Assembly (NCBI GenBank): GCA_020747065.1
Contig: JAGMVK010000015.1
Span: 992,001 to 1,056,000, forward strand
Direction of reading: 5' to 3'
Length of the DNA: 64,000 nucleotides
Source: Cadophora sp. MPI-SDFR-AT-0126
Lineage: Eukaryota; Ascomycota; Leotiomycetes; Helotiales; Ploettnerulaceae
The translations under genes and the position numbers were made by a program. The notes beneath the pieces were generated by a model. That model was not told the DNA's origin, did no database searches, and saw only the letters and a program-made list of their open reading frames with translations. Within the stretch, counting starts at the first letter, position 1, and each line of letters starts with the position of its first letter. Of this stretch, positions 1 through 64,000 are shown one piece after another.

Positions 1-364
1 GAGAGGGAGAAGCCCGTGGTGGAGGGTGAGAAAGCATCCAAGTCGCGTAGGTTTCATAGGCGGTCGAAAGATGCTGGGAAAATGTAATAGGCTACTTGAC
101 CCTATTGGAGCAGGAGTTGGTATAAATTTTAATGTAATGTTCAAACAAGCTTTGAATTATTCGCGTATGCGCTTTGAGAACACTGCGTAAAGCTCCAACT
201 AAGCTCGTATGATAGGCTTGTGTAGAAGAGGATCACCTTCATGGGAGAGCATCCCCTGAGATTGTACAACAGTGCCGAGAAATAGATATGAAGCAAGATC
301 ATGACCATCGATCGAATTGCACGAACACCCAACAGATAGAACAGCTGAGTAAGACAACATTCCC
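1..364. other. Gene-free left edge
   Basis: No open frame here has coding character or a recognisable product. It holds the 3' flank of the SPRY gene, which ends at 365 on the minus strand. Confidence 0.5.
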
Positions 365-1549
365 TTATGGATGGTACATCCACTCGCCCTGATTGAAAAC
401 AATCTCAAACTGCACATTCTCGAATGTGCCCACCATAGCATAAAGATCATTAAATCCCTCCAACCCAGTAACCGGCAGATCTTCCTCAGCATCTCCTTCC
501 TCGTGTAGATTCCAGCTACTCTCCTTCCTACCATCTCTCGTGAAGAAGATTTCAATATCAATCGGATTCGTGGACATTGTCTGTGCCGGCGCAGAATCGT
601 ACGAAGGAGGTGCATCGAGGTTTCTCGCCGTGAAAGTCATTCCAATACCCAATGTCTCTCCTGCTTTAAAGGGTTGTGTGAAATCCTTCCCACCCCATCG
701 ATCATTGATGTATTTGCTTCCATCATCTCCATGTACAGCCAGATTTCCTCTATGCCAACCCGGCAGTCGAAATGTAGGATACGGTGGTGCGCCGAACCCC
801 ATTGCCAGACTGACTTCTCTCCTGTTGGTCTGCTTGATCCGCACTTCGTAGTATATGCTCTTTGTTCGCGCGGTTCGAAGAGGAGAGTGTGCCATGACGG
901 AGTAGAGAGGAAGGGTCGATATTATGCAACTGTCTGGATTACTGGCTTTGGTCTTTCCTGCCCATACTCCAGGTCTTGGTCGTTCAAGATTTCCTTGATA
1001 GTCTCTGGGTCTCACAACTCCAATCTCTCCCTTTGCAATGGCTTCGAGAGCCGCCTCTGGAAGTGTGATTGGGCCCGTGATAGGATTCTGAGCACACCAT
1101 ATCTCTCCTAGCTCTGCCTGTTGTTCCGTTGCGTTGTTTGTGGCACTTCGTTGATTGCCCATTGATGGTGGCGGTGGGAGGAGAGAAGTATCTGGGACAG
1201 CTGTCTGCCAATCATGATATGGTTCTTGCGGCGGCGCATCGTATGAATGAGATGGCGGAGGCCCTTCAGGCGCCGAATATTCCTGTGTTCGATTTGGGGG
1301 AGGGCCTGGCGGTGCGGAATAGTCGTTGCGATTTGGTGGGGGTCCAGCAGGTGCGCCATAAATCTCTGGACTTTGATACTGATGGGAAGGTGGTGGGCCT
1401 GCTGGCGGTTGGTAGGAATTATCTTGAGGCATGGTGCTTGATGTTTTGGAGGGTTTTGATTCAACGGGTCTAGAGTTGAGGTGGTCGTTGTAGTCGTTAT
1501 TCAATCTTGATGACGGGTCATCGCCTTTGAGCTTGCTACCGAAACACAT
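365..1549 (-). CDS. SPRY-domain protein with proline-rich N-terminus
   Basis: Single-exon gene of 394 residues. The N-terminal third is low-complexity and carries three to four copies of a PAGPPPN/PPGPPPN-like element (about residues 45-105). The C-terminal half (about 195-390) reads as a SPRY/B30.2 fold: a YYEVRI strand, an AMGFG turn, GWHRGNLAVHGDDG, a GETLGIG strand, IEIFFTRDG and a final EIVFNQG strand. These are the usual SPRY landmarks. A PPSY motif near residue 315 is a potential WW-domain ligand, so an adaptor role for an Rsp5-type ubiquitin ligase is possible; this is inference only. There is no signal peptide and no membrane segment, so it is probably cytosolic. The start is the first ATG of the open frame (MCFGSKL). 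It is transcribed divergently from the amidase. Confidence 0.85.
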   Translation of the reverse strand: MCFGSKLKGDDPSSRLNNDYNDHLNSRPVESKPSKTSSTMPQDNSYQPPAGPPPSHQYQSPEIYGAPAGPPPNRNDYSAPPGPPPNRTQEYSAPEGPPPSHSYDAPPQEPYHDWQTAVPDTSLLPPPPSMGNQRSATNNATEQQAELGEIWCAQNPITGPITLPEAALEAIAKGEIGVVRPRDYQGNLERPRPGVWAGKTKASNPDSCIISTLPLYSVMAHSPLRTARTKSIYYEVRIKQTNRREVSLAMGFGAPPYPTFRLPGWHRGNLAVHGDDGSKYINDRWGGKDFTQPFKAGETLGIGMTFTARNLDAPPSYDSAPAQTMSTNPIDIEIFFTRDGRKESSWNLHEEGDAEEDLPVTGLEGFNDLYAMVGTFENVQFEIVFNQGEWMYHP

Positions 1550-2214
1550 CCTGAGACTCTGAGGGGAGGAGAAACAAAGGCAAGGAAAGTTAATGTACTT
1601 GACCTGGCTGACTAGTTGTACTTCAAGTGTATGAGTGATTTATTGCAATGCCTCCTTTGTAGTCTTCCTGATGTCAGTGATTGAGTGCAGGCAGGTAGGC
1701 TGTGCAATCCGGTTATTCAGAGATGGCATGGCATGGCACAGCACACTGCAAACAGAATGAGGCGCAATGAGATCATGTTTAGATCGAGAGGCGGTGAAAC
1801 AGGGCAGCTCGGACGGGAGTTATTCCGGTCCGATCACATCAAAACAATGCCGAGGTCAGCACCAGAACAACAGTCCTACGGTTCGTACGGAGGTAGAGTA
1901 CTCTATATCACATCTGGAGGACAAGAAGATACCAGCCATTAGCCTTACCGCTCAACACTCAATTGGCTTTTAGTGTTCATGCTCTGGATTTCAAGACCAT
2001 TTTATCTTCTCGACACGTCTATCCACATCTCCCGTCAGATCCGCGTTGAGAGCTTCACTGTTGACACACTGCCGCGTCACGCTCAATTCCAGATTGCAAA
2101 TAACATCTTGTTTCCAGCAACACTTCTGATAACGCAGATTGATACAGGAAAATCGAACTCATCCATTTTATATCCCCACAGCTTGTGCCATCCCAGATTG
2201 AAGTTTGCCTTTAC
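1550..2214. other. Intergenic region between divergent SPRY and amidase genes
   Basis: About 660 bp between two divergent genes, so it should hold both promoters. Short open frames here have no recognisable content. No RNA gene or repeat was seen. Confidence 0.5.
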
Positions 2215-4122
2215 ATGATGGGCGAGTCAAAAGAGTCTTCGACTCGCTTCTTCGGATATCCTCGAGCTGTCGAGGCTCCAGTGACGCCGTACAAGAAGAA
2301 GGAAGATGCAAATCCCGTCTTTACAGGTACACTGTTGTTAATTGGGGCGTGGATGTATGTTTTCTCATCCCAATCATTTCCGAATCTATCTGATGGACGT
2401 AGTGTTTCTAAGATCCAGTTCCTCCAGCGGACTTTGTGGGCAAACGCGGGGTTCAATGGCCTTCGCGGACTTCCTTACTTGAAAGACTACCGAGAAAGAT
2501 GGGATGTAAGTACTTTAATGATCTCAATCCACCTGCCTAACTTTTTACAGCCAACTGTCATTCCAATCTCTGATTGTGGCTGTACATCCGATACTCATGG
2601 TCTTGACCCGAAGTCATTCCCCATCATCCCGGAGAATGTGCCTGGACGGTACCACTCTGTTGCTGAGTATCATGAATTGTACCTCTCAGGGCTGATCACA
2701 CCTTTGGCGGTCGTTGAGTCCCTACTCCCTCTGATCAGAAGAGATGCAGCCCCAATGTCCCACCACTCAATTGCATTCATTGATAGCAACATTGATGAAA
2801 TCATGCAAGAAGCAAAAGCATCAACTCAAAGATACAAGGACGGCACCTCGCTTGGAATAATGGACGGGATTCCCACAGCCATCAAAGACGAAACCGACGT
2901 TGCTGGCTACAGGACTAGAAGTGGCCGAAAGCAAAACGATCAGGTGTTCAAAGTTGCCGAGAAATCATCGTGGCCAGTTCAGACTCTGAAAAACGCAGGA
3001 GGTATTATTCTTGGAAAGCTCAACATGCACGAACTAGGTGCAGATACGACGAACAATAATCCCAATTGGGGGACCCCTCGCAACCCTCACAATGATCAGT
3101 ACTACACAGGTGGATCGTCAGGAGGTGCTGCATATGTTGTTTCCGCTGGTCTCGTACCTTTTGCAATTGGAGCCGATGGCGGTGGCAGTATCCGCATCCC
3201 CTCATCATTCTGTGGCATTTACGGATTAAAGCCCTCGCACAATCGCCTCGAAGATCTCGGAAGTACCGTTACAGTCAGTGGTCCTCTAGCAGCAACAATG
3301 TCAGACCTGGAAATCACCTATCGAATCATGGCCCAGTCCGATCCATCAGATCCGACCTGCTCCCTGTTCGCCAAACCATGCGTCAAGCCTTCAGCCCACC
3401 GTCCCAAGATTATTGGCATCTACAAGGAGTGGTTTGAGCGTGCCGATCCAGCTGTGCTGAAGCTGTGTAATGAAGTCGTGACATACTGCAAAGAGAAACT
3501 AGGATACCAAGTCGTCGATATCACCATCCCGTACGTCCCGGAAGGACAACTTGCACATGCTTTCACCATCCTGTCAGAAATGGCAGTTCGAGCGCGTGCA
3601 AAACCCTTCGATCCTTCCAACTGGCTGGCTGGTCTCAACGCTGCGAATCAAGTTCTTCTGGCCGTAGGTGCTCAAACACCTGCACAGGATTATCTGCTTG
3701 CACAGCAGCTCCGAAACATGTTGATGCAGCATCTCGCGTTCTTGTACCAGAAGTATCCCGGTCTGGTAATCGTGACGCCAACGTCACCCATGGCAGGATG
3801 GCCTATAGCCTCAGAAGGTGATTTGAAGTATGGTATTACGGATGGCAATACCAGTATCAGGAATATGGAGTACGTTTGGCTTGCCAATTTCTGCGGAAAC
3901 CCCGCGATCTCCTGTCCTGTGGGGTATGTGAAGCCCAAGAAAGGGAAGGGACTGGTACCTGTGGGTATTATGGCTATGGGGGAATGGGGAACGGAGTTGG
4001 GATTGTTGGAATGGGGAAGGGAATGTGAGAAGTGGCTGAACGAGGTATCGTCAGGAGGAAGACAGAGACCAAGCAATTGGGAGGATGTGATTGTGAATGC
4101 GAAAGGGAAGATGGTTTCGTGA
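2215..4122 (+). CDS. Amidase-signature family enzyme
   Basis: Three exons (2215-2354, 2403-2505, 2551-4122) give 604 residues, normal for fungal amidases. The catalytic Ser-cisSer-Lys set is visible: Lys in [12 protein letters not shown], the glycine-serine loop GGSSGG, and the nucleophile in [11 protein letters not shown]. The N-terminal block [12 protein letters not shown] is typical of fungal members. The family hydrolyses linear amides; the substrate cannot be told. Both introns (48 and 45 bp) are multiples of three and stop-free, so the unspliced frame also stays open from 2185. Splicing is supported because it restores [13 protein letters not shown] and RWDPTVIPI, family-like blocks that the retained introns break. 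The start is one of two adjacent ATGs at 2215/2218. An upstream in-frame ATG at 2185 is possible but adds residues unlike the family. No signal peptide was seen, so the enzyme is probably cytosolic or peroxisomal. Confidence 0.9.
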
Positions 4123-4454
4123 GTAACGCAGCACGATCATCAAAAGGCTCATCATCCTCGTGGCGGGCCTCATCTTTCCATCTTAGAACCTACTTGTTCC
4201 ATTTTTGCTTGAGTTGATGGAATTATAAAGCCTCTCTCGGATCCCATCGGCATTCTGTGGGAGTGGGAGCCGGATTAGTCAGCCATCCACCAACACCTTC
4301 CTCAGCACCTGAACAACAACACTAAGCCGTTTCACCTCATTGCGCATCTCCATTTCCCCTTATTTATATCTCCTATCACTTGTCTCTACCCTCATATTAT
4401 TCTTCCAACTTGAAAATTGTCGGAAACTCGGTACCTAGTTTCAACTCCACCAAC
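4123..4454. promoter_or_regulatory. Intergenic/promoter region of the macro-sirtuin gene
   Basis: 332 bp between tandem genes. It becomes pyrimidine-rich (TCTCC, CCACC runs) toward the ATG at 4455, as fungal leaders often do. No defined motif was identified. Confidence 0.4.
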
Positions 4455-6233
4455 ATGGCAGCCACACCTTCAGATCACCTCTCAAGCTCGCTTCAGTTCC
4501 TTATGGATGAGGCACCTCAGTCCGTCGTATCAGTTCTCGCGCACCGCTATCCTGATGGTGAAATGGACACCTTTGATCAAATCACCGTGATGAAGACACT
4601 TCTCTGTATCCGCTCGCCATCGCCACCAATTCCTGAAGACATTCTCACGAGTATCGAGACCGTCCTGCAACATGAAAAGAATCAGAAGTTGCTCACACAC
4701 TCGTCAACAATACCACCACTCACCGCTTACCGATCTTCAACCTCATCAGCCCCTTCAAACGTGAATATCTCCGTTTGGAAAGGCGACATCACGACTCTGA
4801 CGGGCGTCACAGCAATCGTCAACGCAGCAAATTCTCGAATGCTTGGCTGCTTCCAACCTCAACACAGATGTATCGATAACGCCATCCACGCGGCAGCTGG
4901 TCCACGTCTGAGAGATGAGTGCGAGATTCTTATGAAGGCACAAGGAGTAGAAGAGCCTGTCGGACAGGCAAAAATCACCAAAGGATACTGCCTCCCGGCC
5001 GAGCATGTAATCCATACTGTTGGTCCACAGTTGGACCAAGGCACTAAGCCGAGTGCCGCAGATATCAAAAACCTGAGGAGCTCCTACGAGAATTGCCTGG
5101 ATGCGGCTGAGAAGTTGAAGCCCATGGATGATGGAAGAAAAGTCCTGGCTTTCTGCTGCATCTCAACTGGCATTTTTGCTTTCCCGCAAGCACTGGCTGC
5201 GAATATTGCTGTTAACAGCGTGAAGAACTGGTTAGAAGAACACTCCAAAACAACAATAACGGATATCATTTTTGATGTCTTCCTCGATACAGATCTTGAG
5301 ATCTACTCGAGTCTTCTGTCAGCATCCGACGCGGTGCCAATTCCTACAGCTCCGGCTCAAATACCAAATAATTCCTCCCTTCATACAGCTGCCGACTGGC
5401 TCTCGCAAGCCGACACACTCATCATTTCCGCCGGTGCAGGACTCTCTGCTTCTACAGGCCTTGACTACACCTCCACATCCCTCTTCTCTACCTACCTACA
5501 TGGCTACAAGAAATACGGATTTCGTCGCCTCTATGACCTCTTCGGTCCCATCGACTGGCCAAGCGAACGAGTGAAATGGGGATACTACTTCCACCACTTG
5601 CTCATGATTCGCAACTGGCCAAAGTCGGACGTGTACGGTGACCTGCTCAAAATTACGCAAAGATTTGACAAAGACAGAGTACATGTCAGGACAAGCAACG
5701 CAGATGGCTTCTTCGTTAAGAACGATTTCGTCGAGGAAATCATGAGCACGCCGCAAGGGAGATATGAATTCCTCCAATGCGAGAAGCCTTGCAGGAAAGA
5801 CGCGTATTTCCCATCCGCCCCGCTACTCGACGCAGCAATTCCTTTCCTAGACCCGGCCACGCAGGAACTCAATGATGCGAGTAAAGTTCCCAAATGCAAG
5901 TACTGCGCTCGCGGGTTGATGCTGTGCGTTCGATCTGGAAGCGCATTCACAGAGCTTCCATTCCGCGAGGGCGAACAAAGGTGGAAGGAGTTCAAGAGGA
6001 ATGTCTTTAGTAAAACGGAGGGCTCGACGGTCATCTTGGAGCTAGGAGTAGGCATGTCGACGGTTGGCGTTTTGAGGTGGCCAAATGAGGATTTAGTCAA
6101 AAGGAGTGAGGGACGAGTGAAGCTGATCAGGGTCGGTCTAGAGAACTCCGGTGTCGTAGATTGGGACATGGACAACGCAGTCGGAGTCCAAGGGGATATC
6201 GGCGCGTTCCTGAGAGCCCTCAAAGTTTTCTGA
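4455..6233 (+). CDS. Macrodomain-SirTM sirtuin fusion (ADP-ribosylation writer plus eraser)
   Basis: Single exon, 592 residues from the ATG at 4455 (context CCAACATGG). Residues about 104-290 are a macrodomain with the loop VNAANS and the run GCFQPQHRC (C132, H137, C139). That Cys-His-Cys arrangement marks the zinc-containing macrodomains found next to SirTM enzymes in bacteria. Residues about 312-592 are a sirtuin: ISAGAGLSASTG is the NAD-binding start and TSNADGFF replaces the usual TQNID. A Gln (PQGRYEFLQC) sits where classical sirtuins have the catalytic His. The zinc-ribbon cysteines are CEKPC and CKYC. These are class M sirtuin (SirTM) traits, known for protein ADP-ribosylation rather than deacetylation, with the linked macrodomain removing the mark. 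Macro-SirTM fusions have been noted in fungi. No lipoate ligase or GcvH-like gene, the bacterial partners, lies nearby. Probably cytosolic. Confidence 0.9.
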   Translation: MAATPSDHLSSSLQFLMDEAPQSVVSVLAHRYPDGEMDTFDQITVMKTLLCIRSPSPPIPEDILTSIETVLQHEKNQKLLTHSSTIPPLTAYRSSTSSAPSNVNISVWKGDITTLTGVTAIVNAANSRMLGCFQPQHRCIDNAIHAAAGPRLRDECEILMKAQGVEEPVGQAKITKGYCLPAEHVIHTVGPQLDQGTKPSAADIKNLRSSYENCLDAAEKLKPMDDGRKVLAFCCISTGIFAFPQALAANIAVNSVKNWLEEHSKTTITDIIFDVFLDTDLEIYSSLLSASDAVPIPTAPAQIPNNSSLHTAADWLSQADTLIISAGAGLSASTGLDYTSTSLFSTYLHGYKKYGFRRLYDLFGPIDWPSERVKWGYYFHHLLMIRNWPKSDVYGDLLKITQRFDKDRVHVRTSNADGFFVKNDFVEEIMSTPQGRYEFLQCEKPCRKDAYFPSAPLLDAAIPFLDPATQELNDASKVPKCKYCARGLMLCVRSGSAFTELPFREGEQRWKEFKRNVFSKTEGSTVILELGVGMSTVGVLRWPNEDLVKRSEGRVKLIRVGLENSGVVDWDMDNAVGVQGDIGAFLRALKVF

Positions 6234-6268
6234 ACCAACCTAGTTCGATAGGAACAGTGTAAAATACC

Positions 6269-7060
6269 CTACATTGGCGGCAAATGCAACGCATTCCCCG
6301 CCCCACCATCAACTACCTTCCCTAACTCCTTCCCTTTCGGCCTCCTCCTCGCACTCGGCTCCAAATACCCCAATCCCATCGCACACCTCTCATAATGAAA
6401 CCCCGTGAACATCTCCTCCCCCGCATCACCCGGCTCCATCACCTCTTTCAGGCAATGCACGCCATAACTCGCGTTGCGCATCAGACTTGTCGCTAGCCCG
6501 TCCATCAGCACGCTTGTCTGTCGATGCAGAAAGTACGCGCAGTGCAAGGTGTGGAAAAGTCGGGTCGTGAACACGTACTCGTGTTTACCAGCCAGAATCT
6601 CGGAGGTGGGCAGAGCATTGGATTGGGACGAGTCGTGGTAGAATGTTAGATTTTGAGAGAGCGCGAGGTTGAGGTAGTGCTGGGAGAGGGAGGGCTGGTA
6701 ACACGGTTTGGGGGTCCAGCTGTAGTCCATTATGTCGAAGATGCAGTTTTGGGCGAGGGCTTGGGATGGGGAAGATCCGCAGTGGAGTGTGCTTCCTGGG
6801 GAGATTTGTGGTTTGATGGTAAATGCTGTGTTGGTGGGCGGATGTTGTTTTTGCCAGAGGAGTGTGCATATTGTAATGCCTTGGAGGAGGACGATCAAGG
6901 ACACAGATCCAATGACTGTATACAAGATCGATTTGTATTGGTGTTTGGATACTCGCGGTACTTCTACTGGGAAGTTGTTGGGCTCTTCTTCCAACAGTCT
7001 GTCGTTGCTAGCGCTGTCATGGAATGATTTGCGCGGGAGGTCAGAATTTGAGGTCATCAT
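6269..7060 (-). CDS. UstYa-like (DUF3328-related) membrane protein, CG-EA subgroup, copy 1
   Basis: 263 residues, single exon, start at the first of two tandem ATGs (7060). One transmembrane helix lies at about 44-69 after a short acidic cytosolic tail, leaving a lumenal domain. The domain opens with HCGSSPSQALAQNC and FDIMDYSWTPKPC, the CGxxxxEAxxxGCxFD...WxPxxC signature shared with three other genes in this window. HTLHC (170-174) is a good HxxHC motif. The second site reads YGVHC (199-203), so its first His is Tyr. UstYa-family proteins use twin HxxHC motifs for oxidative cyclisation of ribosomal peptides; with one motif altered this copy may be impaired or have another role. It is divergent from the UstYa gene at 7335 and shares a 274-bp promoter with it. 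The 3' end lies 35 bp from the convergent macro-sirtuin gene. Confidence 0.75.
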   Translation of the reverse strand: MMTSNSDLPRKSFHDSASNDRLLEEEPNNFPVEVPRVSKHQYKSILYTVIGSVSLIVLLQGITICTLLWQKQHPPTNTAFTIKPQISPGSTLHCGSSPSQALAQNCIFDIMDYSWTPKPCYQPSLSQHYLNLALSQNLTFYHDSSQSNALPTSEILAGKHEYVFTTRLFHTLHCAYFLHRQTSVLMDGLATSLMRNASYGVHCLKEVMEPGDAGEEMFTGFHYERCAMGLGYLEPSARRRPKGKELGKVVDGGAGNALHLPPM

Positions 7061-7334
7061 GTAATTTGAGATTGCCAAAGAATATCACAATAGATTCAAG
7101 ATTAATATTAACAGTGAATTCGAGAAACTAGAGGATGCTGCTAACTTAAGTGATCGTCTCCGTAAGCACTACTGCGAACCCGGTCAGCTCTCCCTCCATT
7201 CACCCTCCACGTCCACACAGCGTGCACATGACGTTGGGACCGAGGTCAAACCAATGATTAAGCTCCGACCTACACTCTGGTTCCTCATCCATCTCACTTC
7301 TATTACTCTGAATGCTCACTTCGCAGCCTCAAAG
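7061..7334. promoter_or_regulatory. Bidirectional promoter between two UstY-like genes
   Basis: The only control region available to the divergent pair at 7060 (-) and 7335 (+). It contains CTCCGTAA at 7158-7165. The core CTCCGTA recurs upstream of other genes of this block (12545-12551, and inverted at 10311-10317). Whether it is a regulator site is inference. Confidence 0.35.
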
Positions 7335-8342
7335 ATGTCGAAATATGAACCCATCCCACTAGAAGAACAGGCTCAGCTGCCCCGCGCAACAATATTTCCC
7401 AAACAATCTATTCTCTGGATCTTCCAAGCTGCCTTCTTTTTAGTTTCTTTATCAATGCTTGTGGCGAGTTACAGTGGATATAATCAGCCTTGTTCATGTA
7501 CTCTCCACGAACCAAATATTTACTGTAAATCTTCACCACGTTCATCTCTGCTCTCGTAAATTGACTTGGATTGTTTAGCTCCAGCACAGCCAGCTGTGCA
7601 GTACGTAACGCAACAATTCCAAGGCGCATTGAGTTTGAAGTCCGTCTACAAAGGCACACCGAGGAAAGAGTTGGACGATGCTTGGGATGCTCTGTCTCCT
7701 GGCTCAAGTAAGCATTCAACCTATACCATGCAATTCCCGAACGGGCTGCTGATCATCGAGCGAAGTTCTACCAGGCCCAACACTTTCGATCTCAAAAGAG
7801 GAATTGCATCTCATCGGTAAAGACTCTACAGCCAATGCCACGGTTAGGATCCCGGATGAGTTCGGTGGTGGATACTTCGCTACTCTTGAGGTTTTTCATA
7901 ATTTGCACTGTTTGGTACGTCTTCTGATCTCCGGAGAAGATTCAAAATTTATTAATTTTCGCGACACAGAATCTTGTACGCATGGCAACGTACATGGAGC
8001 ACTATGAAAACGATCACGCTTTCGGCGATCACTGGCTTCGCAGCCATGTCGGTAAGCTTTCAGCCACCCGTCACAGTCAAGCCATCATTGACCAAACTTG
8101 AAAAACTAGATCATTGCATCGACATGATCCGCCAGCGTCTTACCTGCACCGCTGATATTGGTCTTGTCACAGCTGTTTGGGTGGATGGTTACAGCGAGCC
8201 ATATCCGGATTTCAGTACGAGACATCAGTGTCGGGATTTTGACAAGATTCGTGATTGGGCTTTGGATAGAGCATTGAATGTTTCGATGGAAGAGGTGGTT
8301 GCAGCGAGGGGTGAATTTAGTTTATCGGAGACGCCGAAGTGA
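7335..8342 (+). CDS. UstYa-family oxidase (DUF3328), canonical
   Basis: Five exons (7335-7524, 7579-7707, 7799-7914, 7970-8051, 8110-8342) give 249 residues. All four introns are 54-91 bp with GT-AG ends. A short cytosolic tail (MSKYEPIPLEEQ) is followed by one membrane helix (about 26-46). The lumenal domain begins YSPAQPAVQY and has the family blocks YKGTPRKELDDAWDAL, then HNLHC (140-144) and HVDHC (171-175), the paired HxxHC motifs required by UstYa/UstYb in ustiloxin biosynthesis. The second is followed by IDMIRQRLTCTADIG, also typical. Expected role: oxidative macrocyclisation or a similar step on a secreted peptide in the ER/Golgi lumen. An ATG at 7254 lies in the same frame but adds a tail unlike the family, so 7335 was chosen. 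Convergent with the next UstYa gene (89 bp between stops). Confidence 0.88.
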
Positions 8343-8431
8343 GGCATTACATCTGAATAGGGAGTCCTGAGAGTCTGATTGCACTGTTTGAATATCTTGT
8401 AACAAATAATTAATTGATATGTTGTCTGATT

Positions 8432-9479
8432 CTAATAGTCCTCCGCTCGATTGAGCCGTACATTATCAGGCACCCTCAGCTTCCTCCGTGTCTGGACAGG
8501 ATCGGATTCCTTGTTCTTCTTCGCCCACTCCACCAACGCCGAGAAATTCCTGCACATCTTATGAACATTGAAATTTGCAGCTGGAATCGCATCTTGAGGA
8601 TTTTCTCTCTTCTGCACCCCATCATCGCCCTCTACCCCCTTTTCACCTTCCGCTAAACCTTCAACCCTCTCATCATGTCCCTCCATCCACTCAAACGTAA
8701 CCATGTCCACATCTGCATTACACATCAAACTCTGCAGCAACATATGTATACAATGCTTCTGATGCATCAGATACGTGTCCGTCGGCTTCTCATCCCCATA
8801 ATAATACTCCCAATTCACGCTCTTCCTCAACCAATTCAAGCAATGGATCTGGTGGAAAACATCATACGTAGCGATGTACTTCCCGGGGTTTCCAGCAGAG
8901 TCCGGCTCGAAGTGTATGGATTTGCTGAGGCTGCGTCCCGAATCTCGGACCGACGTCCAGGATGTGAGGAATATGTCCTCGGAGAAGAAGAGCCAGGCCG
9001 CGTCGACTTCGGGGGAGGGGTCTTGCATGAATATTGTGGTGTTGTCGTGGAAGGCGCCGTTGAGGACTTTGGGTTGGGGCGTGAGGTCGATTTCGTCGAG
9101 GAGAGGTGCTGTGAAAGCGTCAGAGGATATCACGGTCAAAGAAGAGAGAATTGCAGAGCTAACAGTAAGCAGCAACCTTCTTGAGATCGGGATTCATCTC
9201 TGGGCTCTTGTATCTGGAATCGATCCAAGTTTCTAGGCAGTTACATTCTTGAGCCGCCGAGGTTTGTTTTCTTGGTTCATCGTGATGTAGGAGAACGATA
9301 GTTATGGTGAGAATTGTGAGCAGTAAATTGATGAAAGTGATTGCATATGAGTATTCATGACGAATGTGTATTTTCTCGGTGATGTCTAAGCTCGAGTCTT
9401 GATCATGAATTTCAAGTCTCTTGTATGATTGCTGGTTCCAGAATGATTTGATATAGTCCATGATTGCTTTTGGCAACAT
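8432..9479 (-). CDS. UstYa-family oxidase (DUF3328), canonical
   Basis: Two exons on the minus strand (9164-9479, 8432-9108) give 330 residues. The 55-bp intron (GTTAGC...TTTCACAG) joins VAAY to SPLLDEID, rebuilding the YSPxxxxI block of the family. One membrane helix lies at about 43-64. Downstream are PSPEVDAAW, HQIHC (191-195) followed by LNWLRK, and HQKHC (221-225) followed by IHMLLQSLMCNADVD. Both HxxHC motifs are intact. There is a lineage-specific acidic insert (EGLAEGEKGVEGDDG) near the C-terminus. The start at 9479 gives a normal-length N-terminus; the frame stays open to another ATG at 9680, which would add 67 atypical residues. It is transcribed toward the UstYa gene ending at 8342. 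Role inferred as for that gene: oxidation or cyclisation of a secreted peptide. Confidence 0.87.
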
Positions 9480-10617
9480 GGCCTGTGGTGCAGAGGCCGA
9501 CGAGTAGTTTGTAGGTACAGCTACTTTGGTCACTCTCAAGCTCAGGACACCAAGCGGATTTGAATTAATGTCAATGGAAGACACCTTCAAGAGGGGGATC
9601 GAGAAGTACCGGAAAAGTGCACGCAAAACCGCGTGATGACTTAAACTCAGAAAACTTGCCTGATTGTCAGATGTGGACATGACACGTGCATCATTACGAA
9701 GTTGGCTGCATAAACTAGGTCAAAAATTCTGCCTGTGACACCTTCTTAATGCGGAGCTGTGCCACGAATATGAATTTCTACCAATCTGTATGAAATTCAG
9801 GTTGCGAGATATGAGGTTGACTTCCATCTCGGGCGTCATGCTTGGGATGGTGCTGACTGGTTTTGGGCGTATTGCTGCTTTTACACACCAAAATCTACAG
9901 GCTTGGATTCAACCGCAACTTTATCTCTATGCGGCTACAATTTTTGGCGTATCAGGATAAGCAACAACTCGCCTCCTACCGAATCTGGTCATGCTTTAGT
10001 GCTGATGCTACACCGAGACATGGCTTGGCGCACCTGTCATGACCGAGACGCAGAGAGCTTATCGTTATGTATGTCTCATTGTCGCGTTCGGTTTGGATAA
10101 ATACAGTTTGACGTAAAAGTGCTTTAGTCGTTCCCTACGGCAGGCGTTCAAGGATCACAAACAAGTCGTATGCTTGAATTCGAGCGCACCATCTTGACAA
10201 TCGGAGCTAGTGCTGCGGTAAACACTGAAGGATTGCCAGTAATGCTCTTGTTCCGGACGAATGAAAGTGCTCAGGTCAGACAAGCACCTAAAACTCCCAC
10301 CTGACGTTCCTACGGAGCGGAAATCATTCCTGTTTCGGCAATATCGGTCTGCATGTTTATCAGCTATTGCTAATCAGTCCGATTTGACAGACACTCGCTT
10401 CGGGTGACCCCGCCCCCTTTTCGCTTAAGCGAAGTAAGCATACGACGACACCGAGTGTGATGCGCAGCAACAGTGTCACCCTCATTCTGAGAATCAACAC
10501 TAGATTTGTCCAAAATCAATTTACACTGATTTCCTAGCGTCAAGCGTTACTCATAGTGTTGCCATTCAGTCCTTCGAGGTCTCCGCAGTCTGTAGAGACA
10601 CCTTTCCGTCCGTCACG
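9480..10617. promoter_or_regulatory. Intergenic region between divergent UstY-like genes
   Basis: About 1.1 kb of non-coding DNA holding the promoters of the genes starting at 9479 (-) and 10618 (+). TTCCTACGGAG at 10307-10317 is the inverse of the CTCCGTA element seen at 7158 and 12545. CCCTACGG occurs near 10133. No gene was recognised. Confidence 0.4.
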
Positions 10618-11382
10618 ATGCCCACGATGCCCACAATGGATCAAGTCTCAAGTCTCTACAGGAAGAATTCTTCAGACTCATCTAAAGAAGATGAAAGCTA
10701 TGAGCCATTTCTACCTGAGAACAGTATTTCTTCTAAAGAGATCAAAACCTCTGCACCTCATCGAACGAAACATATCATTCTCCTGATCGCCACAGCAATA
10801 TTCAGCACCACCATCATCGGCCTCTTCTATGCAGCTCTTACACACCCAAGCATCCCCATACAGACATCATCATCTGTTGTTCCAGATCAGATCCTAGAAT
10901 GCGGAACCTCCGCACCAGAAGCACGAGCGAAGGGCTGCGTCTTTGATGTCATGAACTATGCCTGGATACCCGCTCCCTGCTTCAATAAGACACTCTCAGA
11001 CGAATACTGGCAAGGACTTGTCTCCCACGGAATCGAGTTCTGGAGCGATTCCTCAAGATCCGAGATCCTGTCGCACGAAGACATTCTCGCTGCGAGGCAT
11101 GAATATTCTTACACCTCGTGGCTCCTCCACCTTAAACACTGCCAATACCTCATCCATCGCCAACTTCAGTGTCTCACTTATGGCACACCGGTGGACAATG
11201 TTTCGCGTAACATATCGCACGCTGAGCATTGTTTGGAGGAGATTCGAAGCCCGAGTGATGTCAAGACTATGCTCTTCACAGGGACGGCATATTTGAAGTG
11301 TGCTCAGGGAGTTGGTGATATTGGGCCAATCTATTGGAATGACCCTCCGAAGTCAGCAGAGATTCATCAAAGGCTACTGTGA
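10618..11382 (+). CDS. UstYa-like membrane protein, CG-EA subgroup, copy 2
   Basis: Single exon, 254 residues. One membrane helix (about 52-73) follows a polar Ser/Glu-rich tail. The lumenal part opens with ECGTSAPEARAKGCVFDVMN and continues YAWIPAPC, the subgroup signature. Two complete HxxHC motifs are present: HLKHC (171-175) and HAEHC (201-205), spaced 30 residues apart as in UstYa. A Cys near residue 181-188 and a distal KCAQGVGDIGP tail are shared with copies 1 and 3. By family resemblance it should be a copper- or iron-dependent oxidase of the secretory pathway; no member of this subgroup has a function I can name with confidence. A second ATG at 10636 is an alternative start. Confidence 0.8.
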   Translation: MPTMPTMDQVSSLYRKNSSDSSKEDESYEPFLPENSISSKEIKTSAPHRTKHIILLIATAIFSTTIIGLFYAALTHPSIPIQTSSSVVPDQILECGTSAPEARAKGCVFDVMNYAWIPAPCFNKTLSDEYWQGLVSHGIEFWSDSSRSEILSHEDILAARHEYSYTSWLLHLKHCQYLIHRQLQCLTYGTPVDNVSRNISHAEHCLEEIRSPSDVKTMLFTGTAYLKCAQGVGDIGPIYWNDPPKSAEIHQRLL

Positions 11383-11992
11383 AGTCTCTGAGATTGAATG
11401 TCAGTCTTTCCATGGGTTGGAAGACCCATGAGTGGGAGAATATTGGCCTCTTTGGCACCATGTAAGTTATAATGCCGGAGCCAAGAGGGGGGAATGGACG
11501 GGGGACCGACGTCGTTTGGCCGTGGAAGTTTTGGAAATTCGAAATTGGACCTTGTTAAATATTTTATTTAAGGAGAAGGAATTAAGACAATCATTCCATT
11601 TGACTACACAGTGATGGAGTATTTTCGGAAAGTGTGAACGATTCCAATGTGTGCTGAATATACCTGAATGTTCTTGGAGATGTTGTAGTTGTTGGAATCG
11701 GAATGATGTTTGTAGAGGACAGGAACTTATGTTTTGGTTAGTGGCAGAGATATTGAGTTTGATCAATTCTACGAGGGACGAGTGCGATCATTCTCCAACA
11801 AGGACTTCCAAACAAGATTCAAGTACTATCTTACAGAAACTCAAAAGTGTCACACATTCTGTCAAAGTAGCAAAAGTATAGGCGAGTGAGAGATCAAATT
11901 CAGAAAAATGAGTGTCATTTCATGCTCTCGCCACTTAAATACTAATAAATCCCTATCCAAACCGCATCACTGCCCCTTACTCATGAATCCAT
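11383..11992. other. Gene-free 3' intergenic region
   Basis: 610 bp between the convergent ends of the gene at 11382 (+) and the small peptide gene at 11993 (-). AT-rich. Short open frames show no coding character. Confidence 0.4.
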
Positions 11993-12336
11993 TCACATCT
12001 TCTTGGGAATGCACTGGATGTACGATCAGTCTCTCCGTGGCCATGAAGGGAAAATGAAGGGAGGTTTAAGAAGACTTACTCTCTCTTTGATGAGTTTTCG
12101 AAGCTTGTCTGGGTCGGCATCGTCGACCTCAGTTTCCTCTGGAGCAAACTTGCAACCATAGAACATGGTCGCCTGCAACATGTTAAAGCTGCACATTCTG
12201 ATCAGGAGTTGTTACTTACGAGACCACGGTCATTCAAATCAGACCTCTCAGCAACGGCGTTTGCTACAGGAACAGCAATGGCTTGGCCAACTAGGGTTGA
12301 AGCCACAATGGCGGCAAGGACGGAGAAGACCTTCAT
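11993..12336 (-). CDS. Small secreted two-cysteine peptide (candidate RiPP precursor)
   Basis: Three exons on the minus strand: 12220-12336, 12080-12172 and 11993-12013. They are separated by 47- and 66-bp introns, both with GTAAGT donors. All junctions are in phase 0, giving 76 residues. The first 20 or so residues form a clear signal peptide (MKVFSVLAAIVAS...) ending near QAIA. The mature part is about 55 residues, with an Ala-rich pro-like start (VPVANAVAERS), the segment ATMFYGCKFAPEE, an acidic stretch (EVDDADPDK) and the tail CIPKKM. There are two cysteines only (46 and 71). It sits among six UstY-like genes and a tyrosinase, the setting in which dikaritin precursors (UstA, PhomA) occur. 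Unlike those it has no repeated core and no KR sites. A FYG element supplies the Tyr such enzymes modify. The alternative is an unrelated small secreted effector-like protein. The gene model is well supported; the precursor role is inference. Confidence 0.75.
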
Positions 12337-13175
12337 AGTGATTATTTGATAGTGGTCAAGGAGAGGTCTGATAAATGGGTATCACAAGTAGGCCTTTGGA
12401 GAAATGTTGTGGATAGAGAGTTCTTGTCCGAAAGATTCGAGAAGCACTTTATACATTAATATCCTCGCTTGGAGAGTCCTCGTAAAACCTGTCAGAACTC
12501 CAGCCATTCACATCTGCAGGGAGCTTTTGGGCATATACACATATCTCCGTAGACTTTCTGACAGTACTTCTACCTTCCTAATGGAGGGTTGATCTTGTGT
12601 GACTGTACAGAGATCAAGGTATCGGTGAATAGCATTACTCATAGCGGCAAGTGATCGGCAGGGTGGACTGGGATTCTTGATCCTCGAGGCGGTAGTATGC
12701 TATGTTGCGGCGCCCATGAGCTAACGTACATGTATGCTACACAAAAATACAGGGACCTCATCCATTCAGGCTAACTGATTGTGTCTAACCTTTCCTGGAG
12801 TGACATGGATGTCAGGCTGACTTTGCCTTCCACGAGCGGCACGGAATAGGACAACACTCTCTACATCTCGCTTTGAGAATTGCAATTGGTGCCCTCGTCC
12901 TCTACATTATCAATGATAGCTGGTGATACAGTCAGATTACGTCATTATCTTGGGATTGACGGCTCAAGAGAACGACTCACTCGGAACAAGGTTGCCAAGT
13001 CACGTGAACTACTGGGATTGCAGGTGAGAGGCAATCCAGTATTTCGAGTGATTCTCAACCCTTCTTATTTCCAAACAGCGGTGGATCTTGTAAAAAATCA
13101 CCTAAAATTTCAGATTTATCCATTTCAAACATCTTTCTCGCCGCTTGTGCGTCATATTTGGCACTCCTGGATGCC
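12337..13175. promoter_or_regulatory. Intergenic region between divergent small-peptide and UstY-like genes
   Basis: 840 bp that must hold the promoters of the peptide gene (start 12336, minus) and the gene at 13176 (plus). CTCCGTAG lies at 12545-12552, about 210 bp upstream of the peptide ATG. No further gene was seen. Confidence 0.4.
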
Positions 13176-13832
13176 ATGGACGACATTCGGGAAACCTCTT
13201 CGTTTTTGTCCGATAAAGAAGATAATCTTCCCTTGTTGGATAACGAAAGTTCAGACCTCAAATCTGCAAGAAGCGAGAAGCATCATACCCACTGGATCCT
13301 GTATGCTACCTACATAACTTTGATGTTGGGGCTTGGCATCTCCAATGCACTTTTGTGGTATCACTACCATCAAGCAAAGGTTGAGCTTCCACAGCACGAC
13401 AGTATCACTCTCACATGTGGGAAGAACCCAGAAGAAGCTCGAAGGATGGGATGTCAGTTGGATGTTATGGTTTATGCTTGGACGCCACCTCCATGTCTGA
13501 ACAATACACACGCACTCATGTATTTTCATTCAGAGAAATGGCCGTTCTGGAAACACGAGAACAGGACCGAAGAAATTCCGGCGGAGGACATTTTGGCGGG
13601 AAAATACGAAGGTTACTTTTCGACTTGGCCGTTTCACGGTGCCCATTGTCAATATCTGCTTTCGAGGAACCTCCAGGTCCTCCCCACGGGTGGCCCTCTC
13701 AACGACTACATGCGAGATAGAGAACACAACACGCACTGTTTTGATGAAGTTCGGGCACCTACTGATCCAAGACGAACGTTGGAGGTGGGAATGGCCTATT
13801 CGTCTTGTACGGTTGGAAGAGAAGAGATCTAG
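13176..13832 (+). CDS. UstYa-like membrane protein, CG-EA subgroup, copy 3
   Basis: Single exon, 218 residues from the first in-frame ATG (13176). An acidic tail with the element SDKEDNLPLLDNE precedes one membrane helix (about 40-62). The lumenal signature is TCGKNPEEARRMGCQLDVMV then YAWTPPPC. HGAHC (154-158) and HNTHC (184-188) are both intact, again 30 residues apart. The HNTHC is followed by FDEVRAPTDPRRTLEVG, closely parallel to LEEIRSPSDVKTMLFTG of copy 2, which suggests the two arose by duplication. Function inferred only from family: secretory-pathway oxidase acting on a cluster product. Confidence 0.8.
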   Translation: MDDIRETSSFLSDKEDNLPLLDNESSDLKSARSEKHHTHWILYATYITLMLGLGISNALLWYHYHQAKVELPQHDSITLTCGKNPEEARRMGCQLDVMVYAWTPPPCLNNTHALMYFHSEKWPFWKHENRTEEIPAEDILAGKYEGYFSTWPFHGAHCQYLLSRNLQVLPTGGPLNDYMRDREHNTHCFDEVRAPTDPRRTLEVGMAYSSCTVGREEI

Positions 13833-14931
13833 ATCTCAGTGACTCGAGACTACGCCAAATGGAAATCTGTGATTCAACCAGGTTTCAGAGTTGTGCACAA
13901 TGACCTCGAGGACATGATCAGCGCAGTTGCAATCAAAATGATTCAAATAAGTTTGTGGATATACAGAATGTACTTAAGATTGCACATTCGTCTGATTGGG
14001 AAGAGGCGGCAATGTGGTCAGTGGCTTGCCATGTGGGATTAAGCGAGGTCAACAAAACAAACAGGATGACTATTTGTCCAGACATACAATTAAAGAATAA
14101 ACCTTGCATTCTTAATCTGATTCAAGAATTATTACACGAAAGTGACCGGAAGAGTTCTTCCTGGCATGTATCTCCTATGACAAAAGCGATATCTCGATTT
14201 CAGAAATTTAGTGCCAGTCACTGAAGCGGAAATAGAATGATTTTTTTGTCATTACATATTTGTCAAAATTGGAAGTAAGCAGCGAGCTCTTTGCCGAGTA
14301 GACTTTGGTTGGACGTCATTTCTCCGAGTTCTGAAACTCCGCTGCCAAGTCATGCACAGCTTACTCGGCTTACTTTGGAAGGGCCGCGAAGGTAAAATGT
14401 TTCGGTATGTCAGTTATCCATGTATGTCAAACTCGCTTTACAGAGACGAGTGAACCAATCAGGAAATGGAATAAAACACACTCCATTGAAGTTCAACATG
14501 TGTCTTGCAACGCTAGTGGACAAAAGCCCCCACAAATAGATGACGAAAGTCATGTAAGCCCGAACGGATTGTTGAAGCCGTTTTGCGCCTCTGCCAAGAT
14601 ATTGAGTGCACCAAGACCAGCCGTCAGACTTCGATGCCTCGGACTTTCACACTCACCGAACGATCCTCCTGACATTTGATGGCAAACCTTATTCAGTAAC
14701 AATTGGTACTATCTCCTAGCGAGTGAACGATTTCCAGCGGGAATTTCTCCTACGGCGGAGCTGTTCATAGTGACAGTATGTATCCTCGACTTCACCAAGC
14801 TCGATACTCAGCTCTATTAGGGGAAGAAGGGACACAAAAAAAGCCAGCCAAGTAAGTTCCAGTCCAAATTCACAACCAGTCCGCCATTTACTTACCCCAT
14901 ATTCGTATTCAGATATGTAAGACTCTGGAGT
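13833..14931. promoter_or_regulatory. Intergenic region upstream of the tyrosinase
   Basis: 1.1 kb without a convincing gene. CTCCTACGGCGGAG (14747-14760), an imperfect palindrome about 170 bp before the tyrosinase ATG, resembles the other TACGG elements of the block. The open frame at 13955-14224 has no recognisable content. Confidence 0.35.
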
Positions 14932-16082
14932 ATGATCTCAAAGAAGCTCTTGATTTGGCTTTTGGTCGCAGCGACTTCAAGTGTCTTCATTTACAGCTTA
15001 ACACGAGCGTCTACCATTGTTTCCATGCGATGCATGAGCCCTCGTGTTCGAAGAGAATGGAGAACGCTTTCAACCACAGATAAACTCGGCTATATTGAGA
15101 GCATCAAGTGCCTCCAAAGTCGACCTTCCAATCTTGAAACTGGTGGAAGTCGCTATGATGACTTTCCATACATTCACCCAGCAGTGGGATATACCAGTAC
15201 TGGACCCTCGCATTGCTCCCTATAGACTGAAAGATTTAACTTACATTTTCAAGGTCACGAAACATCAAGCTTTCTTCCATGGCATCGATACTTCCTTCAC
15301 ATCTATGAAGGGCGTCTGAGAAACGAGTGTGGATACACTGGTCCTCTGCCGTATGCAATTTTCTTGGGTGGAGCCTCAAGAGGGTTCTTACAATAGTAAT
15401 TCCACGCTAATAAGAATGGTTTAGATACTGGGATTGGGTCCTGGATTACCAAGATCCAGCAGCATCTCCAGTCTTCGATGCCCAGCTGGGCTTCGGAGGC
15501 AATGGTGATGCTGCACTTGGCGAAAGTCTCATCGGCGGAGGTCACTGCGTAACGGACGGGCCATTCGCCATGACGACGGCACGATACATCGACACCAAGG
15601 TCTATCCACATTGCCTATCTAGAAATTTCAGGAACGATACATCAATCGGGCATTTTACTGGAGAGCTTATTGAGCCCGATCTTGTCAAGAAAATACTGGA
15701 TGAGGACGATTTGCTCTCTTTCACTTTGAAGCTGGAGGATGCCCCGCACAATACAATCCCTTTCGGCATTCGAGGAGATTTCTTATCTTTCAATGCTCCT
15801 GCTGGTAAGTTCCTGTGACACTATTAATTTTTCGAGCCTCGCTCAAGTTATTTAGATCCGCTCTTTTTCCTGCATCATGCCCAACTCGACAGATTGTGGT
15901 CCAAATGGCAGAGAAACATACCCGGAAGACGAGGAACGTATGATACAAAGCGTTCAGACGACTCGGATGACAGGGCAAGCTTGTTGGATGTAATTCAAAT
16001 GGGAGACCTGGCAATGGATATAGCAGTTGTAGATATCATTGACACAGAGGAGGGGATTCTGTGCTATAATTATGACACCTGA
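14932..16082 (+). CDS. Small fungal tyrosinase (UstQ-like, type 3 copper oxidase)
   Basis: Four exons (14932-15196, 15254-15350, 15425-15804, 15856-16082) encode 322 residues. A hydrophobic N-terminus (about 5-22) is a signal peptide or anchor. CuA histidines are H82 (DDFPYIH), H90 (TSHETSS) and H99 (LPWHR). CuB has H229 (APHNTIP) and the pair H254/H255 (DPLFFLHHAQLDRLW). The blocks RREWRTLSTTDKLGYIESIKCL, SRYDDF, ECGYTGPLPYWDW and GFGGNGD are diagnostic of the short tyrosinases found in fungal secondary-metabolite clusters, including UstQ/PhomQ of dikaritin pathways. Expected chemistry: ortho-hydroxylation or oxidation of Tyr in a peptide. The exon 1-2 junction was chosen because it yields YTSHETSSFLPWHRYFLH. 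Lying between UstY-like genes at 13176 and 16850, it fits a role in the same pathway. Confidence 0.88.
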
Positions 16083-16849
16083 GGCATAAATCAAGCAAAT
16101 GTTTTTTTTCCGTCATTTACAAGCCTGAGATAAGATTGTAAAGTGACCTGCCCGTTAAGCCAAGTGGCCAGACTCGGATGTTGCAATCAAGTACTGATAT
16201 CTCACATTGTAAGGCGAAGAAGTGGGTTCTCTCAACCATTCGTCTGATTACTTGCAGTGAAGATCTTCATCCTTGGCTGCATGAAGTACCAAGACATCCG
16301 AGCCATCAAATCAACAACTCACTCTTAACCTCGCACTTTGGGCATCTCCAGCATAATGCAGCCCATGCTTATTCCCGCCACAAGCGTTTGGTGTCGATGC
16401 GAGGATGACCTTGTTGATCAATTCCAAAGCTTCACGTATTGGCAAACACAACTTACGGCACATGCGGCGCATTTGTGCTACGTGGGGTAGGTGAGCACTA
16501 AATCCTTCGATGGCTGTGTGACGGAGCTATCATCAGCCAGTCGGTTACGACTATTCATACCACTCCAAGTCACGCTCAGAAAGCAAAAGCGGCGACGCGT
16601 GAAATGATACACCCCTGCCTCAACTTGATCGCAATGATCGCACCAAGCTTACTCTTGACCCCATCATCCACGGCTCCACATTTGACCTACGCACCCATTC
16701 CTGCTTTCCAACACCAATACCATCATGCAGAACTATCGACCTCGAGTGTCCGATGGTTTTGCTGTTCCTTCTGTCTAATCATTAGCTACAGACCTCATCA
16801 ACACACGAGCATTACCAAAGACTTTCGATCCTGAAGTCGTTGAAGCAAG
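16083..16849. promoter_or_regulatory. Intergenic region upstream of UstY-like copy 4
   Basis: 770 bp between tandem genes. CTTACGGCAC occurs near 16453. The short open frame at 16178-16408 shows no recognisable content. Confidence 0.35.
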
Positions 16850-17644
16850 ATGCCTGGATATCAAGACTACGAGAAGCTTGAACGAAGGTCTTTGGAGGGC
16901 ACCGATTCCTCAACCAGCCTCGAGACAGTCGACGAGGAGGAAAATCATATCGATAACAACCAGTCTCCCCACAAAGACATCGTTCGAAAACGTTTCAACC
17001 GATATCGAGTACTGGCTAGCATCATCATATTTTCTGCTCTTATCTTAACAACTGGTGTCATTCTTCTCGTTCCTCGATACTTTGCCAGTTCCAAACCAAA
17101 GGAAACCAGAATCATGAATCTGCAATACATTGGGGACGAGTCTCAGCACGACTACCTCAATCCACCTCAGCCAGACGCAATTCTCACGAGTTATAACACG
17201 AGCTGCGGTAACACAGCTCGCATTGCTCGCTCACGGGGCTGTGTATTCGACGTGATGTCGTTCTCATGGGTTCCAGCTGAGTGCGTTGATGAAGAGATGC
17301 AAGAACGTTACATGGCAGAGCGTACATGGGACTTGTACGAAGACTACTACTTAACGAAGCGTCTATCGATGGATGTAGTGAGAGCTGGTGAATACAGGTG
17401 GCTGTTTTCGTCACAGTCGTATCATATTGCGCACTGTGTCTATTCATGGGAGAAGCAAGGGAAATTTCTGTTTGCAAAGAACAGAGAAGATGAAAAGTGG
17501 ATTGATTGGGGGAGCTTCTCATCCCACCATACGACTCATTGTGTTGACTACATTTTGAAGAGGCATCTTGAGCCAAACAAGGTATCCACGATTTGGAATG
17601 AGGCCCAAGATTGTCACGCTGTGGATACGATCGGAACATTATAG
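16850..17644 (+). CDS. UstYa-like membrane protein, CG-EA subgroup, copy 4
   Basis: Single exon, 264 residues from the ATG at 16850. A charged cytosolic tail of about 50 residues precedes one membrane helix (about 53-74). The lumenal part has SCGNTARIARSRGCVFDVM and FSWVPAEC, matching the subgroup signature with IA for EA. HIAHC (192-196) and HTTHC (227-231) are intact; their 35-residue spacing is longer than in copies 2 and 3. The linker between membrane and signature is also longer, so this is the most divergent of the four. It is the last gene of the putative peptide cluster on the right. Function inferred from family only. Confidence 0.8.
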   Translation: MPGYQDYEKLERRSLEGTDSSTSLETVDEEENHIDNNQSPHKDIVRKRFNRYRVLASIIIFSALILTTGVILLVPRYFASSKPKETRIMNLQYIGDESQHDYLNPPQPDAILTSYNTSCGNTARIARSRGCVFDVMSFSWVPAECVDEEMQERYMAERTWDLYEDYYLTKRLSMDVVRAGEYRWLFSSQSYHIAHCVYSWEKQGKFLFAKNREDEKWIDWGSFSSHHTTHCVDYILKRHLEPNKVSTIWNEAQDCHAVDTIGTL

Positions 17645-19035
17645 GAGAACGTTCAAGGTCATATCAGGTACTGCCAGAATATTTGTTTGTTTACATGCTT
17701 GTACTGTAATCATTTCTAGTAAATGTTCATGTTATATAGCGTTCATGATTGATGGCTTTTTTATTAGAAATGCAGATCAAATGAAGTCGATTAGCCAAAA
17801 TCGGCGTAATTTATTTGGTCCATCTGACAGAGATAGCCCAGAATAACCCAAATTACATTGGGTCGGTGGGCAAATGAGATCGAGACTGACGAGGCACGAA
17901 GTGAAACGAATTTTGAAAATTTTGAACTGCTGCTATACATGGAGCCGCCATTGATCAAGGGATTGGAAAAAATCGATAGGCCCAGAAGGATATAACTTCA
18001 AGGGTCCTTGGAGACGCTCAAAAGCCGTCAGAGGTTGGTCGCCGAACAGACAGCCTCAAATGATAGGAGGGGGCCATCTACGATAATAACAGGTGTCTTT
18101 TCCTCGAAATGTAGTAAAAAGTCTCATCTGCAAGGCGAATTAAAGTATGCTTCTCTCTTCCGCTCATTCCCGCTGCTTGAAGCGAGCCCATTCCCTCAAT
18201 TGCCACTCGCTCAAGTACCCATCGTGAATGAATCCATTGAATTTATTCGCAGGAAACAATCAGTTATCTCAGATATCAAAGAAATACTTGATCTGGAATT
18301 CTTTTTTCTCTCTTTCGATCATCTTTTCGGCTGTTAAGTATCCTTCATCTACTTCCGGCAGAGTATAGCCTTTCCTCATAGCGTTTTTCCTTCGGCAACA
18401 ATTCTTTTCGCTGAATTAACAAGGAAGGAAAGAATTGCGAAAAGCAACATTATTCGAAGTCCAAATACAAGGAAACATAAAACTATCCCATATTATTCAC
18501 GGTACTAACGAGAATTATGAGATAGGTAATCACTTGAGGTATTATCTGATAAAGACTTAAATGTTGAATAGTGGAAAAGCCTGGGTGAGTAGTGTTAGCT
18601 TAATATATTCTAGTTTCGGAAATGGCGTATCACTTCGTTTGGGAAAAACGTCACACAGTATTGGGCCCATAGCGCGCGGTTAGTCATTTCACCTTTTGTG
18701 GAGGCTTTAAAAGCTAACTATCGTCACTCATAATGGTTGGAGACACTGCCCCTGCTTTCACGCAAATAAAGACAAGTGGGTGTGACGGTCCTAGAAATGA
18801 AAGAATAAAGGAACATGGATGAAGAACCCAACTCCGCGACATCATTTCTGTCCGAAACGAGACAAATGCAACATTAAACATTTCATTTCTCCATCATATG
18901 GGTTAATATGCCGTCAAAAGTAGGATCTTGATGATATAGTCTCAAATGAAGTCAGAGTTATTAGCAGGAAGAGCCTGCAGCGGAAAATATGGTACACTAG
19001 CACGCCCATCGCCTTCGACTTCTAGGCCTGCCTAA
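17645..19035. other. AT-rich gene-free region right of the UstY block
   Basis: 1.4 kb. The open frame at 18008-18337 lacks any recognisable domain and is not supported. No RNA gene or clear repeat was seen. It probably marks the right border of the peptide cluster. Confidence 0.4.
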
Positions 19036-20347
19036 ATGTTGGCCTGCAAAAAAGCTTTTCCACACAAAACTTGCACACTTTCAAATTCAAAATCTTATCA
19101 ATATTTTGGAGAGTCTTTTCCACGGAGAACAGTGTCGCCGCTACTCACAATGAAGAACTCCAAGCCAGAAGGAACAACCGTGCACAGCTGTCAAAGCAAT
19201 TGCCAGCCGAAATCCAATTACAGTTTCCGTTACTCTCCAACTCCAAAGCCTGCCTTGGGCGTTGGCCAACGCAAAAAGAAAAATCGCCCGATATATGAAA
19301 TAAGAATAGCTCGATATCCAAACCCTACCCTGAGCCTTGGCCAAGACATAGAGCCCTATGGCCCTTTTGATGAAATAAGAGCCGCCTACGAATTCAAGAG
19401 GCAAGAGCATTCTCTTTGGACCGAATACATAGATTCGCAGGGCAGACCTCGCTGGATCCAAATGAAACCTCCGACTTTTGACTCGACCGATCCTGTCTCA
19501 GCAGTTTCGCCAAGAGCAGAAAACCGAGAACGCTTGCAGAAACCAAAATTCCCGTCATTCAGTTACTCTCCGGAAAAGCAAGGGAGTCCGGCCTCACGCC
19601 CCTATAAATCGGTACGCGAAACCGTCCCACTTGAAACGACAGTACCAGTCTCCTCTCTCCCGCAAATTCGGCCTGTCGAAAACGCCGTTTTGGGCAATCA
19701 TACCCCATCAGATATCTACTTACCAAATGGCCAAGAAATGATATTGCTCCTTACGATATTGTTTTTAGTTGTCCTAGTACCTTTGGCAAGACTCATTCGA
19801 TCACGATTGAGGACAAGCAATGTAGTCGCAAAGAAGGAGGCGGATGACATTTTCGAAAATTTGTGCGAGTTGAGACCAAGCAAGTTCGAGGAATGGACTG
19901 AACAAGGAGAATCAAAAGCGCGATTGGAGTCAAAATGGACGCGAGGATTCCGAGGACGACAAGGAGTTTGAGGATGTTGGAGAGGACTTCTTACCGCTGG
20001 GATCTCCCATCATGACTTTTGAGCCCGACTCGTGGAAGGAGCCTTCACCCAGCTCGTTTATCTCGACCAACTCCTATACCTCGACCATCTCAATCCAGAC
20101 TCTCGTCCCGGAGTCCACTCCCGCACTGATCACAGAACCAACAATCCATAATAAACCAAAGAGGTCTGTGCCGCAGTCAGAAAGAGAGGAGAACAGTGCA
20201 TTTAAAAGGGAGTGCTTCAAATATCAGAAAGAGCAAGAGGAGAGAGTAAGACAGAGGATGGAATTGCTCATGCCGTATCTGGATATTCGGCTGCGCAGGA
20301 AGAGGAGGTTGAGTAAGGCACAGCAGCAGCATCAAGAGATTCTATAA
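19036..20347 (+). pseudogene. Orphan single-pass membrane protein, frame broken near 19,880-19,960
   Basis: I do not recognise this protein. The first frame (19036-19971, 311 residues; ATG at 19150 is an alternative start) contains two imperfect copies of an ALGVGQ/LSLGQ...IYEIR/FDEIRA unit at about residues 73-115. It also has one strong hydrophobic segment (MILLLTILFLVVLVPLARLI) and a basic stop-transfer. It ends in a basic run (RGFRGRQGV), whereas the +1 frame just upstream reads EDSEDDKEFEDVGEDFLPLG and stays open to 20347, ending in a charged, probably coiled-coil region (KYQKEQEERVRQRME). No intron with GT-AG ends can bridge the change in the available space. So either a single-base indel or an assembly error splits one gene, or the two frames are independent. 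Confidence 0.4.
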
Positions 20348-20856
20348 TATAGCAGTGGAGATCTGGAAGCTTGGTGCTTAGCATCGAGAGAACTGAGGGC
20401 TAGTACTTATAAGTACTAAGTACCTTGTTTCGCCTAAAAATTAAATCTATCAATTGATACTTCACATCGAGAGAAGAAGTCAACAATATCAATCAACGCC
20501 AAGACCTTTAACGAGGAAGTCCAGTCATTTGCGGGAAACCAGCCGAGGAACTGCATGCAATCTGTAGATGACAACCCAATCAAGATTGTCCACTTTAATC
20601 ACATGCAATTCAAAGCTGATGAAGTGGGGCTGAGCCAAATCCCGAAAGTCTGAATCTCTCGTGAGATTTACGTCACCTTCCCGCCTCGGCTGAAAATCTC
20701 CGGACTTGATATCTGTCAGCAACTCTAGAGTGAACCTCAAATTCTTTTCTTAGAATGTTGTTTCATCTTTCAGGCTAAGCTTTTATGTTGCAAAAAAGCA
20801 CTTGCCAATTGTGAAAAAGATAACTTATTGGAAATTGAAAATTCATATTTATAATC
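20348..20856. other. Gene-free intergenic region
   Basis: About 500 bp, AT-rich, with no recognisable gene or element. Confidence 0.4.
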
Positions 20857-21438
20857 ATGAAATCAACCCCCACACCACTCTTCCACCCCTCGCACCAACG
20901 ATCTCCATCCTCCACATCAACCACGTACTCACAACAACCACCCACACACCTCACCACCCCCGAAACACCAACCTCAACCGCCTACCCCTCCTCAAATCCC
21001 TCATCGACATTCCAACTCCCCCCTTCTCCAAAACGGCATTCTAAATTCAAACCCTCTACCTACAATCAAAGTCATAAGCACAAACCCGCCTACTCTTCCA
21101 TACTTTCGCCGAAGCATCAAAGCAGTTCCTTCACCTTCACCTTCTCCTCGCTCAACCCCTTCCGCATCCGCTCAACCAGCACGCCCCAATGGAGCTGGTC
21201 CTCCTCGCAATGCAAGACCTGGCTCACAGCCGTACTCGTCGATTGTTGTGGAAGAGATAGAGAGAGCGCGAGGGTGACGGCGGAGAATGTGTTTAAGACG
21301 GGGGGGAATGGACCGGGGCTGTATTTGATGGGGAGGGAGACTTGGGGGAGGTTTCTGGGGGAGAGGGATGGTGAGGTGGTTTGGGGGGTGCTTGGGAGGT
21401 GTAGGGGGAGGGTGAAGGGGAAGAAAGGGGGGTGGTGA
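20857..21438 (+). CDS. Hypothetical protein with Ser/Thr/Pro-rich N-terminus
   Basis: 193 residues, single exon. The first 120 residues are extremely rich in Ser, Thr and Pro and are probably disordered. The last 75 look folded: WSWSSSQCKTWLTAVLVDCC, then ENVFKTGGNGPGLYLMGRETWGRFLG. The DNA switches abruptly from C-rich to G-rich near 21,240, so the minus strand is also open (21117-21581). That makes the strand call less certain. The plus frame is preferred because its C-terminal part has the residue mix of a globular domain while the minus frame is Pro/Ser/His low complexity. No signal peptide. No known family was recognised. Confidence 0.45.
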   Translation: MKSTPTPLFHPSHQRSPSSTSTTYSQQPPTHLTTPETPTSTAYPSSNPSSTFQLPPSPKRHSKFKPSTYNQSHKHKPAYSSILSPKHQSSSFTFTFSSLNPFRIRSTSTPQWSWSSSQCKTWLTAVLVDCCGRDRESARVTAENVFKTGGNGPGLYLMGRETWGRFLGERDGEVVWGVLGRCRGRVKGKKGGW

Positions 21439-21729
21439 GGTGTAGAAGTGTAGAGCTTGGGTGAAATGGAGGTGGGAAGCTGGAGGGGAATGGGGAGATG
21501 GACTCGGTGCTTGATAATAGATGAATGGATGAGAATTGAGATGTGTCTGGCTTTGTAAGATAAACAGTCCATCAGGTCCATGTATGATAGCCAAGTCGAA
21601 AATCGAAAGAGCGGCTGGAAATGTGTGTTTAGACGAGCGATGTGTGATTAGACCATCAATAGATTTTCTGACACATAGAAATTTGAATCAGAATCGTTTG
21701 AAAATTCCACGAGAGATTAAGACTTATGT

Positions 21730-23384
21730 CTAACACGTAGCTTGATGGCCATCAAGCGATTTGCGATGATTGCCTGCTGTGATTCTTTCCATACAAGAAT
21801 CTCGACTCTCAATAACTGTCTCAATCTCGTTCTGCTCTTGCGAGCATGCTTTCGTATCAGGTAGGCAGAACCAAAAGAAACCTGGACATATCAAAAATAT
21901 CAGATTTTGGCTCTGAAGTCTCACCTGGCTCCAGGTCGGAAGAAAACACTTACCACCAGTTACAAAGTTCGAGGCAGCCCACATGTACGCCACCTTGGGA
22001 CCCCAATTCAACTCTCGCGTGTTGATGAAATACGGCATCGTGAAAGCGATGAACCCTATGAAAGTCAGTAAACGAGCCGGTCTCGCCACAACGTGAGCAG
22101 TGCTCCATATCCCAGATACTTACAAGAAGTAACATAATTCAACCTCGTACCCATCCCAACTGCCCTCCCCGTCTGCCTCGTATCAACAACCTCACCACAC
22201 AACTTCGATCCAAGCACAGCAGAGAAAGCAAAATACGAAAACCCATGCACAAGCACGCAAACAAGTACTATAACTCCAGTATGACTCGATGTGGGCATAA
22301 TAGTGGAAGTGATAGCAATACCAAGCATACACACTGCTTGCACTCCACACCCTGCGATCATCACCATCCTCCTCGACATCACAGTCTTCGTGCATAGATA
22401 CAACCCGACGATTGTACCGAGGAGATTCGCGAGGTTGTTGTAGATGGATGCGTGGAAGGGATGGGGGACACGGGCGAGTTGGAAGAATACTGTACCGTAG
22501 GAGAGGAGGAGCCAAATCCCGGAGGAGGAATTCGTTAGGATGAGTGCGGTGCAGAGGAGTGTGCGGCGACGATGTGAAGGGCTCCAGGGTTCGAGATACT
22601 GTCTTAGCCATGGTTGACTTTCGGTGTTGGCTTGGGATTCAACGTCGATTTGAAGTTCCAGCATCTCTTTCTCGACCGCATCTCGAGATGCTGAACATCG
22701 GCGGAGGACAGCAAGAGAACATCTCGCCGCGTCGACCCTTCCGTGACTTAGTAGCCAGCGTGGGGATTCGGGTATGAAAGTAACGAGAATGAATAACAGC
22801 GATGGGATAGTGATATGGCACGTAAGTGGAATCTTGTACGCCCAACTCGTCCTCAACCCCTTCGTGAAATTGTTCGTCACAGCGCCTAACACACCGCCTG
22901 CACAAAACCATAGCGTGAATAACGACGCTACTTTCTCTCTCGATTCCACAGGTACCGTTTCAGCAGTATAGGCATTGGAGAAAGCTATGAACAGCCCGTT
23001 CGATAAACCGATTATGATTCTCCTTGCATACAGACCCGCCACGGCGGAGTGCTTGAGCTGGAGTCCTGACCCGATGACTGAGATTATACAGGCGAGCCAG
23101 AGGCTGTGACGGCGGGATAGATACAGACTTGTGGGTTTGGAGAGCAGCATCCCGAGGATGGTGCCAAGGTTTACGAAGGAGGCGGCGAGTTGTTGGGGAA
23201 TCAGACCCATGTTCCAGCCGGTGGGTATGCTGGGGTCAGGATGCCCATAGGTGGAGAGGAAGCCGGTCATGGCTTGGAAGCCGGAGATGGAGATGGTGCT
23301 AAAGCCGACTTGACAGTGGGCGAGGGAGGGGACGAGGTAGGAGAGGGGTGTGCGCCAGTTTGTGGATAGAGGGGTTGTATCCAT
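21730..23384 (-). CDS. MFS sugar-porter family transporter
   Basis: Three exons on the minus strand (22124-23384, 21954-22055, 21730-21881) with 68- and 72-bp introns give 504 residues. Twelve hydrophobic segments are apparent. Family marks include the opening HCQVGFSTISISGFQAMTGF, PESPRWLLSHGR at the end of the N-terminal half, and NWGPKVAYMWAASNFVTGGFFWFCLPDTK at the end, a variant of the usual PETKG box. The GRR motif after TM2 is altered (YLSRRHSLW). These variations place it among the diverged alpha-glucoside/hexose permease-like porters of filamentous fungi; the substrate is unknown. The start at 23384 (MDTTPLSTNW) was preferred because the upstream in-frame extension is polar and non-conserved. 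It could export a product of the UstY block, but the family normally imports sugars, so that link is speculative. Confidence 0.85.
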
Positions 23385-24626
23385 CGTGGAGGATTTGGGA
23401 TATGATTTTGGAGGGAATGTGTGTCTAGGGAGAGAATTTTGATTATTCGATAGAAAGGAATCTATTTTTGATGATATACTCTGCTTGTACACCGCTTGTA
23501 CTCCGCTTCAACTCTGCTTGTCCCACCATCGCCGTCATAAGGTGTACATGTGCATGTACCGTATGTCGGCAAGGCCACATGGTGGACTGCTTACGAAAGT
23601 AACTGGATGTTCTTCGATTTTGTGACATATCGCTCCGGCTAGAGGCAGTGACCGTGTTGACGAAGCAAGTAAAGAGAGTGGGAGGGAGATTGAGGTGGCA
23701 CCAATCTTCGCTTGCGCGTCAAAAACCTACTTTCAATTGTGGAAATATTACTGCTAGAGACCTTTTCTGTGCAGTGATGCCCAAGCCAGCCAAGTATAAC
23801 TGCGCAAAAGATTCCTGAGTACAATGTGAACTTCTCCCGAAGCATACCATTTCTTGTCGATACAGCTAAATTTCGCCAGGTTTGTTGGTCTCTGAATCTT
23901 GAATTAAAGTCTCTCTCTATCGCTCAGACGTCACCCAAAAAGAACATGAGAAAGGAAAACTTAGGGAATGTAAGTTGGAAACAAACTCCTGTGGGGAAGT
24001 TGAAGGGAAAAAGATAAACACAAGGAGCGAACGGTATGCCGATGACTGAATCTCCTGCATCATCATACACGAATACGCAGAAGAGGCAGAGACTGACTGA
24101 CGCGGAGAAGTTTGAATGATAATCTGCGGGGAGGTATTGACTTCACAGTCGAGAGGAAATCAGAAACACTTGCATAGAACAGGAGGTGGCCGGGATAGTA
24201 GTACCCCATCTGGTGGCAGATAGCGAAGTATCAAAAGCACCGTGGAAAGTGTGAGATGGTTCAGTACCTACGCAGAGACGACAGGAAGATGTATATCAAT
24301 CTGGATTCCTCAATCTGTGATTGTCACTGCTACTGTAGGCGTAGTGCGGGCTCAGAGTCAGCCACCGAGCCAGCCACCATCCATGCATTTGCTTTGCTTT
24401 GCTACTGCATACTGTCTGTGACCCACTCACTCCTTCACTCACTCACTCCCTTGCCCAATTCACAGCAGACGCGTCTCAAATGCGAGTGGGAGACTTTAGC
24501 CTTATATACAATACATCCTGCGACATGCAATAAAACGGAGAAGCCGTCATGTCGTAGTGCCGTCATTTCGAGTCATGATTGTGGAGCTTGGACTGACCTG
24601 ACCGGTTGTTGAATGAAATGAGTGTT

Positions 24627-24648
24627 CAGTCAGTCAGTCAGTCAGTCA
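24627..24648. repeat. (CAGT)n microsatellite
   Basis: Five and a half perfect CAGT units in a row. Short related CACT-rich runs lie near 24,420-24,450. Confidence 0.8.
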
Positions 24649-25359
24649 CTGATGACGAGGAAGCGACGACCAGATGTGGCAGTGCAGTCGGTGCACGCTA
24701 GGAAGAGGGCTAGACTCGGCGATATAAGCCACAGTCTAAGCCACGTACAGTATTTGGATGATCAGATTAGAGATTAGATATGGCTTGGCACGGTGCCGAA
24801 TTCCGATGCTACTGTACTGCACTGTAAAGTACCCACTGGATGGATGATACTTGAATTGGTTGATCGATTGGCTGGAACAATTATGACATTATTGAAGTAG
24901 AAACCTGATTTATGTAGCAGTAGGGCGGCCTTGGCATGGAAATGGGAAATTGGAGGAATTAAGATGTTGCTTTTGCTATGTTTTGTTTCAAGACCTGGAG
25001 TTGTGCCTTCCTTCTGGTTTTGTTACGGGGTGACTTCGACTTCGACGTCCTCTTCATTCCATATCCCGACAACGACATCATTTCTGTCGCGTGTTACTTA
25101 TTTCTTGCTCTTTCTACTTCTTCTTCCCCGCTGACCTCACCGAGTTGTTTTACTCTATTCTTTAAACATCAACAATAACATAACACTACCACCCTGTCGC
25201 GCACCGCCACAACAGTATATTTTTTTTTTTTCGAACGGAACGATCGACAGATTGCGTCGCCCCTTTGAAAGACACCATACTTTCCGGGCTCTTCTTCTTC
25301 GTTGTCTTTTATTCCGGCGTCAGAGCTTGTGACACTGTTCGTCAATCATTCAGATATGC

Positions 25360-25404
25360 GTGAGTACTTTCTTTTTTTTCTTTCTCTCTTTCTTATTCTG
25401 CCAG
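25360..25404 (+). other. Candidate leader intron of the exchanger gene
   Basis: GTGAGT donor, long pyrimidine tract and TTCTGCCAG acceptor, 45 bp. The acceptor is followed at once by ATGTCTCGG, which opens a 128-codon frame (25405-25791) with no recognisable content. It is either a 5'-UTR intron plus upstream ORF of the exchanger gene or part of an unknown small gene. Confidence 0.35.
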
Positions 25405-25999
25405 ATGTCTCGGCGAACAACAAACAAGAATTCCCCCAAGTCGTCACAAGCCTTCACAAGCCAGCGAAGCTTCAAGATCCGTTTGTCTGGGCTTGCTTGG
25501 ACATCTGAATATGGTCAGATCGCGTCGGACGCGTACGAATCATTGATCGGCCGGAATACGGCGACCAGGAACAGATGCACGAATCAGCACAGGATATTCT
25601 GGGAATCTCCACCAACTCGGGTCTTGGCATGCAGCTATCCCCCCTTGTTTGCCTTACCGTCATTCAGCCGTGGACGTGGACGTGGACATGGACATGGAAT
25701 GGTATGGCATGGAATGAAATACCTTTGCTCGTGCACTGGACGGACGAATAAAAGATGGCCAACTCCGCCTCTTCGCCTTATCCCTTCTTGATCATTCTTC
25801 CAACTCTTTTGTTCCCCCCACTCCAACTCCACCTTCACTAGCTCAGCACCCACTCCACTCGCCGCCAGGTCCTATTTCAACGTCCTGTCTCTTCTTCATC
25901 ATCTTCCTCTACTTCATCTACAACCCTCTTTTCTCCCTTCCTCCTAAACAACTCTCCACAAACCAAACAACTCCACAATCTTCCACGCCCTCCACATCG

Positions 26000-28836
26000 A
26001 TGAAGAAAACTTCGCCTGATTCTAATTCTAATTCATCTGCAGATCGCATTCGCTCTTGGGCACGAGCCAAAGCGCATGGCACCTCTCCACTCTCCAAATC
26101 GAGCCGACAGACTCTACCACTAAGCAATCCATCTGCCACCGCCCAATCCCAAGAACCGACCGGAAACAGAACCAGAACAAACTCAAGTCTTCAAAATGAC
26201 ACGACCAATATTCCTCCCTTCCCCTCTACAGACATTAACGGCTTCGCGCGCCAGTCTTCGAAACCCACAGCGAACAATGCTGTTGACAATACCTCGGCCG
26301 ATATCCCGCCACCAGCTCCACCTCCGCAAGTTGATGGGGAGGGGGCTGTCGTAAACAATAACGAGGAGTCCGCGAAGAAAAATGTTGCAATGCGATTTTG
26401 GCTCACTGCCAAATCAATTCTCTTGTCCAGCTACATAAACCTGTTGCTCGTCTTTGTACCCATTGGCATAGCGGCAAAGGCTGCCAAACTCAGTCCAGGT
26501 ATCATCTTTGCGATGAATGCTATTGCTATCGTACCTCTAGCAGGTCTACTCAGCCATGCTACCGAGAGTGTGGCCAAGAGAATGGGAGATACAATTGGTG
26601 CGCTAATGAATGTTACATTTGGTAACGCAGTTGAGCTTATCATCTTGTATGTATCTCCTTTCACCCTTTTCTCTGAACCCAGCTAACCATCCCAGCATGT
26701 ATGTCTACCTCACAAGAGATCAAGATGAGAAAGAGAGAGAAGCCCTCTTAAAGGCATTATCAAATCAATCGAGTCCCATATCATTCGGTCTTTCTTTTGT
26801 TCCCCATGTTTGTTCGTGACCCCATGAAGGACCTATGCTCACTTCCAATCTTTCCGTCTACAGTATTGCCCTGGCAAAGGTTGGTTTTCATGCCCTTGTT
26901 GTTGGACTTTGCTGACCCTCCAGAATGAAATCCGTATCGTCCAAGCTTCTTTACTTGGCTCCATTCTGGCAAACCTGCTCCTGATTCTAGGAATGTGTTT
27001 CTTGGTTGGTGGACTGCGCTTCCGTGAACAGGTATGTATTGCCACACTTTTTTGGGTTGGCCCGGACTGACGTCTATAGATCTACAACAGTACTGTCACG
27101 CAGATGAGTGCCTGTCTACTCAGTTTGAGTGTCATGAGCTTGTTGCTTCCGGTACGTCCGTAGTCTCCCATTCCCAATCAAATGCTAACATGTCAGACCG
27201 CCTTCCATGCTTCATTCGCCGATGCAGAAAAGGCCAAGGCCAATTCCGCTGTTTTGAAAGTCAGTCGCGGAACAAGTGTGGTATGTTTCTCCCTTCTTTC
27301 CAGTAATCAAATCTGATCATGTAGATTCTCCTCTTCGTCTATGTTTTGTACCTTCTCTTCCAACTGAAGTCACATGCATACATGTACGAAAGCACACCTC
27401 AACATCTTATTGATGAGGAACTCGCTCCTGGCCCCGTCGCCCAATGGATGGAAACTTCATCGGACGACTCTTTTTCATCCTCCAGCTCCGACTCAGAACA
27501 CTCCAGTGGATCTAACACCACAGCCAAGCGATTCAAGAGAGTCATGAGGGGTGGTAAACGCCGTCGCAAGTCCAGCTCTGGATCCAAGGAGACCAGTGAG
27601 AAAATTCAACCCAGTCGAACGCCATCCTTTGGGGCTGGCTCTGTCTCCCCTGTCAACACTGATCAGGCTATCGATGATCATATGAGCCATCGTCTTGGTG
27701 CAATCGACTTCGGTGAAGAGGGCGATGACGAAGATCACAATCAACGAAGTCGAAAAAATTCCATCAGTCGCAAGGCCAAGAAGGAAATAAAGAAGGAACG
27801 AAAGCGAGAAAAGAAGAACCGAAAGGCTGCTCGTAGAAACGGCGACGACACGCTTACGGAAGGAGCTGAAATGAGCGAAAAGGCTCCCGATGCTGATGCA
27901 CCTCGTCGGGTTGACTTCGCTGTGGAGCCTGAGCCAGAACCTGAAGCAGAGCAGACCGATCCGTCTCAAAAGCGTCCGTTCAACATCCGAAAAATGACCA
28001 GCATTCGTCCTCAAATTCCAAAGACCTTCTCCCAGAATGTCTTCATGCAACCGTCACCTACCTTGAACCCCGCTCCAACTGGTCCTATTCCAAGAGTTCG
28101 ATACGGTATTCGCCGCACCAACTCGCTTCCGGATCGTCTCAATCAGACTTTCTCTGGAACTGCCACTCCCCAGACTCGCATCACACCAAATCGTGTCAGC
28201 AGTCTTGCCATCGCCGCCAATAAGTCCGAAGAACAAGATGATGAGAATATATCTCGTACCACTGCCGTGATGCTCCTGCTCATCTCTACCGGTCTTGTCG
28301 CTCTATGTGCCGAATTCATGGTTGACAGTATCAACGCTGTTGTTGAAGGCAATTCTGGCATTAGCGAGGCTTTCATCGGTCTGATCATCTTGCCAATCGT
28401 CGGAAACGCAGCTGAGCACGTGACTGCAGTTACGGTGAGCGCAAAGAATAAGATGGATTTGGCAATCGGTGTCGCTGTCGGCTCTTCTATTCAAATCGGT
28501 ATATCCGTTTCCCTTCCCCTTTGTAATGGTCAAAGCTAATCGCCTCTCCCAGCACTTTTCGTCACCCCATTTGTGGTCCTCCTCGGCTGGGCAATGGACA
28601 AGAACATGTCCCTCTACTTCACGCTCTTCGAAACCGTATCCCTCTTCGTCTCAGCCTTCATCGTCAACTTCCTCGTTCTAGACGGTCGCTCCAATTACCT
28701 GGAAGGTGCTCTCCTCTGCGCTGCATATGTTATCATTGCTGTTGCCGCGTTCTTCTATCCAAATGCGGATGAGCAGAGTAGTCTTGGTGGAGCCGATGTA
28801 GTTGCCAAGATGGTGAGGAGTTTGACGGGGATGTAA
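26000..28836 (+). CDS. Vacuolar-type Ca2+/H+ exchanger (CAX family) with long charged loop
   Basis: Seven exons (26000-26646, 26864-26879, 26924-27031, 27080-27151, 27197-27280, 27325-28498, 28553-28836) give 794 residues. Both CAX repeats are visible: GNAVELII in the first half and GNAAEHVTAV in the second, each carrying the acidic residue that binds Ca2+. KNEIRIVQASLLGSILANLLLILG is the classic segment after the first. The protein exchanges Ca2+ for H+, normally at the vacuole membrane. Two features are unusual. Exon 2 is only 16 nt, needed to join ELIIF to IALAKNEI. And a cytosolic insert of about 290 residues (Ser-rich, then Lys/Arg-rich, with EPEPEPEAE) separates the halves; yeast Vcx1 is near 410 residues in all. 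An N-terminal 130-residue polar extension may be autoregulatory, as in plant CAX proteins (inference). Confidence 0.88.
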
Positions 28837-30131
28837 TTGAGCAGTAAGGGTGGATGAATGGAAGCTACCGGTTGTGGTGATGGGAAAGGAAAGGGATCGT
28901 GTGATTCGAGGCTGTGGTTGATGAGCTGTGCGTGATGGCATGCTTGATTGCTTTTGATTCTTGCCACAAGACTTTGTTGCTCATCTCAGCTCGTCTGGTC
29001 TAGTCTGTTTACATTCTTTACGCGACGTGGTTAAGCGACGTCGTTGGTCTGGGGTAGTCGCTTTCTTCTCTCCTTCGTTCTTGCCCTACAAATTGTTCGC
29101 TTAGCTCTGTTCACTTCTCTAGTCAGTCAGAAACAATACAAGGTTCATCGCTCCCTGCCTCTAGTGAAGGATCTCGCCAGCACTTGTTGTATATCACATA
29201 CATTTTTGAGATAATGTGGTAGTTACGCTTTGATCTCAGTGTGGTTGTGGTGAAGAAATTTCGTGAGCACGGAAGTGTTGAGTGGCATGTCACATTTATC
29301 TATGAGGACATCTGGTAGTTATGCTCCTTTACATGTTGTAGTAGAAGCAAAGGATCCCGCGTACACTTGTGGTTGTATGTCGTATTATCTATTCGGGGCG
29401 CCCGGCAGCGGAGGAGTAAGGAGAGCCACAAGTGGGAACCAGACTGCTGCACATTTCCGGGTTTGAGGGGCTGGCTTTGTGAAGTGAGGTGAAGTGAAAG
29501 TGCTGTTTATCTCTCTGGATACATGTAGGCGAGTGCCTCACGATATACTAGACGCGGACATTTTGAGGCCATGCCAATGCCTATGTCAATGTTTATGTCA
29601 ATGTCGCCGCAGGGAAGTGAGGCGCTAAATACTTAGTGTTATTGTAGAGTGAGTACGCTAATGAACTACAAATTTTAGTCTTCTTCGCTCAATCACAGGC
29701 TACAAATCTTCTGTAAATAGTGTGTTCTATAAGGTAGTTATGGAGATAGATATTTATCTAAGCCTTTGGCTGTCGTGATATATATGGCTATAGCGGCACG
29801 TATATATACATCTCATATAATGAGGGATTAGAGTTCACTATGCAGAATGAATTATAGGTTCCTTGTTAAGTGAAGTAAGTGGTGGTTGCAGCATATTTAT
29901 TTATTGGCATATTAATTAACATGGAGGATTGCGTGATTGATTGTTTTATGTTTCTTACCTGATAATATTACAGATTTTCTATACTAAAGACTGCGATACA
30001 ATCTGAGAAAAAGACTGCGTGACGAGGGCAAATCAATCTAGACTAAAATATGCAGGCGTCAATAATAGCAGTGCCTTGGAGATCAACCTATTTGAAGGCA
30101 ACTCCCAAAAGAAATGAAAACAAGACAGCTA
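28837..30131. other. Gene-free intergenic region
   Basis: 1.3 kb between convergent genes, AT-rich after 29,600. A degenerate run of CCAATG/TCAATGT units lies at 29,573-29,607. No gene was recognised. Confidence 0.4.
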
Positions 30132-31376
30132 TTATTCTTCCACGTCCAAGCTTCCACTCGCGCTGACACTAGGATCTGTTGACTCGATACATGTATCAAA
30201 GTGCGTTTTGTGCTCAAGCTCTCCTCCAATCCATGTGTGTTCAAAGTATCCACTGTATGGCTGGTATTTGCAAAATCCTGGCCTCAGCCATCTATCCTTT
30301 CTATTAGGGTGCGTGACGTACGGCTCCCCTAACACTCCGCGCAAGTTTCTTAAAACCTCGTTGACAGGGGTGTAAACATGCTTCATATAGAACTCACAAC
30401 CCCCCACCAATTCAGTCCACAGATCACCCAGCAGCTCTCTTGAGCATTTAGACGCGCCGCAGTGGTGTTCAAACCAGGATTCAACCCACCAGGGCATATA
30501 TCCAGCGTGCTCCCGGTCAATGATCGCCTCAATTTTGCCATCTTTGACCATGATGTTGGTGGGGTTGAGGTCGGCGTGCGTGAGCAAGTAAGGCTCGCCG
30601 CGTGGAAAATTTCTCTTCAGTTCTTGGAGCTTCTCCTCGATGAGAACAGGGTCCTCTGTAAGAATAGTCTTCGGGATCCCTTGTCGAAGCTCGCGTGAGA
30701 AGTTCTCAAACCGTTCGTCGTTCGTGCGGCCCATCTGAAAAACGCTATGGTGGGCAGCGGCGCCAGCAGTATGCAACTGTAGCATCGTTCATGGGCTCGC
30801 CGTTGACTTTCGCACAGACCGGGGATGTGAAGCTTCTCATTTGCTTTAGGATCTCTCGCATCTGATCTTTGTAGCTAGTCTTTTGTTCCTCCGAGAGGTC
30901 CGCCCAGATAGTGTCTATAGTAACACCTTGAGCTCGAGACATCAGGGTGAGGCACACTTTATCGGTTGGCTCGCTCAAAAGCCTCATTTCTTTGAGGGGC
31001 GGAATACTATGACCGGATTGTTGGCGCAGAAAGTTTTGCGTGAGGAAGCGTTCCCCACCGACTTGTCATTTGGCTGGTCGCGGATCATCCACTTGGACCC
31101 GATCTGCCATATTCCGATGTTACGTCTCGTGTAATGGATCCGGATTCGGGAGCCGTATGATGACAAAATCTCATCTTTGACCCGCCAGCCACAGTTCCAG
31201 CACAGTTCTTTTTCATCCTCGCCTTCTTCAAACTGGTCAAAGGCTATCTTTATGGATTTGTATCTAGCATCCAACGCGTCCTTCTCGCTCTGACTGCGGT
31301 GTCCCTGCGTTTAGAATACAAGGTCTCGGTACAGCTTTTGCGGTTGGGTATAGTCCTCATAGACAAGGGATGTCAT
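30132..31376 (-). pseudogene. Aminoglycoside-phosphotransferase-like kinase, decayed
   Basis: Three fragments on the minus strand belong to one protein of the APH/ChoK-like fold. The most diagnostic is LLTHADLNPTNIMVKDG followed by EAIIDREHAGYMPWW, the catalytic HxDxxxxN loop and the metal-binding D. The N-terminal part has RRNIGIWQIGSKWMIRD and the middle CLTLMSRAQGVTIDTIW. Continuity needs three repairs. There is an in-frame TAA near 31,309, about 20 codons after the likely ATG at 31376. A T is missing near 31,046 (SVGN, then FLTQNFLRQ in another frame). One extra base lies near 30,765 (frame changes between ATVAYC and AAAHHSVF). No GT-AG intron can replace these. Probably a pseudogene; sequencing error could explain single indels but hardly all three. 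Confidence 0.7.
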
Positions 31377-33333
31377 GTTTGCGTTTGACTTTGTCTCAGT
31401 GTTAGATTGAGATATCATAGAGGGGCGTTAAGAGCTGTGACTTATGTACGCAATGTTAGTGAAAGAAATCTCGAGTGCACCTGTCTTGCAAAAAGGACAT
31501 TTGTTTGTTCAATGCTACTTGTTCCTATTCACTTCCCTATTCGGGGCTCAGCTTTATGCAAACTGCTAGCACCCGTGCGCGCATTTCAGATACGAGGAGC
31601 AGAACGCACATCCCGTAATACAATCCCGAGGGAATTCTTTATCATTCTGGCCTGACCTAGAACGGAAGAGGGATCGTTGGAAGATAACGGGGTTGAAGAA
31701 ACCTGGATGCGACTGCTAATTCGGGACGATTCTGGCTGATGCTGAACTGCCTAGACAATATCACCTCCTACTGAGAGTTGCCGGAAGGCCGAGGTGAACG
31801 AATAAAGAATGCCCGGGGACGATTGGCTTTGAGACCAGAATGCTGTGACCACCAGCGAGTGTCTCGCTTCTCGCTATCAAAGAGCTGATACAAGTCGAGA
31901 TCCACAGTGAGCTCGACCTAAGAATGCCCGATAGTTCTTTGTTGACCAGAGTTCAGAGATTGTCGCAGCCCCCGTCTTGGAATATCGAATGCTACCCGAA
32001 GCAGGTTCTCGAAATTTAAGGTGCTTGGATCCGCCTCTGTATAACTGCCATCATCCACAGAGAAGGACAAGTACAACGACAGTAATCTGTTGATCGATAC
32101 CCAACACTAAAAGCCCCAGACCCAGACTCAAGCGTCAAATTCTCGATGTGCAACATCCCGGAAACCACCCAAATGTCTACCTCCAGTGCGAGAAGCGCAG
32201 TAATCATGAAGCATACTACCATGTCTTTCGCAGCCAGCTACTGGTTCTGTGCCACGAATGATCCCTCATACTTGCCAATCTGCGAGGGATGCAACGGCGC
32301 CACTATTACCTCGTCCTTGACACCCAAACCAGCGGGGTTGTGGGATGTTCTCACATACAATCATGATACGCTAGACTCAAGACAAAACGGTGTCGCCGAA
32401 AACAACCACGCAGAGGAGGCAATAGGTGCTCTAGAACAACATGATTATGGGGTGCTTCGGATCGTGTCTGAAGACATGAAGCTAGTACTGCGTCGTTCCG
32501 TACCTGGCAAGGAGACAGTTTTGTCTTTCCAATTTGAAAGGGGAGAAGGTGCTATGTCGAGCAAGAGCTGGAACCACACTGATGAGGCAACGGAACGTCA
32601 ACAGCAGGATGCAGCAGTTCGACAGTTTGTGAGCAGGGTATTGGGTTGATCAGTAGCTTCCATGAGAATATGTTGTAGCTAGGTTTTAGCTGAGTTCTGT
32701 GTCTTTTACGAAACTGGACCGGGGATATGAATTTGGGATATACACATCCACAGCATACAAATTTGAGTTGTGGCAGAGGTATCGTCGCTCAGTATCCCTG
32801 TGACACGGTAAGTTAGCTATCAAGAAATGAAAACTGAAAAGCACAAAACACGTTCGTCGTCCGAGCCCAAGATCGAGGTCATGTAGATGGCAAGTTCTGC
32901 AAACCTTGTTTGAATAGATTCTTGCCCTTCGATACCTTCCGAGAATCTCTACTTTGGTAAAGCGAAAGTCATGCTCGCTTGGAAACGACAAAAGTTACAT
33001 GTCGATAAAGAAAGTCAGTTACATTCGATCGATACCCTGACTGATACGGACTTCGTACAGATTAGGCTACTCCGGAAAATTCACGAGTATAAAGAAACGG
33101 TGGTTCTATTGGGTTTGAAGATTCTCTTTCTACTAAATATGTTCTCACAGTATCAAGTTTTTTACCTTGAAATATGTGTTCTTCTGTTTTTGAATGATGA
33201 TTTCGAGACTATTTCCTAACTTTCCTCACGGTCTCCTCATCCCATATAACTCCGCATCATCAAGGGCCCATCCATACCCACACGCACTGAAATCATCGCC
33301 AGTTCACTCAGCATTTCCCACGACTCCCGTAAT
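31377..33333. other. Intergenic region, one doubtful ORF
   Basis: 2 kb between convergent units. Apart from the doubtful frame at 32146-32649, nothing with coding character was found. Confidence 0.4.
32146..32649 (+). CDS. Doubtful hypothetical protein
   Basis: 167-codon open frame with an ATG start. The C-terminal half (VLTYNHDTLDSRQNG through RQFVSRVLG) has balanced amphipathic composition, but I recognise no family. There is no signal peptide or membrane segment. It could be the tail of a multi-exon gene, a relic or a chance frame. Confidence 0.25.
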   Translation: MCNIPETTQMSTSSARSAVIMKHTTMSFAASYWFCATNDPSYLPICEGCNGATITSSLTPKPAGLWDVLTYNHDTLDSRQNGVAENNHAEEAIGALEQHDYGVLRIVSEDMKLVLRRSVPGKETVLSFQFERGEGAMSSKSWNHTDEATERQQQDAAVRQFVSRVLG

Positions 33334-35587
33334 CTACTCCATCGATGTTCTTCTCACACCCTCTTCAATAGCCTTCGTCTCTCCCTCCCCACCTTCCACA
33401 TTGTCACTTCCCCTCTTCCCTCCTATCCTCTCTAAATCTCTTAAATAAAACCACCTTATGGTAAGAACAGTAAGAAAGGCACAGAACCCAAAACCAGCGG
33501 TGACATAGTTTCCCATCACGATGTATGGCTGCTTGTTGGCGGGGAAGGTGAAAATCGGGATCCAGGCTGTGAATATGTAGGCGAATGCGTTCATCTAGTC
33601 GCGTTTAGTAAATTTCAGTTGGAACAATAGATTGAAAGAGCTTTGGGACAATTTGGGTACATGAGAAGGAGAGGGCACGGCGCGGAAGAAAGAGGAAAAC
33701 TTACCATAGCCGAAACATAAGCCCTCTTCTCTGGATCTTGTCTGCTTGACTCATTTACAAATGTCCATGTTATACCAGCCGCGGTGTTACCAAGCGAGGT
33801 AAGATAGTACAGCACCCATCTTTGCGCTTTCCACTTCGGATGGACGGGTGTGGCAGCCAAAGCGATAGGGAAAATGATGGCCATTGTGCTAGCGAAGAGC
33901 ATTCCTGGCCAGCGGGCTGAGCCCGGTAGACTGTCGGATACCCAGGAGTTTGCTAGGGCTGCGACGATAGTGATTATGTTGATCTATGGGGGGGAACGTT
34001 AGCTTGGCATTGAAAGTGAGTGATGAGAGATGGGACACGGAGTGGATGGATGGATGGACGTAGTGCACGGCCAGGGAAAGCAACGCACGCCAAGGGGGAT
34101 GATGTTGATCTCAGCAACGGAGAACACGGGCTTTTGACCCTTGACATTGTATGACTTGACCCAGAAGATCACTGTGGTGATTAGCATTTGTATCTATCTC
34201 AGGGGTGACCTTTCATGGCACGCACTTGAGCCTCCAGATTGTCCAAATTGAGCAGCAAATGTAAAGTACAGAGGAACTTTATTGTATATCAGCACCGAAC
34301 TAACAGCACTTGCCAGGGGTGACACTTACAGAGATAAACATGCCACGTCGTGTGCCATCTCTTGATATCCTTCCATTTAAAAAATCCAGTCAGGGGCTTG
34401 GTATCCGTTGGGTTGATTCGGGCACGAGCTAGTTCGACTTCTTTCTGTGTGAATATCCTGCATAAACAGTCAGATTCTCGGAGGAGGAATTGTGGAATGA
34501 ATGATAAAACATCAAAATCAAGACACTAACCAATTGGCTTTTGCTCTTGACGGCAATTGAGGCATCGCAACGGCAGTCCAAGCTGCGCAAGGGAAAGAGA
34601 TGCAACCACAAACTCTGCTCGGGTTTGTTAGTTCAATTATCAGAATAAATCCTTGAAGCTGAGGTCAGGTTGAAGGCACATACATATACATCCATCTCCA
34701 TCCTGCAAGATTCTGCACCCCGTCTAGTCCAGCATACACAGCAGCCATCAAGAAGCCGGAGAACAAGGGTCCCACAGCAGTGAAAACTTGGATGATGGTG
34801 TTTCTCCTTGCGAGCTCGTGCGGCTTGTAGTAGCTCGATGCAACGTACATAACTGCTGGGAAATGGCCGGCTTCGAAGAGGCCAACACTGTGGTCTGTCA
34901 GCGTCATAAACTCTTGCTATGACAGACACATCAATGAGAGAAGGAAAGTAGGGACCATGAAGCCATACAAGAATCGAAAGACATAAAGCTGCGTCGTGTT
35001 ATGCACCCCTGCATGTGCGAATGTGAAGACCGTCCAAGACAGCTCCAAAAAGGCAATATATAGAGGAACATTGACTCGTGTCAAGATCAGATTTGATGGG
35101 ACTTGGCCGAATACATATGCTGCACTCCAAATGGCATTGGCATAATTCAGCTCCTTTCCGTAAAGTGAGAGGTCCTCTTTCATGCCACTGTCTGTGTAGG
35201 ACAACTTGTTAGCTCCAGCTGCGGAGACCAATATTGTTTGGGTAAGTCGACTGTACTACAAGTGACTTACTGAATGCATTTGTGATATTGACTTGATCCA
35301 GATAGCGACACATAACACCTAGTGCTGATGCGGAAATAAGCGTCAAATCAAGCTTGGTGAGGAAACGAGCTTCATCCTTGGGGACGTCGAGCGCTGTATA
35401 GATTAGCGAATGGCTGCTCAAACGTCTCAGCTACGAAATCTTTACTTGACCAGAAATACGACTTCCACGTTCTTTTCGATTCGACGTATGCAGGATTTTC
35501 GTTGTCGCTGAAGTCGGATTTCACGACGATCGCCACAGGCTCTTCTAACACGAAGGCGTTGCTGATGGCTTTTCCGGGATATGCCAT
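33334..35587 (-). CDS. Dal5-type MFS transporter (anion:cation symporter family)
   Basis: Ten exons on the minus strand: 35446-35587, 35271-35393, 34969-35191, 34684-34887, 34527-34614, 34330-34459, 34226-34276, 34089-34171, 33705-33983 and 33334-33594. They sum to 527 residues. Landmarks of the allantoate/pantothenate/nicotinate permease family include KLDLTLISASALG, RYLDQVNITNAFNSGMKEDL, FGQVPSNLILTR, RFFVGLFEAGHFPAVMYV and SYYKPHELARRN. The sixth exon continues with RWHTTWHVYLFPLYFTFAAQFGQSGG, and the last exon is MNAFAYIFTAWIPIFTFP. About twelve membrane segments are expected; it acts at the plasma membrane on small carboxylates or amides. All junctions but one use ordinary donors. Exon 5 appears to end at GTGTCT, chosen because it restores TERKVELARARI; the stronger GTTAGT three bases upstream leaves the wrong frame. 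Confidence 0.85.
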
Positions 35588-37741
35588 GGTATCAAGCTCT
35601 GGTTGAAACTGAGGTAAAACAGATCTATGTTTAAAGTTCTTGGTAGAACTTGCTTTCTCTTATGCTAATCTGTGCACCGGGAAATCCTCATGTCGCCTTT
35701 TGCCCCTCCATCATCGACATCGGCAAAGTGGGATGGCATTCCTGACTTTGAGCTTTATCACACCAATTAATACTGCAATACCCGCAAAATATCAAGCCAC
35801 TTCTCTCTGTGGCTAATAATCGGCTCGGCTAGATTTCAAGTAATGGGGGAAAAGATGGTTGATGAGGAGAGAGGTGCGCATGATTGCGTGCTCGCTTAAG
35901 TCGTTCCTCTGAACAACAAATCATAACAATTGCTAGGAAGGTATCTGTCGGCCTGGCTGACTTCTGGTTCTGCTTAGTGATCACATAAGAGAACAATTCT
36001 AGGTAGATATCCATCTTGAGGTTAGGTAAACTTGTCAAGCACAGTATCTGAGATCAATTGTGATCATGGAGAACAACACTTCTTAGAGGAACTCAGCAAC
36101 TTCCTTTCTCGTCGCTACTTGCGATATTTACCTCTCTTAGCATAGAAAGAAGTCTGACCAAGTTGTTCTCTCTGGATCTGCCGTTACCGATGGCATCGCT
36201 GTCTTGGTCCCTGCCAATACCACGTCCATCCTTGGGCGGTCTTTCAGAAATCCAATCTCGCTTCTCAGATGACAGCGAACGGCAACGAAATGACAATATC
36301 CACGGCGCAACTCTAGAAACTTTCAATTCCAGATTACTCCACTTTATTCAACTGATATAGTCGAGTCTGGAACAATCCAGACTTACGGGTAAGTTAAATG
36401 GATAAGTTCAAGGAAGCGGTGTCAGTTTCCCTGAGAACGAAATACCAGTCAACAATTTCTCCTCGTAATACTCATTGAATGTAAATCGGAAGATATATTT
36501 ATGCATACGGCATTAAATATCAACCAATGCCTTTTTATTACATTTAAGCCAACATGCCCCATGAAACTCCCCGTAATGCTTTGCGAGTTTGAACGCCTAG
36601 ATAATTGAATGGCGCTTTCGATGGAAACGAAGCGAAATTCTCATTAGGTCTAGTACCATTCCTTAAACAATTCTGAACATCGAAAGGAAACTCAGTGTAT
36701 ATAGAACGAACTCTTTAAGACATCTTTTACGGCCGACACAGGTTTGAATTCACAAACGATATAACGCTTTTTGAAGTGGATAGTCTAACAGCTATTCCCT
36801 CTCAAGCAAAGGTGTAAGGCTTTATCAATAGAGAATCTACCAAAACTCTATGGACTATTATACAAGAGGAAAGAGCTGATCTCACCTTTGTTCTGTAATA
36901 TCTATAATTTTGTCCTCTTTCGCCTTTAAGGTAGCTTTTCTAAGTAGCCGGGCGTCAAGCCTACGAGGCTAAGACGTCATATTTTACTTATGATCTTGAA
37001 CTCTCAAGTATTACTATTAAGTTGCGACTAGAGGAACGTACAGGTGGAAGAGAGTTCGAAACCGAAGTGATGGGGTTGTTCAGAATCTACGATCAACACA
37101 TGTTATGAAGACCGTCTGTTTTTGGTCGAGATCTCGCTAAACCTGGTTGCACCTGCAGGATGTGGTTGCTTTTTTTTCAGCTGCCAAATTGAGAGACAGT
37201 GATATCGATAAGGGCTGTCTAGGGGACTAGGATTGGAGGAAAGGTTCCAACACCGATGCAAGATAGAGGATGGCTAAGTAGACTGCGTTTTAATTCGACG
37301 CCCGTCAGCCTTCAATACTCAGCTCCCAATGCTCGGCCCCCAATACTAAGCGCCTGGACAGGCCGCTTTCTTCCAACGTTTGGGACTCAAGTGATCACTT
37401 CCCCTTCATCTCTGCTACCGTCAGCCTCATTTCAGACTCCGCCGTGTTTATTGCTGATCACGACTGCCTCCATTCGGAAACGTTGTCAACGATAGTGCCC
37501 AAATCGAGTCGACCATCTCTAGTCCCCTGTCAATTGCGAAAACGCCTTACTCCTCAAAGTGCATTTGCCTATCGAGGCCAGTTCTGTACACAGACGTATC
37601 CGTAGGATCATGGTAGCACGGCATACTTTGAAATAACCACCACCAGGTAACCACACGCTAACACGACGACCTGAGCTTGTCTTCATCTCAATGACATCGG
37701 TCCTTGATACGTTGAATTGAGTACGCTTCTGCTGCCCATAA
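35588..37741. other. Long AT-rich gene-free region
   Basis: 2.1 kb. No open frame resembles a gene. The stretch 36,440-37,060 is particularly AT-rich and may be a decayed element, but no terminal repeats or transposase remnants could be seen. Confidence 0.4.
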
Positions 37742-39017
37742 TGATGCCGGAGACTCGAGCATCGATCCCACGAAAGCCTATTAATGTCAGAACAGAAGAG
37801 GATAGCTTCTCATCGAGCTCGCTCGTCGAGTCCTCTACGACATACCACAAGTCGACGACACATGTTGCAATGCCATCTGGTGTTGACTCAGGTTCCAGTA
37901 CAATCACATTGTCAAGAGACGCGATCGGGCAGCTTGTTAATGCTTTAGCTGCTTCGGTGTCTTTGCTGCAAGCAAGTCTAGTTGACTCTACACAACATGA
38001 CCAGGACGTTCCAGAATTGTCCAATCGTTCTAGGGAATCTGATCAAACTGTTCGGCGAGTGAATCCGAGTACTTTCCTGTGCAGTTGCTTTCTGCTTCCA
38101 GGAGAAAACATAGAGAGGACATTCTTGAAGGTGTTTTCACACAAGGTAAGCGACGTTGGTCTCTACTCCAGATTTCACTTACACTTATTCCAGGCTCCGG
38201 CCCTTGGCTCTTTGAGGAGTACATCAACCTCTACGGTGTGCAACCATTTGCAACACTTAAGCCTTTGCAAACAAACGATCAAGAAACGATGGCGATGTTG
38301 CGACGGGAACTCTGGGAGTTACTGATAGGTCATCAGCAACTTTCACATCAGCCTATAGTACAACGGCATTCGCACCTCGTAGCTGTCAAAGCCAGCGAAG
38401 CACTACTAGACAAATTTAGTCACCGCCCCTATCCTCTATCACAGCCCGTGACGCGTCGATCGATGGTCAAATTCAATGAAATTGCTCTTTTCCTAGATGT
38501 TCTTTCTCAGAAGGCAATGTTACCAAGACCATTGAGATTATTGTTCCCAGCACTGCTCCTCTCAACACTAGCACCACGACTCTCACTCCTGGCACTGACA
38601 GCGCTACTAGCACGGCGCTAACTTGATTTACCCAGACTTAACAGGTGGTGAAGGTCATATACTTTGATTTGGGTTCGCACATACCCGAGAGTTGTCCCAG
38701 TAATGGATCCAGTCTCACCTTCAGAGCTGTATGAAGTGGAATTTCAAATCTGGGCTCGCCTGGTTGAGGTAACTCAAGAGGCTGACGAACGTTCTGCGAA
38801 GAGCTGGCTCTTCCCAGGGAATTCTAGCAAATCATCTGCTCATCTGGCAACTACTGGTCGGAGCTTGAAATGCTACTGGAAGACAAAATTGCTGCATTTA
38901 ATCAAGCCCGAGGAGCTCAGCGATGCCGACCTGAGGAGGTTAGGTACATGGTATGACCACTTGTCCTCTGGGACAGTTGGTGGTTGGAGAAAATGCCAGA
39001 AGCTGCTGAAATTATGA
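37742..39017 (+). pseudogene. Uncertain hypothetical gene or relic
   Basis: Several overlapping open frames suggest an unrecognised gene with introns or frameshifts. The first frame (from 37742) is Ser/Thr-rich (EDSFSSSSLVESSTTYHKS...). A GTAAGC...ATTCCAG intron at about 38,145-38,193 joins a second frame, GVFTQ to GSGPWLFEEYINLYGVQPF. A third frame (38664-39017) ends ELSDADLRRLGTWYDHLSSG. The pieces cannot be joined into one clean model by eye, and no known domain was recognised. Confidence 0.25.
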
Positions 39018-39612
39018 TTTGTCATTATGAGATCTGAGGATGCAGAGATCAATGTGATGCTGAGCACTTAAAAGCGAGAAGGTGCTGTTAGTGAGACCAA
39101 TATCAAAGTGAAGATTCGTGGTTGGGTAGAGAAGTGGGGAGCTACACAAGTGCTCGAAATCGTCTGGCGAAGGGGGACTTCGCGTCCATGCGGTTGCGAA
39201 TCTTTCCCCCGCTTCATTCCAAGGTATTCAATATGCGATCTCAGTTCCTCAGGATGTTCGAAATCGAAGAAGGGATTTGGTAAGTCCCCGCGCCGTGTCT
39301 GTGACGCAGGGGCAGAGTGGTTGAATGATGCCGCGATAAGGCTGATGCCGGAAAGCAAAGATGCCTGGATAGGATTTCAAAGGCTATTTTGCCAGTACCT
39401 GGACCACGGGGGTGTGGATTACGAAGTCCTCCCTTGCGGCATTGCGGAAGTTCAAAATAGACTCGAGTTCGTACTGGGGATTTGGGCCTCGAAGCAACGA
39501 TAATTCGGGGGCAAAGTATGAGTAGAGGAAAGCATAAGTACCAAAGAACGGAAGAAAACGACGCCGAAAAGCGACTATAGTCATTACATGGTCCTGCCAC
39601 TAAATGTATTGG
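39018..39612. other. Intergenic region right of the uncertain gene
   Basis: The open frame at 39108-39503 has no recognisable content and overlaps shorter frames on the other strand. No supported feature. Confidence 0.3.
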
Positions 39613-41208
39613 TCACTTTGAACCTACCCTTCCGACTGAGTATCCCAAAATCTCCTTAAGTCCTGCTTTCCTCCCGTGCTTGACACGAATTTGAATCCAG
39701 ACAGAAATAGACAGGACCATGACCACCACGACGTTGAAGATGGCTATGGCAGCAAAGAACTGCCAGATATTTGGATTCGAAGAGTCCCCGGATATTTGAG
39801 ATACATTCATTCCGTAAATGCCAGTCATAATACTCACTGGAGCAAAGCTGTTGATCGTAAGCGGCAATCGCGCTATTGATACTGGAGCCTACATGTATGT
39901 GATGGCATTCGTGAGTGAATTCCACCTCGTTTCAGAGTTTCTCGTCTGAATGGTAGCCATTTTCCTTCGTACCTGCCAAAGAAGATCAGTCTGGTCGACT
40001 AGGTGTTTGAAATCTTCCTCAAGATCAGCTTGCGTCTGCTTTGTAATGGGCTCTTCTCGACCCGCCCATCCAAAGCTGCCGCCTCGTTGTACTATAGAGA
40101 GCGACTTTTTGATCTCCTCGGTATGTCCAACGCTTGTATCAGAAATGCCCTGGACACGTTGATCTTCCGTCCGAATCGCGGTGATTATCTCGTTCCAACA
40201 GTAGCAATTGAGTCGAAACAAGCTAGCTACTGCATAGAATGGGGATATGGGCACTTGCAGTACATCGATCGATCGGAAGGACTTGAGGTATAGTTCTCGA
40301 AAAGTTCTAGGATCGAGTGAAGCGCTAGGCGGCAGTTGGGAGCCAAAGGGTGGAGGATCGGTGAGGATTCGAGGCGATAAGTTGATCTTCGTAGAAGAAC
40401 TGAAGAGAATGATACCTAGGAATAAAAGTAAGCTTGTTGTTACCCACACATCTGCGGCCTACGTACCAGTCCACTCTCTGCCACTGTCCGCGGGCTAGAA
40501 CCGGTCAATAATCATGCTTCAGTGTTAGTGTTCTGTCCATACCTGGATATAAATCAGTACTCTGAATCTCTCGGCATCCGTCGAACAAGATGTCGAGGCA
40601 TCTAGAACTCCAAAATCAAGAGTCAGGTAGGGTGCCCGGTGCCTTTGCGACGGCGTGAAAACATGGCTGTTACTGTTGGTGCTCCACTGGAAGAATCGTG
40701 GATCCAATTTTAACGCGCCTCCCAAGACTTCAATCAGCTGTGACGATGGAATCCCATCGTATTCAACGGCATAGATTCGAGCACTCGCACCATTCCTGTT
40801 ATCTGTACTAAGAAACGCCTTCAAGTCCAGTTCATTGTGGATATCTGGCCATCGTTTCACATCAGACGAGCCAGCCGCGATGTCGAGCACAGATACCACC
40901 AAACCCCTCTGCACGCTCCGGTTGCACAGGTATTTATCCAAGTCATGTAGATTGGTCCACCCTGCAGCTACCAGTGTGCGAATGTATTCGTGGTACGGAT
41001 CGTGGGGAGCTGTCCAAGCCCCAAGAGGGAGGTTCGGTTTTCGGTTTCGAGGTGTAAAGCTTCGCTTGACGGACTCGAGGCTCGAGTTGATACGATGCTC
41101 CACGACATCGATGGTGTGACTTCGCAGAGGGGTTTGATGGACTTTGTCGTCCGAGGACTTGTTTTCTGCTGACGGAGGATGATGTGAATGGTCTTGCGGC
41201 GATGCCAT
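39613..41208 (-). CDS. CorA-like Mg2+ transporter family protein
   Basis: Four exons on the minus strand (40543-41208, 40467-40494, 39893-40415, 39613-39847) give 483 residues. The C-terminal exon carries the hallmark YGMN (in MTGIYGMNVSQISG) at the end of the first of two membrane helices; the second is FFAAIAIFNVVVVMVLSISVW. The rest is a large soluble domain including RFFQWSTNSNSHVF, as in the fungal CorA-like family. The last intron is 45 bp, a multiple of three, and starts with GTAG, so the unspliced frame shows a TAG at 39889-39891. Splicing it joins NAITYI to FAPVSIMTGIYGMN, which fits the family, so this is an intron and not a nonsense mutation. Exon 2 is only 28 nt. The start is the ATG at 41208 (MASPQDHSHH). 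No charged loop residues beyond GMN can be judged. Confidence 0.83.
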
Positions 41209-43399
41209 TGTGGTACCCAATTTTTGGTTGGTCAGATGTCGTTGACGCGCCAAGACGGGAACCATTTTTGAAGGTCATGATTTGTGGGGGCCGAAAACGC
41301 GGGGTAGAAGCGAGGTGGGTTGTTGACTCTGACTCGATTCCATCTTGCACATGCATGCAAGAAAGAGCAAAATGTTTTTGTGTTATGAATCTCTCTATGC
41401 TATCGCAGATATAGGTAACTACATTATGTGCTCTTTCAATGCTTCAGCTCCCCTTGCGTACTTTCGCCTCTTGAACAGCGGTTTTATTACTGATGGTCGG
41501 CGTGAAGGGAGAATATCTCGGAGGAGCTTCGAGACCGAGGTTGAAGTAAATGTTTTTGTAGTGGCGGAAGGCATTTTGTCGGGAAATTCAAAAATCCTTT
41601 GCGTGTCCTGCAAGTCTTCATGTTGCAGAATCTTGGTTGCTGTCGGATGGAATTAGTTGACGAAGTTATGACGAGGATCCCTTGACAGGTAAGGTGAGCT
41701 TATTACCGCCTGATCCATCGGATGTACTAAGTCTAGATGTTCTTTCTGACAATGAATGCGAGTTGAACCCCCTACTCAAGGCTCTCTACACACTTGTCGT
41801 GGTAGACATCAATGCTGAATGGCGTGGACCATGTCGATATATTGCTTCTACGATGAGAGCGTAAGTTCATTCCTATGCCACCCAATCGTCTTGCAGTCAT
41901 TGTAGAAGCTACCTGATTCCATACCATTATATCTTGTTTAGGAACTGAGCTGTATGTCTTGAAGCCAATTGTTCAAATGAATATTCTTCCCGTAGTGTCC
42001 CTGTCAGCCTCCGGAATCTATGAGCATAAATCTAGTATCGCGCAATTCTTTGGGCCAATGAGGAGATGTTCAAGGTCGTGATTGAAGCTAACCTTCAACA
42101 GCAACTCCGTCAGCTTTCAATAATACGATGGAATCAAGAGAAAAGTCCGCGCAGCTACTCAGGGAATTCCGAATATTCGTTTTATTATAAATGTCTGAAG
42201 AATTCTTGAATCTAAAGTCACTGGAAATTCTGGTGGCGCTCTGTGTAACTGGTACAGTTCCGTCATGGTGCGTGGTCTCGAATATCGAAAGGAAGCGGTG
42301 AATGATGAATAGATTGAGAGGTCATGCGGCAAGATCTTAAGCTAAACTTGGGATTTAGCAATCCTTGACAATCGATTTGAACTTTCTGGGCAAGTCAAGT
42401 GCAGGAATTGTTGGCTGGGCTGGAGCATGTCAATCGTGGGGACTATGGGTCTTGATGAGTCAGTCGAAAGCAACCGAGGCGACCTGTCTTTTCCACTTTT
42501 CCGACATGACCGGGATATCAAAATCGCTTTGGCAACCTGCTTGGTGGTCAGCCCCGACCCAGACTTGCCCCCCATTCGCTAGGTCACAATCTCATCTTAC
42601 TGTCCATTGTTTTCCACCATCTCCATCTTCATTGTCGGGTCGTGGTGCCTATTGGTGTCTGCCGGCAAGAATTTGTCCGACTCCGACCTTTGTATGACCC
42701 GTCTCCGGGCTCTACTACACAACATCACATAGTCTTTGCTCCTGTTTTTGTGACTCATATTTGAAACCTCAAATACTAGTTTTGATAATCTAACGTGACG
42801 ATGTTGATATGTCTGATAAGTTACGGGTTCCTTGACGAGTTGCAGACGTGATCGAGAGCACGCGATATCTTGTTCCCAGCCGAACCGTCCATTTAGACCG
42901 TTGCAACAATTCAAGCCACTGGCAGCTTGTATGAAGCTCAGTTGCGTGGCTTCTTTCCTCTCCTTCAAGCCGCCACTAATGAGCCAGGTTTCCCCATGTT
43001 TTACCTGAAATCATGGCAAATTATTTCAAAGAATCCCCCAAGGCCGCCTCACATAGTCATCACAGTGACAGAAATAAATCCAAAAGCGAATATGACATAA
43101 CCACGGCAATCAATCCAGAATATTAAATTCCGGTACCGAGAGATTGGCTTCTACTCTGAATAACATCTGTTGAGACAGACGCCTTGGCTCATCCGTTCGC
43201 GGACTAGGTTTCCTGCGTTCGACGCCGGAAAAGCATTTGCCTCGGCGAGTCGGCGATTTGATACTAAGTGATGTATCGAAGGGGCGCAATTACCGGATGG
43301 GATCCATTGTCTCTTCATTACTGATTCCTCTTCCACAGCATTGAGATTCCCGCAACTTGCATTGAGGTAGACTATCTTCATCTGCTAGCCCTTTTCGCA
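41209..43399. other. Gene-free intergenic region between divergent genes
   Basis: 2.2 kb upstream of both the CorA-like and the acyl-CoA synthetase genes. Short frames such as 41682-41864 and 42365-42697 show no recognisable content. Confidence 0.4.
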
Positions 43400-45757
43400 A
43401 TGCCTCCGAACTCCACCTCCTTCGAACCTCGCATGTCTAAAAAGCCGCCATTCACAGTTCCAGTTGCAGGTGCCCCATCCGTTGCAGGGGAAACCGCACC
43501 TCGGCGCAATGCACGAGCTCCAGCACAACTCATCTCTAAGCCAGACGACAAAATCTCTACCCTGTACGACATCGTCGAGCAGAGTGCAACAAGATATGGA
43601 CATCAGGAAGCGTTGGGCTCAAGGAAGATTATCCGAATGCACCATGAAACCAAGAAAGTCAAAAAGCTTGTTGATGGAAAACTGCAAGAAGTAGATAAGA
43701 AGTGGTCTTATTTTGAACTGGGTAGATATGAGTACATGAGCTTCAAGGAATATCACAAGCTTGTTCTAGAAATCGGATCTGGATTTCGAAGCTTGGGTCT
43801 TGCATCACCAGACCGGATCCACATGTTTGCATCGACAAGGTTGGTCTCCTTCACGTGGATGAGCTACCACTGATCTTTTCTAGTGCCCACTGGCTGGCAA
43901 CTGCACATGGAGCAATTTCTCAATCGATGCCCATCGTCACTGCGTACGACACTCTGGGGGAGGATGGACTTCGTCATTCTCTGCAAGCAACAAAAGCTAA
44001 AGCAATATTCCTCGAACCTCACTTGCTGACAATCCTTCTGAAAGTGTTGGGTGAAGCCGAGGATGTTCAGTTCATCGTCTACAATACCGACAGCGAGCAT
44101 TCCATCCGACAAGAAGACTTGGAGGTGCTACATAAATCTTTCAAGCGCATTACAGTATTGAGCTTCGACGAACTGCGCCAACTTGGAGCTCAGAGCACTA
44201 CAGCTACTGTACCACCTTCAGCTGATGATCTGGCTTGTATCATGTACACTTCAGGGTCCACAGGTGTGCCGAAAGGAGTGGAACTCACCCACAAAAACAT
44301 TGTTGCAGCAGGTGTGTGTCTACACTTCTATCCACCATGGAGGTTAACTAGATTTAGTTGCGGGAATCAACACGACGCTAGGCGAGTACCTCAACCCTGG
44401 TGATGGTCTTCTGGCATATCTTCCACTCGCGCATATTTTCGAAGTTCTTCTGGAGCATGTCGGACTGTATCGTGGTATCACTTTAGGCTATGGATCTCCA
44501 AGAACTCTGTCGGAAGCTAATTGCAGAAACTGTCTGGGCGATATCCGGGAGTTTAAGCCAACTCTCCTTGTTGGAGTGCCAGCTGTTTGGGAGACTGTCA
44601 AGAAAGGTGTTATAGCCAATGTTAATCGTGGAGGTGCGATGATGAAAACGGCTTTCTGGAGCGCATTCAAGGCAAAGCAGTACGCGCTCCGAATCCTATA
44701 TGTCCGACGGATTCTAATTTCGTAGGGCAATCATGTCAAGTGGTCTTCCTGGCGGAAAGCTTCTTGATGCACTGGTCTTCAACAAGGTCAAAGCTGCGAC
44801 TGGAGGTCGTCTTAGATTTTGTTTGACTTCTGCTGCACCTATCTCTAAGGATACCCAGGAGTTCATCTCGATAGCTATTGCGCCTCTGATAAGTGCATAT
44901 GGGATGACAGAAACGGCTGGGTACGTATCATCATCCCCTTAAGCACTGACTGACTTCTCTCAGGATGGGAGCCATTTGTGATCCTCAAAGCTGGACGGTC
45001 GATGCGTGCGGTGAAGTCGAATCTTCTGTGGAGATGAAGCTAGTTGATTACCCAGATGCAGGCTATTTTGCCGCAAAATCTCCCAATCCTCAAGGAGAAG
45101 TTTGGATTCGCGGCCACAGTGTCACAAGGGGATATTATGAAAATCCAGATGAGACAGCATCTGCTCTATCAGATGGGTGGTTCAAGACTGGAGATATTGG
45201 CGAATGGGATCGAAACGGGCATCTGCGGATAATCGACAGGAAAAAGAATCTGGTTAAAACCCTGAATGGAGAGTATATCGCATTAGAGAAGGTGAGTCAG
45301 TTCGCCTCAATTGAATCGTGCTAATGGTTAGCTCGAATCCTTGTACCGATCTGCAACTATCGTGGCGAATCTCTGCGTCTATGCTTCAATATCAGAGACT
45401 CATCCTATTGTCTTGATACAACCATCAGAGCCTGCTCTGGTCAAGCTTGCTGATTCTCTTGGTATCGATGGCCACGGCATAGGCGATCTTGTTCATGAAG
45501 AAAGGATCCAGCGAGAAGTGTTGCATCAGATGCAGGCTATCGGAAGGAGGTCTGGCTTGACTGGAATCGAGATCGTTGCAGGAGTTATTCTGGCTGATGA
45601 AGAGTGGACACCTCAAAATGTAAGAACTTTTTGCGTGTTTGGTGCAAAGCTGACGGCATAGAACCTGGTGACTGCAACTTTGAAGCTCAATCGGAAGGCG
45701 CTGTCTGATAAATATCAGAAGGAAATTGGAGCAGCTTATGCAAATAGTAGGAGTTGA
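43400..45757 (+). CDS. Long-chain fatty acid-CoA ligase (AMP-binding enzyme)
   Basis: Seven exons (43400-43839, 43884-44311, 44358-44679, 44726-44920, 44964-45291, 45332-45619, 45662-45757) with 40-46 bp introns encode 698 residues, the usual size for Faa1-type enzymes. The ATP/AMP motif is YTSGSTGVPKG. LISAYGMTETAG is the second adenylation motif, and DGWFKTGDIGEWDRNGHL plus DRKKNLVKTLNGEYIALEKLES is the fatty-acyl-CoA synthetase signature. It activates long-chain fatty acids to acyl-CoA for lipid synthesis or beta-oxidation. There is no N-terminal signal. The C-terminus NSRS is not a classical SKL-type peroxisomal signal. The exon 3-4 junction uses a GTACGC donor at 44680, which restores KAKQAIMSSGLPGGKLLDALVFNKV. 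It lies head to tail with the small membrane protein at 46054. Confidence 0.92.
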
Positions 45758-46053
45758 TCTCTTTGTTGTGGCTGGTAGCGTTAAGGATTTCCTTCTCTAC
45801 TTACAATTTAGCTTCATATATTTACAAGTAACAGAAGGTTGATGTCCTCAGAATAGGCTTGGCGTCAGCGCTGAGAGCGAGTGCGGGGTAATCTTGTTAG
45901 CTTACATTTTCTCGCGCGAGCTTTCATTCCTACTTCGACTTCCACGCCGATTTCACGGCCTCTCACATTCTCAACGTAAAACTAATTTCATCGCGGAATC
46001 CTTTTACATCGGCAGACGACACGCATAACCCTAACCCAGTTTCCACCTCCATC

Positions 46054-46482
46054 ATGACCGAAATCCCAACCTTCTATCGAATCTTCTTCCTTTATATTGA
46101 TCCACTCGTCTGTCTATCCAGTATCTATATCTTCTTCTTCGACCATGCGACATACCTCGCCAGCGGTGTCCCTCATAGTATCCCTGTGCACAGCATGGAC
46201 CCACTCACACAATACCTACTGGCAGCGCTTGGGTCGTATTCTCTCTGCATCTTTGGGATCCAGATATTACTTCTTCGGCAATTCCCGGATATCAAGATAT
46301 GGCGGATCGTTATGTTTAGTATTCTCATGACGGACTTGGGGCTGCTGTACGGAGTGTACGCAGTTGATCCGAAGGGCTTCTTGGACATCGGAGGCTGGAC
46401 CAGTGGCGATTGGACCAATAATGGGATCTTGTGTACTATCATTGGGATCCGGAGTTGTTTTCTTCTGGCAAACCTGGATTAG
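46054..46482 (+). CDS. Small integral membrane protein (DUF7704-like)
   Basis: 142 residues, single exon, ATG at 46054. It opens IPTFYRIFFLYIDPLVCLSS and has four hydrophobic segments: about 8-28, 50-72, 82-104 and 122-139. DPLTQYLLAALGSYSLC and WRIVMFSILMTDLGLLYGVY match the pattern of the fungus-specific four-helix proteins I know as DUF7704. Function is unknown for the family. The TAG at 46480 ends the frame at a typical length. A downstream exon is not needed but cannot be excluded. Confidence 0.7.
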   Translation: MTEIPTFYRIFFLYIDPLVCLSSIYIFFFDHATYLASGVPHSIPVHSMDPLTQYLLAALGSYSLCIFGIQILLLRQFPDIKIWRIVMFSILMTDLGLLYGVYAVDPKGFLDIGGWTSGDWTNNGILCTIIGIRSCFLLANLD

Positions 46483-47657
46483 AAGAGGTGGCACGAGACC
46501 CTGTCAATCTTTGTGGTTTCCAGTACCAGGGAAATCAGAATACGTAGGACGGAGTCAACTGTGTCGAATTTTGGTCACGAACTAGGATGAGGAACCAGCG
46601 ATCCGAGCCAGCCCCACCTGGGGAATCGACTACGAGAAATCAGCTAGACATCATGGACAGGGGGATAGCCAACAAAACCATGTACTCGAGATAGGAATAA
46701 AGTTACGAAGCGCCTGCCTATCTCAGACTTGTCGTGGCCAAGGATCTACTTTGTGACATTTCCTCCACACCTTGGCAACCACTTCCATTTGTACAACAAC
46801 TCGGATGTAACATTACATTCTCCACTATCTGTACTACTCAGGTATCTTTCTCATGTCTTACTCTCATCTTGATATAAGTTTCGATGCGTTCTTATCGTAT
46901 CTTGCAGGTAACCAGATAGTGGCGTAATACTCTCAGCGCCTGAGAGAAAAAAGCCCAGTTACCACATGCTATCGGCAAATCTACGGGCGTTCAAATATTG
47001 ATCATGACACAGATGACTGTAGAGATAGGAGACACGACGATTAAATTTGATGAGAATATAGCCGAGGATATGTCGTGTCCAAATTGAGGTGGCGTCCGCC
47101 TCCCGTTCGGTAAACACTGTGCCGATAGTATCCCACTATTGACATTTACCCCTCATATACTCTGTGATTGGGCAATTCCAGGGGCACAGCAGATAGCAGC
47201 AGAATGGCAGGCATTACGGATATTTCAACCTTGACGAGCTATCGTGTGGTGGACTTGCCCGTTGCTTTTCGATATGCCGGACTGTGAATGGAGTGCGGGG
47301 TAAAGTGTCAATGAATTGACTTCTTGGATCAGCTGCACGGTCACCGTCCAACAATGATCGGCAAACGACCCTGATCGCCACCACCGGACTTGCTTTAGCA
47401 TAAGGATATCATGCAAACACCGTTGATAAGGGATACGCATGCGTATGTGCCATGGCAAGGGTCTTGGACCATCGCGCAGCGCTGCGACACAAAACAGCTG
47501 CTCTTCTCCATAAGTAGACACCTTGACGCTCCTTGAAATTCTTAGAGGGTGTTTCGTCGCTGGCTATATCTTGAGTTCAGCTAGTCTTGATCACTGTTTT
47601 CGTTTGCTGGCGCAGTGACTTGTACCGCACGTACTCATATTGACCTTTTGGTTAACA
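46483..47657. other. Intergenic region upstream of the oligopeptide transporter
   Basis: 1.2 kb. No gene recognised. A short minus-strand frame at 47225-47521 is not supported. Confidence 0.4.
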
Positions 47658-50440
47658 ATGGACGACAAAACCTCTCCCGGCGACGTCAAGGTTATCGATG
47701 TCAATGAAAAATCACTGCACGCAACAACATCACTTGACGATAGTTGGACCGCCCCCGAAGGATGGCATCAACGTCTGGTTGCAGAGTACACCGGGCAGCA
47801 CGATGGTAAGAGCGAGACATTGCCTGCAGGTTCCGATCCTGACCGTGTTGCTTCCGCTATCCTCACTTTGAACGAAGACGAGTCTCTCAGAATTCTCAGA
47901 TCTCTTATTGAAAATCTTGAGAATGACTACACCATTGATCATGTCTTGATTGAGCGATGTAAGCAGCTACTCGAGGGCAGTGCCGCTTGTGAGATGGGCC
48001 ATGATGATTGGGCATATGTAACTTGCAAAACCGCCGGCACTATTCACAACTGGTCTCCTTACGCTGAGGTTCGAGCCGTTACATTACCGTATGATGACCC
48101 AGAAGAGCCCTGTGAAAGCATTCGAGCTTATGTTGTTGGATTCTTTTGGGTTTGTGTTGCCTCAGCTGTGAATACTTGTGAGTTTCGTCCTTTTCAAGTG
48201 TGTTCTCCAAATCACTGACGCTGTTCAGTTTTCAGCCCTCGCCAACCAGGTATATCTATTCCTGGTCAGGTCATTCAGCTTCTCATTGTACCGATGGGAC
48301 GATTCCTTGCTCTTACTCTTCCCGACTGGGGCTTTCGTCTCCGCGGAAAACGGTACACTTTGAATCCAGGACCGTGGTCATCTAAGGAGCAGCTACTTGC
48401 GACAATCATCTCTCAGGCCAACACAATTGGTAACTTCACAGGCCTACTGGTTATGCGACTCCCAATCTTCTTTAATCAACGCTGGGCTACGTTCGGATTT
48501 GCCATTGTTCTCGCACTCGCAAACCAGATCTTCGGTCTGGGTGCTGCCGGAATGCTGCGTCGTCTTAGCGTTTATCCTCAGCAAGCAGTTTGGCCGGGTG
48601 TTCTTCCTACCTTGGCACTGAATCGTGCTCTGATCAATAGCGAGAATAAAGGAGAAGTCATCCGTGAGTTTTTGGGTCTGCTGTCTGAATGTTGTTGCTA
48701 ATGAGTTCAGATGGTTGGAGAATCTCTCGTTACAGGGCTTTCGTCATTGCCAGTGTTGTATTCCTTGTTTACTATTGGATACCGAACAAGTTCTTCCAAG
48801 CACTTCGGCTTTTCAACTGGATGACTTGGATTTCCCCAAAGAATAAGAATCTGGCCATTGTCACTGGATCTTACGGCGGAATGGGATTTAATCCGTTCTC
48901 TTCTTGGGATCCGAATGCCTCTGGATCGACAGCCATGAATGCACCCTTCTTTGCTCAGCTCCAACAGTACTGCATGCGTGTCATCGCCGGCTTGGTTATT
49001 CTTATCATGTATTATACGAACATGTCTTGGGCTGCGTACATGCCTATCAACTCCAACGCGGCATTTGATAAGCAAATGGGATCTTACAACATCAGCAAGG
49101 TGCTTACTGAAGACAACAGGGTGAATCTCGAAGCATACAAAGAATACGGTCCACCCTACTACGCTGTTGCCAACCTTTTTGTCACTGGTGCCAACTTCGT
49201 CTACTACACTTTCTCGATCGTTTACGTTTTTGTCAAGTATTGGGGTCCTCTCAAGAAAGCCTTCATCGGCATTGTTGTGAACACTATCAAGCGACGATCG
49301 ATATACACTGGGTTCACTGACGGTCAGACTCGCTTGATGAAGCCGTACAAGGAAGTTCCAGAATGGTGGTATACTATTGTTTTCGTGTTTGGCTTCATCG
49401 TGTCTGTTGTGGGTGTTGCTGCATGGCCGACCCAAACTCCGTGGTGGTCAATTCTTGTGGTTGTCGGAGTTGGATCCGTTCTGACTATTCCCTGGATCAT
49501 CATCGAGTCAATCGCTGCCACGGGTATCTCACTCAATGTGATATGGCAAGTCCTCCCTGGTATCATCTGGCCTGGTCAACCACTTCCGCAATTGGTTATT
49601 CTCATGCTTGGGGGAGCTTTTGAGCAGATGGCGGGTGGATTTGCTGGAGATCTGAAGTACGCACATTATGCTAAACTTCCACCTCGAGCTGTCTTCCGTG
49701 GACATATTGCATCCTGTGTTGTCAACTGCTTCATCTACTGTGCCATGCTTGAGGTCATGGTTATTTACTTCAATGGAGACAACACGCTTTGCCAGTGGAA
49801 CAACAAGCAGTATATGGTGTGCAACTATGCCAACTCTGTCTTCTCTTCGGTCATCTCATTTGGTGCTTTCGGAACCAACAACATGTTCCAGCTTTATCCA
49901 ATACTGCCGTGGTGTTTCCTGATTGGTGCCATTCTTGGCTTACTCTGGGTGATCGTTGAGAAAGCAGCTCCGCGAATTCGGCAGCTCATTCAGTCTCGCC
50001 TGGATGCGAAGCAGTCTACGTCTTTCGACAAATACATCTGGAAGCCAACTGCGGCCGTGATGTCGACTCTAAATCCAGCTGTCGCATTGTCAGGTGCATT
50101 GCAGTGGGCGGGCAACACCAATCTTTCATATGCCACTCTCGGTATTTTCATCGCGTGGTTCTTCCAGTACTATCTCAAGCGTCGTTATACGGCATGGTGG
50201 GGAAAGTATGCGTACATGATCTTCGCAGGTCTGAGCGTCGGTGTGGCAATCTCTGGACTGATTGTTACTTTGGTGTTTAGCTTTGGGGTGGGGAAGCATT
50301 CTAACTTCAGCTGGTGGGGGAATAATGTTGCGTTGCGAGGGGTTGATTACCAACTTTACAACAATAATGCAAGTTTGCTCCCGTTACCGGAGAGTGGGTA
50401 TTTTGGATTGGATCCGAATCAGTATCCTCTTCGGTGGTAG
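47658..50440 (+). CDS. Oligopeptide transporter (OPT family)
   Basis: Three exons (47658-48177, 48229-48663, 48711-50440) with 51- and 47-bp introns encode 894 residues, normal for fungal OPT proteins. The family block SPYAEVRAVTLPYDDPEEPC precedes the first helix. MRLPIFFNQRWATFGFA, HGWRISRYRAF and the YAKLPPRAVFRGH variant of the KIPPR motif follow. Roughly 14-16 membrane helices are expected, the protein working at the plasma membrane as a proton-coupled importer of small peptides or glutathione. The start is the ATG at 47658 (MDDKTSPG); the frame upstream lacks ATG. A polar N-terminus of about 140 residues is cytosolic. The 3' flank contains the left copy of a diverged direct repeat. Confidence 0.93.
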
Positions 50441-51073
50441 GGCAGGGCTGTTTAGATTTTTCTCGAGCGAGTGGGGGATGATTTCATGTGACGAAAGAAT
50501 AATTGCCATGTAGTTGTTTGGCTTAGGCAGCTTTGGTTTAAATCTTAAGCTCCTTGATTGATTTCTCAATAGATCAACGCTCGCATTAGTACATGAATTC
50601 CAGGGCATCAGTACATATTAATATTCATATGCTTCTTATTTATGGCTGCCTTATTCTATCGAACAACACCAAGGGTGGGACGGAATAATTTACATCTCGT
50701 ATTAGACGACTTAACCATCGTCACCTAAAGTTCGAATATCTTTAAAATTTTCGAGATCATCATTCTCAAATGAGCAACTAAGAGCAACACCCCAAGGACC
50801 ACGGAACTTCTTACCCGGGGAGATTAGTTGCAGCCAGCTGACGTCAGCAACCTTGGTCCTGGAAAACAGATAACGCAGCAGCTTTGTAAAAACTGATCCA
50901 GGATAATCACAAACGCTAACCTCAAGACCGTTGATAACCGATTTATTACCAAAAGATTGGTCTCATCTCAATGTTCAACTTCTCAATCTGACAATATCTG
51001 GATTCTCTCTTGGACACGTGAATAGCGTCAGCCTTGCCAGCCTGGAACTCCGCTCCCTGCGTGCCTAGGTACT
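50441..51073. other. Intergenic region between OPT and HET-ankyrin genes
   Basis: 633 bp holding the left flanking repeat (50510-50660) and the promoter of the HET gene. No other feature seen. Confidence 0.4.
50510..50660 (+). repeat. Left copy of diverged direct repeat flanking the HET-ankyrin gene
   Basis: From GTAGTTGTTTGGCTTAGGCA onward this stretch aligns, mostly without gaps, to 53817-53975. By eye identity is about 70-75% over the first 66 bases. Shared landmarks are TTAAGC.CCTT, ATAGATC, GGGC.TCA and ATGCT.CTTATT. Confidence 0.6.
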
Positions 51074-53719
51074 ATGAGTCCAACAACAACTAATCATCCT
51101 GATGGGGGCGTATTTCAGTATGAAAAGCTTGCTACGCCGACCTCTATTCGCTTGTTGAAGATATTGTCTTCACCTGAAGCGAGCGTTTCCCCGCCGATTC
51201 CAGATGGTTTTCGAGGGTCGGATTTCCAGTGGATAAGATGTTCCTGCCACACATTTGACCTCGAAGATGAGAATCGCCCAAGTTACCACGGTCTTTCGTA
51301 CACATGGGGGTATCCATTTCCCACTTTACGTCACAACTCTGGTGAGATAGACCGTGAGGCGGAGTACGGCGAAGGATATCGATTCCCCATCCTGATGAAC
51401 GACAAGATGATGTTCGTCGGCAAGAATCTCTATGAAGCTCTTTGTCAGCTAAGACTTTCAACGGAGGAGGTTGATATGAATTGTTCTGAGGATGACTTAG
51501 TCTTGCCAGGCGATGATGTTGAGAGAAGGATAGCGCCGTATCACAAGACGCCTCTCATCAGGGCCGCAGAGAAGGGCTACTATGATTATGTATTGGAATT
51601 GCTCCAGAGGGGTGCGGATGTAGATGCCCAGGACAAGGGCGGGCAGACTGCCCTCCACTATGCGGCGGAGAATGGGCATTTGGATATTATCCGCATCCTC
51701 GTGATGGCTGGAGCAGACCACATGATCAAGAACAACGCCGGTCTTACTCCGCTCGGAGTAGCGTTGATGGTCTTTCAAAGGAAAGGCTACGACAGAACCG
51801 ACGTATCTCACTATCTCGAAGATCCTTGGGCAACAGAGCAGCAAGACGATTGTCAAGCCAATTCACTTCAGTCCACTGAGTATGTTTGGATTGATGCTAT
51901 ATGTATCAACCAGAGCAACGTACCGGAGAAGAACGTCCAAGTTGCACTCATGAACAGAATCTATCAGGAAGCTGCAGGAACAATTGTTTGGTTAGGATCA
52001 TCAGACGAACGAACTCATCTTGCCAAACAGGCAACTGCGCTCATCTGCCGCGAGGCATCAGACTGGTGGCTGAGCATGGCGCTGAACCTGGAAGATGGAT
52101 GGGAGACACGCTACAATCAACCACACGTCCATGCCAAGTTCGAAGCTCTGAATGCTTTACTCATGCGACCATGGTTTCATAGAGTCTGGATTGTACAGGA
52201 AGTGGCAAGGGCAAGGAAAGTACACGTTTTATGTGGCGAGTACCGGTTTTCATGGCATGTCATAACTGATTACGTGATGTATAATTGTTCGCCGACAGCA
52301 ATTGCGCTGATAAGGGAAACACGCGTATTTGCAGTTGTTCCAAGCATTAACAGCCTCAATGATGACATTGTCACGGATCAGATGATTATGATTCGGCTGG
52401 TACTGAACGAGAATTCGTGGGAGCGCAGTTGTGTGCAGCTTCGGGGTAGAGAGATGGGCAGGGACACCTTGGAGGGACTCCCAAAAGGAAAAGACCTCAC
52501 ATTAACGAGCTTGTTGTTTCTCACTAGGAAGTTCAAGGCTTCTGAACCACGAGACAGAGTTTTTGCCTTGCTGGGGCTCTGTGATGGAGACCCTGGGGTC
52601 GCTGTCAATTACGACCAACCGATCGTAGAACTATTCACTTCAGTGGCTTTTCCGTTCATTGCGGGGTCTGACCTCCACATTACAATTCCTCGACTCCTAG
52701 GACTATCAGTTGTGGAGGGAACCAGGATCTGGCGGGATAGTAAAGCATTTCCACTCCCCTCGTGGGTCCCAGATTTCAACATGCCCTCTCCAACAGTGGT
52801 TCTGTTGAGCGACGATTATGCAGCTGGCATGGCTATTCCATCAGAGCTAAGACTAGGATCTGGAAAACACACATTACACCTTCGTGGGCTCCGCCATAGC
52901 GTCGTGGACTTGATTGAGAACCGAGAGAGTGACATTGAAGAGCAACTTTGGGAGCGATACAAGGCCATGGGGATCTCAGCCAACGCCCCTGATGGCGTGC
53001 AATACCCAGTCCCTCAGTTCTGCCCAAGAACGTTCTTCAAAATGGCAATGAGCTTAAGTCCCAGGTACCCTGGAGGAGGAACGAGAATGGAGGCTCTCTG
53101 GAGAACAGTGACCAACAACTTCCATGGTCGGCAATATGATGGAGTGACGAACGCCAGCGAGGTTGCTAAGCAGTCATTCAAAGACTACGTGATATTTCTA
53201 TTGGAGGCCAGGGCTAAAAAGGATGAACCTTTGCGACGCGTGGTACTTGAACTGCAGTCCACAGATCCCTCAAACTCACTACCCTCGGCCGAAGAGCTTT
53301 CTCAACACCCAGCGGATAAGAAGTACGAGCCAATAGCGGATACTTTGCCATGGGATACGATTTGGTTACAATATAAATTCAATGTGCCATTCATCCTTTT
53401 GAGCTGGTCATCACAGTACACGAGCAATCATGATCGGGCTTTGAGCTTTCACGAAGCTATGTTCAAGTATTACTGCTGGAAAAGGCTGTTTCGAACCACT
53501 AATGGATTTCTTGGCATGGGATCGAGAAAGGTGCGCCTGGGTGACGAGATTTGGCTGATCGGAGGAGCGGCGACGCCGTTTTTGCTGAGACCTATTGGTG
53601 GACCAGATGGCGTAGGCGTTAGGAAATTTGAATTGCTCGGGGAAGTCTACGTGCATGGTATCATGTACGGCGAAGCCGCTAAAAGCATGGATGATGTCGA
53701 AGAAATTGAACTGGTGTGA
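51074..53719 (+). CDS. HET-domain protein with ankyrin repeats inside the HET domain
   Basis: Single exon, 881 residues. The first HET block is at about residues 70-130: YHGLSYTWG followed by NLYEALCQLRL. The second block follows only after about 140 residues: EYVWIDAICINQSNVPEKNVQVALMNRIYQ, then TIVWLG, and later RPWFHRVWIVQEVA and EPRDRVFALLGLC. Between them lie at least two ankyrin repeats (TPLIRAAEKGYYDYVLELLQ, TALHYAAENGHLDIIRILVM) with a partial third (TPLGVAL). HET proteins mediate incompatibility cell death in filamentous fungi. Here the ankyrin module would sit as an insertion in a loop of the HET fold, not as a tail, probably for recognition. The C-terminal half ends with the usual GDEIWLIGGAATPFLLRP and GEVYVHGIMYGEA segments. 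No signal or membrane segment. It is flanked by direct repeats at 50.5 and 53.8 kb. Confidence 0.9.
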   Translation: MSPTTTNHPDGGVFQYEKLATPTSIRLLKILSSPEASVSPPIPDGFRGSDFQWIRCSCHTFDLEDENRPSYHGLSYTWGYPFPTLRHNSGEIDREAEYGEGYRFPILMNDKMMFVGKNLYEALCQLRLSTEEVDMNCSEDDLVLPGDDVERRIAPYHKTPLIRAAEKGYYDYVLELLQRGADVDAQDKGGQTALHYAAENGHLDIIRILVMAGADHMIKNNAGLTPLGVALMVFQRKGYDRTDVSHYLEDPWATEQQDDCQANSLQSTEYVWIDAICINQSNVPEKNVQVALMNRIYQEAAGTIVWLGSSDERTHLAKQATALICREASDWWLSMALNLEDGWETRYNQPHVHAKFEALNALLMRPWFHRVWIVQEVARARKVHVLCGEYRFSWHVITDYVMYNCSPTAIALIRETRVFAVVPSINSLNDDIVTDQMIMIRLVLNENSWERSCVQLRGREMGRDTLEGLPKGKDLTLTSLLFLTRKFKASEPRDRVFALLGLCDGDPGVAVNYDQPIVELFTSVAFPFIAGSDLHITIPRLLGLSVVEGTRIWRDSKAFPLPSWVPDFNMPSPTVVLLSDDYAAGMAIPSELRLGSGKHTLHLRGLRHSVVDLIENRESDIEEQLWERYKAMGISANAPDGVQYPVPQFCPRTFFKMAMSLSPRYPGGGTRMEALWRTVTNNFHGRQYDGVTNASEVAKQSFKDYVIFLLEARAKKDEPLRRVVLELQSTDPSNSLPSAEELSQHPADKKYEPIADTLPWDTIWLQYKFNVPFILLSWSSQYTSNHDRALSFHEAMFKYYCWKRLFRTTNGFLGMGSRKVRLGDEIWLIGGAATPFLLRPIGGPDGVGVRKFELLGEVYVHGIMYGEAAKSMDDVEEIELV

Positions 53720-54809
53720 GAGGTCCTAGGAAATATGATTAGAAAATAACATGAAGTGCTTAAAGAGGATTAGTTTTATAATAACAAGTATAGATAAAGG
53801 GTTGAGTACTAAGTTCGTAGCTGTGTAGCTTATGCAACTTACTTTCAGATGTTAAGCCCCTTAACTGATTCATTCATAGATCGACCCCAGCATCCGTGCG
53901 TGAATACCTGGGCGTCAATAGCCGTTGATATTTACATGCTCCTTATTCCTTCTTGCCTCGTCCTACGCCATAGTCTCCACGATGGAACACCACACCGCTG
54001 CTGCAACTAGGTCGACACTCCGTGGGGCAATTGAAGCCGATCCACCGGTCATGTCACAGGTACAATACAGTACGGAGGTAAAGGTGTGGGGAATACGGGT
54101 GGGGTTTGCGCCGCATCGGGACTCCGGACTTGGGGTGCGCCACCCGGGTTCCAAGTTCAGAGTCATACCCATACTGTAGCAGCGGTGATATTCAGACAGT
54201 TAGAGAATAGGATGTGCTTTGCCCTCTGATTTGGTTGTAAATATGTTGGGAATACGAAAGGCCACCACCCACTCTCGAACCGAGGAGCAAACTAAGCAGT
54301 CCACAGTAATCCGCTTCACGACAAAGTCCTCACATGCTATCCACAACATATCCACCTCTACAGTATGAGGATACGTCTGAGTGAGATATCTAAGAACCCC
54401 ACCTGGATCTTCTCCAGGAGAGACATGCATTCCCCGCCCCCAAGGTATACATAGCGTCGATCAGGCAGAGAAGCCATGTGTACCAGACTTGGTGGGGCGC
54501 AGATGGACCGGACTTGGCGGAAATTCGATAAAGAAAAAGAAACAGAGTGACATATAAGATTCCCATCCCATCTCAGATCAAATCAAATCAAACCAAATAA
54601 AGCACAGCTGTTCCAGCAATCTAGAAGTCTTCTTGCACCCACACCCGAACTTCCGTTAATAGCACTGAGCTCTTCACCTCCGCATTTCGACTTCCAGGTG
54701 TGTCAACATGGCATCGACAAATCTACAACCATGATATCATGATTTCCCAGAGGCTCGTCTGAAGCATCGGAAGATGTGTGATGCTTCCCTACTTCGTTCC
54801 CTCCAGCCA
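53720..54809. other. Intergenic region right of the HET gene
   Basis: 1.1 kb with the right flanking repeat (53817-53975). The open frame at 53925-54179 overlaps it and is not convincing. Nothing else recognised. Confidence 0.4.
53817..53975 (+). repeat. Right copy of diverged direct repeat flanking the HET-ankyrin gene
   Basis: Begins GTAGCTGTGTAGCTTATGCA and parallels 50510-50660 in the same orientation. The two copies bracket the HET gene and its promoter. Confidence 0.6.
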
Positions 54810-56649
54810 GTGTTGCCTCCAGGTCTCGACCAGGCGACATTAGGCCGCGCGATTGCAGAACTCGTGAACTCATTGGAGATGCGCTACGGGATTATGTCGA
54901 CCGTTTCGAGACCTGGGAAGTAGAAGGTCAGCGGAGAGTTCCGAGCGCTGCTGTCTTACGAGTTGGACTCCAATAGTCACCCTCCGGCGGGATTCTACTA
55001 CTGATGGAATGGCTAGGCCGCGATCGGTGGATGAAGTAAAGAGTATTCTGCAAATAGCGAGTACATTCGAACTTCCATTGTGGGCTTTTTCACAGGGGAA
55101 GAATTTCGGGTGAGCTCGAACGATATGATGACGGCACATCAGCTTACAATACTAGTTAAGGTGGCCCAGCACCGATCCTGAATGGATCCGTTTCTCTTGA
55201 TCTGCACAGATTGAACAAGGTCATCAAAGTTGATGATTAACTCTGCTATGCGGTCGTAGAACCGGGGGTGACCTTTCAGGATCTATTCAAGTACTGCGTG
55301 CAAAATGACTTGAAAGTGTGGCCAAGTGGTCCTTCTCTGCCTTGGGGGAGTGTTGTTGGCAATCTAAGAGCTCCTCAACCTACTTCATAGGGGCAAGATA
55401 TAACCAAGTTTATATACAGACACTGGACCGCGGAATGGGTTTCCTGCCGACGGGTGTTCATCACCAACAAATTGCCGGCTTGGAAGTCCTCCTTGCCAAT
55501 GGCGAGCTCGTCCGCACCGGACAATTTGCGACCAGCGACTCGGAATCGGCTCATGTGTCCAAACATAGCTTTGGTCCATCTATCGAAGGCCTATTTCTCC
55601 AGAGCAACCTGGGAATTGTGACCAAGATGGGCATCTGGCTTACTCCACGGCCACAATCCTATATGTTCTGCAAGTTTGATATGCGTAACCGGGAAGACAT
55701 TGGAACAATCGTGGACGTCCTTGGCCCACTACGACGCAATGGCGTTATCGGCTCGACGCTATGGGCGGCTAGCGTAACTGAACTTCTAGCTGTAATTGCG
55801 AAGCGTGCAGAACTATGGCAAGGTGAAGGAGCAATACCAGATTGGCGTCTTAAGGAATTGATGAGCAAGTATGACCTTGGTTTTTTGGCGGCAAATTTTG
55901 GTTTATACAGCCCGGAAAAGGTCATCAAGGCTCATTTCGAAGAAGTGAAGAGAGCTGTTACAGAAAATGCTCCGACCAGGCGCTTAACAAGTAACCTTTA
56001 CTCAGGGAAAAGTGCTGAATTGCTGAGTGGGGAGGCTCTCCTTGAGGGAGATGCTGGCATGTTTATCAACAAGCCCAATTTCCAATCCCTGGAGGTTCTT
56101 AAGTTCAATCTTCCCCTCGACGACAGTGGGTGTATTTCTGCACACCGGGATTTTGCCCCGATTATGCCAGCAATTGGCACAACGGTTCTGGACTGGGCAG
56201 AAACCTCACGCAAGATCTGCGGAGAAGAAGGATTTGATTTGTTCTGCGACTTCTTCATCCAGGAGCGGAGTGTTATATTCATCTACCTGACATTCTTTGA
56301 TAAGGTGAATGAAAAGCATCGGAAAGCGCTCAACACAATCATGACGAGATTCCAGCAAGAAGCAAGGAAGAGGAAGTTTGCCGCATACCGAGCTCACGTA
56401 TTGGATATGGGTAAGATGTATAACCAGAGCTAGTATGTAGGAAGATGCTGACGGGCATATTTATAGATCGAAATGCCCAGAATTTTGATTTCAACGACTA
56501 TGCGTATCGAAAGTTTGTTGAGACTCCGAAGGTAAGCAAGCCTTGCTTTGCTCGCAATTTGGATTTATGCACCTTCTAACATTATCAACACCATAGGACA
56601 CCCTAGATCCAGAGGGTATTTTATCTCCTGGAAAGCAGGGTATTTAGCC
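54810..56649 (+). pseudogene. Vanillyl-alcohol-oxidase-like FAD enzyme, inactivated
   Basis: Reads as a VAO/PCMH-type flavoenzyme: VLPPGLDQA at the start, RPRSVDEVKSILQIAS and WAFSQGKNFG (FAD-binding region), VVEPGVTFQDLFKYC, WGSVVGN, TLDRGMGFLPTGVHH, then EGLFLQSNLGIVTKMGIWLTP and a C-terminal DYAYRKFVE...DTLDPEGILSPGKQGI. Several lesions are visible. A frame change lies in the first exon near 54,870. An in-frame TAA sits at 55238-55240 inside VDD-LCYAVVEPG. The donor expected at 55364 reads CTAAGAG instead of GTAAGAG, although its acceptor at 55419 is intact. A TAG at 56645-56647 replaces the usual Trp in GKQGIWP. The longest intact frame (55318-56433) therefore lacks the FAD-binding start. 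Intact GT-AG introns remain elsewhere, so decay is recent. Confidence 0.82.
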
Positions 56650-58496
56650 ATTGAAATACCGCACAGGAATGATGGATGAGACCGCAAGGCTATAAGCGGG
56701 CATGAGTTTCTATAAGCTTCAGTTTTATACCTTTGTATCTTCTAAATAATAAAATTGTCTTGATTTACACGTTCTTTCCCTTACCCTAGCCCAGGTATTC
56801 CGATAAATGATTTGAGGCCATCCAATACGACGGCATCGACTTCGGATGCTACAACACTCATCCCTTTGAACAGCGGTACCGTAGATTAGTACGTAGGTGC
56901 AAATATCTCGGCTTTTTTCGCAAGGAGGTTAGGACACACGTTTCGGTGCTGTTGACATTGACGATCAAAGCATGATTGGGTTGCTCCGTCAATGAATGAC
57001 TCTCAGGGGAATCTTGCCGTCGCTATGAGCTTTATTGATTTTTCTCTTCGAAAGTAATGCTTCGTGATATCTAGCAGTTTAGTGAATATCCATCAACATG
57101 ATGAATACTCAGCGGACCAGCATTTTTTGTGCCTTAGAAATACATCGATTTCTTCATCCTCTTCTGCATCGTTAGTTCTGAGAAATGCCGGCGGGAATGC
57201 TTTGCGATGAATCGAGCTCTTCGATAATACGGCGCTCGAGAATATTCAGAGATTGATATGGATGATAAGAAGAAAAACTTCAATCCTTCCCAAGCTCTTC
57301 ATCTGTGGTGAAGGTGAAGCATTTGACGCATATCGCGATATGTCGAGTCCTAAAAGTTGAGATGAATTGTTTTAGAAAGTTTTACAATAGAGTCGTGGAG
57401 GTTTCAGTCTGGAACGCAATATCAATAGTTGCTCCCTTTAGATACACCTATACATATGTATGTGTGTGTCACGTATGGCTTGCTGATTTCTTGGTCACGT
57501 TGAGAAGTGGCAGTCAGAAAACAGCTGTTGGGTTATTCATTCACAAACTAACTAGATTCCTCTTGTCCGTTTGCTTTGAGCATTTTCAAAATATGTTGAA
57601 GCTTCTTGTTCTGTAATCAACCGCCAGCCGAAGTCGCTGGAATACTCGATCATCTTGCCGTCCCTGCTAACTTTCATGCAGAAATGCCAAGGCTCGAGCA
57701 GCGACGGCTCACCTGGGCTGTTCGATGAAACGGACACAGTCATACAACAGACCTTTGTGCTGAGATCTGAGGTAGGCCATGGTCAGAAAGTATCCGTTTA
57801 TCAATCGCGCACCTTGTTCCTCTATGTGGTGGCACTGGCGGGAGAAGAGGCACGGAAGGCGCTAGTAGGAGCCAAGTTACAAAGAACCCCTTTAGAGATA
57901 CTTTCATATGAATTTGAGAGAGCGTAGAAGTAATGCACCGAACGAGAGGAAGACATGACAGAGTCTCAAATTAAGAACAGTACTAATTTCGATATTGACT
58001 TTCTTCACTCGACACAGCCCTATCTCGCTTCCACGAAATTTCCCTGTCTTGGCGGCGGCCCGCAGACATAAGCGAGATCTTGGCCAGCGACTAGTACAAA
58101 ACTCAGCCACGACAATAGCCAATGGCAAGCTGACTTTGGCTGCGCGTCAAGTGCTAGTTACGATCTGTTTATTTTGGGTAACATAGAGATACAGGTACCT
58201 TGGTACCTGGTGGCGCAGAGCTCTGTGTCTTTTTGTAGCTTGATCCTATATACCCGAAATACTCATGTGGGGAACGAATTCACGATTCTGTGGTTGAGAA
58301 TGCTAAATTCGTGATGAACAGCCTCAAGGGGTATCTAAATGTAAAGTCCATAGATGCAGATATAAAGCATAGACTGTCGCCAGTGATATCGAACATCATC
58401 AACATCAACATCAACAGCGACTCAATATCATTTACTCCGTTCAACCCTTCTAGGTCTCCTCCCATCAACGTACTCATCTCATCACATCCCGTCAAT
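56650..58496. other. Intergenic region, no supported gene
   Basis: 1.85 kb. Frames at 57305-57616 and 57655-57927 have no recognisable content; the latter (ending SYEFERA) might be a fragment. No RNA gene seen. Confidence 0.35.
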
Positions 58497-59996
58497 ATGC
58501 GATCATCGACAGTCCTGCTCGGAGGCTCCATCCTCTCTACGGTTTTCTCTTTGCCAACTGTATTGCATCCTCATGAAGAGTTATTCGAGCGAGACGGTTC
58601 AGTATTTGATGGTTACATTGAATGCAGCGAGAAGCAGATCAACACCATCAACCAGGCCTTCGATGATGCAATAAGGCTGGTGGCTTTGCCATCACAGCTT
58701 GCTCTGAATACACCGTTCACTGAATTTCCCAACCCTTGCACCGGTATCTGTTCCGAAGGCACTCTCGAGACTCGCTTCTGGGGTAAAGATATTGGTAAAC
58801 GACCTAATGACTTCTCATTAATCCAGAGTAAGTTTTGCATAATGATGTTCTTCATGATCATGGCCACATTCCAATTCTGATCGCTGACATTGTTGGTCTT
58901 TCCTTCAGCCGTCTATTACAACATTGCAAATCTCCGCAGCAAAAGATCTAAGATCCGTGTCTCTTGCGTAGATCAGACAAGTCCATTACCAGGGGAATCG
59001 AGCAGTTGCAAAGATACGCCAGGACTAGGTGCATATGCTTTCGGAACGAGCAAGGAGTACCACGATAATACTATCGTATTCTGTCCAGACGGCTTTCTCA
59101 GCCCGAATCTTCTGACACTTGGCGAGCGCGAGAGGAATCTCCAAAGTGATACCTCGATGCGCAAAGATGCTGCCCAGATGTTCAGCAAAGCGGCGGCCTT
59201 GGTTCACGAACTCTCACATCTCCCTGCCATCCAGGACAAAGACGCAAGTATGTCATTGGGAAACTCTATTCTAGGCGCGGATGTAACTGACATCTGAATC
59301 AGCTGAAATCAGAGATCTAAATAATGATCCCGAAAATAAACGTGGCGATAAAGCCTACGGAGTCAGACTCTCTGAGAAACTTGCAAGAAGATTCCCATTA
59401 TATGCTCCAAAGAATGGTAATTTGACTCATCCCATCTCACTCGAGAACTCTTATTAACCCGATCATTAGCGGACAACTATGCGTGGTATGCAACCGAATT
59501 GTTCTTCAACAATCTTTACGGCGTTCCAGATGCCCAAGACGCTCCCAGAGATGATGAGCCAGCAGAGGTCCTACCAAAATCTGGCCGCGGGCTCATCATT
59601 GCTTACTGGGCTCAAGTTTCTCCGAAATTTGGTGGGGGTGGCAATGTTGACCAATCATGGAAGTTCTTCACTACTCCCCTCGGTCGCGGACCAGATTGCT
59701 CGCTCGGGACGGATCCAGTCGTCGAGATTAATCCTGAGGGACCGAGCGATGCCAAATTCGGCCCAAATCTCAATTTCGACTCAAAGACTAACATGCCATG
59801 GCCTGGTGGAGAATTCAAGCTGATGATCGATGGCCAAGAGTGCCATTACAAGAATGACGGATCGAATGCAGGCCGCCTCTTCTGCCCTACCAGAGAGATT
59901 TCCTGCGACGCCGACAGGGCAAGGAAAGAGAACGATGATGCACAGCGTTGTAATGGGTATAATTTCCTGAAGCCTAATGTTTTTTGTCAGTTCTAG
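58497..59996 (+). CDS. Secreted aspzincin (M35-like) metalloprotease
   Basis: Four exons (58497-58827, 58909-59247, 59303-59416, 59470-59996) give 436 residues. The N-terminus (MRSSTVLLGG...) is a signal peptide cleaved near residues 17-20. The zinc motif HELSH (ALVHELSHLPAI) is present, followed downstream by NADNYAWYATELFF, the segment that in aspzincins supplies the third, aspartate ligand. Together these point to the deuterolysin/lysine-specific M35 group. The prodomain is short and a C-terminal extension of about 120 residues (GGGGNVDQSWKFFTT... to CQF) with several cysteines is unusual. Secretion and proteolysis of external or host protein is the likely role. The start ATG was chosen because the upstream frame is polar and the signal peptide begins exactly here. 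Confidence 0.85.
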
Positions 59997-61920
59997 ATGG
60001 AAGACCATAGTCGTTTAGCTGGTTGCTCATTTCCTGACTGATGGTTGTTTATTCACAATTTAGCGAGGGAGAGCCGGCGCGGCATTTATTATAGGTGCTG
60101 CATTGCATGGCGTTGATAGACCTGGTTTTCGGATATGTTCTTAGTGGTATTTCTATTTTTAAACGCCCTCGACTGTTTAAGAATTCAAAGTGTCGAGACG
60201 AAACTTCCCTGAAGGGATCGTTCGGTGAATGTGAGCCACACAGGAGACAAAAAAGGTGGCTTTAACACTGGCAAGCCACCTCCTGGGCCCTACCGACCCC
60301 ATCTCCCGTCCCCTGTGCCCCTGGGCAATGGCAGTAGAAAACCAGGTCCGCCCAGCTAGATGCCCAGAGTGCAGAGCACGAGATTTTTGTGGACAAGTGG
60401 CAGAAGTTCCCAAACACATTGTCTGAGGCCTGGCTCCGGAATATCATTATACCGAGACCCCCCAACTGGCATATGTGCAAGATTATTTTAAGCGATAAAG
60501 ACTGAGACACAGGGTGAAAAAGTGCAACCGCCTTCATTCCTACACACTACTTATTCATTTTGGGATATATTTCTTCTCAAATCCCGAGCTGCCAAATCGG
60601 CACGCCTCAAGATCTCAAGCAGCATCGGCCCCATGGTGGACTTATACAAGCGTCTCCCCCTTGACAAAACCAAATCCGAGATCCGGCTCCTCTGCCTAAC
60701 CTCGTGTGAGCCTCCTTCACCTCGTCCACTTCCTCTCGCCCCCAGCTTGCCGGTTTCCTTGGTGTTGTACGGCTTGAACGAGACCTTAGGTTGAATTAAC
60801 CTTAAAATGGCTTCTCTAGCGCCCGTTCCCGTCCCGCCCCTTCAGAACCTGACAACTGCTGATGGATGGTAAATGACGCGAAGCACCCAGTTATAATCGG
60901 CTGATGTTAAGCTGCTTGAGAGGTTACTGGCGGTTTTTTCTCGTATTCGCCGTTGTAGGTGCGGATTTATTGCTATTTTACCTATGTCGTGCAGCCTCGG
61001 TAACCCGAAAAGCGGGGTGTGACCATCCTAAGCTTCTGATAGACCTGATGTCCATCATGCACAAGACTCAATAGACTCTGTAATATAGACTAAGTGACAA
61101 ACTTTACATCTGGAGTGGGATAGTGTCCTGTGCAAGAGGTTCATCTTGGACTTCGCAGAACTATTATTAGTAGCTGCAGACTGCATCTCGGCCACTCATC
61201 CTAAATCGGATTTATCTCCTTCATGCTCGTGGGCCAACGGCAGTCCCTTCCCCGCTTCTAGAACAGGGCCAGTGCTACACTGTACGAAGGTAGAAACGAT
61301 CTCCGAGCACTCACCTTGGATTAAGCTTAGCTCGAGATCCAGCAGATCTTACAATGCAGTTAAAAAACACAGGTTAAACCCACGGCGGGGAACTGGACCT
61401 GCTTCCACCAATGCCTACCACTCCCATTCACTCAACCCCGCAACCCCACAAGGCAAACTACAAGGGATTTTGAGCTCTAGTTGATATTAAAAGCAAGAAG
61501 ACTAAAGCGACCCTGCTACCCCCATGCGACTAAGGCTGAAAGAGACAGAGCCCGGTACTTTTGCTTGGTACCAGCCAGTAACGCAACTTCCCTCGTTCGG
61601 CTTCCTGTATACTCAGAGAAAATCGACCGCATGGCGGAGAGTTATATCTCCCCGTCTTACTCTAACAAAGAAAAATCTGTTTATCCAAAAGCCCGTCTGA
61701 CAAAGTATGGCTTGATCAGAGGTAAAAATATGTATCTCTACGAATGAGCGGTATGTCTGGGCGGACGAGAAGGTTCTCAACCGCCCTTTCCAAAGCGGAC
61801 CAAAAGCGTAAAAATAGATATATAAACCATCAGTCTTCGCCCTCTAAATCATTTCCTCCCTCATCCTCAAACCAACATCTATCTACTACCACATCCACCA
61901 CACCTCAAGAAATCACCACA
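59997..61920. other. Intergenic region with a HET-like fragment
   Basis: 1.9 kb. It contains a 9-bp perfect inverted repeat (AGGTGGCTT at 60254-60262 and AAGCCACCT at 60273-60281) and the HET-like fragment at 60633. Other short frames are not supported. Confidence 0.4.
60633..60705 (+). pseudogene. Fragment resembling the N-terminus of a HET protein
   Basis: The ATG opens VDLYKRLPLDKTKSEIRLLCL, very like the first exon of HET proteins (YKPLP...IRLLEL), and is followed by a GTGAGC donor. No downstream HET exon (LSYVWG, WIDAICI) can be found, so this looks like a truncated copy. Confidence 0.35.
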
Positions 61921-62466
61921 ATGCTTCTCCCTACTCTCATCTCCCTCCTCCTCTCGACCGCCGTCGTAGCAGCTCCAAGCCGACGTGTCACCTCCACCGA
62001 CGCCGCCATCACCGAGGCGATCCCTCCCGCAAGACTCGCGGTCCGCGAAGCTGAGGCCGTAGGTCTCGTCCCACGAGCCCTTCAAGTCTGCACGATCATC
62101 GGCTCCAGCTCCAGCGTCAACTGCAGATATCACGCCACGACTGGTTCTTCCATCATCACTACTTTCGCTAAGGGGACCGGCCATGACTTTACGTGCTATG
62201 CTGTCGGCGAATGCATTAATGGGAATTGGTGAGCACTACCTACTTATTATTGACACTTCCTAGGCGTTCTAGAGTTTTATAGTTTTATCAGCTAACGAGT
62301 GAGGCAGCACCTGGGACTACGCGGTCAACTGGGATTGCTTCGTAAGTGGGTACTATACCAGCTCCAACTGCAATACCTGTAAGCTATCTTTATTCCCTAG
62401 AGCTTGTAAGAGCCGATCACAACTAACTTTCTGTTAGCAAACTTGCCAGTCTGTGGCTTCTCTTAG
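61921..62466 (+). CDS. Small secreted eight-cysteine protein, SH3b-like
   Basis: Three exons (61921-62228, 62308-62378, 62438-62466) give 135 residues. The signal peptide is MLLPTLISLLLSTAVVAAPS. A pro-like region of about 40 residues rich in Ala, Arg and Glu follows, ending VPRAL. The mature part has eight cysteines: QVCTIIG, VNCRYHA, FTCYAVG, GECINGN, CTWD, WDCFVSG, SNCNT and PVCGFS. The pattern VNCRYHATTGSSIITTFAKGT resembles bacterial-type SH3 (SH3b) domains, which in fungi occur in small secreted proteins. Joining exons 1 and 2 completes NCTWD, and the third exon supplies the eighth Cys, which supports the model. Likely an extracellular effector-like or cell-wall-binding protein; the function is not known. 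Confidence 0.78.
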
Positions 62467-62804
62467 ATCAATCTGAAGGTCAGGTTTTGGAAATCGTTGA
62501 TCTTTAAAACTATTACAATACCGCCTAAATTGATACGGAAGGGCATTACTGGAATATCCGGGATTGGTGTGATGGATTATCTTTCTCTCTCTGAATAAGT
62601 ATTGAGCTAGGCTAGGACTTGGGTCGTGAGGGGCGGGAGGAGAGAAGAGGGTTAGCTTTTTACAAAGGCAATAAAAATCATTACGCTCGTTAACTCTCTT
62701 TTTTAGAAAATCGATTTTCTCTCTTATTACCGTAAACTTCTTAGGGTTTAAGGTTTGGGTTTGATTGAGTTCTATTCATTATTATTAAATTAAATTGAGT
62801 TAAT
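62467..62804. other. AT-rich spacer before the LTR-like element
   Basis: About 340 bp without gene or defined element. Confidence 0.4.
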
Positions 62805-63732
62805 TGTTACGGACGCTCCTAGGCGACCGCGGGGTTCCAGGGGGAGATGTCCTAAGAGCTAGCGCACCCCTAGGAACCGAATAGTTCCTAGGAGGGCAGC
62901 TCCCAGGAGCTAATAAGAATCTAGGACCCACTTGTACTATAAAGTAGCTTAATAGAGTAAATAATAAGATAGCTATGCCTTTGACGTTAGTTAAAGGTTA
63001 AATGCGAGGGTTGTTCTTTCCCCTTAGAGTAGGGGTCTGTTTTTTAAGCAAGTAGTCATGTGTTAGGAACTAGTCTTAGTGCAAATAAGCGATTTTTAAA
63101 GTTTTAAAATCCTTAGCGAAGTCTTAGCATAAAATTTACTCCTAACCACCTAAATATTTTATAACTGTCTTAAGTAATAAGGCCGCAGCTAAGTTAGGAG
63201 GGACTAGGGCGTTATAATTAAGGACATCTTAGTCGAGGGCGTTATAATTAAGGGCATCTTAATTAAGAGCGTCTCAGTCGAGGGCATCTCAGTGGAGGGC
63301 ATCTCAGTCGAGGGCGTCTCAGTCGAGGGCATCTCAATCAAGAGCATCTCAATTAAGGGCATCTCAGTCAAGGGCGTCTCAGTAGTAATTCGCAGTTCAA
63401 TCAATTCAACGTCAAAGGCCTGCGTCGCCCACCGGGCGGCCATAGTATCAAGCTACGGGATTACGCGACCTAGGGTCACGTGATTAGGGACTGCCTGGAC
63501 CGATAGACCGCTAAAGGTCTAGCGGTCGCAGCAGTCCTAATACCTACGAAGGTCTTATAAAAGACTAGTACGTCTGTTATTAGATAAGAGCTTCGTACTT
63601 AACTTAAAATAGTATTCTCACCTAATACTTAGTAACTGCCTTTAACTGTCTACGTGATACACCTACTTCTTAATTATCAGAGATCAATCGCAGCCTTCTG
63701 TATTTGCACCGAGTAAATACCGGACCGTTACA
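62805..63732. mobile_element. Probable LTR (solo or end of a retroelement)
   Basis: Begins TGTTACGGAC and ends GGACCGTTACA, so the ends are TG...CA with an imperfect 10-bp inverted match (TGTTACGGAC against TGTAACGGTC). The 928-bp length and high density of stops suit an LTR. No target-site duplication is visible (TTAAT left, AAAGT right), and no tRNA primer site was recognised after the right end. Either it is the outer LTR of an element running off the window or a degraded solo copy. Confidence 0.4.
63208..63384. repeat. 15-bp minisatellite inside the LTR-like element
   Basis: About eleven tandem, diverged copies of GGGCATCTCAGTCGA (variants GGGCGTCTCAGTCGA, GAGCATCTCAATTAA, and GGGCGTTATAATTAA at the left end). 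Because the unit is 15 bp, both strands stay open and mimic a repetitive protein. Confidence 0.8.
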
Positions 63733-64000
63733 AAAGTGTTAAACTAATCTAAATTCTAAGTTCACGACTATAAAGGCTATTAAAGAAGCTTAAACTTTAG
63801 TTAGAGAACGAGAAATTAGAGCGATAAATTCGGATTTAGCTAAAGATTCTAACGTTATAGAAGATTGTATAAAAGTAAAGGAATCGTAGACTTATTAAGT
63901 ATTAAATAAGAATTATTGTTTTTAAGCGAGGTGTCCCAAAGGCAGGGGTGTCCCAAAGGGTGGGGGGGACTTATACTATCTCCGGGTATCAAGCTTTCAA
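63733..64000. other. Right window edge, AT-rich with GGTGTCCCAAAG repeat
   Basis: Two copies of GGTGTCCCAAAGG lie in tandem near 63,930-63,960, followed by a G-run. Possibly internal sequence of the same retroelement. No open frame supported. Confidence 0.35.

Follow-up and report, generated by a model that had tools for sequence, protein, structure and literature searches.

A gene block in a Cadophora genome that appears built for an oxidized peptide and contains a divergent branch of UstYa-like proteins

The window analyzed here, a 64,000-nucleotide stretch of the Cadophora sp. MPI-SDFR-AT-0126 genome, contains a block of eight modelled genes whose coordinates and kinds proved to be those given in an earlier note on this DNA, either as open frames or as splice models (Table 1). 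Six of the products carry HxxHC motifs, one is a tyrosinase, one is a small secreted peptide, and no unrelated gene was modelled between them. No S41 peptidase, transporter, methyltransferase, P450, or Zn2Cys6 regulator is encoded by the eight genes; the profile scans took in 32 genes or ORFs of the window rather than every exon. A sugar-type MFS gene (22065-23507) and an OPT oligopeptide transporter gene (48689-50440) lie outside the block. A search for a promoter motif common to the block genes found none.

Table 1. Modelled genes of the block (positions within the window)
Feature	Positions	Strand	Product	Model	Exons	Remark
Gene A	6269..7060	-	263 aa	open frame		
Gene B	7335..8342	+	249 aa	splice model, 5 exons	7335-7524, 7579-7707, 7799-7914, 7970-8051, 8110-8342	
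Gene C	8432..9479	-	330 aa	splice model, 2 exons	9164-9479, 8432-9108	unusual donor, GTTAGC
Gene D	10618..11382	+	254 aa	open frame		
Small secreted peptide gene	11993..12336	-	76 aa	splice model, 3 exons	12220-12336, 12080-12172, 11993-12013	
Gene F	13176..13832	+	218 aa	open frame		
Tyrosinase gene	14932..16082	+	322 aa	splice model, 4 exons	14932-15196, 15254-15350, 15425-15804, 15856-16082	
Gene H	16850..17644	+	264 aa	open frame		

Genes B and C encode true UstYa/DUF3328 proteins. Both match PF11807 above the Pfam cut-off, with E values of 9.2e-57 and 1.3e-45, respectively, and they provide the DUF3328 protein that defines the dikaritin RiPP class. The UstYa profile did not match A, D, or F up to an E value of 1 in Pfam, and H matched with an E value of 0.0067 (16.7 bits), under the cut-off of 25. 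The earlier note had counted six UstY proteins, four of them in a divergent subgroup. The subgroup is upheld, as A, D, F, and H all fall below the cut-off, and the count of six narrows to two Pfam members, B and C, accompanied by four distant relatives. Twin HxxHC motifs, described for all six, are found in five of them, because the second motif of A reads YGVHC; having lost its first His, A retains a single intact HxxHC.

A hydrophobic helix or segment and HxxHC motifs are common to A, D, F, and H, which can be aligned with one another and with nine paralogues. None of these 13 divergent copies exceeds the UstYa cut-off. A motif audit found HxxHC(x)nHxxHC intact in D, F, and H and both motifs intact in 10 of the 13 copies, and eight residues of D (C95, G96, C107, W116, H171, H174, C175, and C205) are invariant in every aligned copy. 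A tree shows the copies to be old, with poor resolution among them. When the divergent family was compared with six UstYa proteins of the same genome by hhalign, the score was 38.1 (E value of 9.5e-5, probability 58.6%), versus 18.0 for the best of 100 column shuffles. Masking the motifs left a score of 22.4, in register, and the HxxHC motifs themselves account for most of the signal. This profile comparison ties A, D, F, and H to UstYa as distant homologues.

An AlphaFold2 model of D has a block with pLDDT values of 85 to 98 across residues 91 to 230, a hydrophobic helix at residues 48 to 75, and the two motifs (171 to 175 and 201 to 205) each on a helix. Judged by its hydrophobicity, helix 48 to 75 may insert as a membrane anchor in D, the sole divergent protein modelled. 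One N-terminal hydrophobic helix and a C-terminal domain with two helix-borne HxxHC motifs are also reported for CctR, the DUF3328 copper hydroxylase of cyclochlorotine, which acts on a non-ribosomal peptide (PMC12435403). It was not until 2025 that a DUF3328 protein was reported to be a binuclear copper oxygenase (PMC12435403). The divergent branch differs from CctR in having a conserved CG..GC.FD..W.P..C block before the motifs and in lacking a Pfam match. Most of the enzyme-like proteins of the cluster belong to a distant branch of this recently recognized copper-enzyme family, one that is missed by the standard family library.

The tyrosinase matches PF00264 (E value of 2.8e-37 in Pfam) and has a hydrophobic N terminus. 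In type-3 copper proteins, the CuA site is formed by three His with the spacing H-x7-H-x8-H, and the CuB site by H-x3-H followed by HH. The three CuA His are complete (IHPAVGYTSHETSSFLPWH), given the first intron as modelled. The CuB site, which lies within one exon, is altered to HNTIP, in which Pro replaces the second His, so that the tyrosinase of the earlier note stands by family and CuA site and is corrected at CuB. One tyrosinase paralogue elsewhere in the genome (C5:1074k), which is diverged and also lies near a UstYa gene, likewise has Pro (HNAIP); another (C5:1071k) retains the His. Because A is without one motif His and the tyrosinase without one CuB His, some of the block proteins may be inactive.

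The 76-residue peptide has a signal-like start, beyond which it contains two Cys and one Tyr and no Kex2 repeats. Its spliced gene has a coding score of 0.119 per codon, which exceeds the scores of all 424 stretches, overlapping one another, taken from the gaps of the cluster. The eight further small intergenic ORFs with signal-like starts in the block score lower (-0.069 to 0.022). By coding score, the peptide gene is real, beyond chance. Its place is mid-block, and an 839-bp gap separates it from gene F, the two being arranged head to head. The peptide has no relative other than itself in the same genome and none in Pfam or NCBIfam, and a PDB search returned nothing better than an E value of 1.4. 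No repeated Kex2 precursor was found in the block, where 6.2 to 17.7 kb contains just two 25-bp arrays, and the earlier statement that a repeat-type precursor is missing is borne out. The 76-residue peptide is a plausible candidate precursor.

The divergent branch recurs elsewhere in the genome. Six-frame searches without introns, with matches merged into loci at 15 kb, found about 14 divergent genes at nine loci, numbers that are lower bounds because of the search used. A UstYa or tyrosinase match lies within 5 kb of the divergent gene at four of the eight loci outside the window (binomial P = 7.7e-7), compared to 1 of 220 HET and P450 control loci (Fisher P = 3.1e-6). At 20 kb, the counts were four of eight versus 8 of 220 (Fisher P = 2.8e-4), and with UstYa neighbors alone counted, two of eight (P = 8.8e-4). 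The remaining four loci (C17, C22, C15, and C12:2700k) have no UstYa or tyrosinase match within 5 kb. The UstYa loci numbered 26, including one match below the cut-off (C38). For the controls, 150 of 447 HET candidates were scored, and 92 of 101 P450 rows were used (301 candidates, 92 scored), with nine rows for further exons of listed genes omitted. The locus on C13 was counted, although its divergent match is weak (E values of 0.005 and 0.024, in two pieces) and absent from the alignment of 13; a match at C19:50643 (E value of 0.29) was excluded from the family. The tyrosinase on C13 seems incomplete, and that at C12:454k seems to be of another type.

At C8 and C36, divergent genes adjoin UstYa matches, and Kex2-type repeat ORFs are found at two of the eight outside loci. 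A 3.8-kb stretch at C36 holds a UstYa gene, a gene for a secreted repeat precursor, and the divergent gene. This precursor has a signal-like start, one intron, and RR-separated units that nearly all bear Tyr; several splice acceptors fit, and the product described is the longest, at 128 aa. At C12:454k, a repeat ORF with AEDAEAIPFY-like units separated by KR or KKR lies 1.2 kb from the divergent gene, and a search for its signal-peptide exon found none.

Among known systems, the block shares DUF3328 proteins and a secreted peptide gene with the dikaritins ustiloxin, phomopsin, and asperipin-2a, and a tyrosinase with ustiloxin and phomopsin. For ustiloxin, ustQ, ustYa, and ustYb are reported to yield the first intermediate jointly (PMC6514808). 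In contrast to the dikaritins, no Kex2-repeat precursor was found in the block, its modelled genes include none for an S41 peptidase, methyltransferase, P450, or Zn2Cys6 regulator, four of its six HxxHC proteins fall outside the Pfam UstYa cut-off, and its tyrosinase has an altered CuB. The Parmeliaceae RiPP clans R1 and R2 are described as having DUF3328 genes, with a tyrosinase in R1, and as clans in which a repeated precursor was not found; a single core is one possibility named for them (PMC12048977). They differ in a methyltransferase in R1 and an acetyltransferase in R2, and the portion of that account available to us mentions no branch outside DUF3328 for either clan. The C36 precursor, with its signal-like start, RR-separated repeats, and nearby UstYa gene, resembles the Kex2-processed repeat proteins (KEPs) as described in PMC7329392, whereas the window's own peptide is without repeats. 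Mining for fungal RiPPs is reported to rely on the UstYa profile and repeated precursors (PMC7329392, PMC12048977). The divergent branch escapes that profile in all 13 copies, yet occurs near UstYa or tyrosinase matches at half of the outside loci and with Kex2-type repeat ORFs at a quarter of them. It could be a new handle on peptide clusters that current searches miss, repeat-less ones included.

The block appears to be built for an oxidized, perhaps cross-linked, peptide. A peptide-oxidizing cluster is likely, because the branch recurs near UstYa and tyrosinase matches and Kex2 repeat ORFs occur at other loci. The earlier proposal of a dikaritin-type cluster is supported as far as oxidative peptide tailoring is concerned, on the strength of two true UstYa proteins, a tyrosinase, and this recurrence; as a strict dikaritin assignment it is not, since no repeated Kex2 precursor was found and the modelled genes of the block include no S41 peptidase or methyltransferase. 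In the scheme that we propose, the precursor would enter the secretory pathway through its signal peptide and meet membrane-anchored HxxHC proteins whose C-terminal domains face the lumen. A dimer of these proteins would hold two copper ions by two HxxHC motifs and, with O2, activate side chains so that cross-links are closed or hydroxyls added, and the tyrosinase-type protein would join in the oxidation. As precursor, the 76-residue peptide is the likeliest candidate, and its modification would involve a single core, not repeats. Copper, dimer, membrane, and lumen are carried over to the HxxHC proteins of the block from the related enzyme CctR, and we only infer the 76-residue peptide as substrate and the type of bond formed. 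Taken as a whole, this scheme, in which the block is a biosynthetic cluster that yields a secreted, oxidatively modified peptide and the 76-residue peptide is the precursor, seems to us about evenly poised between right and wrong. More doubtful is a RiPP class whose substrate is a secreted peptide with a single core, oxidized by as many as six HxxHC copper proteins, of which the profile misses four, together with a tyrosinase-like protein that has lost one copper-site His, a loss common to a diverged paralogue near a UstYa gene.

The block could also be a real oxidative tailoring cluster in which the 76-residue peptide is a bystander, an ordinary small secreted protein. The true substrate would then be either a non-ribosomal peptide or a Kex2-repeat peptide whose gene lies elsewhere. 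The missing repeat precursor, the peptide's lack of relatives in the genome and databases searched, and the repeat ORFs at other loci agree with this, as do the non-ribosomal substrate reported for CctR (PMC12435403) and an AMP-binding enzyme gene (43732-44400) 26 kb to the right. The placement of the peptide gene in mid-block, close to F, argues against it, as does the absence of a condensation-domain match among the 32 genes or ORFs scanned, and we regard a bystander peptide as rather unlikely.

Less probable still, the canonical UstYa proteins may have the divergent proteins as non-catalytic partners, subunits that serve dimerization or copper delivery. Such a pairing would fit the adjoining genes at C8 and C36, the loss of one motif His from A, and the description of CctR as a dimer with an interfacial copper site (PMC12435403); however, most divergent copies keep both motifs, and no UstYa match lies within 5 kb of those at C17, C22, C12:2700k, and C15. 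That there is no pathway, and that copies of gene families sharing accessory genome regions are adjacent by chance, is very unlikely. The age and poor resolution of the divergent copies and the failure to find a common promoter motif are compatible with chance, but the eight genes have no unrelated modelled gene between them, and the recurrence at independent loci exceeds that of the HET and P450 controls.

The window corresponds to 992001-1056000 of contig C7, in a genome whose introns, UstYa genes, and HET genes point to a fungus. Gene models were obtained for all eight genes that the earlier note had assigned to the block at 6.2-17.7 kb, and each lies where that note placed it. Three pairs are arranged head to head (A/B, C/D, and peptide/F). 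By Pfam, an amidase gene and a macro-domain gene are the neighbors on the left, and the first recognized gene rightward, among the genes scanned, encodes a sugar-type MFS transporter (22065-23507). Farther right, outside the cluster, are an AMP-binding enzyme exon (43732-44400, +, 4.3e-25; 26 kb away) and an OPT oligopeptide transporter (48689-50440, +, 3e-87; 31 kb away).

Genes of the block (A, B, C, D, F, and H encode HxxHC proteins; window positions)
Feature	Position	Strand	Basis
gene A	6269-7060	-	gene model
gene B	7335-8342	+	gene model, four introns
gene C	8432-9479	-	gene model, one intron
gene D	10618-11382	+	gene model
76-residue secreted peptide	11993-12336	-	gene model, two introns
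gene F	13176-13832	+	gene model
tyrosinase	14932-16082	+	gene model, three introns
gene H	16850-17644	+	gene model

The six HxxHC proteins are of two kinds. Checked against the UstYa/DUF3328 profile, B and C gave strong Pfam UstYa matches, while A, D, and F gave none and H fell below the cut-off (0.0067). The latter four can be aligned with one another, and what they share is a hydrophobic segment, the block CG...A..GC.FD.M...W.P..C, and the HxxHC motif. Twin HxxHC motifs had been claimed for all six proteins; the count is five because motif 2 of A reads YGVHC, and within this divergent branch D, F, and H have both motifs intact.

Kinship of the divergent branch to UstYa was assessed with hhalign. 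A profile of 13 divergent members aligned with one of six UstYa proteins of this genome over 55 columns (score 38.1, E = 9.5e-5, probability 58.6%), compared with a maximum of 18.0 over 100 column shuffles and 16.4 with a reversed profile. Masking both motifs left a score of 22.4 in an unchanged register, and therefore most of the signal comes from the motifs, with a residue beyond them. An AlphaFold2 model of D (mean pLDDT 77.8, pTM 0.60) is confidently ordered over 91-230 (block pLDDT 85-98). It places motif 1 on helix 168-188 and motif 2 on helix 199-210, and residues 48-75 form a hydrophobic helix. This predicted arrangement resembles the layout reported for CctR, a membrane-anchored, O2-using dimer that binds two copper ions through HxxHC(x)nHxxHC and is inactivated by alanine mutations in the motifs (PMC12435403). 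For the divergent proteins we infer copper, a dimer, and a membrane location. Sequence searches found no solved relative, and no UstYa-related branch outside the Pfam profile was described in the titles and abstract openings among the matches listed, which covered few subscription papers.

The 54-Mb genome (38 contigs) was searched with four divergent members as queries, and at least 14 divergent genes were found at nine loci: four in the window, three on contig C8, and single copies on C36, C12 (454k), C13 (weak), C17, C12 (2700k), C22, and C15. UstYa and tyrosinase matches occur at 26 and 22 loci, respectively. With the window left out, four of eight divergent loci (C8, C36, C12:454k, and C13) have one or the other within 5 kb (P = 7.7e-7 against uniform placement); the C17, C12:2700k, C22, and C15 copies have neither. 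Clustering in accessory regions was controlled for with HET and P450 loci, which had such a neighbor in 1/134 and 0/86 cases (Fisher P = 3.1e-6 versus 4/8); at 20 kb the counts were 4/8 versus 8/220 (2.8e-4). Because the C12:454k tyrosinase is apparently of a different, longer type and that on C13 apparently incomplete, UstYa neighbors were also counted alone (2/8, P = 8.8e-4). Separately, a 9-kb stretch at C20:135734-144359 contains nine matches to the UstYa profile, which represent exons from several genes, with no divergent copy found near, and UstYa matches lie <3 kb from tyrosinase matches at C33:976942-982308 and C5:1070942-1077664.

The window tyrosinase matches PF00264, and its CuA site is complete in the chosen splice model. 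In CuB, Pro replaces the second His (HNTIP); the motif lies wholly within one exon, and a splicing artifact is therefore ruled out. A paralog at C5:1074k (L054, L055), 45 and 48% identical in the two longest stretches and 39% in a third, has the same Pro (HNAIP) and a UstYa match beginning 2.9 kb away; its neighbor at C5:1071k keeps the His. Since the Pro is common to two diverged paralogs, each near UstY-type genes, the sequences argue for altered function over private decay.

The peptide would probably enter the secretory pathway, where lumenal, membrane-anchored HxxHC proteins probably oxidize its side chains using copper and O2. By analogy with UstQ, which is reported to act jointly with UstYa/UstYb in ustiloxin biosynthesis (PMC6514808), the tyrosinase-type protein probably contributes to the oxidation. 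Genes, motifs, one model, and recurrence are what we observed; the substrate and the bond formed are presumptive.

The 76-residue peptide gene is real by coding score: its spliced form (0.119 per codon) exceeds all 424 overlapping stretches from cluster gaps, and the block's eight other small intergenic ORFs that begin with a signal-like sequence scored -0.069 to 0.022. Downstream of the signal the peptide has two Cys and one Tyr. No relatives were found in the genome, Pfam, or NCBIfam, and nothing in the PDB was better than E = 1.4. The peptide could serve as a single-core precursor, or it could be a bystander. DUF3328 clusters lacking repeats were likewise reported in a lichen survey, which names a single-core precursor among the possibilities (PMC12048977).

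Repeat precursors occur elsewhere. At the C36 locus (L064, G000:C36:2629001-2639000), a span of 3.8 kb holds three genes: one divergent, one UstYa, and one for a repeat precursor. The precursor gene (about 8018-8457, -, of L064; about 0.8 kb past the UstYa gene) begins with a signal-like sequence, is interrupted by one GT-AG intron, and encodes SGEGVVVADKEKYD units separated by RR, nearly all of which contain Tyr; its exon had the top coding score among the eight candidates listed from a signal-like-start scan of nine stretches. It agrees with how Kex2-processed repeat proteins have been defined in the literature; 22% of such proteins are reported to have DUF3328 genes nearby (PMC7329392). The locus is a putative second peptide cluster of this genome. 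At C12:454k (L065, G000:C12:448001-458000), near which the tyrosinase of another type also lies, a Kex2-type repeat ORF (8231-8623, -) of AEDAEAIPFY-like units separated by KR or KKR is 1.2 kb from the divergent gene; no 5' or signal-peptide exon was found in a search for one, and the upstream sequence is AT-rich. The other six divergent loci outside the window had no tandem array >44 bp among the matches listed. The longest tandem array of the window (63216-63383), a 15/45-nt array of nearly nine copies, has no dibasic sites in its open plus-strand frame (...VEGISVEGISVEGVS...).
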